NCBI GenBank assembly: GCA_037447655.1
Contig: JBBHKE010001083.1
Coordinates: forward strand, 1 to 64,000
Direction of reading: 5' to 3'
DNA from: Zygnema cylindricum
Lineage: Eukaryota; Streptophyta; Zygnematophyceae; Zygnematales; Zygnemataceae
Length of the DNA stretch: 64,000 bases
Shown here: in pieces, positions 1 to 64,000 of the stretch
How the letters are laid out: each line of letters opens with the position of its first letter
How positions within the stretch are numbered: the first letter of the stretch is position 1
Translations under genes and position numbers: made by a program
Notes under the pieces: model-generated
What the model was told of the DNA's origin: nothing
Databases searched by the model: none
Seen by the model: the letters and a program-made list of their open reading frames with translations, nothing else

Positions 1-48
1 GTAGGATAACATTGCGCGGGAAAAAAAACCGGGAAAAAAAAAACACCC

Positions 49-1099
49 GCGGACGAATCTGACGATAGTCTTGTCGTAAGTTGTGTTATGGGCTTTTCAT
101 GTGATCTTCTTTTATCGCTACTTTCATCAACAACCGTCGGATCGTTCCGATCTGACGGTTTAAAAAAAAAGGTCGCTCAAAACTCAGAGAAAAAGATCTT
201 TTTGTCCGGTTCTTTTTTCAAATTTAGACATGACGTTTAATTCTCTATCGAAACATGTGCAACTCAACCCTGTTACTATTTTATTCATAGTTGTCCCGTG
301 CGCATAATACGCATGAAACGAAGGAGCGAATACTACGCACGATACGCATTTAAGGATGAAAAAAATGCTATTAAATGCGTACCTGACTATTGACCCGTAC
401 ATTTTCGTACATTTGCGTACTATTTTCGTACATTTTAGTACTTTTAGGGTGTTTGAGGAATTTTAGGGTTTTCTCCTGCGTTTTCAAATATTTATGTTAA
501 ACAACCAACTATTATTCGTACATTAACGTACAGTATCCGTATTTTTCGTACTTTTGACGGATATTATTTTGAGATTTTTAGGGTACATTTTCGTACTTTT
601 CCGTATATTTTAGTTATACGGACTTACATTTTTCGTACATATACGTACGCTGTCCGTATATTTCAGTACTTTTAGGGTTAAAGATGGGGGGATTTTAGGG
701 TGTTTAGGGTACTTCCCGTGCATTTCGTACATTCCGGTAAATTACAGTACAGCTTCCTTACATTATCCGTACTCCTATGTATTTTAGGGTACACATGTCG
801 TACAGCAACGTACATTTCCGTATGTTTTTCGTACGTTTTAGGATTTTTTAAGGATTTTTAGGGTTAAGGGGACGGTTTCCGTACGCTTTCGTACATCGTA
901 CATCGAAAACTAACGAACGGTATGAAAGTAACGAATACTGCGTAGTTTTCGGAAAATACTCGAAATCCGTACGAATAGGACAACTATGATTTTTATTTCA
1001 TTTTGCGGCCGATACAATATGGGTCTTAAGGTAGTATTGTAAAATTTACGTACAACAGGCATATTGTATGGGTGTACTATCACCTGCTTTTGAACTATG
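49..1099. mobile_element. hAT-like TIR element, family D, copy 1 (left end missing, interrupted)
   Basis: About 240 bases at 49-285 and 110 bases at 989-1099 match the intact element at 29009-29463, including the right terminus TTTTGAACTATG. The copy is split by a separate insertion at 286-988. The left terminus CATAGTTCAAAAG is not found, so this end is truncated or diverged. There is no credible coding sequence. Assignment to the hAT superfamily rests on the 8-bp TSD of the intact copy. Confidence 0.75.
286..988. mobile_element. 703-bp TIR element nested in D copy 1, rich in GTAC and TTTAGGG motifs
   Basis: The element begins CATAGTTGTCC and ends GGACAACTATG, an 11-bp perfect inverted repeat. 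It interrupts a stretch that is continuous in the copy at 29.3 kb. The flanks ATTTTATT (278-285) and ATTTTTATT (989-997) look like an 8-bp target duplication with one added T. The interior (about 400-960) is built of irregular CGTACATTTT and TTTTAGGG-type units and encodes nothing. Its first seven bases equal those of family D, so the two are probably related non-autonomous elements. Confidence 0.75.
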
Positions 1100-1813
1100 G
1101 TTTGGACGTGAATCGCCCTTGACGTCACCTCACGTCAACAAAAACGTCGCGATGTGATTCGTGTTGCCGTACGACTAGTCGCCGATGACTCAAATTCGTC
1201 CATACCATTCATTCATTCATTCGGGATACGACTTCATGTTTTTTCAAAGTCGAATTTCTGCATTTCGAAAAGGTTTTACGGAAAAGAAGATGATTTATCA
1301 CAGTTGTCAAGTTTTGACGCACTTGACCGAATGTTTTGTCCGTCGCTACGCTCCAAATCGTATATTTTGTCTGTCACTATGTCCCAAAAAGGTTGACAGC
1401 CGAGCGGTCAACCCATAGATGTTTCATTCGTTAAAATTTCGAAAATTTTACGATTATGCGTTTTTTTTGGGTTTTTCAAACTTTTCGTAAATTTCGTATA
1501 GTTTTCGTGTACGGACAGATTGTACTGAATGTATTTGTACGGACGTACGGAAAGTATGGGTGTAAATTGTACGGACAAGCGGTATGTATTAATTTAAAAA
1601 AAAAAATATACGTTACTTCATTTCCGGGGTCTTATTTGAATTGGATTTTGACTTCTAGACCTTTCGTCCTTACCAAGAACACAAGAAGACACAAAGCCAG
1701 CATTGTGGCCGCCATTGAAGCCCCGCTGTAGCCGCCATTGAAATCACATTTTAGCCTCCGCGAACCTTCGTAAACGCTACCATGCCAAAGATTCGAGGAG
1801 CAAAGTGGGAGCA
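1100..1813. other. Intergenic stretch, nothing recognised
   Basis: Only short overlapping open frames with no recognisable product occur here. About 1640-1813 is less AT-rich than its surroundings and contains GCCGCCATTGAA twice. I see no gene, RNA or element boundary before the LTR that starts at 1814. Confidence 0.5.
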
Positions 1814-2862
1814 TGTTGTAGCTGTAGAAATTAAAGGATCTTTTTAGTATTTTCTAGGTTTAAAGTTGTAAAAGATAAAATACAAAAAAGAAGCAAGGGC
1901 GGTCTACCTCTAACTCCTCTCTTCAACTCCCACACTTGTCGCAATCACTAAAGGTTGGAGAGGGAGCTAGAGCCATGGCTGCCTATGTTGTCCAGAGAGA
2001 GACAAACACTTGTTTTAGTAGGTTAACTAAAATGATACTTGACGAAAACCCAGCCGTCCGTCAAGATAGACATTAGTTGTTAGCTTTATCATAAAAGTCT
2101 ATGACCAATGGTAGGATATATAGGGTTTGACATATATTTAAATAGTTACACGAAAACAAATTCGTTTAAAGGGAACTAGATACGTAGTGCATAGAGACAA
2201 TTCTATGTAGTACTGAGTAAGGTACGGTGACGAAACAGATACCGCGCATTTGTTACGACAGCGAAACAAATACCGCGAAACTATTTTCGACGGCTATAGT
2301 TCAAAGCCGGTTTTGATCGGACGGCCGCAAAAGATGCCAAGGTCGCGAAATAGGATTTTGGCGGTTTGCAATCACCGCCACATCGAATGACACGTGGCAC
2401 AACCACATTGGATTGCGACATCTCTAGTGATTACAATAACGAATCCAAATATGACATGTGTCGACTTTTTGGTCATGTTGTACAATGGCCGTATAGAAAG
2501 TACATCGTCACATGTACTTTTCTGTACGACACAGTATTGTGATTGGTGCCGCACATCAGTAGATAGAGTTTTAGAGAGAGATAGGACTTCAAAAATTTAA
2601 GTAGGTAGCCTCCTCTCTCCGATAGAGCTTCTATACAAAAGGTCAACTTTGAGCCACTATAACTTATTGCTCAAGGGAGCAAATTCAAAGATTCTTTTTG
2701 CTATCGACTCAGAGGAGTCTTGCTTTCACAAGGGTGGAGGTGGTGAGAGTTTTTCTCTTCCATGGTGGCAGTTATTATTCCTGAAACACAAAGGGGTTAG
2801 GGTTATCATAGGGGCTTCGTGTGAGCTTCCCATTCTGAGGACCTATGGAGTTCTCAAAATTG
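1814..2862 (+). mobile_element. Copia LTR, subfamily B (B1), plus orientation
   Basis: Starts TGTTGTAGC and ends AAATTGCA, directly followed by a degenerate primer-binding site (GTTATGAGCCCACC) and gag. Shares blocks with the LTRs at 9807-10984 and 47601-48101: TATTTTCTAGG near the start, a GCCATGGCTGCC block, a TGATCGGACGGCCGC block, and the terminal gag start. An ATGGAG about 20 bases before the LTR end opens the gag frame, as in the other copies. This is the 5' LTR of an element whose remainder is truncated at 3538. Confidence 0.8.
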
Positions 2863-3538
2863 CACGTTATGAGCCCACCCTCTATGGTGCCTATCTTTAA
2901 TGGAACTGGCTTCATACAGTGGGAAAGTATGATGACATGAGCTCTATGTGACAAAAGGATTTACGGAATAGTGAGTGGACGATGAGGCGTCCATCTAGGG
3001 TTTGGAGGAAGCAGATTCACCAGAGATGAAAATTCATCTCCAAAGGAGGAGATAAAGGGAGGACACGTGGTGGACAAAGGAAAATGAGCATAAGACGATC
3101 ACACCGATAGCAACCGGTTTGGCATTCATGTCTCCTATTCCCAAAAACGAGAGAATGATATTGATACCTGGGACTACAACAATATGGCACCAAGCACATC
3201 ATCCTCTGCCATCTTACTGAAGGGCTTGGATCTCCTCATTTGTAGGTAGAGAGGGCATGTGATCTTTGGGTGGCTCTGGTAGAGATGTACTGAAGTGGTA
3301 CGATTCATCAACAACTGTTGGCTGATCAAAATATTAATGTGTATGTATACAAATGGGGGAAGATGTTGGATTTTTGCAATGAGCTTGCTACAGTTTTCAT
3401 GGATTCAAGGTGAGGACTCAAGGTGGATATGGAATTCAGTGGTAGGGATGATTTTTGTTCGAGAGAATACGATTGAGATCCGAAGGGGAGGAAAGAGTGG
3501 GCAAGCCATGGCAACCGGAACTGATTGGAGGAACAAGG
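2863..3538 (+). pseudogene. Copia gag fragment (degenerate)
   Basis: The translation resembles the gag encoded by Copia-A on the other strand. The N-terminal part reads MSPPSMVPIFNGTGFIQWES against MGPPSRVPTFNGSRFIYWEA. A middle block matches the gag segment ending in KMLDYCNDL (here RCWIFAMSL). A last block, ENTIEIRRGGKSGQA, matches ENTMEIRRGGKSIQA. Stops, frameshifts and an internal deletion break it. The gag role (capsid of the retrotransposon particle) is family knowledge. The fragment ends exactly where the Gypsy-2 LTR starts. Confidence 0.75.
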
Positions 3539-3667
3539 TGTAAAAGGGACAATGTAGCACATAACACGCCACAATGCACAGCGGAAAACACTAAGGATCT
3601 TCCCGTAGCAACAGTAGGAGCACACAACTCTAACAGACAAGGTTGCGCTTTATTACTTGGAAGAGAG
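3539..3667 (-). repeat. Gypsy-2 3' LTR, distal 129 bp
   Basis: Matches 18677-18804 of the 5' LTR base for base over most of its length (TGTAAAAGGGACAAT..., then GCGCTTTATTACTTGG). It stops at GGAAGAGAG, where Copia-A is inserted. The LTR resumes at 12473. Confidence 0.9.
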
Positions 3668-4704
3668 TGCAATTCTGTATCCTCCATTGGACTACAGAAT
3701 ATAGGAAGCCTCTAGATAGTATTTAACTAACCACCTTCAAGCCACAACCACTGCTGCTCAAGGAGGCAAACTGACAATTTGACTGCACCCTTGTGCAACC
3801 TGGACTCCCCTGAGTTCGTAGGAAAACGAATATCTGAAAACGCCCAACCAGGTGATAAGTTACGAGGCAGTAAAAATGCCAATTTGTACAAACTCTCAAA
3901 GGGAGAGGTGACTACCTACCAAAATTTTCTAAGTCTTGGTTCTCTTTAATAACTTCTATCTATTGAAGTACGGACCAATCAGATTACTGTACCGTAAAAA
4001 AAGTAATACTGCCGATGTACCTTTTGTACGGCCTATGTATGACAAGACTATTATGCGGACGCGTGTTCCCTTTTCACTTGTCCGTACGTTCCTCGGAATT
4101 CCTATGACCGAATGTCATCTCTCCACGTGGCTCCAGGTCATGCCACGTCACAAAACGCCAAAGTGACCACTCCGAGATTTCGGCGATGATGTGCGCCGTT
4201 GGATTTTATGCGAAACACATTCTTAGCCGTAATAAATACTTGCGCGGCATTTGTTTCGCTTTCGAAACAAAATGCGTGGTATCCGTTTTGAATTAGCATC
4301 GTACGACGTACTTTCTAAAACTGAATCTATGTATGTCGTATACAGTTGTAGTTAAATGGATTTAATTCACCCGAGCTATATATATATTTATCACATACAA
4401 TAGCACTTAGCATTGGTCCTAATCTATTAGGATAAAGCTGACCGCTACCGGTCAACTTGACGAACCGTAGGTACCGGGATCAAATCTGTGGTCCGTCAAG
4501 AATATTTTTAGTAACCTACTAAAAATAACTGTCTGTTGAACTAAGGCAGCCATGGATCAACCACCCTCTCTAACCATCAGTGACTACAACAAGTATGGGG
4601 GCTAGAGAGCGGAGGTGGAGGCAAGTTGTCCTATCCTTTTCTTTTCCTTTTATAAAAACATATTTAAACCTAGAAAATACTCTAGAAATCTATAAATTTC
4701 AACA
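3668..4704 (-). repeat. Copia-A 3' LTR (subfamily A, A1)
   Basis: 1037 bp, TGCAATTCTG...AATTTCAACA on the plus strand; in element orientation it starts TGTTGAAATT and ends TTGCA. It is collinear with 9030-9567 plus 11969-12467. It contains a CTTGACG...GTCCGTCAAG inverted repeat at about 4459-4500 and a GTACGGACCAATCAG block shared with other A copies. Confidence 0.9.
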
Positions 4705-4715
4705 CTCCCCTTATT
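4705..4715 (-). other. Copia-A polypurine tract
   Basis: On the minus strand AATAAGGGGAG immediately precedes the 3' LTR. This is the expected position of the plus-strand DNA primer of an LTR retrotransposon. The same AAGGGGAG precedes the LTR at 9807. Confidence 0.8.
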
Positions 4716-4863
4716 TTCTAGTCTAATTTTAATTTTTCTTTCAACCCGCATTTTTTCGACAATATTTTAATTTAGGAGAGGGCATAGGTTTGGTCATCAT
4801 GTCAGCCACCATTTCTTCATCAGGTCTATACACAAGATTTATAATTTTATTTTCAACTTTTTC

Positions 4864-5274
4864 TCATACGAAGCTTAATTTTATGTCCATATGTTTTGCT
4901 TTGAAATGGTGTTTTGGATTGGCTGCAATTGCAATTATAGCTTGATTATCGCAAAAGATTTTATGCACTCCCTCCTTCATAAATCCTATTTCTTGTAACA
5001 ATGACTTCACCCACATTAGTTCTTTTATAGCAGAACAAGACGCCATATACTCAGTCTCCATAGTAGACTGAGCAACCACCTTTTGTTGCTTACTGCTCCA
5101 ACTGCAAGCACCTTCCCCCACATACAAAACATATCCAGAAGTGCATCTTCTCATAGGTGCATCCCCATAACTGGCATCACTCCAAGTGGTGATATCAGTG
5201 TGCTCCCTCCCAAATGAAACCATAATTCTCTGGTTCCAACTAGATATCTCATGACTCTCTTGGCTGCCTCCCAA
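4864..5274 (-). pseudogene. Copia-A RNase H
   Basis: A 136-residue open segment with the Copia RNase H signature: WSDASYGD (first Asp), CTSGYV, SSKQQKVVAQSTMETEY (Glu), FCDNQA (Asp) and KHMDIK (last Asp). The enzyme removes RNA from the RNA-DNA hybrid during reverse transcription. Upstream sequence (5275-5588) continues the RT-RNase H linker in other frames with stops. The C-terminus is cut by a stop shortly before the polypurine tract. It is part of a broken polyprotein, not a free-standing gene. Confidence 0.9.
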
Positions 5275-5588
5275 TCTCTCTTCCTATGATCATTAAGACT
5301 CCTACTGAGTACTCAAACTGCTGCCGCTATGTCTGGCATGGTACAGTTCATAAAACAGATTTAGCTTCCTACGACCTGTCTGTAAGGGATAGACTTCATA
5401 AACTCTCTCTCCTCTGGACTCATCTGATCGTCTAAGATCATCACTCCTCCTTCTACACTCCCATCACTTACTTTTTTCAAGTCCACGGGAGTGGTACAAC
5501 TGTTAGCATTTTCCATCTGGAATTTCTCAAGCATATTAGCTATTGCTTCTTTCTGAGTAAGTTTGATAATCTTCTTTCCTCTATCTCT

Positions 5589-6323
5589 CTACATTTGGAT
5601 CCCTAAAATATATTTTTCCTCCCCTAAATCCTTCATATCAAATCTTCCCTTAAGATCTTTTTTTAGTCTATTGATCTTCTCCAAAGACTTACTCAACACA
5701 AGCAGATCATCCACATAAATTGCAATAAAAATGACACCATTCTCATCTTCAAACATATAGATAGAATGGTCAGAGCTGATCCGGATATATCCCATATTTG
5801 TGAGAAACTCATCTAGTTTCTTATTCCACTGTTGGGGAGCCTGCTTCAGTCCGTATAAGGACTTTATGAGCATGTAGAATTTGCTCTCTTCTCCTTTTTC
5901 TACGAACCCCTCGGGTTCTCTCATGAAGATTTCTTCCTCTAACTCACCATTAAGAAAAACTGTCTTAATGTCCATCTGGTGTATTTCCATGTCTTCCGCT
6001 GCTGCTAGACTGAGGAGAATCCTTACCGATGGGAACCGAACAACTGGAGCAAAGGTCTCCTCATAGTCAATCCCCTCTTTTTGGGTGAACCCCTTCGCTA
6101 CCAATCGAGCCTTATACCTCTCAATTGTATTATCTGGGTTCAGTTTTAGTTTAAATACCCATTTACATCCAATAGGTTTTCTGTTTGGAGGACAATCCGC
6201 TAGTTCCCAAGTATTTGCTTCCATGATAGAAGCCATCTCATCATTTATGGCTCTAATCCATCTTTCTTTCTCTGGACTATTCACTGCCTCCGAGAAAGAC
6301 TGAGGCTCATCTGGGTGAGACAA
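5589..6323 (-). pseudogene. Copia-A reverse transcriptase
   Basis: A 244-residue open segment carrying the Copia RT (RVT_2) hallmarks in order: CKWVFKLKLNPDNTIERYKA, ARLVAKGFTQKEGIDYEETF, APVVR, DIKTVFLNGELEEEIFM, LYGLKQAPQQW and the catalytic IAIYVDDLLVLS. DIKTVFLNG differs from the usual DVKTAFLNG, but the catalytic aspartates are present. A stop at 5589 cuts it just after YILGIQM, and the downstream RNase H is in another open segment. It copies the element RNA into DNA. Confidence 0.93.
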
Positions 6324-6531
6324 CTTAGTTACCTTATGAGCGGCCTGTTTTTCTTATATTCTTTTACTGCTCCTCCTTCCTCAATCAAACTCCGAAGCTG
6401 GAATGGATGGAAGTCTTGGGTTTCTTCTCACTGTCTCATCGGCTCCCCTGTCCATGGAAGCCGGTTTTGTTCCCGCTTCTTGTATGTCCTCGAGATCCAT
6501 AGGAGAGGTTTTTCGGTGAGTCTTCCGTATC

Positions 6532-7338
6532 TCATATCTCCCCTGAATCTGCAACCACGGTTTCACTCATGTCCCTTTCGGAAACAACCGAGTTCTCCTC
6601 ACTTTCAGACTCAAATCTGATTCTTATCTTCTTTGTATACTTAAAAGGATCAAACGACTTCCTTTCATCCATTACAACTACGTGTTTGACCAGAATGATA
6701 CCTTTCTTTGCTAAGTCATAGACTCTATATCCCTTAACATCCTCATCATATCCCACAAAGTATCCAGGTTTTCCCTTAGCATCTAGTTTCCAATTTTTCC
6801 TATCCGTGTCAAGACTGTAAACTTGGCTACCGAATACTTTAAGGTGCGAGATATCTTGTTTCCTTCCAACCCATCTCTCATAAGGTGTCACTCCCTTTAC
6901 AGCTGAGGTACGGACTCTATTTTTAATGTAGTTGGCACAATTCATTACTTCTGCCCAAAATCTCTTTCTTATTTTCTTGTCTACCAACATACTGCATGCA
7001 CTATCTCCTAGTGTTCGATTCAACCTCTCAGTTACCCCATTTTGTTCCGGGTTATATGGTACAATTTTTTGGTGCTGCACTCCCTCATCTCTCAGATATT
7101 CCTCAAACTGGTTAGGGGTATATTCCCCCCCTTTATCACTCCTTATCCTCTTAATGGGGGTTTCATGCAACTTCTCACTCCAAGCCTTATATTCTTTGAA
7201 GTAAGTTGATGCTTCAGACTTTGTTTTTAAAAAATAGACTCTAGAGTATCTAGACCAGTCATCGGTTATTGTCATCATAAACCTCTTTCCTCCAACTGAA
7301 GGTACTTTTACAGGTCCCCAAATATCTGTGTGGACCAA
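6532..7338 (-). pseudogene. Copia-A integrase
   Basis: A 268-residue open segment. The catalytic triad is visible: D in VHTDIWGP, D in RIRSDKGGEYTPNQF, and E in NGVTERLNRTL. The C-terminal part HLKVFGSQVY and GYFVGYDEDVKGYRVYD is the conserved Copia integrase tail. It inserts element DNA into the host genome. The first residues GEKILDLVHTD lie one frame away from the upstream protease segment, so a frameshift near 7405 separates them. Confidence 0.93.
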
Positions 7339-7340
7339 AT

Positions 7341-7964
7341 CTAATATTTTCTCACCTCTATATGTGGCGGCTTTTGGAAAGGGAAGTCTATGAGCCTTAC
7401 TCGAACACAGCCTCTATAGTCATCCATCATTTTATTATTTCCATTCTGAATGCCTTTTACTACCCCAAGCTTTTTCATTTCACTCAACCTATCAAAATGC
7501 ACATGTCCCAACCGCTTATGCCAAATCATCAACTTAGGAACACCAACATAGTAAGCATTTTTCTTTTCATTACTCAGGTTAAGCCTAAACATTCCTTGGC
7601 TACCCTTATCTGCCGTGAAGTAAACTTCATCCCCATACTTAGTTGTAAAGACTCCCTTTCTAGTGAAGGTATCAAACTCTTTATCATCTAACACAGACAT
7701 AGAGACAAGATTTTTACTCAGCTGCGGAATGTAGAGTACATCTGAGAAAGTAAGTATAGAAGTCTTACCCTCCACTAAGACTTTCAGATCTAGTGATCCC
7801 ACTAGATCTGTAGTAACCACTCTCCCATCCCCATACTCTATCTCTACAGTAGGGATCTTTCTTAGATTAGTGAAAAGTTCTTTATCACGACACATATGCA
7901 TGGATGCACCTGAATCGATAACCCATCCTTCCTGTGGAGCTTCCCGATTGCTCCAAGGGCACAC
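7341..7964 (-). pseudogene. Copia-A protease and GAG-pre-integrase
   Basis: Residues about 15-20 read VIDSGAS, the aspartic protease active site (DSG type), followed by a typical Copia protease pattern: GDGRVV, LSKNLVSMSVL. Near the end WHKRLGHVHFDRLSEMKKLG is the GAG-pre-integrase zinc region. A +1 frameshift at about 7405 makes the last 20 residues nonsense; in the correct frame the sequence runs on into the integrase. Upstream (about 7970-8257) the frame differs from gag by one base. Confidence 0.9.
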
Positions 7965-8116
7965 TTTTGTTTCCGAGGGATCTCCTTCTCCTCCAGGCTC
8001 TCGTCAAGGAGAAGCTCCCCGTCCTCCTCAGATGATTCATCCTCGATTTCTCTTGTCCCTTTAGTAACAACAAGTGCCTTTTTCTTCTCTCTAGAAGAAC
8101 CCCCTCCACGGTTCTC

Positions 8117-8257
8117 TTAGAGCCTCAACTCCGACAACTTGCCACAATCTGCAATGAAGTGTCCCGACTTTTTGCAAAAGTGACAAAGTCCCTTTGGAGG
8201 CCTCGGTCCCCCAGAATGATCTTTTTCCCCTCTGTAAGGTTTCTTTGGGTCCTTGCC
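8117..8257 (-). pseudogene. Copia-A nucleocapsid zinc knuckle, beyond a TAG stop
   Basis: In the gag frame, after the TAG at 8258-8260, the translation continues with a basic stretch and then LCHFCKKSGHFIADCGKLSE, a perfect CX2CX4HX4C zinc knuckle. A TAA follows near 8120. The nucleocapsid binds element RNA. Too short to stand alone, it is the end of the gag domain cut off by the stop. Confidence 0.85.
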
Positions 8258-9049
8258 CTATCGGTCCCCTCCTCTTGCTAGAGCTTGAATGCTTTTTCCT
8301 CCTCTCCTAATTTCCATTGTGTTTTCCTGCACAAGTACCACTTTGTTCCATTTCCATGAACTATCAGGCATTACCTGTACTCGGTACACTATGTTTTTGA
8401 ACTCATCTGGTAATTTCATGATAAGGGTGTTAACTTTTATTTTCATTGTACCTATCCACCCGACACTTTCCATTTCCATATACAAACTAGAAAGATCGTT
8501 ACAGTAATCTAACATCTTTCCTCCTTTGTAAGTGTAACTCACTAGCTTTTGCTCAGCCAACTGGAGCTCCTGAATAGTTCCAGCTCTATAAATCTCCACC
8601 AAACTAACCCACAGCTCCTCGGCCTTGTAAATGTGAAAATGAGGAGTGGCCAAAGCTTGAGTGAGGTGCCTCAGAATGAAGTTCTTGGCAGCCATGTTTA
8701 CATCCTCCCACATTTGAGTATCGTTCTCCACGGTCCTCACGGTCGCCGCTCTCGATACTGTGGCAATTGGAGTGAGGGGTGTCTCCTTCCCTTTCCCTTT
8801 TTCGGACACACTGCTGTCCCCATCATCTGCCTCCTCCGCTAAAGCAGCCGTTGTTGCAAGAAACCTTACTCCTCCAAATCCTGGTGGAGTTCCCAAAGGT
8901 GGACTTTTCACTTGTCCACTGACGATACCCCAATATCGTTTTTCACACAAAGCTCCCATCACCATGGCTTCCCAATAGATGAACCGAGATCCATTGAAGG
9001 TGGGCACCCTAGAGGGTGGGCCCATAACCTGCAATTCTGTATCCTCCAT
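8258..9049 (-). pseudogene. Copia-A gag
   Basis: A 263-residue open segment. Its ATG lies inside the 5' LTR (MEDTELQ from the LTR, VMGPPSRVP from the primer-site region). The central part AEELWVSLVEIYRAGTIQEL and KMLDYCNDLSSLYMEMES is of the UBN2/gag capsid type of plant Copia elements. The same ATGGAG start, in frame with GTTATG, occurs at the LTR ends of the copies at 2844, 48084 and 49592. The frame closes at a TAG just before the zinc knuckle; the family normally reads through to it without a stop. Confidence 0.88.
9015..9029 (-). other. Copia-A primer-binding site, anticodon region of tRNA-iMet
   Basis: Directly adjacent to the LTR the minus strand reads GGTTATGGGCCCACC. This is the complement of the anticodon stem-loop of plant initiator tRNA-Met (GGUGGGCCCAUAACC), not of its 3' acceptor end. 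Drosophila copia and yeast Ty5 are primed by such half tRNAs. Related copies keep the site with few changes: 2863 (plus), 48102 (plus) and about 49562-49576 (minus). Confidence 0.85.
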
Positions 9050-9567
9050 TGGACTACAGAATACAGGAAGCCTCTAGATAGTATTTAACTAACCCACTTC
9101 ATGCCACAACCACTGCAACTCAAGGAGGCAAACTGACAATTTGACTGCACCCTTGTGCAGCGTGGACTCCCCTGAGTCCGTTGGAAAAAGAATCTCCGAA
9201 AACGCCCAACCAGGCGATAAGTTACGAGGCAGTAAAAATGCCAATTTGTACAAACTCTCAAAAGGAGAGGTGACTACCTACCAAAATTTTCTAAGTCTTG
9301 GTTCTCTCTAATAACTTCTATCTATTGAAGTACAGACCAATCAGATTACTGTACCGTACAAAAAGTAATACTGCCGATGTACCTTTTGTACGGCCTATGT
9401 ACGACAAGGATATTAAGCGGACGCGTGTCCACTTTTCACTCGTCCGTACGTTCCTCGGAATTCCTATGACCGAATGTCATCTCTCCACGTGGCTCCAGGT
9501 CATGCCACGTCACAAAACGTCAAAGTGACCACTCCGGGATTTCGACGATGATGTGCGCCGTTGGATT
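9030..9567 (-). repeat. Copia-A 5' LTR, inner part (A2)
   Basis: Collinear with 3668-4190. It stops at GTTGGATT, where element C1 is inserted; the LTR resumes at 11969. Confidence 0.9.
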
Positions 9568-11963
9568 TGTTGTTATTTGGTATAAAATAGACCGCAGAAG
9601 CGACCCAAACTATCATGCAAGAAGCTAAGCAAAAATAGGTCGACGAACAATCATTTGAAATGCATCCTCCATATGCGTAAACAGACGCAACAAACAACAT
9701 TTACGGTTTCATGGAATAATCAATATAAATAAACCCTATGACAAAATCTAAGGTTTGATGGAATAATTGACATAAACAAACCCTAAGACAAATGCATAAG
9801 GGGAGTGTTGATATTTGAGTATTTTCTAGGTCTGTATTAGGATAGAAAAAGAGCTGAGGGCGGTCTGCCTCTAACTCCCCTTATCCAAGCCCCCACACTT
9901 GTAGTAGTCACAAAAGGCTGGAAAGGGAGATAGAGCCATGGCTACCTAAACTCTCTAGAGAATATAGGAAGTGAATTGGGTAGATTTAACAAAATATACT
10001 TGACAGAACCAGGTATTGAACCTGAAACCTGCCGTCCGTCAAGCCGGAGTACCCGTTATCTTTAACCGTTAAGTCTAGAGCAAGTGTTACATTACATTAG
10101 GTTTGATTACAATATAAATTGTTACACGTAGATTAAATCGTTTAACGGGAAATAGATTCTTAGTACATAGATACCGTTTAATATAGTACGGAGTGCAGTA
10201 CGAATACGAAATACATACCGCGCAGTTTGTTTGACGTCGGAAAGAATACCGCGCAAGTATTTATGATGGCCACGATTGAAATCCAAATTGATCGGACGGC
10301 CGCGAAGGATGCCGAGATCGCGGAGTACAATTTGGGCGGTTTGCGATCACCGCCACATCAAGTGACACGTGGCAAAACTACATTGGATTGCGGCAACTCC
10401 GGAGATTACGGAAACGAATCCCGATATGACATGTGTCGACATTTTGGCCATGTCGTAAGATGGCCGTACATAAAGTACACCGGCACCTGTAATTTTATGT
10501 ACGACACAGTATTTTAATTGGTGCCGTACTTCAGTAGATAGAGTTTTAGAGGGGGGATAGGACTTAGAAAATTTTGGGTAAGTAGCTCCCTCTTCAGAGA
10601 GCACCTTGTATAAATTGCAAACTTTGGCCAACCATAACTATCAATTTACTTGACCATTTTTAGTGATTCTTTTTGCTGCAGACTCAGGGGAGTCCAGGCT
10701 ACACAGGGGTGAAGTCGGTCAGAGTTTTTGTTTGCCAGGGTGGCTGCATTTCTAAGGGAAAGTCAAAGTGGGTGAATGTGTCCAAATCTCATATTCTAAC
10801 TTTGCATTCTGTGGTGGAACTGAGCACACAGAAAGTGTTATTTCACAGGGGTGAATCTATATTGGGGTTTTGACTGTCAAGGGGTCAGTCACTTGGGTTT
10901 ATATTAATTTGGAGTCGGCACTATCTAGATTAGCTTCTTTTGGATTTGCATACTCTGAGGGCCAATGGAGGTCTCAGAGTTTCACAATTCATATCAAACA
11001 TTTATAAAGTAACATAAATAAAAAATAACAATCAAATGCATCACACATAAACAAAAGTATAATCAAATAATCATTATATAATTCAAAGTGCATGACCTAA
11101 TCGACAACCCTAAAATACTACATCTTTGGTCCCCACTTTTCTAACCAGCATTAATGATTAATTCCTAACAAAGCTCATTCATATATATACACTTGTGAGC
11201 TGTCAATGAATCGCTACATGTAAAAATAGCCAACGTAACTTCCACTAAGTAGTATTACATCATGAGAACCTATTACGACAAATAATCCTAACGTTAAGTG
11301 TACACCTAAATGTCGACCAATCATAAGAGTACACTTGTCTGCAAGTACGACACTGCATATACACAAATTAAAATACCGAAACCCTAAATGATCACCTAAA
11401 TAGAAACTGTAATAATCAACACTAAAATATTAATTCACGTAAGACAAAACAATGTTGTTTCAAATATTTACACCCACGCGTCCGCAAAATATGCGTCATA
11501 AGCGACAACTCGCTTAGTCACTTGTAAATAAATCCACGTAGTGAACCGACATGGCATATGTACGGTCCACTAGATAATGCGTCATAAAAAACAATGTGAT
11601 CTCTTTAAAAATATCGGCGGACGCAGTTCGCCCTCCACGTGTACCTCGAACCACTGCCGAAATTAATCCGTACCTTCTAAATCTTTTCCGTACTGAATAT
11701 GCGTCGTTTGCAATAAATGCGCCTGTCGCAAACTGTTTTGTACGTGCGACGTACTATTTTAACTTTTGGAATATTTACATCGGATCGCTTTGCGATCCGC
11801 CGTCCATTTCACTTACGCATTCGGCGCCACTCAATTACTCCATTAATTTTACTCATGCATTAAATTCCCCTATCGGCAAATCCTTTCGAACCTCCACACT
11901 ATATCAGGTAATTACATACGTATGCGCACGCATGTACGAAACCGAATCTTCCAAAAAACAACA
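9568..11963. mobile_element. Non-coding TG...CA element C1 with 5-bp TSD
   Basis: Begins TGTTGTTATTTGG, ends AAAACAACA, and is flanked on both sides by GGATT (9563-9567 and 11964-11968), which occurs once in the uninterrupted LTR A1. TG/CA ends with a 5-bp TSD fit an LTR-type integration (solo LTR or non-autonomous LTR element). Subtracting the nested Copia LTR (9807-10984), C is about 1.2 kb and shows no coding sequence. A second copy lies at 50447 to about 51500. Confidence 0.8.
9807..10984 (+). repeat. Copia LTR, subfamily B (B2), inside C1
   Basis: Starts TGTTGATATTTGAG after AAGGGGAG (a polypurine tract remnant), ends GAGTTTCA, and carries the ATGGAGGTC gag start 20 bases before its end. 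The corresponding point in C2 is uninterrupted (ATGCATAAATAATGCATATC). No primer site or gag follows and no clean TSD is seen, so it is an LTR with a scrap of internal sequence rather than a simple solo LTR. Confidence 0.75.
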
Positions 11964-12467
11964 GGATTTTATGCGAAACACAATCTTAGCCGTAATAAAT
12001 ACTTGCGCGGCATTTGTTTCGCTTTTGAAACAAAATGCGTGGTATCCGTTTTGAATTAGCATGGTACGACGTACTTTCTAAAACTGAATCTATGTATGCC
12101 GTATATAGTTGTAGTTAAATGGATTTAATTCACCCGAACTATATATATATTTATCACATACAATAACACTTAACATTGGTCCTAGTCTATTAGAATAAAG
12201 CTGACCGCTACCGGTCAACTTGACGAACCGTAGGTACCGGGATCAAATATGTGGTCCGTCAAAAATATTTTTAGTAACCTACTATAAATAGTTGCCTGTT
12301 GAACTAAGGCAGCCATGGATCAACCACCCTCTCTAAACATCAGTGACTACAACAAGTATGGGGGCTTGAGAGCGGAGGTGAAGGAAGGTTGTCCTGTCTT
12401 TTTCTTTTCCTTTTATAAAAACATATTTAAACCTAGAAAATACTCTATAAATCTATAAATTTCATCA
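11964..12467 (-). repeat. Copia-A 5' LTR, outer part (A2, continued)
   Basis: Starts with the duplicated GGATT and is collinear with 4186-4704 of LTR A1. Ends TTTCATCA where A1 has TTTCAACA. It is followed by the AAGAG target duplication and the rest of the Gypsy-2 LTR. Confidence 0.9.
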
Positions 12468-12472
12468 AAGAG

Positions 12473-12825
12473 TACAAGGTTGCGCTCGTTGCGTAGGTCT
12501 ACTTTAAGTCTCCTATTCACAAGCCTACCGGACTATTTAAACTAGCTAGCTGCTAGTTAACCTAGTACGGTACAACTGTACACGTGGACCTTCTCGGTCA
12601 CGCATATCTATCCAAACATTCTTCTAGAACTATACCTCTCATTCTACATTCTGCGGCGTTGCTATGCTGCGCTGCTATGTTGCTGCGCTACAGAGTTGCT
12701 ACGCTGCTAAGTTGCTATGCAGCTACGTTGCGCTGGTCTAGAATCGCAGCTGCGCTGCTCTAGAACCGCAACTATAGCAGCCTAGTTTTAGCAACTAAGT
12801 ACTCAAATCCTGTAACCCGGTTACA
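12473..12825 (-). repeat. Gypsy-2 3' LTR, proximal 353 bp
   Basis: Collinear with 18806-19159 (TACAAGGTTG...CGGTTACA). Includes a stretch of irregular GCTGCTAYGTTGCTA units (about 12655-12790). Together with 3539-3667 it makes 482 bp, against 483 bp for the 5' LTR. Confidence 0.9.
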
Positions 12826-12977
12826 GTGCCTCCGACTAAGGATTCAGCATCCCGGTGACCCTTGACTGACTCAGGGAAATTGCAACTGCCAGAGTATATC
12901 GTATGTTTCCTCGCGATACTCCTCGAACTCCTAGCGAAGGACGTTGAGTTGATTTTGGAGCTGCTCACATCGGGTCT
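12826..12977 (-). other. Gypsy-2 region between extra ORF and 3' LTR
   Basis: About 150 bases between the last open segment and the LTR. On the minus strand GTCGGAGGCAC next to the LTR is the best, weak, candidate for the polypurine tract. Nothing else is recognised. Confidence 0.45.
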
Positions 12978-14180
12978 CTAGCAACGCAATGTGATGACCT
13001 GCCTCCGCCAACCGCATGCGAGTGATTTGCTTCGAACTTGGTCTTCCCCCTCCTCGGGTGCAAAGTCGGGTGCTTCAGGTTTCTGCGGAATGGCCGCCGG
13101 TGCAGGCTCCTCGGGTGCCAGACCTTGGGGTTCTTTGGGTTCAATCAATGGGGGAACTTCCTCCGCCCTTTCGTCCGCTAGTTCCCACCGAGGTACTTTC
13201 CGTAACTTGAAAGACACGTGCTTCCTTGCTGCTCGGGCCTGCTGCACAGTATTCTTTCAGGCCAGCTTGAGTGCCCGTACCTTAGGGGTGACCTCCGCTC
13301 TAGAGATGATGCCATGGAGGCGGACATCCCACGGGTGGTAATGATGGAGTAATCGAGGAACATCTATCCTGTACCGGTAGTTGTCCTCCACGACTTCCAC
13401 AAACGGTAGAGTATGTGGGTTTAGCTGCACATAACCCTTGTGATTGTTCCCGAGGTCTTTTGTTCTCAAAAAATTCCAGGGTGGGTGTGATGGTACGCTG
13501 GCGGGAATAAAGATAGGATACCTAGGTTTTCCCGTACCCCACTACTCGGGCCACTCCTTGGGGTCCTAATACAAGCGCTTCGCGAAGCTGAAGGTGAAAT
13601 CTAGATGTTGTGTGTCGGCAGGAAGCGGAAAGAGGTAATCAGGAATTTCCTCTCCTTGTTCACTCTCCTCGGCCGTCTCCCTTTGACTTCCCCGAAGAAG
13701 AAATACCTCGTCTCCACTAGGGTATTGTGCTTCCGCTTTCTTTTCCGCGCTTTCGGAGGACTCCTCGTCAGCGGTACTCTCCTTGTTGGGGTCCCTCATC
13801 ACCTCCAGATCCGAGGCGCGCTCCTCAATTAGCTGAGGCGTTGGTTCTTGTTCTGGTTCCTCCGCCTCCAAGAGCTCATGATCTTCCTTATATTCTTGAT
13901 CCCCTTCCTGTGTTGTGGTGTATTCGGGGTCCTTTGAGTTTTCCGACCCCTCCCCTTCACTGGTCTCTGCCGGTCCTGCCTCGCTGCTGGCGGTTTCTTC
14001 TGGTTCCTGCTCCGCTTCTACCTCTCTTCTCCGGTGTGCCTCTACCATGGCCTCCGCCGCTATTAATAATCTCTGGGGACGGATCACATCTTCTTGCCCC
14101 ACTCGTAGTAGTCTCCTCCTTTTCGGTGGTGGAGAGGCGGCCGCTGCGATTACCCCTCCGGTGTAGCCGAGTGTCTTCAC
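12978..14180 (-). pseudogene. Gypsy-2 extra 3' reading frame downstream of the chromodomain
   Basis: About 400 codons follow the integrase. The first 204 (14180-13566) are open and very acidic (KDPEYTTTQEGDQEYKEDHE; many Glu/Ser) after a basic PPPKRRRLL patch. The same frame continues past two TAG codons near 13568 and 13545 into YPIFIPASVPSHPPWNF and LNPHTLPFVEVVEDNYRYRI (13469-13257). A proline-rich segment follows (13247-12978). There is no signal peptide or transmembrane helix, so an envelope is unlikely. I do not recognise the family. It could be a long integrase tail or a captured gene, since the chromodomain frame ends only a few bases before it. Confidence 0.55.
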
Positions 14181-14181
14181 T

Positions 14182-14394
14182 CTACTGAAACCGGCGCAGT
14201 AACTCTGGGGAATGCAGATTCTCCTCGTCTACCCAAGAGTCATCCTTAGCATTGTAGCCCTTCCAACGCACTAAATATAAGCTTGAGTTGGAATTCCGAG
14301 AGCGGCGCGACTGTAGGATCTCTTCCACCTCATACTCGTCCGAGGTACCCTGAACTGGTGGTAAAGGAGTATTTCGTCGTCGATTAGGAAACAT
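14182..14394 (-). pseudogene. Gypsy-2 chromodomain (integrase C-terminus)
   Basis: Reads DEYEVEEILQSRRSRN, then LYLVRWKGYNAKDDSWVDEE and LHSPELLRRF. This is the chromodomain pattern (EVE, VRWKGY, SW.. E, aromatic cage residues Y, W, W). In chromoviruses it tethers integrase to modified histone tails and biases insertion to heterochromatin (family knowledge). It is one frame away from the upstream integrase segment. Confidence 0.92.
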
Positions 14395-15503
14395 CGAATC
14401 AGGGTCGCGGATGGTTTAAGGAGTGAAACATGGAAGACATTATGGATATGCCAGTCCTTCGAAATATCCAACTTATAAGCCACGTCGCCCACACGGGAAA
14501 GATCTGTGAATGGGCGAGTGAATTTGGGTGCCAACTTTTTAGAGAGGGCACCCGGCAAGGAAAGGTTTGCCATATTAAGGCGAACTTTTTCCCCCACGTC
14601 AAAGACGCCGTCCTTCTGGTGAGCGTCGGCCTGCGACTTTTGGCGATCTTTTGCTAACTGTAGTGCCTTGGTCGCCTTTTCTAGGTTTCCTTCCAGCGTT
14701 TTGGTAAAATCCAGAGCTGCCGGCGTATGGCAATCCGCTACCAATACGTTTTGGGGAAGAGTGGGCTGTCGTCCATTTAGTGAGAATGGCGTAGCATTTG
14801 TAGACGAGTGCACCGCACTGTTGTACGCCACCTCGATCGCCGTTAAATGGTCCACCCAATCCGTTTGGTGCACCGAGACATAAGCCCGCAACGCTTCCTC
14901 CACAGTTCGATTCACCCTTTAAGTCTGACCATCAGTTTGAGGGTGATAGGCTGTGGACATAGCCAATTGCGTGCCACACAACGCAAATAGATTTCGACAA
15001 AAGTGGCTCACGAATTTGCGATCGCGGTCGCTGACGATCATCTTTGGAAGTCCGTGATGGCGGAATATCTCTCGAAAGAATAAGTCCGCGATATCTCGTG
15101 CAGTGGCTGTGGTGGACGTGGGTAGGAAATGGGCCATTTTTGTTAAGTAATCCATGACGACGAAGATTGAGTCGTAGCCCTCCTTCGTCAGCGGAAGAGC
15201 TATGATAAAATCCATCGAAATCGCTTCCCAAGGAACAAATGGTATGGGAAGGGGCTGTAACAGACCTTGTTGCCCTGGTTCCGATTTGTTCCTGTTACAG
15301 GAGTCGCACGTCCTGACATATTCCACAATGTCGCGAGTCATGTTCAGCCAGTAATACACCTTAACGACACGCGCGGTCGTTTTTTCCCGCCTAAAATGTC
15401 CACTGAGCGATTCATCGTGACTCATTTTAAGAATCGTATGACGTAACTCCATATTTGTCGGAACATACACTCGTATTGTTTTACTCGGTCTGTACCGCCA
15501 CAT
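14271..15503 (-). pseudogene. Gypsy-2 integrase
   Basis: Two open segments, 15503-14919 and 14915-14271. The HHCC zinc domain shows as HDESLSGHF and CDSCNRNK. The catalytic core shows MDFIIALPLTKEGYDSIFVV (D), IVSDRDRKFVSHF (D) and AYHPQTDGQT. A TAA at 14916-14918 falls where the conserved ER of TDGQTERVNRT should be, so the catalytic Glu codon itself is hit. Downstream ALRAYVSVHQTDWVDHLTAIEVAYNS continues normally. The protein is therefore non-functional as read. Confidence 0.9.
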
Positions 15504-15803
15504 ACCGTTGGCTGTTCAAACTAGTACTTTCCGTTTAATGAGTTCCTTCAGTGTGTCGTCGTCACCATATGCGGCCTTTATCTTGCTTAACCACTGTTCA
15601 TCCACTTGCACTGTACTGGTGATTGCGCTGAGTTTCGGGTTTTGCGCTGCGGTGTTCTCTTTCACAGAGTTTACGTGTACATACTGCGATGCTTACGGTT
15701 GTTGCTCCTCTAGCGGCGTAGCGACTCCGGGTCTTCTTGACAGCGCATCCGTCGGGTTCGTCTTTCCCGGCTTATACTTGATGACAAGTTCCGGTCCGAA
15801 GGT
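15504..15803 (-). pseudogene. Gypsy-2 RNase H to integrase linker
   Basis: About 300 bases between the recognised RNase H and integrase segments. No intact frame spans it; stops are present in each frame. In such elements this is the spacer joining RNase H to the integrase zinc domain. Confidence 0.55.
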
Positions 15804-16375
15804 CTAGAGAAACGTCATCCATCGCACTTGGTTCTTGGACAACTTCAGCTGTGTTTGCAGATATTGTAAAGCGTGGTGATCCGTGATAATTGTGATCTGT
15901 TTTCCCTGGGCGTAACATTTCCAAACCTCTAGCGCATTGATGATCGCAATTGTCTCTTTTTCATTGGTGGCCCAATTAAGCTCTGCTGCCTTTAGTTTTC
16001 GACAGTCGTAGGCATTGGGTTGAAGGCCTTTTCCTTGATCCTGCATAAGGATTGCTCCAATAGCCGTATCGTTGGCGTCGATGATTATCGTCCAAGGTAA
16101 GTCCGGGTCGGGAACAGCTAACACAAGGGCGGTGACCAACCGCTCTTTGAGCGTGTTAAAGTCTGCCCCTTGCGCCAATTTCCACTCATAAGGCACGTCA
16201 TTCTTGAGTAACTCGGTGACGGTGCAACGATTTTTGCGAAACCTTCGACAAAACGGCGATAGTAGGAGCATAATCCTAGAAATCTCCGTAATGCCGTAAT
16301 ATTTGTCGGCTGCGGCCACTCCTTCACGTCCCTCGTTTTGTTCGGATCCACTGCGATCTCGCCCTGGCTCACCAC
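15804..16375 (-). pseudogene. Gypsy-2 RT thumb and RNase H
   Basis: Two overlapping segments in different frames. 16375-16118 holds the RT connection (KEWPQPTNITALRRFLGLCSYY RRFV type motif). 16319-15804 holds RNase H: IIIDANDTAIGAILMQDQGK, ATNEKETIAIINALEVWKCY and ITIITDHHALQYLQTQ. The change of frame near 16200-16240 is a frameshift in the decayed polyprotein. Confidence 0.88.
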
Positions 16376-16411
16376 ATGGCCTAGAAAATCTATCTTCTCC
16401 TTAAAGAAATC

Positions 16412-18100
16412 TTATTTGCTTCTCTTTGCGTACAACTTATTTTCCCGAAGGACTTGTAGGACCGTCGGTAGATGCTTTATATGTTCCTCTTGCATTCTGC
16501 TATACACCAGGATGTCGTCTAAGAAGACGATTACAAACGCGTCCATATATTGCCGAAAGATGGAATTCATTAAATACATAAAAGTTGCCGGTGCATTAGT
16601 AAACCCGAACGGCATTACTCGAAACTGGAAATGACCGTACCAAGTTCTAAATGTCGTTATTTCCACATCCTCCTCGGCAATTCTGATTTGGTGGTAGCCG
16701 CTCCGTAAGTCTATCTTGGAAAAATATTTAGCTCCGCGCAGTCGATCCAATAACTCGTCAATCCTCGGTAAAGGGTACGCATTCTTCACCGTTAATTTGT
16801 TTAGCGCTCGGTAGTCTATACACATACGGAAACCTCCATCTTTCTTGTTTACAAAAAGCACAAGGGCTCCATACGGTGACTTGCTCGGTTCGATTGCTCC
16901 AGCTTCGACCAACACCGCGAGCTGTTTTTTGAGCTCGTCTAACTCGGTGTAACTCATCTTGTACATCCGATTAGCCGGGGGTACCGCTCCGGGAACAAGC
17001 TCTATCTTATGGTCTACCGCGCCCTTTGGAGGTAATCCTTCGGGGAGCTTAAGGAGAAATACGTCTACGTACTCCTCGAGAAGTTTTGTCACGACTTCTG
17101 GGGCCTCTTCGGAAGTCTTTCCTACGTCGTCCCTCTCTTTTGAGTTGAAGTCGGGGTCCTTCTTCTTCCATTCTTCCAGAATCTCCTCCTTCGCCTCCTC
17201 CATTGGCTGGACGATCGCCATACTAATCGTTTCCCCTCTCTTGAGTGCCCTCTTCAGCTGTAAGGCCAAAAGCAGGCGTCCCTCTTCCGCTTCCTTACCA
17301 GCCGCTCCCGCTTTTACCTCAAACTCTTCTCCACCTTTCTTCACTCTTATGGCACCACTTCTCCAATCGATCGTCGGATTCCATTTTTGCAGCCACGGCT
17401 TCCCCATGATTACCTCATGGTCCCCAAGAGGTAATACATGAAGCGTGTCGTACCATCGGAATTTCTCAATGCCGACGCGTAACCTCGGGGTACGATGGGT
17501 AATCGATAAGGAACTTCCGTCGGCCAATTGTACCAACTGATTGTCCTTTAGTACCACAAGAGGAAGTTTCAACCTTTTCACCGTCGCCTCGATAATGAAG
17601 TTCCCTAATGCTCCGGAGTCCACCATGAAGTTAGCTGCACTCATTCTAATTTGACCCCGAAATATCAAAGGGTCTTCTCCTTCATTGGCTAACCTCATAA
17701 CGGTAAGATTTCCCTTTTTGGGACCTTTCCGTTTTGAACATTCTCGAGCCATATAATCTGGGGAACCGCACTGGAAGCATAGGCCATTTTGCCTCCTCCG
17801 CTGGATTTCCTCGGGGGATAAGTCATTGGTCTTGGTCTTGGTAGGTTTCTTCTTTCTCCGCAGGACGTTGACCACTTCCTTATCCTCATTAATTGCCCCG
17901 AGCTCCATGGGGGTTGGACCTTCGTCTCGTCGGTTTCCTCCGCTACTGCTCGACCCGTAGTGATAAGGTTTGCGGAGGTTAAAGTCGACCGAAACGGTCT
18001 GCTCCGCAAACTGGATGATTGCCGAAAGAGTAAGAGTCGTGCTTTCCCGAGCAAGCCATTGTTCCGCATCCCTACGAATAGACGATTTAAGCCCCTTCAC
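16412..18100 (-). pseudogene. Gypsy-2 gag C-terminus, protease and reverse transcriptase
   Basis: A long open segment of 562 residues. In order: gag end; a zinc knuckle-like [19 protein letters not shown] (CX2CX4YX4C, so the His is replaced by Tyr); protease [12 protein letters not shown]; then RT with [66 protein letters not shown] and catalytic [14 protein letters not shown] ends it after KLYAKRSK, and the same frame goes on with FFKEKIDFLGHVVSQGEI. Gag-Pol fused in one frame is usual for chromoviruses. Confidence 0.93.
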
Positions 18101-18642
18101 ATACGATCCACGGCTTCATCCTCCGTCATCGTAGGTATTTGAACTTTGCACTCCAAAAACCGCTGCGTAAACTCCATCACTGAAGTTCGCTACTTCAATA
18201 CTGCGATCTCATCTTTTGCCGCCTTCACCGTGTTGACGGTCTGCCAAGCGTCGCGGAGAAGTTCGACGAAGAGCGCCCAGACGGTCGGTATTCCATCATC
18301 CTCCACCAATGTCCTCCACCATGCCCCCGCTGCCCCTTTAAGAAGACCACCCGCGTAGTGAATCTTCTTCAGATCCGATAGACTAGGAAAATTCTCGAGA
18401 TAGTTCGCAACGGAGAATAACCATGTGTCAGGGTTCTTCTGTCTTGCAGGGTCAAACTCGTCGGAAAGTCTTAATTTTGGTCTTCTGAAGTCCCTCTCCA
18501 TTCCTCCATGAGGATGCTCCCCAAGACGAGACTCCAAGGCTGCGACGGTGTTGCTCAGCTGCGCGTTCTGTAATCTCACTTTTTCTAACTCCTTGAGAAC
18601 TTGCGCCAACATATCTGTAGTGGATATGCCGTGTTCATCCAT
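18101..18642 (-). pseudogene. Gypsy-2 gag N-terminus
   Basis: ATG at 18642, only 21 bases from the primer site. 150 open residues: an N-terminal heptad-like segment (LAQVLKELEKVRLQNAQLSN, probable coiled coil), then the Retrotrans_gag capsid region (DTWLFSVANYLENFP, LLKGAAGAWWRTLVEDDG). The frame is lost between 18190 and 18100 and recovered in the next segment. Confidence 0.85.
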
Positions 18643-18663
18643 GCTGTCGAGTCACGGGAAATT

Positions 18664-18675
18664 GCTCTGATACCA
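18664..18675 (-). other. Gypsy-2 primer-binding site (tRNA-iMet 3' end)
   Basis: Minus strand TGGTATCAGAGC, one base from the LTR, complementary to the 3' end of initiator tRNA-Met. This is the conventional plant Gypsy primer site, in contrast to the anticodon-type site of the Copia family in this window. Confidence 0.92.
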
Positions 18676-18676
18676 G

Positions 18677-19159
18677 TGTAAAAGGGACAATATAACACAC
18701 AGCACGCCACAATGCACAGCGGAAATCACCAAGAATCTTCCCGTAGCAATAGTAGGAGCACACAGCACTAGCAGACAAGGTTGCGCTTTATTACTTGGAA
18801 GAGAGTACAAGGTTGTGCTCGCTGCGTAGGTCTACTTCCACTCCTCTATTTACAAGCCTTCCTGACTATTTAAACAAGCTAGCTGCTAGTCAACCTAGTA
18901 CAATACAACTGTACACGTGGACCTTCCCGGTCAACCTAGATCTATCCAAACATTCTTCCAGAACTATACCGCTCATTCTATATTCTGCGGCGTTCCTATG
19001 CTGCGCTGCTATGTTGCGGCGCTACTAAGTTGCTACACCGCTAAGTTGCTATGCTGCTACGTTGCGTTGGTCTGGAATCGTAGCTGCGCTGCTCTGGAAC
19101 TGCAACTATAGCAGCCTAGCCCTAGCCACTAAGTACCCGAATCCTGTAACCCTGTTACA
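18677..19159 (-). repeat. Gypsy-2 5' LTR
   Basis: 483 bp, TGTAAAAGGG...CCTGTTACA on the plus strand. About 18985-19115 is made of irregular GCTGCTA-YGTTG-type units, also present in the 3' LTR. It abuts the integrase of Gypsy-3 with no target duplication. Confidence 0.92.
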
Positions 19160-19831
19160 CTCTGTTCCAGAACCTCTATTCTCTTGAGTGACCCCTGTTA
19201 TTAAGTCCAATGCTTTTCTAGGTTGGTATCTGTATGCAACTTTAAATGGTGAGAATCCTGTACTAGCATGTTTACATGAATTGTATGCAAATTCCATTAT
19301 TTGCAATTTTGATTCCCATGTGTTATGAACTCCACTGCAAACAGTCCTAAGCATTTCCTCTAGTGTACGGTTCATCCTTTCTGTTTCTCCATCAGTCTGA
19401 GGATGATAAGCGGTACTCATTTTCAATTCAGAGCCTAAATTTTGTTGTAATTCTTTCCAAAAAGCAAACGTAAATTTAGAATCTCTATCACTGACTATAG
19501 ATAGAGGGACTCCATGATGTCTGACCACGTGGTCAAAATATAACTTTGCAATATCTACAACTGAATGAGTGATTTTGCAAGGGATAAAGATTGCCATTTT
19601 AATGAACGTATCAAATACGACCATGATACTGTCATTCCTTTTAGATGTAGCAGGCAACCTGACAATAAAATCCATACTGATAGATTCCCACGGTCTTTCG
19701 GGGATATCCAAAGGTTTTAAGAGACCTTTAGGTTTTTGGGTAATGGGTTTACTTTGTTGGCAAGGGACACAACTTTCCACGTGTTTTGACACCTCCTTTG
19801 CCATCCCAGGCCAAAACAATCTACTTTGCAA
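19160..19831 (-). pseudogene. Gypsy-3 integrase, 3'-truncated
   Basis: Open to 19831 with the zinc domain (HVESCVPCQQSKP), catalytic core (SMDFIVRLPATSKRNDSIMV; VSDRDSKFTFAFW; TAYHPQTDGETERMNRTLEE) and the following conserved FAYNSCKHASTGFSPFKVAY. D, D and E are all present. The sequence is cut at 19160 by the Gypsy-2 LTR; the rest of Gypsy-3 (integrase tail, 3' LTR) is missing from the window. Confidence 0.9.
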
Positions 19832-19861
19832 TCGACTAAGAGTTTTATCTCGACCTAGATG

Positions 19862-20580
19862 TCATAAATGATCATGAGCTTCCCGTAAAATTTGTTTTCT
19901 TAAGTCTTCCACTTCATGAATGCATAATCTATCCCCAATTTGCAAATACAGTAAACCAGCCTCTAGTCTAAAGTTTTTGACATGCCTCTCATTCAATGGG
20001 TCAGAATTCCCTCCTAAAATATTCTTGTAAATCACGACAAAATAAGGATCTTTATCATAACCATTTCTAACTGTATCTAAAAACAATTCATCTTGAACCA
20101 TAACACTTATTTCAAAACATCTACTTAAAGGATCTGCGACTACATTTGTCTTCCTAGAAATATGTTTGACATTAAATTTGAAATATGCTAATTTTTGCAT
20201 CCACCTAACCTGTATGCCAGTCATAATCAGCGCATCATTTAATCTCTGTAAATAAGAGAGTGCCTTATTATCACAGTGAACTGTAAATTCTTTATTATGC
20301 AAATAACAACGTCGTTTTACCAATGCATGTACAATTGCAAGTAATTCCTTTTTCGTGCTGTATAGTTCTTTTCAGCATCATTGATTTTTTTGGACTCAAA
20401 AGCAATAAGATGAAATTGTTTGCCGACTTTTTGACTTATGACTGTACCTAGACCTTTATTAGATGCATCTGTAGTGATTAGAACTTCAAATTCAGAACTT
20501 CAAATTCCCCGGCAGGGTTAGAATACACCAGTGTAGGGGCAGAGGTCAACTTCCCTTTTAATTCCTCGAATGCTCCCTCC
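19862..20580 (-). pseudogene. Gypsy-3 RNase H
   Basis: 20323-19862 is open and reads VKRRCYLHNKEFTVHCDNKA (RNase H late motif), LSYLQRLNDALIMTGIQVRW, FNVKHISRKTNVVADPLSR and then the integrase zinc lead-in. The earlier RNase H portion (about 20580-20330) is in other frames with stops. One local duplication (GAACTTCAAATTC twice at about 20480-20507) contributes to the frame breaks. Confidence 0.85.
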
Positions 20581-21241
20581 TAATCAGCTCCCCACACAAA
20601 CGTCTCCTTCTTCCGAAGTAAATCCGTCAAAGGTGCGGCGATCATACTGAAATTCCTAATAAATTTCCTGTAATAAGTGGCCAATCCCAAAAACGATCTA
20701 ACTTCTGTGACATTAGTAGGTTGTTTCCAATTTTGGATTAATAAAATTTTTGATGGATCTTTTTTAACACCTTCCCCACTAACTATATGTCTGAAAAAAA
20801 ATTGTTCACTTTTAAGAAAACTAGATTTTGACAATTTTCCATATAATTTTCTTTCTCTTAACCCTTCCAACACTTTTTTTAAATGAATTATTTGTTGTTA
20901 TTTAGATTCACTGTAAACTAAAATATCATCTATAAACACTTGGACAAACTCATCTATGTAATCTGAAAAGGTTTGGTTCATTAATTTTTGGTTGTAGGCG
21001 ATGCATTTGTTAAGTCGAATGGCATCACTATCCATTCGAAATGACCCACCCTAGTCTTGAAAGCAGTTTTATCAACATCTTCAATTCTAATTGGCACCTG
21101 ATTAAAGCCACTACGCAGGTCAATTAACGAAAATACTTTAGCACCCTTTAAACGATCTATCAAATAAGAAATTAAAGGTAATGGATACTTATCCTTCACC
21201 GTAATCTTGTTAAGACTACGATAATCGACACACATTCTCAA
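20580..21241 (-). pseudogene. Gypsy-3 reverse transcriptase
   Basis: Motifs in order over three frames: [49 protein letters not shown] (usually MPFGLTNAP), VQVFIDDILVYSES (catalytic, about 20940), then [12 protein letters not shown] and [23 protein letters not shown] follows YSESK, and frameshifts occur near 20985 and 21241. Confidence 0.9.
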
Positions 21242-21298
21242 TGTTCCGTTCTTCTTTTTGACGAAGAGAACTGGTGCTCCGTACGGTGATTTGTTGGG

Positions 21299-22314
21299 CT
21301 AAATATGTCGTTTCTCTATGAATTCTTTGATATGTTTCTTTAACTCCTCTTGCTCAAAGAAACTGTGTTTATAAATTCCTGTGACAAGAGGATTACATCC
21401 AGGTTCAAGGTTAATAACATGTTCTACATCTCGAGAAGGTGGCCATCCCGAGAGTAAATCACTTGGGAAAACATCTTGAAATTCAAAAATCAAATCCTTA
21501 ACAACAATATCACATGTATTAATGTCAGATACAAAATCAGATTTTAGTTTTTCGAAAGTTTTAGTGGTGTCTAATTTAGTGATGACATCAATGTTAGTGT
21601 TTTCTCCCTCCTTTTCATCAATAACTGCCTCAGTTACTAATAACAAGAAAGCATGATTTGTTTGTATTTTTAGTGTTTTTTAAATTGTTTAGCAGATATC
21701 AAACCTTCCACTCCCAATCTGGTTATGTTATTTATATGATTCCTATACAATTTCTTAGGAGATAATGCTTACAAAACCTTCCAACCGTTTTCAGACCTCA
21801 CTTTCAAGGTGTAAATTTCCCAATTAATTTGAGGATTGTGTTCAGTTAACCAAGGCTTTCCCAGAATTAGTTCTTCACTTCCCAAATTCATTATTTCACA
21901 CACAACTTTCATTTTATGACCCTGGATATCAACTTGTATCGTTTCAGTTTGTAAGTCTAATGTGGACTTATTACCATTTGCCACTTAAACAATTAAAGGC
22001 TTTTCCCTTATGACAGTAGGAATTTTATTTTCCTCTACAAACTTATGTGAAATAAAAGTATGTGTGGCACCTGAATCATCCATTACTTTCAACGGTTTTC
22101 CTTCCAGTAATGACTCGAATCTAATCAAACTGTGTCTGGTGTCATCATTACTTAATTGTCGTAACATAGGTCTGTTGTTGAGAATTTCATCAGAAGGATT
22201 CTTTAAACTATGCAGTGTAGTGAGAATCATAATAAATTCAGCTAACCTAACTTTTTCATTCATTAATTTGCCCTCCAAAGTTAATTTTATAACTTCTGAA
22301 TCCGGTCGACTCAA
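21299..22314 (-). pseudogene. Gypsy-3 protease and linker to RT
   Basis: 22314-21985 contains VMDDSGATHTFISHKF, the aspartic protease active site. 21984-21769 has IMNLGSEELILGKPWLTEHN, the Gypsy protease C-terminal block. 21646-21299 is the acidic linker ending in the N-terminal RT lead (DVFPSDLLSGWPPSRDVEHV, typical LP..R...H.I). The three segments are separated by stops. Confidence 0.88.
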
Positions 22315-22324
22315 CTGAGGACTT

Positions 22325-23650
22325 TCAGTTAGTCCTTTCCGTTTCCCACCTCATGGGCTTTTGCTCAGCTAGGTATAATGCAATATCCTCTTGGAGACCT
22401 TCATTTACTTCGGCTGTTTTGAGAGAACCTTTATCTGTACAGTCTTTAGCGTAATGATCTGGACCTCCGCATTTGAAACAAGTGACTTTTTTTTTGGATT
22501 TTATGCACTCTCTACTAAAATTTCCCTCCTCTCCACAGTTATAACAGTTAATCTTTTTCAGTTGTGCACACTCAAATGCTCTATGACCCTTTTTCTGACA
22601 AATAGTGCATGTGGGGATGGTAAGGTTAGGCTTCTGAGCATTAATGTTTGGTTTAGGACTTTTAATGTACCCCCCTCTATTGTTAAATTTCATTCCTGCA
22701 TTAACACTATGTCCACCCCTTTGATTTCCCCTGAAGATATTTTGCCTATTCACCAGACCAGCATTCACATCCTCTTCAACAAATTCCTCATCATCCCACT
22801 CTGATACTTCATTCAAATTACCCCTGAGTGATCGAGTTTCCCGATTATACCCCAACTGATCCTCTAATTCCAATAACTTATCTTGTAATTCTTTCAAATT
22901 ATTTAAATTTTGATGTTTTAGTTCTGATTTCAGTATAGGATTCAAATAGTTCAAGAAATGCAATTTAGCCATTTCATCAGTCAAACCTATGACATGAATA
23001 CTAGATGAGTCAAATTCCACAATATAATCCTTCATAGATCCAGTCTGCTTACAATTCAACCACTTTTCTTCTATTCTGGATTTAAAAGTGACAGACAAAA
23101 AACGCGATTTGATCGTGATTTTAAAAGTTTCCCAATCAGCAATATCAGGAATCAATTTAGACCTTCTCTGAGTATAATACCAAATTTGAGCATCGCCTTT
23201 CAGACAGCTAACTGCAAAAGAAGTGTAATCATCACGATCGCAATTTCTAGACTCCAAATAATATTCCATATGAAAAATCCAAGCATCCAACTCATCAATC
23301 CTCTTACCAATAAACGATGGTGCCTCACTAATAAACAATTTTAGATCCCTTTTTTTCTTAGGTCTATCATGATCATCCTCCCTAAAACTGGCATTCCTTT
23401 TACTAATGTCACCCTTTTGGTCATTCATATCATTATTGGTCTGAATTAAGTTAATGAGTTCATATAATTTCTCATTTGAAACATTTTCATTTTCTTTTAC
23501 AACTTTCAATTCACTTTTCAATTCAGAAATGGTTTCATCCACAACGGCAGCATGATTATTAAATCTTTTGACCAATTTCACAGTCCGCTTCTTCAACACA
23601 TTCAACGCATTCCCCATTTCGCATTTCCATGCAGAATTTGCCATTATCAC
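22325..23650 (-). pseudogene. Gypsy-3 gag with three zinc knuckles
   Basis: A 441-residue open frame, the longest uninterrupted gag in the window. N-terminal coiled-coil-like region, then Retrotrans_gag (FHMEYYLESRNCDRDDYTSF, AVSCLKGDAQIWYYTQ, LNCKQTGSMKDYIVEFD). Near the C-terminus are CTICQKKGHRAFEC (intact CCHC), CYNCGEEGNFSREC (His replaced by Asn) and CFKCGGPDHYAKDC (intact). An overlapping stop separates it from the protease. Confidence 0.92.
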
Positions 23651-24406
23651 ACAATGAAATCAAGCAAAAGAAAGATAGAGTATAATTTCCCAATGAAATT
23701 TGATGCAGATTTGAAGTCCTCAGTTTGCTCCAATCTAAGACTTCTTCTCCTTAACAAATCCTTTGAAAAGATCAAGATCTGAGAAATTAAAAAGACATTG
23801 ACAGTAAGTTAGTACAAATTCAAATTTTCAATTTCCCAACATTGAAACAGAAGGTAAGAATTTCCCCACAAATTTTGCAATAGCAAAATTGAAAGCTCTC
23901 AAAGGTAAGATTTAACCATAAATTTTGCAACAGCAAAATTGAAATCAATCAAAAGTAACAATTTAGGGTTTGAAAAGTTTTGAGTCATTTTTGGACTCCT
24001 TTGCTCTTGAAGGAGTAAAGTACTCCACTTTCCTTCTCCTCCATTAGCAAATTTCTCACTTCCCACTACATCAGGATCTTTTATTCTCTAATCCTCACAT
24101 CCTCACCCTTCATGGCTTCAAGCCCTCCCTCTACACATGAATCATTGCTAAGAGAAGGCAAGTTTGTTTGGCCTCTAGGTAATTGGAGTGAGCTTCAGCG
24201 GTGGCTACACTGCCCACCCCGCCTTAGTCCTGAGGACCTAAGCACGCCCCACATCTAACCAGCGGCCGCTGGCAGTGTGGTCACTTAGTTTCCCTCCAAT
24301 CCCCTACCACTCACATTATGGTTCCACCAACCCGGGTCAGAGCACCCTCACCGGTCACGACAGTCGATTTTCGGGTGAGCAAGCTTCTCTTTGGCTTTTA
24401 ACCAAA
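23651..24406 (-). other. Gypsy-3 leader between primer site and gag
   Basis: About 750 bases of non-coding leader. 23860-23960 has a twice repeated AATTTTGCAAYAGCAAAATTGAAA. 24180-24290 is a GC-rich island with nested inverted repeats: 24201-24214 with 24271-24284 (two mismatches), CTTAGTCCT/AGGACCTAAG at 24223-24242, and the 14-bp palindrome at 24259-24272. The position suits a packaging or dimerisation signal, but that is inference. Confidence 0.6.
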
Positions 24407-24417
24407 CTTTGATACCA
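24407..24417 (-). other. Gypsy-3 primer-binding site (tRNA-iMet type)
   Basis: Minus strand TGGTATCAAAG, two bases from the LTR end. It differs by one base from the usual TGGTATCAGAG. Confidence 0.85.
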
Positions 24418-24733
24418 TATGTAACATGATTTCCTACCTCTCATAAAATCCCATTACAACAAACAATCCCAACCACACATTCTACACATTGGAAAATACA
24501 TATCCACATTGGACAACACTCACACAAGGATAACTTTAAATTAGAAGAAGCTTTTGTCCACATAACTTTAGCTTGGTCTCTTGCCCTCGTGGCTCAACCC
24601 TTCTTATTAAAGTGTTTTCCACTACTTTCCACTCTTAATAATTCTTTCTCTTAACTACTAAAACACTATTTAGTTAGTAGAGATTTCAATGCAAAATGCA
24701 TTTTCTCCAATTTGGTATTAATCGCTCAGGACC

Positions 24734-24909
24734 AAGATCAGCCGGAATTTCCACAAACTTTTCCAAAGGAAAAGATGTCTACTCTCCTCTTACACTTCAC
24801 TATTTATCCATCATCGCCGTGGACTCGCTAGGCCAGAGTTAACGCTCCGTTTTAACAGGCTTTTACCTGGGCCAATCATTGATCAGCAAAGACTCAGACT
24901 GACCAATGC
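24734..24909. repeat. Left copy of a 175-bp direct repeat
   Basis: CAAGATCAGCCGG...GACTGACCAATGC. The same sequence with a few substitutions and one indel lies at 26006-26180, so the pair brackets the Copia LTR fragment exactly. Confidence 0.85.
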
Positions 24910-26005
24910 CATGGCTGTCTAAAGAGGATAGGCTAATTCCTAGTTTGTACCAAAATGGTTGTGATGGTACCAAGATTTGATCCTGGTACCAAAATCCTAT
25001 AGTAGACATTAGCTTTAGCCTATAGCTTATAGTAAACATTGGTATGTGTAGGGTACAATAGGTCTTTATAAGTGTACAAGAAGAAAGTTCTAACAAATTA
25101 ACAAATAACCTAAAACTGCTCTAAACCAGATTTGAACCATGGTCTGTGGTTAATTTAGTGGCAAGCCTTAACCAATAAGGCTTTGTCGAAACGATACACG
25201 TGACGGGTTTTTTAAATACCTAAACTTTTACGCAACAGCTAATTAACAGCAGACTAACCAAAAGGAGCAATTTCTGCATGTACGCGAATCCGACCGTATA
25301 AAATATGTTTTGATCGGACGGCCGGCATTATAGCCGCCACGCGAAGTGAGCTTTTTGGCGGCATACGGAGATAGCGTCACGCGGTGCCACGTGGCGCCAC
25401 ATTATTTGATATCGGAGAAGATGGGAGGAGGAACCATGGCTTCCGATTTGACAAGTGTCACCTTGTAGACCTTGTCGTACAATGGTCGTACAATAAGTAC
25501 ATCTCCCATTGTACCTTCTTGTACTATATAGTGTTCCTATTGGACTAGGGTTTAGTAGTAGGTAGTCGTAAGTAGGCAGACCGAGACTTAGTAATATTTA
25601 GGTACCCCTCTCTCTAAGAGAGCTTGTAACTATAAATGTCATCTTTGACCAGCCGTAACTTAATGCTCGGGTGAGCAAATTCAGTGATTCTTTTTGCTGC
25701 GGACTCAGGGGAGTCCAATCTACACAGGGGTGTAGTCGGTCAGAGTCTTTGCGTGCTAGTGTGGCACTTATTCAGTGGGAAAGTCAAATTGGGGAATATT
25801 GTCCAAAACACATATTCAAGCTTTGCATTCTGTGGTGGAACTGAGCACACAGAAGGTCTTCTCTTCACAGGGGTGAAGGTGTATTGGGGTTCTAATTGTC
25901 AAGGGATCATTCATTTGGGTTTAAATCAACTTGGAGTCGGCACTATCTAGATTAGCTTCTTTTGGATCTGCGAATTCTGTGGGCAATGGAGCCCATAGAA
26001 TTTCA
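24910..26005 (+). repeat. Copia LTR fragment, subfamily B-like (B3)
   Basis: Ends ATGGAGCCCATAGAATTTCA like B4 and contains the family blocks TGATCGGACGGCCG (about 25312), GATTCTTTTTGCTGC and TTTGGAGTCGGCACTATCTAG-like sequence. The 5' third of a complete LTR is missing; it opens with CATGGCTGTCT, an internal LTR block. Confidence 0.75.
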
Positions 26006-26180
26006 AAGATCAGCCGGAATTTCCACAAACTTTCCAAAGGAAAAGATGTCTACTCTCCTCTTACACTTTACTATTTATCCATCATCGCCCTGGACTCGCC
26101 AGGCCAGAGTCTACGCTCCGTTTTAACAGGCTTTTACCTGGGCCAATCATTGATCAGCAAAGACTCAGACTGACCAATGC
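26006..26180. repeat. Right copy of the 175-bp direct repeat
   Basis: See 24734-24909. It starts immediately after the LTR end TTTCA and shares all but a handful of bases with the left copy. Confidence 0.85.
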
Positions 26181-28144
26181 AAAAACGTGCGAAATCTCTT
26201 ACTAACTACTTAGCACTTTACTAACCAATCAAACGTTACGTTTCACTACGTAACATTTACGTGCAAAAGTGCGCGCCAAACGAAACGCGACTTTGCACGA
26301 TCGTGCGTAGCAAATTTCGCACGCGAAACTTCCTACGAAATTCCCTTAAGTGAAAGTGACGTTTCGTACTAAAATTTGTACGAAACGAACCATCGTGCAT
26401 ACTAAACGTTTCGTTATAACTTTATGAAACGTACACGCGTAATTTCGGTACTAATTTGACCCTTAACCCGTTTCAATGATACCCACTTGTTATTTAGACC
26501 CCACGCTGTCACCTAAATACACCCATCGCTATATCTGTTAAAATATAACTCCAAATAGCGTGATTCTTTCGCGAACGTCTACCAAATTTAGTACTCTATA
26601 ATCATAATACCTAAATACCCTTTTATAAACAAGTTCAATCAGCTATTACTAATACACTAAGAGACAAAGCTCCAACAAGAATTGGAAAAAATCTTATATG
26701 ACATTTTTATTATATTAATCCTCACCATTTTTCAGTTGATGCTTACGGAGCAAGCAACCTTGACCTTTAAATTGTGCAACGTGCAAACATTCCTTTGAAA
26801 AGTACTTAGCCATCTTTGATTCTCACTTAGTTATGTCACTTTTAGGCACCATTACAACGTTTGGACTAGCCTCACTTATTTGGTGCCAATACCATGTGTT
26901 GTTTGAATATATACTTTTGCTTTGCAAAAATGTTATCAAAGTTTTTAGTGTCTTGCCACCAATAATACTCCATGGAGTTTTCCAATAGAAACCATCCACA
27001 CGTGTTTTATATATTGCTCGTGACATTTGACAATTTGTCAATTCCTTACCACAAATAAACATTCGGCAAAAAAAAAAAATCTCTAATTTATTCACTAACG
27101 ATATTTTAGGTACTATTTTCCCATAGTGTAAGTGGTATAGCCCGAGTTCACATTAAACATGTGAGAACAGGTTCGCGTAATTTTTTGCCGCATTTATTAC
27201 TCGAAATCAAATTTGAGTGCCTTTTTCTGTGTCGACGCACTCAGTTTTCCGTGTCGACGCCTTTGTCTAACAATTTTTTATATGGGATTGTACAACAAAA
27301 CGAGCAATTTTAGTACGGATTGACACAATTTGCACATTACACCTTTTAAAAACTATATAAATTATTGGATAGCGTTATGCATGAACGGGAATTCTTCACT
27401 CATGAGTCGATATTGTTGTGCAGGTCGAAAAACCACAAATATTATTTTTTTATTTGTTTATTGTGATATATGTATTTTTTTTCGCACATTTGTTGTACAT
27501 CATACTTTGAATCATTTTTAGTGTTAAACAAATAGTAGTTTAAACAAACAATTAAATTTATCAATGCTATATTTGGTTTCATGACCTCGTGCCAACAAAA
27601 CATTAACTATAATTTATCCATCTAACACTAATTAGGATACACATTCCCATAGCGTAGCCCCTCCAGCCTATGCTCACATACTGGACGCCTGAACACGTGA
27701 GAATAGGTTTGTGTACTTTCGCCCGTCTTTATTGTTGGGAATTGATTATGAGAGCGCTTTCACGTGTCAACGCCACTCATTTTTAGGTCTCGACGTCGTT
27801 ACATGATACTTTTTCTACGTTTGTACCAAAAAACAAGTAGTTTTAGTACGGACTGGGGCATTTCGTACATTACACTATTCAATAACTTGCCAAATTAGAG
27901 TTAATGACTCTAATTAAACCGTACGAATATTAAGGTAAAGAGAAAATTAGTATTATTAGTTATATTTATGGTTTAAAGGTCAAAATTTAGGGGTGCGGAT
28001 ATAATGTAATTAACATTATAAACGATTCATGATGTACTGCATAGTTTGAGAATTGTACGAACTTTATAACTTTTACAAAAAGGTTTCGTAATAAATAGTT
28101 ACACATATGAGCAATTCCATGTATTTGCTCACTATTTTCTACCG
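26181..28144. other. Intergenic DNA with a diverged direct duplication
   Basis: No gene recognised. 26210-26480 is dense in CGTTTCG/ACGAAACG words. Two diverged direct copies occur at about 27110-27350 and 27640-27880, sharing in order TTCCCATAG-GT, a CATGTGAGAA(C/T)AGGTT-like block, a GTGTCGACGC-like block and TTTTAGTACGGA.TG. Short open frames here show no motif. Confidence 0.55.
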
Positions 28145-28605
28145 TAGTGTTGTGCATTGGCAAAGACTCATCGCGATAAAACCGATACCGATAGTTATCG
28201 GTTATCGAACGGTGAGGGGCCCTGATTTATCTTTTGAGACCAACAAATTCCTTATCGGTGATAAAAATAAATAAATATAGTACGCTATATAATACTACTT
28301 TAAAATTTATAGTATTATGTTATTGACTGTATTTAGCGTGGCATGCCACTTATGACAATCTGTTCGGTACTTTGTATAACGTGAGTTCAGTACGAGTAGT
28401 TATTCCTACTGTACGAAATAAACCGTACAATTGTCGACGATAGCTATCGGTACCGGTGTTATCGCTGTAGAAAAACGATATTATCGGTTTTTGATCGCGA
28501 TAACACCATTACCGATATATCGTACCAATATATCGATTATCGGTATGCCAAAAAGGGGACATATTGGTTGTTGGCAAAACCCCACCTATACACAACACTT
28601 CAGTA
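28145..28605. mobile_element. Possible small TIR element rich in CGATA/TATCG palindromes
   Basis: AGTGTTGTGCATTGGCAAA near the left end is imperfectly inverted as TTTTGCCAACA and TATACACAACACT near the right end (12 outer bases match with one change). Between them TATCGGTTATCG-type words recur at 28180-28205 and 28435-28545. No target duplication could be matched, so the assignment is tentative. Confidence 0.4.
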
Positions 28606-29008
28606 TTGTACTGTGCAGTACAGTACTATTTACGATTTCACGATTGTACGGACAATTGTGAACACAATCACCTGTAATCGGGGAAGTAGGCGCAGATTCG
28701 GCCGCCCCCTCTCGTGAAAAATGGCGAAAATATTCCGCAATTTTATGATGTCGTCCTTTTGCTGAGTACGGTGAGTAATGTTCTTTTGACGTCGTACTTT
28801 AAAGTATGAACGATTTAATCGACGAACTGAAATTTCGTGCTAAATGATAGTTTTAAAAAAATAATAATTTATTATCAAAACCGCGATTGTTAAACCATCC
28901 AAAGTACAAAACTTGATTGAAATGTAAAATTGTTCACGGTAATCCGTACACGATACACTTTGTTCTTCACTGACATAATATTTAAATATTGTAACAATGC
29001 CTGTGAAG

Positions 29009-29463
29009 CATAGTTCAAAAGTAAGCGTTTTTTGGTAGGCCTTTTGTAGGCCGCCTTTAGCGTAAGTTGTGTTCCGGGCTTTCCATGTGATCTTCTTAGA
29101 TCGCTACTTTCATCAGAGACCGTCCGATCGTCCGAATCTGACGATAGTCCTATCGTAAGTTGTGTTATGGGCTTTTCATGTGATCTTCTTAGACCGTTAC
29201 TTTCATCAAAGACCGTCAGATCGTCCGAATCTGACGGTTTAAATAAAAGTCGCTCAAAACTCACAGAAAAAGATTTTTTTGTCCGATTTTTTTTCAAATT
29301 TAAACATGACGTTTAATTCTCTATCAATCCATGTGCAACTCAACCCTGTTACTATTTTATTTCATTTTGCGGCCAATACAATATGGGTCTTAAGGCCATA
29401 TTGTATGTTTTGCATACAATAGGCATATTGTATGGGCGTACGGTCACCTACTTTTGAACTATG
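29009..29463. mobile_element. Intact hAT-like TIR element, family D, copy 2
   Basis: 455 bp with 15-bp perfect terminal inverted repeats (CATAGTTCAAAAGTA and its complement) and a perfect 8-bp target duplication CTGTGAAG (29001-29008 and 29464-29471). The 8-bp TSD and CA-starting TIR are those of the hAT superfamily. The interior carries a 93-bp unit tandemly repeated (from 29061 and 29154), each unit with TTTCATCA-AGACCGTC-type sequence, and it is non-coding. It lies about 660 bp upstream of the histone H1 ATG. Confidence 0.88.
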
Positions 29464-30125
29464 CTGTGAAGGTTCGGAAATGTAATCCTCACCACAGCTG
29501 CTCCGGGCCTTGTCATTCTAGGTTAGGGAACGAAATTTTGAAATCAGTGAGCTTCAGATTTCAGATCTTCAGAAGTTTCAATTTTGTAGTTTTGAAAATT
29601 GAAATTCAAAATTTTAAATTTCGAGGCTCGGACCCCCCGAAAGTGGAAAGGTTGAAACTCCGTACAGTTTCTCTGTTCTCCGTTGGTTGTGAATCTGGCG
29701 CCCACCGGTTGATGATGAGATAAACAAACACAAGCATAAAATGCAAAGGCAAAAAGCGCTTGTTTTTTCATGGACGTTCTGGATCAAAGTCGGTTCACGG
29801 TCAGATTGTGTTTCCGGTCGATCCGTCGTGCACAAGCTCAACCATTCGGGGACGTGGTCATGTTCACTTTATTTAGCCAGGAAATAAAGGTTTGCTTGGA
29901 GGAGATCAAAAGTCCATAGCCTCTCAGCGTATCTGAAAGTTTACAAATAATTGTTTTGACATTGCCTTTTTTCAGAGAATTGAAAGGCTTTTAGAGTAGT
30001 TGGACATATCTTTATCTCTCTGCTCTCATTTTGTTCTTGTAAATTGTCGCCTTGTTTTTTATTAAAGTTTCTAAAATACTTAGTTTTTTTTGAAGTTGTG
30101 AACAATTGTGCATTTTGCGGAAACC

Positions 30126-31224
30126 ATGGCAGACGCAGCTTCTGTGGATGTTCCGTCAGCAGCAGAAAGGACAGTGAATCATCCGAGGGCTGCAAAGGTT
30201 GTGAAGCCAAAGGAGCAGAAGGTCGCAAAGCCTCCAAAGGCTCCAAAGGCGCCAAAGGATCCAAAAGTTATGAAAGAGAAGAAACCTAGGGCTCCAAAAG
30301 TGGCACCCTCTCACCCTCCATATGTTGATGTAAGCCTTTTTTCCCCCCCCTATCGTCTACGACTATCTAGCATTGCGGTTTAAACTGTACACATATTACT
30401 GTTTTTACTGTTATTTCTGTTTCTGTATTATGGCCCTTATTCAGTGCAGGGCCTCTTAACTCTGCAAAAAACTAAATATGTTATCCCACCTGCTTTACTT
30501 GGTAACCTCTTGTGGTGTTTCTTAGCGTCTCTTTGTAGAATAATGCCTATTCTTTTCTGTACGTTTTATTAGGAATAATTAGGTGCTTTGTTTATTGGAT
30601 TGCGTTATAAGGGTACTGTCTGAAGCATTGCCGCTGAAGTGTAGAGAGTTGCAATATTCTTAACGGTGTATTTGTTTCTCGATTTTACTCCTGCAGATGA
30701 TAGTTGATGCGATTTCATCATTGAAGGAGAGAACAGGCTCAAGCCCCTATGCTATTGTGAAATTTCTTGAAGAAAAACACACCAGCCTACCCAGCAACTT
30801 CAAAAAATCTTTGACAACACATATAAAAAAACTTGCTGCTGAGGGTAAGCTGGTGAAAGTTAAGGCGAGTTTCAAGCTAGGACTTGACCTGAAGAAACCT
30901 GCAAAGAAGGAAGCTGCTCCGAAAGCTGTAAAGGCTGGTAAGCCTAAAACTGTTAAGGCAGCTCCTACGACCATTCACAAAGTTGAGAAGAAGCCAGTTG
31001 CGTCAAAAGCAACTATTACTAAATCTGCAGATATGAGCAAAACGAAGAAAGCTGTGGCAGTCAAACCAAAGAAGGTTGCAGCAGTGAAGACAAGCACGCC
31101 AGCAAAAAAAACGACTGTAGCTAAGGCAACTGCTAAGAAGCCAAAGTCAACCGGCAAGACATCAACTAAGAAGGCTACTCCTGCGAAGAAGCCAACTGCT
31201 AAGAAAGTGAAGACAACAAAGTAG
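30126..31224 (+). CDS. Linker histone H1, two exons
   Basis: Exons 30126-30329 and 30697-31224, joined GAT|GTAAGC...CTGCAG|ATG, 243 residues. The ATG has a good context (ACCATGG) and is the first after an in-frame TGA upstream. Residues 1-61 form a basic Lys/Pro/Ala tail. About residues 62-132 are the H15 globular domain (SHPPYVD, MIVDAISSLKERTGSSPYAI, FKKSLTTHIKKLAAEGKLVK, ASFKLG). The rest is a Lys/Ala/Pro-rich tail with PKK, TPAKK and TKKAT repeats. H1 binds linker DNA at the nucleosome and compacts chromatin. The intron inside the globular domain agrees with plant H1 genes. The product is nuclear. I see no frame damage. The long open frame on the opposite strand is its antisense shadow. 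Confidence 0.95.
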
Positions 31225-32429
31225 AAATGCTGCAAGCTGTTTTACTTCTCAGATGTCTGGATCTCAGACTCCTCACTGCTACCTCTACTTGAGCCTCATT
31301 TTATATTTCTCACTGAAGTTTCTTTCTGGAAACTCTGTAAAAACGTAGTAAGAGATCAGTCGGATATATTTAGCCTTTTCTTGGATGACATGCTTTTTTA
31401 TGCGAGTGATAAGTAGGCCAGCTTGTAAGAAATCCGGGGATGGCCATATTGCTGGATAATGTTTAGTTTAGTAGTTATGCTGTTGTGTAGAGAATTCTTG
31501 CCAAGTATTTCCGTTGATGTATTCATTGGAAGTCAATCTTTTGATTTTGGAAAGCTACATTTTTGAAATGCATGAGATAATAATGTATATCTGCACTATT
31601 CACCTAGTCTTTGTTGTGTGCTTGTTGATAGTTTGATGTGTAAATTATCTGCATGATAAAAGATTCTGTGAAATAGACTTGTTTAGTTAATTATAGTTTC
31701 TCCAAATCACTGATTTGAAGGTTACTTTGGGTGAAGTTGGATTGGGTGTGAGTGCTTCACTTATCTGTTTTAAGAAATGACTATTGATAAAAGATGCGGT
31801 ATTAATGTCATGCAATGCTTTATCTCTGTCCCTGTTTTGACTTGGAATCATATGTTGAACGGGTTACCTTGAAATTGTTTCAATATGATTTTGAAAATGG
31901 CATTCAACAGCATGTCGACGGACAAGCATGAATTATGAGAGGTAGTTTTTGTTGTTGAAGTGTTATCAGTAGTGAACTGAACTAGATTAAGGTCAAAGAA
32001 ATTACTCATTTTAAGCTACTTGCTCATGTGTAAACAACATTATTTTTCGATTTCTGGTAAAATGAAGGCCTTTGTTTGAAGTAGAGTTATGTACTCTAAA
32101 AATGATATAGGTTACCCTTTTCATAAGCAGTCGGCTCAGTTCAGAATGAGACAAAACAAACCCGAACTGACATGCTAAAATGTTTCAGTTGTGACAAGTG
32201 AACAAAATCACACTCATTCAAAATTTTGTTGAATAACGTTGATAGAGTGTAGGAGTGAAACAAAGGGCAAACTACGAAACATTTGAGCATTACGAAGAAC
32301 AAACAGAACTAAAACCTCACAATAAAAACGAAACAAAAACCAAAACAATGACCACCTAGTAAAGTTTTAAAATCAAAACAAATAGAAAACTTCTATATCG
32401 CCAAATCCTAACCTATGCCGTTAGGCTTC
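31225..32429. other. H1 3' flank and intergenic
   Basis: T-rich sequence with no open frame of note; the start is probably the H1 3' UTR. No canonical AATAAA could be assigned with confidence. Nothing else is recognised. Confidence 0.5.
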
Positions 32430-33220
32430 TTGAGGAGCTTCCCTTTGATGCTTTGCGTGTGCGCCTTCTCTCTTGTGGTGGACCTGGTTTTGGAGCTTGC
32501 CTACTAGCTACGCCTATTTTATCCACTCTATGTTCACGCCTGCTCAATTCACCACAGCCCTCAGGTTTTGGCTTGGCCTCCCTCATCAACCTTTATTGGG
32601 CTCTCTTGTTTGCCCGTGATTGTGTTGTTCAGCCCGATGGCAACCAGTTTGCTTCGTTGCTCCCGTGGGGGAGAGTTGATTCAGGGGCACGACACTATTC
32701 ATGACACCATTGCGACTATCGCGTTGGGGGGGGGGACATTCTGTTCGCCGTGAGGTTTCACATATTATTCCTTCGCGTCGGATTGATATTTTACTGCTGA
32801 TGGTGCACGTCACATATTTGGTGACACTGGTTTTAGCGAACCCTGCCTCGGATTTAGTTGTTGGTCAAGCGGCTCGACATGTTGGAGTGCCCCCCCGTGA
32901 CGCGGTTAAGGAGCGTGATTATGCACACCGAGATACTATGAATGACTCTTCCGATGCAGTCGAGATGTTTGGTTGTTTGGGTGTTGCTTTGGATAAATTT
33001 CTCCATACTTGTGGTCGGCGCTCTTTTGAGAGATTCTCCTGCTTCCTCCTGCTTCGGTGCCTACTTATTTTATCGTCAATGTTTATATGTGGCCTTACAG
33101 CGAGTGCAGGCTTCTATCCTCCTTCAATTGGCTACTGCGATTTTGGACCATCCGTGTGTTCCGGAACTCCCTCAGCTTGCTTCCCCCCGGCTTAGGGGAT
33201 TTATGCGGTATTTCTTCTCT
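32430..33220 (+). pseudogene. Degenerate repeat-borne ORF (LINE-type C-terminal domain?)
   Basis: Over two alternating frames the translation reads LLEELPFDALRVRLLSCGGP, FTTALRFWLGLP, REVSHIIPSRRIDILL, LVTLVLANPASDLVVGQAAR, HVGVPPRDAVKERDYAHRD, VEMFGCLGVALDKFLHTC. I recognise this as a recurrent repeat-associated protein pattern, resembling the Cys/His-rich tail found behind some reverse transcriptases, but cannot name its function. Frameshifts near 32560 and 32700 make it a pseudogene. It does not continue into H1 or HD-ZIP exons. Confidence 0.55.
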
Positions 33221-33540
33221 TAGATCTTTAGTCACGTGAGTTTTGGTTAGGTGATGTTTTTTAAGCACATTGTCGTGTCCTTGCTTCACTGAATGTTGCT
33301 TCTTTGAGCGTCTTTGTTTTCCGCGCTCTTCGTCTATGTGTTAGTTTCTTTCACTTTGTTTTCCGTTTTGCCTGCTTCCCTCCACTTTTTCTTTTCAGTT
33401 TTGGCTTTCCTGTCCAGTTTACTTTTTGGATCCCATGTACTCAGATGGTTTACCATCGGCCCGGGCCCAGTCCCTCAAACAAACACCAGCCAGAATTGCA
33501 GTGGAACACTTCCGAAGCGGCGTCCTACCAACCAACAATC

Positions 33541-33744
33541 TCAACTGGCATTGGTATAAATATTTCCCACAGCAACTTGGCTCCCATTCTCACAAACCTT
33601 GTCCTTACCAACACCTTGGGCTGCCACTCCGATGTTGTGAGCCGCCTGACCCATGTCTGTGTGCGACGTCGGGTCCACCAAAAACCATGTTGCTGAGGGT
33701 ACAACATAATACATCATGCAAAACAAGATACGAGAGAGAATCAT
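33541..33744 (-). pseudogene. Inverted fragment of the same repeat-borne ORF
   Basis: Minus-strand translation LVDPTSHTDMGQAAHNIGVA and AQGVGKDKVCENG is alignable with LVLANPASDLVVGQAARHVGV and PRDAVKERD of the plus-strand copy at about 32840-32920. The two fragments are therefore convergent copies of one family about 0.7 kb apart. 33221-33540 between them is unassigned. Confidence 0.5.
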
Positions 33745-34879
33745 TTGTGAGATCTCTCAACAGATGTGATACCAAAATTATGAGAGTCGCAGAGGTAACA
33801 TGTGGTGTGCACGGTTTACTTCTGCATGTGAACATACATTGCGAACACACACTAAAACTATGGTTTTCTATTACAATGTTTCCCTTCCCGCCTGCACAGT
33901 ATTGCCCATACTATGTCAAACCCCGCCACAGTGTCTTATTATGATCCAAAAAGTGTCACACCAAGCTCCATAAGTTCATAAATAGATTCTGCCACCAACA
34001 GAGATTTCAACTCAGCCAACGTACAAATCTCGTGATCTCATCGCTTAACTAAATGATCAATTTTTTGGAATATGACGTGATCACAGTTATCAGGATCACC
34101 ACAGTGGTTTGCAACAAAATTGTCCGATTGTTCCCCATCTATTTTGTACATACCCAGGACATTTCGTTGATCAGTAATAGATTTAAAAATTTTGTACATC
34201 ACCATAAGACGAGGAACCTTGAATACAACAAAAAAGAAGAGAGAAAAAATGCATCAAAGGGACCAAAAAAATGGTAAATTAGTGACCAGCTTGCCTGATC
34301 AGGCTTCCACTCACATTGCTGATTACATCTCAGCTTTCTTTCCTAACAGAAAACATACCAGGCCAGAAATCCTAGACTGTAATATTAATCAGCAACTTAT
34401 CAGACATACCTTGATATTGGTATTCCTAAAGTAAATAGACGAGAAAGCTAACTGAAAAGCCTAACCTGCACATAGCAATTGCAGGCAGGAAACTTAACCA
34501 GCAGCTTTTGTAGCTCAGACGTGCCACTACCTCGTCCTCTTAGAATATTTTAAAACTAAAGGCAAACTAGGGCATTAAAAGAAATCGACAACAAATCAAA
34601 AATTTTAAATGAACTAGTCTAGCATCCATTAAGTCTTAGTAATAGACGAGGAGAGTATGGAAGATTACAGCATATAAAAGCTTTTCCTGGCACCTCTACG
34701 CTATACAGTAAATGAGTGCAAATAGGTTAAACAAATGCTGGAGCACTTGACAGGAACTGTGACCATCTTCAGAAGGAGGCGATAAAAACTGGCTGTTTGC
34801 AGTCCTCCACCTTTAAAAGGGATTTTTATGGCTTAAAACTAAAATCAAAGTATGCGTCCTTGGACCAGAAAAGGAAGAA
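33745..34879. other. Intergenic and probable HD-ZIP III 3' UTR
   Basis: No coding signal. The part next to 34880 is presumably 3' UTR of the minus-strand HD-ZIP III gene; its end cannot be set from sequence alone. Confidence 0.45.
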
Positions 34880-37800
34880 TCAGCTCGCAAATGCCCATTG
34901 CACATGCATTAAAGCAATACACTGAAGATTGTCTTTCTCATCCACCACTTTCCAAGCTACAGCTCTTTCATAGCGAGCGGGCCGACCAGTTGAAGATACC
35001 AGAATGCCGGACGGAAGATAAGCATAACCCTGAAATTAAGCACAACCACATAGTCGCAAATGTAACCAATCCCTTTCCTCATTGCAAATAATAAAATGTC
35101 AAATTCAAAGCAAGTCACTTATATGTCCGGATCATAAAAGCACAAAAGCGGTAATATCCTACCTGTTGCATGACCTGAGTGAATGCTGCATACGCGGTCT
35201 TAGTTCCTTCCTCGTCATACAGTTTTTCCCACTGGATGTCACTGAGACCCACTGCTGTAGTCTCGAGCATTTCTAAACCTGCCTGGTTGGCAAACAGCAG
35301 CTCAGGAGCATCCTGATGCCATCCATTCAAAAATCATCAAGGGTCAACCAAACACACCTACACAGAAGTCGTTCAGCTCTGAAAACAACATTTCCACTTA
35401 AGCATTACTGCACATTAACTTCTCAGGGTAATGGCCGCTGTGAGACTGCCCATTGCTATTACTGTTGAACATTTTTGGGGCAGTCTAGGTACTTTTTCTC
35501 AGGAGTCTTCCAATTTTCAATCATGACATCACGACTGAAAGATGAGACCATTACCTTTCGATTGCTGCCGTAAAAATCCAACAGTTAGAAATAAAGTTCA
35601 AAACGTCCGAGTGCAAGAACAATGTCTGACACTAAGCCTTTGACAGACGGTGGCTGTGACGAAGTGCTGTACCGTGCTGATACCACCTCATTAGCTTTTC
35701 TTCCCGTGCAAACTACCGTGTGCACCTCTGCAGTACAGCAGAAATGGTCCCTTTCTCTCACCTTCCAAGCAACACATATGATAGCATCAGCATGCTTCCA
35801 AAATACTTTGAATGCCTCTCCGGTTTGAGCCACCTCCGGTCGTACGATATCCATCCCAACATGTAGCCTGTACAGCAGCAAACACAGTTATGAGGCCTTA
35901 ATAGGAGAGAAAGAGCAGGACGGATCAACACACCTAAAAGATGACAGCCAAATCTGCAAATCCACGTAGATACATAAATACTGCAGAGCTGCTAACCTGT
36001 AGCTCTGAAGGACCCGTCGAGAGAGGCGTGTCATAGCCTCAGAGTTGTTGTTTGAGGGCAGATGACCAGAACCTAAAGGACCATGTGGTGGAGTGAGAGC
36101 CATGGCCACCCTCTGAACAGAAGACACAACTGACCGCACATACTGACGGGCCACACCTGCCACAACTTCCCTTGCCGGGCCCTCATACACAAACTGAAAG
36201 GCAATAGTCAACACAGAACGCAGTCTAGACGCTGAGGCATCTCCCCCTTGTCGGCCACTTTCAGACTGTCCCTCCAATGCTGATGCAAGATCCAGCGTGG
36301 GGTTTGATGGATGTGGTCTTTCCTGCAGATCCAGTAGGCATTGCCCTATTCAGGCATCAGACTCCACTATAGATGCTAATACAGGTAAAATAAAGGCTGA
36401 TTACATCACGTTTCAAAAAGAGCAGCAATAAGTACTCACTGCAGGGCCTGAATCAAGAGGAATAACACGGAACCCAGAAGGGAGGAGGGGGACAGTGTCA
36501 GCTGTTGAGGCTGCATCCACTGGAGCAAAGACAAGTTGAGCCATTGCAACAGCCGTCTCGTCCACGCCGCTGCAAAGCTGGCCCCAGTAGACATTGCCAA
36601 AACTACAGTAAACTCAAAAGCAACACAAAATCACTTCTCTTCCGCTAAAAGGATATCATTCTGTAAGTGAAAGAGACTGTTGAGTTAGAAAATCTACACA
36701 ACACAAAGCGGGTTAACTGCTGATAACAACAAGTAATTCTCTCCCTTGACAATAGACAATACAGAAATACTAAGAAAAGAACCAGCTCAAACCCAGAAAG
36801 GTGCTAAATGTAGATCACCCCAACAACTCTTAAAGCCTTGTATTAGTTTACTATTGAAAGTGATTCCAATTTTGTTCCATTCCTCTCAACGAACTTTCTT
36901 CTCGGTGACAGATGAACAATAAAACGATTATAAAGTCATACTATAAGACCACATCAATACTATGACCTACAATCTATTTGTATTGTTTCCCATTAACCAG
37001 CAAGTGGACTAGCCAAATGCACCTGTAGAAGGAAAGTCTCGCGAGGGATGACACTGCCATCCTGTCCTTGGCTGTGTCCCTCTAGCTTTACCAGCTCCAA
37101 AAACTGCAAAACAGGAAAATAAAACCAGCCCCTACCACTGAGAAAGTCTGACTTCCTCTTAAAAAATCACAGAGATAAAGGCCCTCCAAGCTCCTTCAGG
37201 CCAGTAAAACCTCACCATTTACAGCTCATATTGACCATTGAATAATGAACAGCATGGTATCGAGTCCTGATTCTAGAAACGTGCTATGTTCTGGCTTTGC
37301 TATTTTACCCATTGCTAACATGACACCACAAACTTCTATAGCATCACCTCAACCACGAAAATTATGAATTTTGTTTAAAGACATTGCATCTACTCTTGGC
37401 ATTGTGTAGTGCGCACCTCCTCCTGGTCCACAGCGTAAGCCAAAGGCAGAGGCACCTGCCCATGACCTCCGCCATCTACTCGACTGGAAATACTGGCTCT
37501 GACAGCAGCTGCGGAATTAGCGTCAATGTCCCCATCGGCCCATTCTGAACGATGATCTCTCAAAAATCGGATGAGCAGAGCTGGTGGCACATTCTGCTTG
37601 ATCACATTCATGAATAACTTTCCATTAAATAAGGGCTTTGTGGTTATGCACAAATCAAACCTTTAGCAGTACTGCTGCAAACTCTAGTGTAAGGCCTTAT
37701 ACACATACCTGCAATAGCATTGATGCTTTGGCACACAGCACACCACCACCAATAGGACCGGGTCCATCAGGCACTAAACCCCCCTGTCCAGGAGATTTGG

Positions 37801-40800
37801 TGGGCGACGTGGCTCTTGATGCAACGCTCACATCATCTAAGCCATCACTTGAGAGAGCCACCCAGTTGTCGTCCGCAAAGCCGTTGACAGCCTCGTTGAA
37901 GCCCCTGCAAATAGAAGGATTTGAAAATGGATAAGGAACAGCTCTTTGCGCAATAGTGAAAGCTTCGTGGTAAGGACAAGGTACAATGGAAACATCAGAT
38001 GAAAGACAAGGAAAGCATTTCCTGCGAGGCAATGACCATCTACATACTCCAAAGCGACCTGACCTTATCTGTCCTAGCTCAATGATTTCAGAGCAAAACA
38101 AAGGCACTGACAAAGAAACAGCTGTAAACAACCTGTGATGCAGTCTAGTACCTTACAGGCTGTTGTGCAGAGATACTTTCATGGCCTGAGCAGACTATCA
38201 AAACGGAATTCAACTCTCAGCAAACGACATTTAAGAAAAACCAATCGCAGGCGTGCAGGAAAAACCAATCCGTACATTGCAATACGTTCAGCAATGGCAC
38301 GCCAAGCGGCTAACTGTTGAGAGCTTCCGGCCCCTCCAGAATCTCCATTAGTTTCCTGAGCAACGCGGCGAAGATATCGAAGCGCCTGTTGCCAGCTCAA
38401 CAGTGGGACCCAGAAAGGATTGTCAATTATGTCATGGACAGACTCCATACTGGCTTCAAAAACATCACAGACTAAACAGGGTCTCTTCAAAGCCTGTTCC
38501 TCTTAAGCTCTCAGGTTTCAACTCTGCCCTAGACTGTTGGACTCGAATGTTTGTGAAGGACAACATTCAGAGGCAGCTGTATTCTTTAACCTTCAAATCT
38601 GACCCTCTTTCATAAACTGGCTGGCAGTGCCACCATTTGTACTGAAATCCACAGAGTCCGCCAAATGTGATGGGTCACGACAACAAAAACACACGGCCAA
38701 GCATGGAACATCAGATGTATGGCAAGTATTCCTTATTGTGTGACCTGTGCGAGAAGTTTCCAATGTTTAGTTGAGACCCGTCCATGAGATCCTGTCTTCC
38801 ATAAAGATTTGGCGGTAAAGGGGGTTCACACCAAACTTTTATCAACGTTCCACCATAGTTCAGATACTAAGGTCCACACTATTCAAAGGGCAGAAGAAAA
38901 GCACCTACAAAAAGTGAGCTCCACAGTAATGAGAAGTATATTGAATCTAGTCGAAACAGCTGATAACAGTAAACTACATTCGAACAACAAACCTCATGCA
39001 GTCAGCCAACTGGGGCACAAAATGTACTGACAATGCACAGCATGACCTTCCTGGAGCTGCAGGAAGGAAGCTACACCGTGAAATACTATAGCGTTAAAAA
39101 CAATAATTGGTGCCGGCTTTTTGTCGCCACTGGCCATAAAATAGTATTAAAGATACTAATGCTTCAATTCGTAACACAACTAACGCCCAAATAGTCAAGC
39201 CTGGACCCAAAATAGAATTAATGGCGCTGAATATAACCCCACGCTATACATTCCTGATAGCAAACCACAGTGCGCCTCCTACACAAACATAGTCAACCCT
39301 AATTACTCTGCAAGGTCCACAATTTTTTGAAGTTCAAAGCAAACAAATGAAATTTCTGAGCTAGTCAATGGCAGGGTCCCCCCACTCTCCCTCCCTCCCT
39401 CCCTCCCTCCCCCTCCCTCTCTCCCTCTCTTTCTCCCTCTCTCCCCTTTCCCTCTCTCCCTCTCTCTCCCTCCTCTCTCCCTTCCTCCCCATACCCCTCT
39501 CTCTCTCAACCTAATCCTCTGGTTTTGAGATCTTCTAGTCTTTTCTATTTTTTGTGTTCTTCGCGTTAACGAGCCGAATACTCCTTGAGGCTTTCCCACA
39601 GCAGACATAAGCAAAAGGCCAAAGTTACCTAAACATCAATGCGACCATTAGACAACATTAAATACACCTTTCATCTGGTTTTCTGGTGTTTTTTTTGTTT
39701 CTGTTTTGTTTGTATTTTTTTTTCATTTTTAAAACTCCCAGGTAGTAACATGCTAATTCCCCCCAAAAGTTATGAAAGTACAAACGGGCCTAGGAACGGG
39801 CCATTAGATATGTTGTCAAGTACATCAACTGCCATAGCACAAGTTGCTGGACAAGTGCAGGAGCCTCGTCGTAACTTCCATGTCATAGGCATGTGCCATG
39901 TAAAACATAGAAACAAGTTCCGAGGACATGAACATAATTTCAATAGAATGGAGGCTGACTTACAAGTCAGTTGAATGAGTAAAGATAACATTCAAGGCAA
40001 AGAAAGCTACTGAGCAGCAGCGAACGTGAAAGGTGCAGGGAGAGGAGGCGTAAAGATGAAGTGGACCTTAGAGGTTGCAGAACGAACAAAACAGAATGGA
40101 GCAGGAAGGAGTAGAATAGTAAAAGCTTTGAAAGGACAGAGACCAATGATAGTCAATTGGGCCATTTATGCATGCTGTCAGTACCCACAGCTTGATAAAT
40201 TTTAGCGAGGCTCACCTCAACAGTGACTCTTTGTGCCAGTGCAGCTGAAGATTCATACAGAGGTCGAAGCACCTCTGGAACGCTCCAAGGCTGTAAACAT
40301 TTCATCCCCGCTTGCATGAGAAATATGCAAACTGAAATAACGTATCTGTGATATTCGGCAAAGCTAGGCTACATATGCTCATGTGAAGTCTCCTAGAGTT
40401 GTAGTTAGCAGTTTATCACAGGAGCAAACCTACAAAGAAAGCTAAAATCAAGCAAGCACGCAACAAGCAAGTAAAGCAAGTAAGCTTCATTATGTGCATG
40501 GCTTTTCACAACTGCAACAAAGGAATGAAGCAGACCTCAAGATCCATATGATCCACAGCGATGATCACACAACCTCCATCATCACATGGCCGAATTAGGT
40601 ATCCACTAGGCAGCATCTCTGCTCGGACAAAAGATGGTACAGCTGGCATCGTGGCTCCCCCATGTGAACTGTTCAGAGAGCGCTCACATATCTGCACAAT
40701 GGAACAATAGCACGAGACAACTTGTAACCACTAAACTCCTCCACACATGCTTTCACGCACCTTATGACTTTCACTCTCATCTAAGCGATAGGACTTGTAC

Positions 40801-42286
40801 AAGACCTCACAAACCAAGTTAGATGCCTGCCTCTTGGTAAAAAAATGCCGAACTCACCACAATCCCTCCATCGTCGAGTGGTGTAGTGTATCTCAAAGTG
40901 CAAAAGTCTCGTGGAGGTGCCAATGTTGTTGGGGCATACATCTGCAACCCAAGGTCAAACCTACAAAATTATGAACAACTGGCTCGAAAGATTTTAGCTG
41001 AAAAACTTGCTGCACCACAACAAAATGCAGCAAAAACCTCATGATCTTTCATCCCTCAAGGTCAGCTTTGAGCTTGGCATGTAATTAAAGATTGCAAACC
41101 TGGGTATATATCAGCTCTACAGTCCCTCCATTGGCCGTGCAAAACCCGCCCAGCGCATCACAACGCCGACAATCACGAAGCCACGACATCCGATCTTTTA
41201 GAAGTTCTGCAACCTGTGATATTCCTAAGAGAGTCAGGTGGCAATGGAAACTTGCTGTCCATCTAAAACACAAAATCTTCATGCATTTGAACGAAATCAA
41301 ATGACAGTGAAAATGTAGAACCATTTAGAGTGTTGCAGACATTTATCTTGCAACTGGGCTTTGGACTCCCACACATGTTCTCCCTTTGGTTTCACCCGCA
41401 ATACCTTCAGAGGCTCTAATGGTACAACTCCGGCTGCTCGAGCGGCAACTCCACTACCGTCGTACGCAACTGTTACCCGGCCCATGAAATCACTGCCTGC
41501 CTGCACAGATTGTTCATCAGATTTTTTTTTCATGGACATTAATACTCACTTCAATACCCATTGATTAATATACATTGTCCGAGACCTCAGTCAAAGGATG
41601 CCTTACATTGTGATACAAGATTTTTGGATCCATAGCCAAATATGAAGTAGCAAATCACAGGTTGCAGTTTGGAAGTAACAAACCCTCACCTTCATCCCAG
41701 GCAATTCCACAAAATCGATTGCAGTTCCAGTAGCCTTGGCTATGAACTCTGCAAGAATCTCCTCCGCAATTGCAAAAAGACTGCAAAGCAAGCACTGGTT
41801 TCCAGAAGCTTAGAAGGTTGCCAATTAAAAATAAAACTGCATGTAAAACAGAGCAATATCATTTCCCAAATCTGCAGTGCCTCTGAAGGCCAAACGGAAG
41901 CCTTAACAACTTAGGCACCAAAACAATATCACTTCATACACACAAATGAGCAGACCATCAAAACTGCATATACCAAGCTGCTCACAGTTATGATGGTCCT
42001 CACCCGGAAGCACTCGTCTCTGGTCTCATATCATCGCCTGTCTGCACATTATTGGTGACAGCCGACTCTTGGCTGTTATCAATCGACGAAGGCACAGGAG
42101 CTCCTCCATCCGCACGAAAACCGAAAGGCTTAGATGATTGTTGAAGCGCTTGGCTAACAGCACCTTCAGGAGCTGCTCTTGTAAGAGCATGGGTCGCGTG
42201 TGCCATCAGCAGTGGGAGGTCCAGCTTGAGCACTTGCTGAGCATGTACCTGTGCTTGTGTCTGCACCTGTGCCTGCGATTGCAAAA

Positions 42287-42346
<60 letters not shown>

Positions 42347-43387
42347 GCTGTTGCAGAATGCCCCAGCTCCAATCATCAGACACATATATTGACAAAAAAC
42401 TCGCAGATAAATTTGACCGCTAAAGGTCTGATTGATTCCTACAAACTTGCATAAACAACTTTGTAGTTGGCCACCAAGCACCTCAAGAAGTTCAGCCCGT
42501 CATAGCAAAAACCACAGCAGACTTTCTCGGTCAGGAAGAGGAAGTAAAAGCATCGAGGCCTCACGTGTTCAGGCGCCATGGTGATACTCTTTGAAGCAGG
42601 ATCTGACTCGAGCTTCAGAAGGCTCTCGTATTTTGCCAGCCGTTGTCTTAGGATGGCGTTTTCCATCGTCAACTGTGAGATCTTCTTCGTAGAGAGATCA
42701 TTCTCCTCAACCAGAAGTTTATTCAAAGCTGTCAGCTTTGAATTCATAGTTTGCAAACGGTTGGACTCCATCCGCTGCCTTTCCCGACATCTGACGAACT
42801 CAAACGTAAGATGTCAGACGTACATTTACCAGGAATTGATAACACATATACTCTGAAAGAAGTATAAATTTTAGTAGCACACAGTGACAACCTATCGTAG
42901 TTGAGAAAAGTTCTACAAAATTGGAAACCTTAGTCAAGAGTCAGAGGAATGCCCTAAACACTGATGTCAAAATTCAAACAGCCGCAACAAGAGCTAAATA
43001 ACTCCAAAGAAGCAACCTTATTTAAAAGTGCTCTTCCATTCCTTCCCCAAAAATGGTTGTCCCGCCAAAACAGCTGGCAGCAGCTGAGAATCTACCAATA
43101 ACAGCTTACGCAAAAACTGACTCAACATTCTGCAACATGGACCAGACAACAGTTACTGCCTCTCACCTCCGGTTCTGAAACCATACTTTGATCTGCTTCG
43201 GCTCAATATTAGCCAGGATTGGACACTCCTTGATGAGCTGCTGGCGACGAGCAGAACTTGGCTTGGGACACTCATTGTAGACACGCTCGAGAGCCTCGAC
43301 CTGCTCGTTACTGTAGCGTACGTACTTACCACTATCTGCCAAATTGCCTTCCGCGCCCTCGGAGCGCTCCCCGGAAGAACCAGCCAT
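34880..43387 (-). CDS. Class III HD-ZIP transcription factor, 18 exons
   Basis: Exons (high to low): 43387-43167, 42790-42565, 42347-42004, 41780-41690, 41500-41405, 41213-41100, 40941-40858, 40691-40536, 40290-40216, 38385-38276, 37904-37709, 37593-37417, 37103-37023, 36577-36440, 36322-35997, 35867-35762, 35312-35163, 35029-34880. All junctions are GT-AG and in phase, giving 946 residues (land-plant members are about 830-850; the excess includes a poly-Gln insert). Homeodomain residues about 20-80 (KYVRYSNEQVEALERVYNEC, IEPKQIKVWFQNRR); leucine zipper (LTALNKLLVEEND, LRQRLAKYESLL); START domain (LFAIAEEILAEFIAKATGTA to the VTVE region); C-terminal MEKHLA domain (LLFANQAGLEMLETTAVGLS, ERAVAWKVVDE). 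The ATG follows an in-frame TAG. The 18-exon layout equals that of Arabidopsis members. In land plants these nuclear factors set polarity, vascular and meristem fate. Least certain junctions: the exon 3 start inside CAG repeats and the exon 10 end. Confidence 0.95.
39375..39515. repeat. CT/CCCT microsatellite in HD-ZIP III intron 9
   Basis: About 140 bases of CCCTCCCT, CTCTCC and TCCC units; GA-rich on the gene's sense strand. It lies in the longest intron (1830 bp, between exons 9 and 10). Open frames through it are low-complexity artefacts. Confidence 0.9.
41489..41702 (-). promoter_or_regulatory. Position of the miR166 site: intron retained, complementarity lost
   Basis: The spliced junction of exons 4 and 5 reads TGGGATGAAG then GCAGGCAGTGAT. 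In land plants the miR165/166 target continues as CCTGGTCCGGAT after the same TGGGATGAAG, with the intron at the same place. Here the 3' half, which pairs with the miRNA 5' seed, is changed at most positions, and the encoded KPGPD becomes KAGSD. Regulation by canonical miR166 is therefore not expected. Confidence 0.8.
42294..42357 (-). repeat. CAG/CAA repeat encoding poly-glutamine in the HD-ZIP III protein
   Basis: About 21 consecutive CAA/CAG codons directly at the start of exon 3, followed by LLQSQAQVQTQAQVHAQQ. They lie between the leucine zipper and the START domain. The long run of pure CAA triplets on the coding strand suggests recent slippage. The acceptor site lies in or next to the repeat, so exon 3's start could vary. 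Confidence 0.9.
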
Positions 43388-44114
43388 GGCAACTAGCAGG
43401 AAGTTTAGCTTTACAGGACACTACAGTACAGTGTCGCAGATGCTGGAGACAATCATGTAAGTGGCAATGATGAGGATGTCGGGAGGGTCCCTCAATCATC
43501 TCTTGGGAGTACAAGAACAAAAAAACAGGCGAGTGGAGGCTCAGCCAATGAAATATCTCGTCTGCCACATCATTACAAGGAGCCAGATATCGGACGGCAC
43601 TCGCCGGTCGCGCAGGTTATGATAGCATGGACGAAAGCCCATGGACATCCTTCCCCAAAAAATCTCAAAGATTTGCTTATTGTTGCCAATAAATGGTAAT
43701 GTCGAACTCCTTCCACTGGCCGGAGCGCGGATCTCTGAAGATTTTGTGGAAAGAATATGTACATCGCCCGGCTGCCATGATAGGATGTATTCGGGCCGTC
43801 CGATCCTAAAGTGGTAATGATTGACCCGAAAATACCCCTAATACAGCCGAGCCATTATGTTTCTGACGCCGAGATGAGACATCATTACATCGTGTCGCAG
43901 TTTTCTAAGTCGCACAAAATGGAAAGAGGTCGCAAGCCCTAAGGGGTCGCGAGGTACCCGCGGCTCTCGGCCGTCAGGCTGTTACAACGCCGTTGTCGTT
44001 AGAGAACCGTACATCGTGTAAGGTCATTAGCGTCAATGCTACATCGGTGCGCCTAAATTTCACCCATCGGACGTACAATAGTGTTAATGGTATTGATTTT
44101 TATTTTCTTGACGC
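43388..44114 (-). promoter_or_regulatory. HD-ZIP III 5' flank
   Basis: Contains the presumed 5' UTR and promoter. The nearest in-frame upstream stop is a TAG about 36 bases before the ATG. No reliable TATA box or initiator could be assigned. 43900-44000 is relatively GC-rich. Confidence 0.4.
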
Positions 44115-44668
44115 TACACCGCGAATCGTTATTAGTGTCAAAGTTTAAATAGTGTTGAAGAAAATTTACCGCAATCGATGCTAAGAATTCGATGTAATTA
44201 AGAATTTGATTTTTTTTTTAAAAGGTGTATTCTAATTTCGGCATTATGCTAATTTGGGAACAGCAAAAAATGAATATTTGCTGTACGATTATATACATTA
44301 ATATATGTCTCGTAAAAAATATTAGAAATCGTACGCCGTCGTGAAATTTAAATATTCGTACATATCAGACTAATTTACGTGTCAGAATAATCCCGTTTTT
44401 TGAGCGCACGTTCCTATGCGTGCGCGTCTGATTTAATTCATTTTTTGTAAATTTTTCACTTGAAAAGGTACATTTATGTACGGTCTGACATCGACTGTAC
44501 ACCACGCTATTTAGATTCTTATTGTACTTTCGTTCTTTACGCTATTTTGTACTGTACCTTAATTAACGTCAAGGAAAAATTAAAATCATGTTTCCTATTT
44601 GAGGAAAAAATTCAAAATTTTAAGAACCCAAATTAGTGACTTTGACACTAATAACGATTCGCGGTGTA
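44115..44668. mobile_element. TIR element with perfect 30-bp inverted repeats, upstream of HD-ZIP III
   Basis: TACACCGCGAATCG... at 44115-44144 is exactly complementary to 44639-44668. The interior (554 bp in all) is AT-rich and non-coding, and is collinear with sequence from 63607 onward. That other copy begins CACTACACCGCC with TATTAGCGT behind it, reminiscent of CACTA elements. The target duplication is unclear here. The left TIR sits about 730 bp upstream of the HD-ZIP III ATG. Confidence 0.8.
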
Positions 44669-45096
44669 AATACTTGAACGGTCATTCGGAACTGCAATGC
44701 AATTAACCTCCGGAATGTTTCCTTAAGGCTAATAAGTAATAACAACACACGGTTGTGAATTTCAGCGCTGTACGGTATTGCGGCAAGGAATGATTGTTCT
44801 AGGACCCTCGCAGGCTCATCAAATTTAGCTTCGGAAACGATGGCAGATTCGGCGACGATTTTCGTGCGCGGGCGAAGCTGTTTCCGCACGTGGCAATTTT
44901 GGCAGTACACGTCCACGCGACAAATCAATTTGGGACGTTTTTGAATGGTTGTAGTTTGTTTTTCAAGAGAAACAAAAGAACCTTAACCATGCCCCAAAAA
45001 ACCTAGAATCCCGAAGGGCCCTCAAAAACCGAAAAGAACACTTTTTAAAACCCGCATGTGCTTACAACATTCTCGTTGGTTAGGAAAAAATAAATA

Positions 45097-45182
45097 TTGA
45101 GAAGACAAAGGAAAACCAAAAGTAGCAAAAAAAACTAATTGAGAAGACAAAGGAAAACCAAAAGTAGCAAAAAAAAAACTAA
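45097..45182. repeat. 43-bp tandem duplication
   Basis: TTGAGAAGACAAAGGAAAAC followed by CAAAAGTAGC and an A-run occurs twice in succession. The copies are identical except for the length of the A-run. Confidence 0.9.
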
Positions 45183-46859
45183 ATATTGGAATGAGGACGA
45201 ACCCACAAAAAACAAAAACAAAAAGTAGCTATTTCATTTGTCAGGTCTACTTAGCAATCGGCGGGTTGAAACCAAACCTAATGAAACCAAACCTGTTTTT
45301 TGGCGGTTCAGTTTGTCGTTTTGCAATGTGACATAAAACGTTTTGGGTCGGCTCCAGCGATCTTACAACCCGTTCGATTCAATTCCCTCCGGCCGAACCC
45401 GATTTGAACCGTTGAAACAACATACAGGGAAGAGACAAATGTACGGATTATTAGTTTACTATATAAAGAACAAAAAATGTAAAAAAAAGTAAGGGTGCGT
45501 CTCCATGTACTTGAAACTTAGAGAAAAAACTTTGTTTTTTAGCGCAAATCCGGCGGACCCGGATTTCGGGTGTCCCTATGTGTAACAACGACATAGTTTC
45601 TTAAGCGTGTGACGATTGTATATGCTGACAATGCTCGTGACGGCTGTCAACGTCTACAATCTGTGATGACGCACGCTATTTTTTGTAGCAGGTTGTGACG
45701 TCGCATGAGTTTTCGTGCCATTGTAGACGTACCGCCATCCATCCTGTGCCGTTTCACGGTTGAGGAAGATGCACTTTGCCTTTGCGTCTCTTGTCCACGC
45801 GACGTGAAATGGCATCGGATCTTGAGACCCCTAGCGAAATAAATCCGTAGCAGGCGCAAACAGACAAAACCAAACAAATTGTGTACTTTGCTTTGTCGTA
45901 CATGAACGCAAACGGACAAAACATAGTGGATCGTGCACTTTTCGTCGCTTGAATTCTTTTGAAATTTCCTAGAAATTTCTTACACGTGCGACTACGTGTT
46001 TTTATTTGTTTTTCGAAAAATCTTTGTTTTAAAACATATCTTCCCTGTGTTTTAAATAAAAGTTTGAAGATGACGTTTTTTGGCGTGGCCGTGGCTCGAA
46101 GAACACAAAACGACAATATGTAGTACATCATAAATTTGATGATGACGCAAAATGTACTTCTCATTTTTTTTTGTACGGTTGAAACTTACGCGATACCGCT
46201 CTAAGTTTTGTTATTCTACAACCACCGTTGCAGGAGGAGAACCAACAGTAGTAGTGGAAGTAGACATGAAACAACAGCAGAAACTATCAAAATACCTACT
46301 CAACAGCCAACTTTAAACTGACACAAAATATGACTGAGAAAGCCAATATGCCTCAAATTTGCCACAATGATACACAATACAGTAAACTGACAATTCCCAA
46401 AATTGCAGCCCAAATGACTTAGTAAACCATAAGATATGATGTCTGGAAGTTTCCTAAAAACTGCCCTTAGAAAATCATATTCCCAAAACTGGATGCTACA
46501 AAATTGGCTAAGTCCTAAGTTATATACTCACAGTGTGTATCTACTGATCTACACTAATTTGCGTAACCGTTACTACAGTTATTATCCTGACTAATGACAA
46601 AGCATCCTACCTGTACGTCACTGTACCTCAAAACCCTCATTATTATTTTCTAAAAACCTGATTAATGGAACATTATTTTTATTACACTAAACTACAAAAC
46701 AATGTTATTCAGATATTAAAAGATATTGAACCGTACACAAAACGTTCTAACCGTACACAAAACGCTCCAAATGTTTAGTCAGCGGTAGTCGCTAAAGTCC
46801 AACCGAATGCGGTCGTGTAGCACGTGAATCACGGTTGTGGTCCCTCGTGAATCACGCTT
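45183..46859. other. Intergenic DNA, no gene recognised
   Basis: AT-rich with scattered open frames lacking motifs (for example 46164-45754 minus, which is low in conserved features). A short tandem ACCGTACACAAAACG occurs twice at 46732-46765. Nothing functional is supported. Confidence 0.5.
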
Positions 46860-47600
46860 GTGTACGGACCAATCAGATTACTGTATCGTACACAAAAGTA
46901 CTACTGCCGATGTACCTTTTGTACGGCCTATGTACGACAAGGCTATTAAGTGGACGCGTGTCCGCTTTTCACTCGTCCGTACGTTCCTCAGAATTCCTAT
47001 GACCGAATGTCATCTCTCCACGTGTCTCTAGATCATGCCACGTCACAAAACGCCAAAGTGACCACTCCGGGATTTCGGCGATGATGTGCACCGTTGGATT
47101 TAATGCGAAACGCAATCTTAGCCGTAATCAATACTTGCGCGACATTTGTTCCGATTTCGAAATAAAATACGTGGTATCCGTTTTGAATTAACGTCGTACG
47201 ACGTACTTTATAAAACTGAATTTATGTATGCCGTATACAGTTATAGTTAAATGAATTTTATCCACTCGAACTAAATATATATCTATCACATACCATAGCA
47301 CTTAGCATTGGTCCTAGTCTATTAGGATAAAGCTGACCGCTACTGGTCAACTTGACGAACTGCAGGTACCGCGATCAAATCTTTGGTCCGTCAAGCATAT
47401 TTTTAGTAACCTACTAAAAATAGCTGTCTGTTGGACTAAGGCAGCCATGGATCAACCTCTCTCTCTTACCTTCAATGACTACAACAAGTATGGGAGCTAG
47501 AGAGCGGAGGTGGAGGCAGGCTGTCTGTCCTTTCCCTTTTTCCTTTTATAAAAACATATTTAAACCTAGAAAATACTCTAAAAATCTATATATTTCAACA
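46860..47600 (-). repeat. Copia LTR, subfamily A (A3), truncated
   Basis: From GTACGGACCAATCAG to TTTCAACA it follows LTR A1 (3968-4704), including the CTTGACG...GTCCGTCAAG inverted repeat at about 47352-47395. The inner third, with the gag start, is missing. Confidence 0.85.
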
Positions 47601-48101
47601 TCCGACAATTGTTCTTTATTGTACGCTACAATCTTGTGATTGGTCAGTACCTCAGTACTAGGGGGTTTAGAGAGGGGTTTAGGACTTATAATATTTTGGG
47701 TAAGTAGCCGCCTCTCTTAGAGAGCATCTTGTATAAAACGCAAACTTTGGCCAGCCATAAAAATTAATTTACTTGACCATTTTCAATGATTCTTTTTGTT
47801 GCCGCCTGAGGGGAGTCCGGGCTACACAGGGGCGTAGTCTGTCAAAGTTATTGCTTGCCAGGGTGGCTGTATTTCTAAGGGAAATTCAAAGTTGGTGAAT
47901 GTGTCCATATATCTGATATTCCAACTTTGCATTATATGGTGGAATTGAAAGTCTTATTTCACATGGGTGAAGCTGTAATGGGCTCCTGATTCTCAATGGG
48001 TCAATCATTTGGGTTTATATAAACTAGGAGTCGACACTATTTAGATTAGCTTCTTTTGATCTGCGAATTCTGTGTGGTAATGGAGCCCATAGAATTTCAG
48101 G
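47601..48101 (+). repeat. Copia LTR, subfamily B (B4), 5'-truncated
   Basis: Matches the last 500 bases of B1/B2 and ends ATGGAGCCCATAGAATTTCA, followed by the primer site GGTTATGGGCACACC (one change from Copia-A). It joins A3 directly. Confidence 0.85.
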
Positions 48102-48315
48102 TTATGGGCACACCATCTAGGGTGCTTATGTTTGATGGAACAGACTTCACTTATTGGGAGTTCACAATGGAGGGATTGCTTTTTGAAAAGCACTTATAGG
48201 GAATTGTTTCGGGACAAGGAAGGTGTCCGCCACCGAGCTTTGGAGGAACTCACTATGGAGAATCATCTGGGACTTTCCAAAAAACCAACCGGAGTAAGGA
48301 TGCAACGGAAGGTGA
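48102..48315 (+). pseudogene. Copia gag start fragment
   Basis: Continues the LTR-borne start: MGTPSRVLMFDGTDFTYWEF, TMEGLLFEKHL, stop, GIVSGQG, then a frame change. It aligns with the first 60 residues of Copia-A gag. Cut at 48315 by an inverted LTR. Confidence 0.8.
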
Positions 48316-49467
48316 TAAAACTCTGTGTGCTCCATTGCTCACAGAAATTGCAGATCCAAAAGAAGGTAATCTAGATAGTGCCGACTCCAAACTTGATATA
48401 AACCTTAATGACTGACCCCTTGAGAGTCAGAACCCCAATACAACTTCACCCTTGTGAAATAACACTTTCTGTGTGCTCAGTTCCACCACATAATGCAAAG
48501 TTAGAATATGAGATTTGGACACATTCAACCACTTTGAATTTCCCTTAGAAATGCAGCCACCCTGGCAAACAAAAACTCTGACCGACTGCACCCTTGTGTA
48601 GCTTGGACTCCTCTGAGTCCGTAGCAAAAAGAATCATTGAAAAAGGTCAAGTAAATTGATTGTTATGGCTGCCCAAAGTTAGCCTTTTATACAAGGTGCT
48701 CTCTCAAAGAGGCGACTACCTATCAGAAATATTATGAGTCTTATTCCCTCTCTAAAACCCCTTCTATTGAAGTACGACGCCAATCACAGGATTGTACCGT
48801 ACAGAAAAGTACGGGCGTCGGTGTACTTTTTGTACGGCAACTTGTTCGACAGGGCCATACAGGTGACATCTGTCACATCCGGATTTGTTATCTTGTACTC
48901 CGACAATTCCGCAAACCCGTACGATGTCACCACGTGTCATCACGAGTGATGGTGTCCGGAAAATGCCAAAACGCCTTATCCGCATCTCGGCTCCTACCAC
49001 GGCCGTTCGAAGAATACCCGAATTTAATCATAGCAGTCGAAAAGAATGTTGTTTCGATAATTCTGTGAGGTCCGGAATTTGTGCACACTAATTCATTTCC
49101 GTGTACTGCCTTTCCTGTAATCAGTTAAATGAAAGATGGTGCATATTAATGTTTATCTATTTATTGTACCCTATATTGTCTAGGAATAATCATAAACTAT
49201 ACGATGAAGCTACCGGCTGTCAGAGTCTTGACGGACGGCAGATACCAGAATCAAATTCTGGGTCCGTCAAGATCCTTTTTAGTAAAACCTACCATTATCT
49301 ACTCCTGTCTCTCTGGAGAGCTTAGGCAGCCATGGGTGTAACTCCCTTTCCAGCCTTTAGTGACTACAACAAGTGTGGGGGCTTGGAGAAGGGAGTTAGA
49401 GGCAGACTGCCTCTGCTCTTTTTCCTATAATAAAACAGACCTAGAAAATACTCAAATATCAACACTA
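48316..49467 (-). repeat. Copia LTR, subfamily B (B5), inverted
   Basis: In minus orientation it runs TGTTGATATTTGAG... to ATGGAGCACACAGAGTTTTA and is close to full length (about 1150 bp). Its last 450 bases are an inverted copy of B4. The CTTGACGGAC...GTCCGTCAAG hairpin lies at about 49229-49271. Confidence 0.85.
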
Positions 49468-49576
49468 ACAATACCCCAGTATCGTTTTTCACACAAAGCC
49501 CTTGTCATCATGGCTTCCCAATAGATAAACCTTGATCCATTAAAGGTGGGCACCCTAGAGGGTAAGCCCATAACCT
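49468..49576 (-). pseudogene. Copia gag N-terminal fragment with primer site
   Basis: Minus strand: primer site GGTTATGGGCTTACC, then gag residues matching FNGSRFIYWEAM and EKRYWGIVS of Copia-A. It is truncated at the outer end of LTR B5. Confidence 0.8.
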
Positions 49577-50115
49577 GCAATTTTGTGTCCTCCATTGGAC
49601 TACAAAATTCAGGAAGCCTCTACATAGATGTTAACTAACCCACTTTCAATGGCAACCACTGCCGCCTTAGCAAACAAGTTGATAATCTGACTGCACCTCT
49701 GTGCAGCCTGGACTCCCCTAAGTCTGTAGGAAAAGAATCTCTGAAAAACGCCCAACCAGGCGATAAGTTATAGGGTGGCAAAGATGCCAATATATACAAA
49801 CTCTAAAAGAGAGAGAAGACCATCTAACAAATTTTTCTAAGACCTAGTTCCCTCTCATAGCCCTTATCTACTAACTGAACGAACCAATCAGAACACTCTA
49901 CAGTACAAGAAAGTACTAGTGTCGATGTACTTTTTCTACGGCCTTTGTACGACAAGGCCATTAAGCGGACGCGTGTCCACTTTTCAGTCGTCCGTACGTT
50001 CCTCGGAATTCCCGCGACCGAATGTTATCTCTCCACGTGGCGCTAGGTCATGCCACGTCACAAAATGCCAAAGTGACCATTCCAGGATCTCGGCGATGAT
50101 GTGTGCCGTTGGATA
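49577..50115 (-). repeat. Copia LTR, subfamily A (A4), truncated
   Basis: Collinear with 3668-4190 of A1, with the gag ATG (MEDTKLQ) in its end. Stops at CCGTTGGAT, the same point at which LTR A2 is interrupted by C1. Confidence 0.85.
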
Positions 50116-50446
50116 TTATAACTCTCACAAGTGCCTTTTTCTTGCCTCCTTAAGATCCACCAGTTTAACTCTCCTTGAGCCTCAACTCCGTTAACTTGGT
50201 GCACTCCGCCATCTAGTGACCAGGTTTCTTCCAAAAGTGACAAAGTCCTTTTGGGGTTCTCGCTCTTGCGGGCTGATTTCCCCCTCCGCCAAAACTTCCA
50301 TAAGATTTCTTATGGTCGTTGCATCGATTTATCCTGGAGGCCAAGGCTTGTACACTTTTTCCTCCTCTCCGCATCTCAATGGTGTTTTTTCGGACGAGAA
50401 TCATTGTGACAACTGAGTTTTAAATCCACAGGTTGTCGTCAAGATC
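50116..50446 (-). pseudogene. Copia gag C-terminal fragment
   Basis: Minus strand: VVTMILVRKNTIEMRRGGKS, then KGLCHFWKKPGH, stop, MAECTKLTELRL. The zinc knuckle has its second Cys changed to Trp and is interrupted by TAG, so it is dead. Equivalent to 8110-8340 of Copia-A. Confidence 0.8.
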
Positions 50447-51500
50447 TGTTGTTCTTTGGTCCAAAATAGACCGCAGAAGCCACCTAAACTATCAAACAAC
50501 ATGTTAAGCAAAGTTATGCTAATGAACAATCATTTGAAATGCACCCTCCATTTAACATACATGCATACACAGATGCAATCGTTCATCCGCACACAGGCGG
50601 AGCAATCATCCGTACACAGACGGAGCAAGCATGCATACACAGATGCATGAATAACATTTAGGGTTACATGAAAATCACAAGAAACCCTAAGACAAATGCA
50701 TAAATAATGCATATCAAACAAACATAAAATTAACACATATAAATAATAATAATTGAATGCATCAACTATAAACAACAGTATAATCAGATGATAAATGTAT
50801 CATTTAAATGCATGACCTAATCGCCAACCCTAAAAGTCTACATCTTCGGTCCCTACTTTTCATGCTAAGCATTAATGATTATTCCTAACAAAGCTCATTC
50901 CTATATATACACTTGTGAGCTGTCAACGAATCACTAAGTTTCAAAATAACCAACATACATTACGTAACTGTCATTAAGTCCTATTTAACCAAAATAGCCC
51001 AATTACTAAGAATAAACTAATCGTAAGCGTACACCTGAAAGTCAAGCAATCGTAAGCGTACACTTGTCTGCAAATACAACACATAAATTAAAGTGTTGAT
51101 ATCCTCATTGATCACGTAAAATATAACAATTTTAATCAACACTAAATCATTAGTTCGCATAAAACAAAATATTGATGTTTCAAATATATACACCGACGCA
51201 TCCACAAATCCGCGTCATACGTGACAACTTGCTTAGTCACTTGTCGATGAGTCCACGCAACAAGCCGATATCACATACGTACGGCCCACTTGATCAACCA
51301 TCCTCAAAATAGTGTGAACCATCAAAAGCGGCGGACGCCTCAAAGTACTACACAATCCACTGTCGAAACCATACGGTACCATCCAAATATTGTCCGTACC
51401 AAAACCACGTACTTCGTCATAAATGCGCCTTGTCGCATATAAGGTACACGTCATTTTCGATAAATGCCTGTCGCAAATAAAGTACACTTAATAGTACACC
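50447..51500. mobile_element. Non-coding element C, copy 2 (right end truncated)
   Basis: Begins TGTTGTTCTTTGGTCCAAAATAGACCGCAG, as C1, and follows it block by block: AACAATCATTTGAAATGCA, GCATGACCTAATCG-CAACCCTAAAA, ACACTTGTGAGCTGTCAA, CAAATATATACACC-ACGC. It has no nested LTR. Homology fades at about 51480-51500, where the methyltransferase-like frame begins, so the C terminus AACAACA is missing. Confidence 0.75.
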
Positions 51501-52350
51501 TGTCCAAAATATTATGTGAGTATGCGTGAGAGTGTGGATATGCAACTAGTGTAGGTTGTGCACGTAGTGGCTGGCCTGGGATGTTAAGACCAAATGCAGG
51601 AGGATAGTCTGTCAGTATACATGTTTGGACTTTATGAAATGGAAGAAGTGCATCTTGAATGGAAAGGTTAGGTGGTCGGACAGCGAGGTTAGCCTCTCGG
51701 AGCTGACCCATGTCCACCAGGTTAGTCCACTTAGAACGAACCCGGTGGGCCAGCGAACCGTGGCGTGCGGCATCAATGATCAGTGGTGGTCCAATTAATG
51801 ATTGAATGCGTTTATAAACTGCGAGGACCGCGAAAAACAACTTAGTACGTGGATCTGCGAGACCTGAACCTTTCCCGGCCCTAGACATACCCTGACATTC
51901 CCATCCGGCAAAGAGGAGATCAATTGGCTCCAATTCCATTAGATGATGATTTCCGTTTCGATGGATATCCTGTGGCAAAGCCGAATGCATGTCGTGAAAC
52001 GCAGATTGGGGTAAGAGCTGAGGATACTGTTCATGCAAGACTTGACAGTGGTGCAGCTGAGCGCGTCCGGCCAATGGGTCAATATCCACGGAATAGTAAT
52101 GCTTTATCAGAAGACCATTATGAAGGCAAGAGAGAAGTGAAGTCCCTATTCCTGCAAAAAGGTCTAAAATAACGAGACCGTTTTTGTGAGGTTGTAAATT
52201 GCCCAGTGTCCATTCAATGGGCAAGAACCCGGAAGGATCTATCGTAATGGAGGGTGGATCTAGAATACTAGATAAAGGAATTGGTATAGTAAATTTATAT
52301 AGTCGGTTAAAATCTGAAGAGTCAATGGTAAATCCGGGTGTACTAAATAA
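51501..52350 (-). pseudogene. C5-cytosine DNA methyltransferase-like domain of a retroelement
   Basis: An open frame from a TAA at 52351 down past 51501, with no ATG in the part shown, so probably part of a polyprotein. Motif I: VILDLFAGIGTSLL. Motif II/III region: HYYSVDIDPLAGRA and LPQDI. Motif IV: LLFAGWECQGMSRAG, where the catalytic Cys is kept but the Pro of the usual PCQ is Glu. Then GSGLADPRTKLFFAVLAVY. Motif VI (ENV) is absent: the chain passes straight to GPPLIIDAARHGSLAHRVRS and KWTNL, resembling the AHRARYFWGNL block of DNMT3/DRM enzymes. Motifs IX-X are missing because the sequence is cut by element C2. Such enzymes methylate DNA cytosine at C5; this copy is very probably inactive. 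Lies directly behind a retropepsin and gag on the same strand. Confidence 0.8.
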
Positions 52351-52512
52351 TTATGGTAAACTTGGGGAATTTGGTGAGATTTCATCCGTGGTTAGTGATT
52401 TAAGGAGGTCCTCACCTATGCCCACTGCGGCATAGGCTGGCAAGATCAATGCCGAATGGGCCGTAGTAGGCATGGGTTCCCGGGCCGGGATAAGGGGTAA
52501 GCAAATTTTACG
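52351..52512 (-). other. Spacer between protease and methyltransferase-like domain
   Basis: About 160 bases with stops in all three minus frames. One frame reads YPGPGTHAYYGPFGIDLASL, which could be decayed linker coding sequence. Confidence 0.5.
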
Positions 52513-53390
52513 TTACGGGAAGTTGTTAGGTCTGTACGAAAATGTATGATCGTGCATATCAACCCCCTCCCCAACTCGAAAAATAACATCTTGACCAACG
52601 AAGCATTCATAGTCACTACACTTGGTGACCAAGGCATGAGCATAAATTTCTGCGAAATCCGTCGCTGACTGACTCTGAAATTGAAAACAGATTGGTTCTA
52701 TCGTAATACCGAGGACTGGCTCTGTGGTACCTGCGGAAGTCAATAGACGTGTGGTAGTGGGTTTTAGCTTATCTGCTATAAGACCTATTTTGATGGCAAA
52801 ATCAGAACCGAGGATAATTGGCTTTGCGCCTGTATCCATGAGAGGAAGTGCCAGAGCAAACCCATTAACCGTAAATACGCCCAATTTGTTATCTAGAAAA
52901 CTGATGTGAGGGGTGAGGCTAGACCGCTCTTCAAGAGTAATAGCTTGAAGGGAGAGAGCATTACGATGGTTTTGTAATGCATGTAACGCAACTGTTGAAG
53001 GAGTTAGATCTACCGTTGTGTCAATGCTATCTAACTCTGGGAGCATGGTGGACAAGATTGACAAACGTTCTTTGACCTTATAGGTGTCTTGTATGCTCCT
53101 CTCTAAAATAGTTAATGCTTCAGCGGTAATGCTAGAGGCCGTTTCTGGAATAGGTGAGCTGGGTTCTTTAGCAAATGATAGTGGGATACGAGTGTTAATG
53201 GATTTTGACTCGCGATTATGATCGGGATTCCCTTTAAATTGAGATGCCCGTTGTTGGACGGTGGACTCCCGAAGAGGTCGCCCAGCAAAAGAAGGCATAT
53301 GGACCACAATTCGGGCCATTCCGGTTAATTGCGGTTTGACCGCCAAGCGACAACTCTTATCTGCATGTAGCCTGCGGTCGGCTTTCTCTG
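52513..53390 (-). pseudogene. Retropepsin-like protease region of the same retroelement
   Basis: 277 open residues from 53346, extendable upstream to about 53390 (PNPEKADRRLHADKSCRLAV). The active site is ALPLMDTGAKPIILGSDFAI (DTG). Further hallmarks are LLTSAGTTEPVLGITIEPI and LVTKCSDYECFVGQDVIF, then TFSYRPN before the stop. The protease matures gag-pol. This pattern (DTGA, TSAG, LG.T, VGQ, YRP) differs from the Gypsy-2, Gypsy-3 and Copia-A proteases, so the element is a separate lineage. Confidence 0.8.
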
Positions 53391-53529
53391 GGTTTGGGAT
53401 GACGCTCTCTAACGGGTGGGTGACAATTTTTGGCGGCGGTGCGTTTTTGGTGCTGGTAGGATTCTATCCATCGATGTACATAACCCTGTTTGATTACAAT
53501 ACACATGTATATCTCAAGCAATATCACCT

Positions 53530-54190
53530 CCACATCGAAAGTATGCATAATGTTCCCGCCCATCCGGTGGTCTCGGATTAGGCCATGGGTTGCGTGGATT
53601 AAGATTAGGATTCAGGTTTGCATTAGAAGAAGATTTGGGTCGCTCATGAGCGTCCCACCAGCTGGTCTGCATTTCATACCGTACGGCATACTATGCATCC
53701 TGCTCGAAGGTGAATTTGAGGCCATATGCCTCAATCAAATGGCTTTGAATGAAACGTCGAGATTGGGTGGGAAATTGCCCCACAAAATTTTGAACTGCCT
53801 CTGCGTTTCAAATGCCTCTGCGTTTGACATGAGATCTGGTAGTGCTTCGCGTAATGTTTCCATATACGCCCGCAATGTCGGGGCGGTTTTGCCTGGGCGA
53901 CGTTCGAAATTCATTAGTTCTTTAACCTGATCGGGGTTCTGCATTCGGTACTCTTCGTGTAATAAACTGAAAACAAATGATACTGGATCCCTCAAAGGAA
54001 CTAACATTGCAGGGCGGGCTGGAATTCCAGCCCGAGCCGCAACGGCGAATTGATGAGGGACCGCAGGTATTTCAGGTGAAATTTCGTTGCCTGCAGAGTT
54101 ATAAACTGCGGGTACAGCAGCTTGGAAAAGAATTTCTGGAATGCCTGTTATGGCTAAAGATCCAGAATATGCGGGTGCCATTTTTGTCAT
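53530..54190 (-). pseudogene. Gag of the methyltransferase-bearing retroelement
   Basis: 54190-53735 is open for 151 residues (start MTKMAPAYSGSL); its capsid-like tail is VKELMNFERRPGKTAPTLRA, YMETLREALPDLM. After a frameshift near 53745 it continues SHLIEAYGLKFTFEQDA, stop, YEMQTSWWDAHERPKSSSNA, then an Asn/Pro-rich linker and YFRCGGDIA, stop, DIHVYC. The last part looks like a decayed zinc knuckle. It is followed in the same direction by the protease, giving gag-pro-methyltransferase order. Confidence 0.72.
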
Positions 54191-54334
54191 AGCACAAATT
54201 ACCGTTTATTTTCATGTATATAGAGATAGGGCAGATCCTCTAAGGTATCGCCAAAGTAACGGAAAAGCAACCCGTAAATCATAACGACCTTGATACCGAA
54301 ATGCGAGATCGCGCATCTCGGTATCAAAAAGCAT

Positions 54335-54805
54335 TCAAAAATGTGACAAAGACATACTGTCATTGAGACCTGAAAAACAAAACTGATTTCTACGTCTTCC
54401 GGTGTCTATGGACGAGGCCATATCCACAAAATAGGAATCGGAGTTAGTGTGTATATTTTCGCTCAAAGGAAAAAGCGAACGTGGTAGATTTAGATCCCGG
54501 ATATCAAGGGAGTCTATGTCTGAATCTTCCCCCCAGCTATCGAAAAAGGATGAAGAGACAGATGAAGTAGATCTATACGTGCTGGTAATACCAGATCTAG
54601 AGTCGGGTGAACCCGTGAGATGAGACTGAGCAAACTGACCAGTATGACCTAAAAGCTGGACAAGAGGTGAGTGGGCGGGAATCAAATCCCGATCCGGTCC
54701 ACGGTAAAGACTGGAGCTCCTAGTGGTACCAGCTGGAAACGATAAATTGTTCCAGTTTGTTGGCATGTAAACAGACAGTAGTCCGGTCGTCCTATCTGGA
54801 TGCAA
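54335..54805 (-). CDS. Open frame upstream of the gag, unknown
   Basis: 156 residues, Ser/Asp-rich, with SVSSSFFDSWGEDSDIDSLD and NIHTNSDSYFVDMASSIDTG. No domain is recognised. It has the same strand as the gag and lies 145 bases upstream of it, with several stops between. It could be an N-terminal gag extension, a separate element ORF, or chance. The start shown (TTG/ATG choice) is unproven. Confidence 0.3.
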   Translation of the reverse strand: MHPDRTTGLLSVYMPTNWNNLSFPAGTTRSSSLYRGPDRDLIPAHSPLVQLLGHTGQFAQSHLTGSPDSRSGITSTYRSTSSVSSSFFDSWGEDSDIDSLDIRDLNLPRSLFPLSENIHTNSDSYFVDMASSIDTGRRRNQFCFSGLNDSMSLSHF

Positions 54806-55059
54806 CTAGATGCCGGACCCTACTCATGGTCAGTGGTCATATGCCCACTGCCAGATCTATTGATCAAGTCACACAGGAAGTCTTTAAATTCACGCAAACA
54901 GGAACCCACTCAACCAGGCACCCCCAAACGATTTGATCTATACTGTATCACCGGGGTTAGTGTAATCGTGAACACCCCTAACAAGGCTGTCACAGCCAGA
55001 TCTAAGCAATACCACAATAAGTCACTTCAAGCCACTCCAAGAAGAAACATGTCACCTAT

Positions 55060-55180
55060 GCAAGGCCACTTTTGGCCAGATTTAATAAAACAGAAAACTA
55101 TTCAAGGCCCACAAGGCCAGATGTAGTAAACAGGAAATTATCCTGGCCCAACAAGGCCAGATGTAATAGACAAGAAGTCG
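55060..55180. repeat. About 40-bp tandem repeat, three units
   Basis: GGCCAGATKTAATA-AACAG(G)AAA recurs at 55074, 55115 and 55155, a spacing of 41 and 40 bases. It lies upstream of the methyltransferase-bearing element and may belong to its leader or LTR. Confidence 0.75.
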
Positions 55181-56354
55181 CTATCTAAGACCAATCACGG
55201 TCAGAACTAAAGAAAATGCAACCATTATGCCTATGCGAAAAGGAAGGCACGGCCTTCGGTCGGATCCTAACCCCGCTAGGTTATCGCGCTTAACAACCTA
55301 CCACGCGTCTGCAACCACAAGGACTCGATTACTCACGTGGAGCGGTCTGTAAGGTCTCCCAGCGATGCTCCAACCTCCCTCCAATTTTGAATCGTCGAGA
55401 AGAGATCATAACTCAAAATACCAACGTAGTTAGTAGCCTGTTAGGGCACGCGTATCAGCACTATGCCACGCTCTGCCCGTCTATAAAGCAATGATAATTT
55501 TCATGATAATTCTTGCAACCTAATATTTTTATATATATTTTTAGGTTTTTTTTTTTTTTAATTTTTATTTTGTAAGAAGTTTTTAAGTTTTCTAGGTTTT
55601 CTGAGTGAGTTAATTCGGCAGGAAGAAAGAAGAGAAAACGATACCGGACAGTTCAACAATCTCAAATCCAACAACTCAAAAACCAATTATGCAACAAATA
55701 AAATGAAAACAACGAAAAAAATAAATATATATATATATATATATTTTTTTCCTTTGACTACTACTAATTCAAAACAACTAGACAAGAGACACAAGGAATA
55801 AAGAAAATTAGAAATGAAATGAATTAAAATAAACTAGACATAAGAAAACAATTGACACAAGGAATAAAGAAAATTAGAAAGATAACAAATTAAGTATGGG
55901 AATATTTGCGACAGTAGCCCCTAGGCCCTGAAGTCATCAATATTTCCTACAGGAGTCTAATGAGCTGGTAAGAACCCTTCCTTAGTCGGATGAAAGAGCC
56001 GAGATAATCGGTATTCCTCCAAGGCCAGACAAGGTAAGCTCCAACCTGTACGGTCAGCGTCCGGACCGCAAGAAAACACCAAGTCCACAGACACAATTCA
56101 CAAATCACAACAAGTAGAATATAGTCTGGAGGGAAACCTTGTAGGCTGGCTTGCGCCGATAGATTAGGTAAGGTCTTAGTATAAAAAGAAGGAAAAACAC
56201 AGAGACAATTACTAGGATAGACCATGGGTCTGAAAAGAAAAACCCTAACTCAAAACTAGCCTGTCCCTAAATATTACGTGGAAACCCTAAGAGCACAAGG
56301 TTCGACAAATCCCGAGAAAAAGCGTGCCAGAAAACGACAACCTTCCAATGTTGG
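55181..56354. other. Unassigned stretch, possibly LTR/leader of the methyltransferase element
   Basis: 55260-55480 is relatively GC-rich (CCCCGCTAGGTTATCGCGC). 55720-55745 is a short (TA)n with a T-run. No matching second LTR is present in the window, so an LTR cannot be proven. Confidence 0.4.
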
Positions 56355-56416
56355 ATTCCCGTACTTAATTTGCAAAAGTTACTATCTCCCGTACTTAATT
56401 TGCAAAAGTTACTATC
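56355..56416. repeat. 31-bp perfect tandem duplication
   Basis: CCCGTACTTAATTTGC followed by AAAAGTTACTATCTC occurs twice in succession. Confidence 0.9.
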
Positions 56417-59400
56417 TCGCCAAATGGCATATATCCTATGCTTTCACTAATCCGTATGGCTACACTAATTCCTACATGTCTTTGAGCAGGCAGGTTTCTA
56501 TGTGAAAACGCTGCCAATTTCAAGAGACGACCGCTGCGTGGCCGCCTCTGATTGCTTTACATCTACACCTCGAGGATTAAAACCCTCCGTAAGCTAAGCA
56601 AAAATGATGCATGAACCTCCAAGGGTTCATGACTTCAAACACCTGTCAGGTTAGTAGCCGTTTGAATTTCTGACGTCTGATGTTGTACCGTGGTCCAGTT
56701 CCACGCTGATTTCACATCGTGTTCCTGTGGTGCCGTACTAGAGTATATTTCGACTTTTGTCCCGTACGAATCTCTAGTTGTGCTCTCGGATATGTACCTG
56801 TCACGTCACCGAAACTTCAATTAGTACACGATTTAATCACAATACCCGCTGACGTCTTACGGCATGATATCCATGAAGCGTTCGGCGCTTGATATACGCC
56901 ATCGATTTGTATTTTTTCTACTATTGATGTTATTGCTCAAATATTTATAATGCAAAAACATATACTAATTAGGTAAACTCTTTTGTAATGAAATGACTAA
57001 ACAAAAAATTTAAATTTAAAAATAGCAAGATTGTCCATGTTGCGTACCTTGTTGAGCAAAAAAATAAATGTTTATGTATGATACGATGGATTATTTTCTT
57101 ATATAGTTAGTTAAGGTACATAAAACCCAACGAATGTGGATGAACTAAAGATTTACGAAACAAAAACTCTAAGGTGAGGGTGACCTAAAGTAATTTAAAC
57201 AAAATTTAACATAATACTGACTACGTAGCATATCATGTAAAATTGTACAATAATACTGAATGGGTCGCAATACAACTTATTAAGTAATACTCGTAAAAAT
57301 AGTTTAGTCGGAGGCAAAATCAAACTAACTATTAGTTTAATTTATATACGTTAACATTTTCGCAAAAAAAAAATAGGTTTTGACTTTACTAACTTGAAAA
57401 AAATCCGATCTAGTAAGAAAAAACATGCTTTTGGTGTAACGAACTATTTGGTGCATGGATTGTAAAAGCCAATTCATGTTTTTTACCATCAATAACTTTT
57501 CATATACTTGTTATAAAAATACAAATAAATATATATACACATATATATATGTTTTTTTTTGTTTCACGACTTGACGAGTGACAAACCTTTAAGAATAAAT
57601 GTTGATATATTGGTTAAATAACTTTCTATTTATAACATTAAGAACATTATTTTCAAATTTTTACAAAAATAATTAAGCATTCTAGGTTTATGTATATATA
57701 TATATGTATATATATATATACATATATATATACAAATACATATATATTTATATGAATATATAAATACATATATATGTGTATATAAGTAGATATAATATGT
57801 AAGGTTTTTGAAAGTTAGAGACTAGTTACAATTACAGTTCTTACAAAAGGTCACGCGATAAATTATTCGATCGATTTTTTTTTTTTACCATTCAATTTGA
57901 TATCTAGATAATTATTAAAATTTGTAACTGGTTAAACAAAAACAAATGTGGTCGATGTATTGAGAATAAACGAATAAATATTTACAACGATATATTGGTG
58001 TATATATTGTCTTAGTATATACTGATAATGTATATTATACAATGTAACACCATAAACATTAAGTAGTATGTCATGTGAAGTATCATCGTCCAGTCTGTTA
58101 TTTGTAGAACGAAAATACAAAACCTTGGTCTCGATTACGTATTAGTAACATAATAGAAATCTTACTTCATTAAAAGAATGCACAACCTTTTGGTTCATAC
58201 AAAAACATCATCTCCCCTAAAATGACAACAATACTAGAGTTTACAATTTTATACTTTCCAATAAGTAAATAAACAAAATGTAAGTACAAAAATTCGTACA
58301 AAAACTTCCTCTCTTATAAAAAAGACAACTAATAAGTCGATAAAAAGAATGTAAGTATTAAACATAGAAGATCGTTTGTACAGTTAAATTAGAACTTTCA
58401 TCAAAACCTCACCATGGTAAAAACGCCACTATTAATATTTTTTTCGATAGATAAAAATCAAGTTACCTCTATTAAATAAAAAATATATTATGCGGTAAAA
58501 AATAATAAACAATTATAGGTTAGATGACATTTTGTGAAAATGATACATACGCATGGAAACCATTCAAACCGTACAAAAATATATAAAATCCAAACCAACC
58601 AACGTAATATTTGTTATCGACATATGCGTTCAATATAACAATAAAATAGCGCAATAACCTCGTCATTATAACGAGCTGGTTTGTCTACGATATTCCCCAT
58701 CGTTGTTATAACTAAATATTTTGGCTAACTCTTCAACATTAAGATGGACCGTTGGATCATTTTTTTGCGCCAAACAATTAGAAGATAACGGTATCAATCT
58801 TTGATTGAGATCTCACTATTGAAGACCTTAAAAAAACCGTGACGAGAAAAGAACTTCGATTGTCGCAAACTGTTGTACTCTATCGATGGGGGGGTACATA
58901 TTGATTGATAAACAACATTGACCCGAATGGTAATTTCAGATGGAGAAGTTTGTCACACTGCCAACAAAAATAAACAGATGAAAAAAACATGTAGATTACA
59001 ATAAGTTAATAGCAAGTTTCACGCGTTACAACTTTTGGTGGTATCAACTCTTGAATAGTAAATCATTTTTCCTAAAATAAGTCCTTCACCGATTTCTCGT
59101 TGCTTCTTATCATTGAATTTCCGCAGGTATAATTTTGTTATCCTTACAGTCCATCGAGTTTTTTTAAAAGGGCGTTTTGTGATCTATGAATACCCCGCTA
59201 GCTCTTGGATGGCCCAAATGTATAGAATTTGGGCAATATACAAAATGTGTGTTTTTCTCGCAATATAAGGATTTAATATACTTTACGTAGTGTTTAATTA
59301 CAATTACATATCGTAATATTGCAATATCAACAAATAAATGACGAAACGATAGCTCACTTAATATGTTGCCTGCATATCGCGATCATTGATACCCCAAATA

Positions 59401-61550
59401 ATTATTTTTGGTTATCGACAAAATTTGTTCGATCTACAACACTACGGTATTGTATTTACGAGAGAGCATGGATGTCTAAGTTGAAAAAAAATATTGGTGA
59501 AATTTTTGAGACACTTTTTTTAGCGTCAATATTACTAGATTATTGACCCAAATGTGGGGGTTCATGCAATATATAATTTTTCAGAAAATTAAAATAGCTC
59601 GTAAAATCAAGTATTCTAAAAATATTTATGTTTTTCTTGTGTGTTTAATTTTATTTTCGCTTTTAGCCATGAACGAATAGTGAATGACGAATATTGCAAA
59701 GGCCGTAGTATTGGTTAATCATGTTTATGACCCGTTTTTTTGACCCCAAAACGCCCTTGATGGAGTATAGTCCTCGTTGCAATTTTTGGTGCCACATACA
59801 TTTGACGGAAATATAACCGAATGGTAAGGCTTTCAGATTGGGCCACATTTTGCGAGGTTTTTGATCATCTTGTTGCATGTGACCACCCAAAAAAGATATA
59901 ACTATAATAGCTCATTGATTACGATTGACACAAAAAATCAAGTGAGTCTTTAAAGATGTAGCGATGACCTAAAGATGATCCCAATGGGTTCTATTATCAT
60001 TAATATTCCGCTCGGTTCTACTATATTACAAAAACAATATGTGTAGCTTGGCGTGATTTGTTTAGTTAGGCGTATCGTTGCCCATGACGCTATACGAAAA
60101 CGATATGTCGGTCACATAATATACTTCTCTAAGAAGTTACTTTTACGTTGCAATCGTTGAGAGGTGAATTTTGCTAATTGATATTCATTCGAGGTTTACG
60201 AGCGTTAATTATGGGTTTGTGAGAATTCCCTCGCAGCGTACCAGGAATTAAATTTCCTTGAAAGAAGCTCCCACCTTTAACATTTGTAGCGTAATGGGTA
60301 TTAGGTGTCCTTTGAAGAAGCTCTCACGTTTTATGTTTTACCCGTGTTCCGATTTTTGAAAACAAAGTCGTCAGTTAAAGTTGTCACATTTATATACTTT
60401 AAGCATTTTCTCGAATTGGAAACATCATGTTTTTAAATACGTTGCAAACATTTAGTTTATTGAGACATTGTCGATGTCATGGTATTTCGTCAATGTCTGT
60501 AACTTAAAAATATAACCGCTAAATGACAAAAATAGCCAAAAAAAAAATAGTCGAAGTTACTTTTTTCAGAAATGCATTTTGTTTTTCTTTATTTCAAAAA
60601 TGGGTCGCTAGGATAGGGTGAGGGGAGGTCAAAGATCCCGTTATTTTTTTCTTCGAAAATGCGCGCTATAGGCAAAAAGCGAAAATATTGGTTTTTCGTC
60701 TCTTGTTCAAAATATTGAAATTTAGGATACTTGCAAAACAATTTTTGAGTTCTTTAGAAAAGTGTCACTTTGAGCTAAACTAGCTCTCACGGTTGTTGAC
60801 GTCCAAGTCTAAAGACGTGTTGCCATGACAAGGTAATCAATGTAAAAAAAATAAAAATAAAACAGAATGACATAAAAATTTAAAGTAAGGCTTAAATTAA
60901 ATTTCTGCCTCTTCGGTTTCTTTATTCTTGCAAGTCAAAAATGTAACACGGGTGGGGGGTGTAATATGGGTTTTGTGATTGTTGAAGACAAAATGTCACA
61001 CTATTGATGAATGTAAACAACTTCTTAAGAGAATGGGAGATGAGGTTTCAACTCCCTCAAAACTTTGTAGAGGTGTTAAAAGTTGCCCTAACTATTTTGT
61101 TGGTTGTTTCCTCTCTTCCACCTCCACAACACCCCATCAAACCTTTTTTTCCTCCTAAGTTTATTATCGTACCAATACCTTTTCCACCTCAATACCCCTG
61201 ACAACCCCCCCCCCCCAATGACACAACCTTTTATAATTCTTGTTTTTTTTTTGCCATGCATGCGTTTTTTTCTGAATTTCAAATACATTCATTTCATAAA
61301 CCAACCCACGTAGCCCTTCTCCCACTCCAAATTTGGATTCGACAATATTGTTTAAGATATTTTCGAACCACTTATATCAATATTCGATTTCCATAAGGGT
61401 ATTTTTTTTTCAAACTCCACTGATTATGGTTGATTAATTCATAGCGCTTGTCAATCCTCACCTCTACGCACCGCCTGATTAGTAAACTCACCCTTATCTT
61501 TTATGCACTTATATGTAGATTTTTTAGAAAAAGACTGTATCTTACTGACC
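56417..61550. other. AT-rich gene-poor region
   Basis: No open frame with recognisable motifs on either strand. Contains a TATATA/TACATA microsatellite at about 57690-57790, a pyrimidine-rich stretch at 61100-61215 with a C-run, and many A/T homopolymers. I see no gene, RNA or element boundary. Confidence 0.5.
57690..57790. repeat. TATA/TACATA microsatellite
   Basis: About 100 bases of TATATATA, TATGTATA and ATACATAT units. Confidence 0.9.
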
Positions 61551-61685
61551 ACTCACGCTTGCCACGTGATTCTTTCAAATTCATATATGAAAAATTTGGA
61601 ATGTACATTTTCCACAACGCTCACGCTTGCCACGTGATTCTTTCAAATTCATATATAAAAATTTGGAATGTACATTTTTTAGAAC
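61551..61685. repeat. 67-bp tandem duplication
   Basis: CTCACGCTTGCCACGTGATT...GGAATGTACATTTT occurs at about 61551-61618 and again at 61619-61685 with few changes. Each unit contains the palindromic CACGTG. Confidence 0.9.
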
Positions 61686-62006
61686 GTACGCAGAGCTATA
61701 CGTTGGCATAATTTCAACGACTCTTTATATTTTTTCACCTTTATTGATCATGTCACTTGATTCTCCTCTATGTAAATCATATGTCTCAATTTTGACGTGT
61801 TTGCTCGTTTTTTGAATTTTAAATTTGTAGTTGAATTTATTTTTAAGAAACAAAACATAAATTTAAAAAGGATAACAATGATAAGTTCGTTTCTTGACAA
61901 TTCTCTGTTTACCTAGCTAAACATGGAATTACCGATCCCAAAGTTTAAACTAAATGTTGTGTCGTTTAACTTTATAAGAATGTATGAATGCTTTTCGCAT
62001 TCCGAA

Positions 62007-62008
62007 TA

Positions 62009-62084
<76 letters not shown>

Positions 62085-62094
62085 CATATACATG

Positions 62095-62138
<44 letters not shown>

Positions 62139-62154
62139 TATATACATATACATA

Positions 62155-62195
<41 letters not shown>

Positions 62196-62196
62196 G
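62007..62196. repeat. (TA)n / (TATACA)n microsatellite
   Basis: About 190 bases: (TA)n, then a run of TACATA hexamers, then (TA)n again. The long reading frames across it on both strands are artefacts of the repeat. Confidence 0.95.
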
Positions 62197-62369
62197 GCTT
62201 TAAGTTAATTTCACTAATTTCCTAAAAGTAGGCCAAGATAATTATAAACGGTAGGGTCTGTTTTTTCTTAGTTATCGACCTAATGGAGGAAAAAAAAATG
62301 TGGAAAACAAATAGTTGTTTGATTTTCCCTTCCATAGCCCTCTTGTTAATTTTTTGATACATTTACTTT

Positions 62370-62900
62370 GCAAGATTGGAAGAGATAAAATGAAGGAAGA
62401 AGCGGAAAAGGGAGAAGGTTTGGAGAGAGGGTTGGTCGGGAGGGAGGGCATTTTATATAAGATAAATAAGAGATAAAGTGGAGATAAAAATGAGGTGATA
62501 AGAGGGTTTGAAAGTGAAGGACAAAAGTATATGAAGAAGGAGAGAGAAGATTACTCATTTTTCCTTCCCTCTTTTTTTACCCCCCCATTTCCCTCTCTCT
62601 TTTATTTTTTTCCGTTTCTTTTTCTACAACCTAAACCATAAATTTAAAGTTGAAACGTAAAACCCAAACGACGCAGAGGAGGTCGAGTGGGAAAAGTATA
62701 GATAGGGCTAGGAGGGGAAAAATAGAAGAAGGGGAAGGGATGGTCTCTCTTTGCCTATATTTTCTCCTTTCCCCTCTCTCCCTCCCCCTTTGTTTATATG
62801 GTCTTCTCCCACTTTTTATTTTGTTCCCACTAACCCCTCCCTCGTTCATTTGTTCTTTCTCTCCTTTTTTTCTTGATCCTCTCTCCTTTCTAACTAGAAA
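62370..62900. other. Purine-rich then pyrimidine-rich tract
   Basis: 62380-62545 is AG-rich on the plus strand (GGAGAGAGGG, GGAGGGAGGG), and 62560-62630 and 62750-62890 are CT-rich (CCCTCTCTCCCTCCCC). The arms are partly complementary, so strand-asymmetric or foldback DNA is possible. No coding function. Confidence 0.5.
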
Positions 62901-63606
62901 AGGGTATGAAGGTTAAGGTTTGAGGTTTTAGGTTTGGCATTTGTTTGTTTCATCGTTTGAACGCATTTGTATGATATCTTGATGTACAATTCCACCAATA
63001 AGGGTAAATCAAAAGTGTAAAGTTGTTTTGAATGAAATAGGTAGTCAACATATCGATTTTGTATAACCATATTTTTGGGAACATGAAAATTTTGTTCATT
63101 ACATTGTATTGTTTACCAACCGATACGTACATGTTAGTTGCATGATAAACGTACCCATACTAAACTACCTTAAAATTTTAAAAAACGTTTAACGAACAGG
63201 CTAATTGGGAATTTAAAACAGATTGACGACCGTTTTTCACACCGTAACGGATTATCGATCATCTTTCACAACCTCCAAGGTATGTCCGACAGATTATCGA
63301 GATACCCTTTGAGCCTCGCATGGCCGTGAGATTGTGAAGCTTGACGCTCCACCGTGACTCGATTGTAGGTTTAATCATACACATTCGGCCCCCAAAACGA
63401 CGACCTTGGTACGTTTGCCTTAATGAATTCGATTTCTACGTCAAAAGTACGGTTAATGTAGAGAAAGAAATAGTAAAGTATCTATTCACACAAGCGTGCG
63501 AACTTAGATTTTATGTGGTCAATGACCAACTTTCAAAAAGTATACGACGGGATTTTTTTGTTTTTGGTTAAGGTGAAATTCAAAGTCTTTGACTAGCGTG
63601 CAACAC

Positions 63607-64000
63607 TACACCGCCAATCGCTATTAGCGTAGAAGTTTCTATAGCGTATAACAATAATTACAGTAGTGTACGCTAATTAAGAATTTGGAAATTTTCGAAA
63701 GAACATACATTCTAATTGTTTAATAATTCTAATTTGGGTCTTTCAAACAAAAAAATGTAGGTCGCAAACCTGCTTACACTAATATAAGTACTCATACATT
63801 TTATTTGAAATCGTACGCCATCACGTAAAACATTCATACGTACATGTCAGACTATTTAATCGCAGTGAAGCGTCAACGCTAAGCCGTAAAGCTTAAATTT
63901 TTTGTCCAGTTGTAAGAACTGTAATTTGTACGATTGTAATGTATACGCAACGCTTGTTGTCTTAAAAGTTGGTTGTTTGTCCGTTGTACCTCGATACTGT
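63607..64000. mobile_element. Second copy of the 30-bp-TIR element, cut by the window end
   Basis: TACACCGCCAATCGCTATTA... corresponds to the TIR at 44115 with a few changes. The interior follows 44145 onward: GTAATTAAGAATTTG-like, TTCTAATTTGGG, AAATCGTACGCC-TC, TCGTACAT-TCAGACTA. Its right TIR would lie beyond the window. Confidence 0.75.

What the first reader, a model, noticed from the sequence alone, without database searches (positions are those of the whole stretch)
51501..54190. Retroelement remnant with gag, protease and a cytosine-methyltransferase-like domain
Seen: on one strand and in order, a gag-like frame with a decayed zinc knuckle, a DTG protease of a type unlike the other three elements here, and a frame with C5-methyltransferase motifs (DLFAGIGTSLL; GWECQGMSRAG). 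Known: capture of DNA methyltransferases by retrotransposons has been reported in dinoflagellates and charophytes and proposed to let elements methylate their own copies. Inferred: this is a relic of such an element, possibly of a separate lineage, truncated at its 3' side so that RT and integrase are missing.
Basis: partly seen in the sequence, partly recalled or inferred. Interest (0 to 1): 0.88.

Follow-up and report, generated by a model that had tools for sequence, protein, structure and literature searches.

The report
Dead methyltransferase-carrying retrotransposon; intact relatives found
The stretch is the broken remains of a jumping gene that carries its own DNA-methylating enzyme, and intact relatives elsewhere in the same plant-lineage genome show how the whole element is built.

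Summary
The minus-strand frame matches PF00145 (9.2e-10) and shares one reading frame with the protease, broken by two stops. The relic is larger than stated, 56869-51511: from the 5' terminal repeat to a break inside the methyltransferase, with motif VI deleted. The host genome (353 Mb, streptophyte) holds many relatives: 118 of 118 scored matches at E<1e-148, 21 without stops. Intact copies encode gag, zinc knuckle, protease, DNMT, RT, RNase H, integrase and a PHD finger; one has a 2395-aa frame and 931-bp repeats 100% identical, hence probably a recent insertion. The DNMT is DNMT3-type by profile (1.1e-25; named DRM2 4.6e-11) and by predicted fold of a relative. Relatives in other sources, Closterium included, form one RT clade whose DNMT diverged in step. 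Termini are DIRS-like split repeats with TG...CA ends, a palindromic junction and 4-bp duplications in 3 of 4 copies. Closest known: KnitGypsy-Dnmt3 of Klebsormidium. Known kind; new host, PHD finger, ECQ motif and integration evidence.

The parts
51511..56869 (-). whole relic of the DNMT-carrying Gypsy-type retrotransposon, 5' end at 56869, truncated at 51511
   Evidence: blastn against intact copies C1344 and C1407: 92% (51511-51830), 91% (51831-53341), 90.1% (53569-54427), 79-90% further 5'; the alignments end at 56867 or 56877 and the decayed start TATCATGCCG is at 56869
55903..56869 (-). terminal repeat A1 (start TATCATGCCG against TGTCATGCCG in intact copies)
   Evidence: aligns to A1 and A2 of C1344
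55022..55902 (-). 5' leader with tandem repeats, rearranged; 54785-55021 does not align
   Evidence: aligns in pieces to C1344 between 86445 and 87503
53569..54784 (-). gag frame with stops and a frameshift; 54428-54694 does not align to the intact copy
53478..53543 (-). decayed CCHC zinc knuckle (YFRCGGDIA*DIHVYCNQTGLC)
   Evidence: translation; the intact copy has ICFRCGNTGHDARSC, PF00098 0.0044, below its cut-off
53342..53568 (-). segment that fails to align by blastn, about 130 bp shorter than in the intact copy
52516..53463 (-). protease frame (PLMDTGAK at 52845-52822)
   Evidence: gap-free alignment of 52516-53341 to the intact copy
52513..52515 (-). first in-frame stop between protease and DNMT
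52351..52353 (-). second in-frame stop before the DNMT
51511..52182 (-). DNMT3-type cytosine-5 methyltransferase domain, 3' truncated (motif IX/X region missing)
   Evidence: PF00145 9.2e-10; 94% aa identity to the intact copy over 221 columns
52132..52164 (-). motif I DLFAGIGTSLL
51889..51906 (-). motif IV GWECQG with the catalytic cysteine (ECQ instead of PCQ)
51830..51831 (-). point of a 93-bp in-frame deletion that removed motif VI (ILENIAAYN in the intact copy)
   Evidence: C1344 90697-90789 absent; two-piece matches in relatives; alignment
51727..51750 (-). motif VIII AHRVRSKW

Best explanation
The window holds a dead, 3'-truncated copy of a Ty3/Gypsy-type retrotransposon family that captured a DNMT3-type cytosine methyltransferase. 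The most complete relative makes one polyprotein: gag, zinc knuckles, protease, DNMT, RT, RNase H, DDE integrase, PHD finger (shown). Because the DNMT is made in one chain with RT, it should be packaged with the element's cDNA. The most likely mechanism is that it methylates that cDNA (probably at CG) before or at integration, and that the PHD finger steers the integrase complex to a chosen chromatin state (both inferred). Reverse transcription appears to be primed at a G-rich tract just before repeat B, so that B.A is the LTR equivalent. The integrase uses a site inside this unit, at the palindrome GACA-GC-TGTC, giving TG...CA ends and 4-bp target duplications; this produces the split-repeat form A-internal-B-A-B (anatomy shown in several copies, mechanism inferred). 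The window copy cannot work: it lacks motif VI, everything 3' of the target-recognition region, and an unbroken frame.
For: PF00145 match. Architecture of C1344: RVT_1 8.7e-30, RNase H 6.2e-35, rve 3.6e-12, PHD 4e-10, DNMT 1.1e-11. DNMT3 affinity of intact domains: DNMT3A 9.3e-11 against HhaI 2e-3; profile of 11 relatives DNMT3A 1.1e-25 against 3.7e-14 for 4onj (recalled as tobacco DRM; labelled only 'DNA methyltransferase') and 4.6e-11 for DRM2; AF2 model of the P0002 domain, pLDDT 90.6, whose 50 listed PDB fold matches are all DNMT3 or DNMT3-complex entries. Catalytic Cys in 25 of 25 aligned domains; motif VI EN in 24 of 24 besides the relic. DNMT dN 0.115-0.183 between subfamilies with dS saturated; four close pairs 0.16-0.42; relic against C1344 0.16 and 0.12. 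RT and DNMT distances of 21 rows: r=0.79, 0 of 5000 permutations as high. Termini: A1/A2 931 bp 100% identical in C1344; B1-GC-A2 junction in 6 of 10 fetched contigs; duplications in 3 of 4 split-repeat copies with both ends in hand; G-rich tract before B1 in 5 of 6.
Against: No activity was measured. ECQ replaces PCQ/PCN, so catalysis may be altered; the K. nitens DNMT gave no methylation in yeast, judged inconclusive by its authors (PMC5890265). The relic alone, without motif VI, ranks HhaI (0.0083) slightly above DNMT3A (0.028). DNMT dN/dS reaches 0.42, one integrase pair 0.50, and protease pairs range from 0.07 to 0.93. C449 has TCAT/GCAT at its ends; C783 has A-start and B-end without an internal B-A junction or duplication; C1112 is inverted; C2577 lacks A2; C82 showed no junction. 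No tRNA primer-binding site was seen, by eye only. C-to-T changes in the relic are raised in CG and CHG alike, which fits ordinary host silencing and gives no special trace of self-methylation.
Confidence: 0.6

Rival explanations
1. A host DNMT3 pseudogene happens to lie beside an unrelated gag-protease relic.
For: The relic alone shows no RT and its protease scores below Pfam cut-offs.
Against: Protease and DNMT share one frame, and the same fusion recurs in full-length copies and in other sources.
Confidence: 0.01
2. The DNMT acts on RNA (the element's genomic RNA, the primer tRNA or RNA:DNA hybrids) rather than on double-stranded cDNA.
For: Made in one chain with RT; ECQ variant; no yeast DNA methylation seen for the Klebsormidium enzyme.
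Against: Sequence and fold are DNMT3-like; the best tRNA cytosine-38 (DNMT2-type) chain scores 1.2e-8 against 1.1e-25 for DNMT3A.
Confidence: 0.12
3. The domain no longer methylates; it is kept as a binding or structural part of the polyprotein.
For: ECQ instead of PCQ in 21 of 25 domains; higher dN than RT.
Against: Catalytic Cys in 25 of 25 and EN of motif VI in 24 of 24 besides the relic, across deep divergence.
Confidence: 0.15
4. The DNMT serves to silence the element or rival elements and so limits damage to the host, rather than hiding cDNA.
For: De Mendoza 2018 raise a benefit of this sort to the host; relic C-to-T excess in CG and CHG.
Against: At least 118 DNMT-bearing places and one insertion with identical repeats argue against strong self-restraint.
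Confidence: 0.15
5. The termini are ordinary LTRs blurred by nested insertions rather than true split repeats.
For: C783, C1112, C2577 and C82 depart from the pattern.
Against: The same 18-base B1-GC-A2 junction core in 6 contigs and matching 4-bp duplications in 3.
Confidence: 0.08

Closest known systems
KnitGypsy-Dnmt3 of Klebsormidium nitens (de Mendoza et al. 2018, PMC5890265)
   Same: DNMT3-type domain inside the Pol polyprotein of a Gypsy element; repeats arranged as in DIRS elements; purifying selection
   Different: Different host genome, 353 Mb here. 'PHD' does not occur in the paper's main text (figures not held). ECQ, 4-bp duplications and a palindromic junction are not in the sections and passages read. 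Sequences and copy numbers not compared.
Closterium sp. NIES-53/NIES-54 unnamed proteins (P0013, P0018, P0021)
   Same: protease-DNMT-RT-RNase H-integrase order in P0013 and P0018 (P0021 starts at the DNMT), ECQ
   Different: 45-48% identity over 30-36% of the query in the best local alignment; no PHD found by profile
ENA metagenome polyprotein P0002 (2358 aa)
   Same: same order including the C-terminal PHD; with P0024 next to this family in the DNMT tree, and in the same supported RT group
   Different: 68% identity over 38% of the query; organism unknown
SymbioDIRS-Dnmt3 (PMC5890265)
   Same: DNMT3 in a Pol frame, split repeats
   Different: tyrosine recombinase instead of a DDE integrase; the authors call the charophyte capture independent
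Plant DNMT3 and DRM host enzymes (PMC6453930)
   Same: DNMT3-type catalytic domain
   Different: host genes; DNMT3 with DUF3444, DRM with rearranged motifs (passages)

Membership tests
DNMT-carrying Gypsy element (KnitGypsy-Dnmt3 kind) | DNMT3-type domain fused in the Gypsy polyprotein | tested here: met
   intact copies of the same family; the window copy itself keeps only gag remains, the protease and part of the DNMT
DNMT-carrying Gypsy element (KnitGypsy-Dnmt3 kind) | DIRS-like A-internal-B-A-B repeats | tested here: met
   B1-A2 junction in 6 of 10 fetched contigs; the window copy keeps only A1
DNMT-carrying Gypsy element (KnitGypsy-Dnmt3 kind) | sequence kinship with KnitGypsy-Dnmt3 itself | not testable with these tools
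   its sequence is not held under that name; an unnamed relative in a MAG contig (L041, 47%) was found
Ty3/Gypsy (Metaviridae) | order gag-PR-RT-RH-IN with Gypsy-type RT/RNase H and DDE integrase | tested here: met
   (PF00078, PF17917, PF17919, PF17921, PF00665); met in intact copies, not in the window copy
Ty3/Gypsy (Metaviridae) | two plain LTRs at the ends | tested here: not met
   split repeats instead
DIRS | tyrosine recombinase, no target duplication | tested here: not met
   rve present, no PF00589 among matches at E up to 1; 4-bp duplications in 3 of 4
DNMT3 | unpermuted motif order and closest to DNMT3 by profile and fold | tested here: met
   for intact relatives; the relic alone does not separate DNMT3A from HhaI
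DRM | circularly permuted motifs | tested here: not met
   linear I-IV-VI-VIII-IX/X order; the best stretches of 4onj and DRM2 cover profile positions 4-135 and 5-134 only
DNMT3 | de novo methylation activity | not testable with these tools
   no assay

The most novel reading that the evidence does not exclude
A single ancient capture founded a lasting clade of Gypsy elements, known here from streptophyte algae and unnamed environmental sources, that carry a methylation writer (DNMT3 with an ECQ active-site motif) and, in some (8 of the 24 DNMT bearers), a histone reader (PHD). The DNMT later moved once, from upstream of RT to downstream of RNase H. These elements form DIRS-like split repeats yet integrate by a DDE integrase acting on a palindrome inside the LTR equivalent, most simply from a two-LTR-like circle. 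Newly inserted copies would thus arrive pre-marked in chosen chromatin.
Probability: 0.4. Interest if true: 0.8.

Novelty: new member of a known kind. Interest (0 to 1): 0.62.

Why it matters
It takes a retrotransposon class reported from one charophyte (and, in other element classes, dinoflagellates) and shows it as an old clade with a probably recent insertion, present in at least one more streptophyte genome, in Closterium and in environmental samples. The methylase has been kept under selection together with RT. That makes 'why would a transposon carry the enzyme used to silence transposons' directly testable, and the combination of split repeats, DDE integrase and target duplications bears on how such elements replicate.

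Tried and rejected
Rejected: a chance pseudogene beside a gag relic (full-length fused copies). A bacterial or viral origin of the DNMT: in IMG/VR only 12 distant loci of 28-35% identity with the profile and none with the relic; in the prokaryote genome set 18 loci, 17 of them at 23-46% over part or all of the domain and one (L041, 47% over the full length) that itself shows protease-DNMT-RT, hence almost certainly eukaryotic DNA binned into a cyanobacterial MAG. The best fold match in the viral library was weaker than DNMT3 (2.3e-16, TM 0.59, against 4.9e-19, TM 0.69).

Led nowhere: single-sequence AF2 of the relic (pLDDT 31, discarded); two protein searches with the relic (no hit; the first could not see long polyproteins by its length rule); Rfam; Pfam scans for RT traces around the relic. 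Not done because the genome search gave results only twice: a genome-wide count of B1-A2 junctions, host DNMT3 (PF11926), flagellar genes for host taxon, RT copies without DNMT. The host is called 'streptophyte' on the strength of a class III HD-Zip-type gene in the window (that this class is streptophyte-specific is recalled) and could be an alga or a land plant.
Full report
What is in the window. On the minus strand, frame 51451-52350 scores 38.9 bits against PF00145 (E 9.2e-10, cut-off 22) and matches TIGR00675 at 1.1e-08, below its cut-off. The protease frame 52513-53463 lies in the same reading frame, with two stops between. In 500 dinucleotide shuffles of the 2013 bases the best frame had at least 12 stops, against 3 observed, one of them the closing stop. 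The protease by itself is weak (Asp_protease_2 0.015; ApRick protease in PDB 0.053), and the gag frames have no Pfam match. These two identifications rest on alignment to intact copies.

Intact copies. A search of the window's own genome (352.8 Mb, 2689 contigs) with the relic frame gave 261 matches, counted as pieces, not copies, with 131 of 1692 candidates scored. With an intact domain as query 118 of 118 scored candidates (1874 in the first look) matched, the weakest at 9.1e-149, 21 of the 118 rows without a stop, some of them partial (counted from the table). I fetched ten contigs. In C1344 one frame of 2395 aa carries zinc knuckle (PF00098 0.0044) and protease (0.008), both under their cut-offs, then PF00145 (1.1e-11), RVT_1 (8.7e-30), RNase H (6.2e-35 and 9e-31), integrase H2C2 and rve (1.4e-15, 3.6e-12) and a C-terminal PHD finger (4e-10); gag by position lies before them. 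C1407 (two frames) and C1915 (several frames) give the same order. C449 gives zinc knuckle, protease, DNMT, RT and RNase H in one frame; its integrase was found by tblastn with one stop, and its 3' frame was not scanned with Pfam.

Extent and state of the relic. Against C1344 and C1407 the relic runs from 56869 (decayed start of terminal repeat A1) to 51511, where it stops inside the DNMT. A 93-bp stretch holding motif VI is missing at 51830/51831. Relatives match the relic frame in two pieces, 48-78 bases apart in the ten contigs I checked in the table, and an undeleted query matches in one piece. Pfam scans found no RT, RNase H or integrase on the minus strand from 37501 to 57500 or the plus strand from 47501 to 57500; they are blunt, since the same scan missed the protease. 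By blastn, window 46001-60000 has no match to C1344 beyond 91106 other than repeat A. dN/dS of relic against C1344 is 0.16 over 501 codons and 0.12 over 105 codons, so the lineage was under constraint until late.

Kind of methyltransferase. The relic alone is ambiguous in PDB (HhaI 0.0083, DNMT3A 0.028). The intact C1344 domain matches DNMT3A at 9.3e-11, DNMT3C and 3B next, HhaI at 2e-3. A profile of 11 relatives gives DNMT3A 1.1e-25, 4onj (labelled 'DNA methyltransferase', recalled as tobacco DRM) 3.7e-14, DRM2 4.6e-11, HaeIII 7.7e-10. An AlphaFold2 model of the P0002 domain (pLDDT 90.6) has DNMT3 chains or DNMT3-complex entries in all 50 listed PDB rows, of 202 with E up to 0.001. The catalytic Cys is kept in 25 of 25 aligned domains; the triplet is ECQ in 21, PCQ in 3, SCQ in 1; EN of motif VI is kept in 24 of 24 besides the relic. 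Motif names are from my own knowledge of the family.

Relatives elsewhere. A search with the C1344 DNMT-RT part gave 238 proteins, 120 listed. By profile 24 of these 120 carry the DNMT: upstream of RT in 18, downstream of RNase H in 5 (P0015, P0016, P0020, P0023, P0026; before an integrase in four, none found in P0020), and P0024 has no RT in its record. PHD fingers were found in 11 of the 120, 8 of them DNMT bearers. In an RT tree of 38 rows (4 own copies and 34 of the 120, chosen by me: DNMT bearers plus comparators; RT pieces outside 180-330 aa dropped) 28 rows form one clade at 99/98. Of its 24 database rows 20 carry DNMT, and in the other 4 (P0009, P0012, P0027, P0029) RT begins within 107 residues of the protein's start, so they are probably cut off. 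Ten rows fall outside, among them Chara braunii P0028 without DNMT, and one DNMT bearer, P0031, on a very long branch. The query favoured DNMT bearers, so DNMT-free sisters may be under-represented. The DNMT tree (25 rows; P0004, P0017, P0019 and P0025 dropped as under 250 aa) shows matching subclades, the downstream class at 100/100 against 98/98 for RT. RT and DNMT distances over 21 shared rows correlate at 0.79 (rank correlation 0.60), with 0 of 5000 permutations reaching the first.

Selection. Among six stop-free copies (C1407 left out as a near duplicate of C1344) DNMT dN between subfamilies is 0.115-0.183 with dS saturated; the four computable close pairs give 0.16, 0.29, 0.30 and 0.42. 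RT dN between subfamilies is 0.041-0.076 and its close pairs give 0.04 and 0.13. The one computable integrase pair gives 0.50. Protease pairs range from 0.07 to 0.93; four of the five computable pairs with C783 are 0.70-0.93, and that copy's protease matches only in part. So the DNMT is conserved, less tightly than RT.

Termini. In C1344 A1 (85514-86444) and A2 (94981-95911) are identical over 931 bp; B1 and B2 are 99.6% alike. The B1-A2 junction CATGCACGACA-GC-TGTCATGCCG contains the palindrome GACAGCTGTC and was seen in 6 of 10 fetched contigs (C1344, C1407, C449, C1915, C232, C1413). Ends are TGTC...GACA. Four-base duplications flank C1344 (TTGG), C1915 (CCCT) and C232 (CCAT), not C449 (TCAT/GCAT). 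C783 has an A start and a B end without internal junction or duplication, C1112 is inverted, C2577 lacks A2 and C82 showed none in the stretch fetched. A G-rich tract stands just before B1 in 5 of 6. I read it as a polypurine tract, which makes B.A the LTR equivalent with the integrase site inside it. This mechanism is inference.

Methylation trace. C-to-T changes in the relic relative to C1344: CG 51 of 434, CHG 55 of 439, CHH 75 of 1141; in the other direction CG 17 of 369, CHG 18 of 349, CHH 74 of 1213. The relic was probably methylated in CG and CHG, as expected of plant-type silencing; this is one pair of copies.

Literature. PMC5890265 (sections 9-11 and passages read) reports KnitGypsy-Dnmt3 with Gypsy domains and DIRS-like repeats, and 'PHD' does not occur in its main text. 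PMC12344493 (passages) mentions DNMT3 within 'LTR Copia and DIRS' elements. PMC6338049 (passages) says DNA-methylase transposons are not present in land plants such as tracheophytes. PMC6453930 (passages) describes plant DNMT3 and DRM. In the listings of searches (titles and abstract starts) I saw no paper describing DNMT-Gypsy elements in Closterium or with a PHD finger; two further searches timed out. The library holds open-licence papers only.

Verdict. The finding is right, and the element is a member of a published kind. The points I did not find described are the host, the probably recent insertion, the PHD finger, the ECQ motif, two positions of the DNMT, and the integration evidence.

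Noticed in passing
window 34.9-43.4 kb, minus strand: A class III HD-Zip-type gene (homeodomain 1.4e-13, START 8e-10, MEKHLA 4.3e-13, bZIP weak) split into exons; marks the host as a streptophyte.
   Followed up: partly
window 30664-31224, plus strand: 186-aa frame that looks like a linker histone H1 (by eye; not tested).
   Followed up: no
window 5589-9073 and 14271-20371, minus strand: Other retroelement frames, by eye Copia-type and Gypsy-type.
   Followed up: no
window 47611-48097 and 48318-48812: Inverted repeat of about 490 bp, 81% identical, within a patch of repeats shared with 3.5-12.8 kb.
   Followed up: no
L041 (CADCWO010000201.1, 'Synechococcales cyanobacterium' MAG) 2-2989: Protease-DNMT(PCQ)-RT element, 47% identical to P0002 over the DNMT: almost certainly eukaryotic retrotransposon DNA in a bacterial bin.
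   Followed up: partly
P0015, P0016, P0020, P0023, P0026: A second architecture with the DNMT downstream of RNase H, a clade in both trees.
   Followed up: partly
P0023: Element polyprotein that also carries a G-patch domain PF01585 by precomputed annotation.
   Followed up: no
G000:C783:160262-169595: Copy with an A start and a B end but no internal B-A pair and no target duplication: possibly a product of recombination between B repeats.
   Followed up: no
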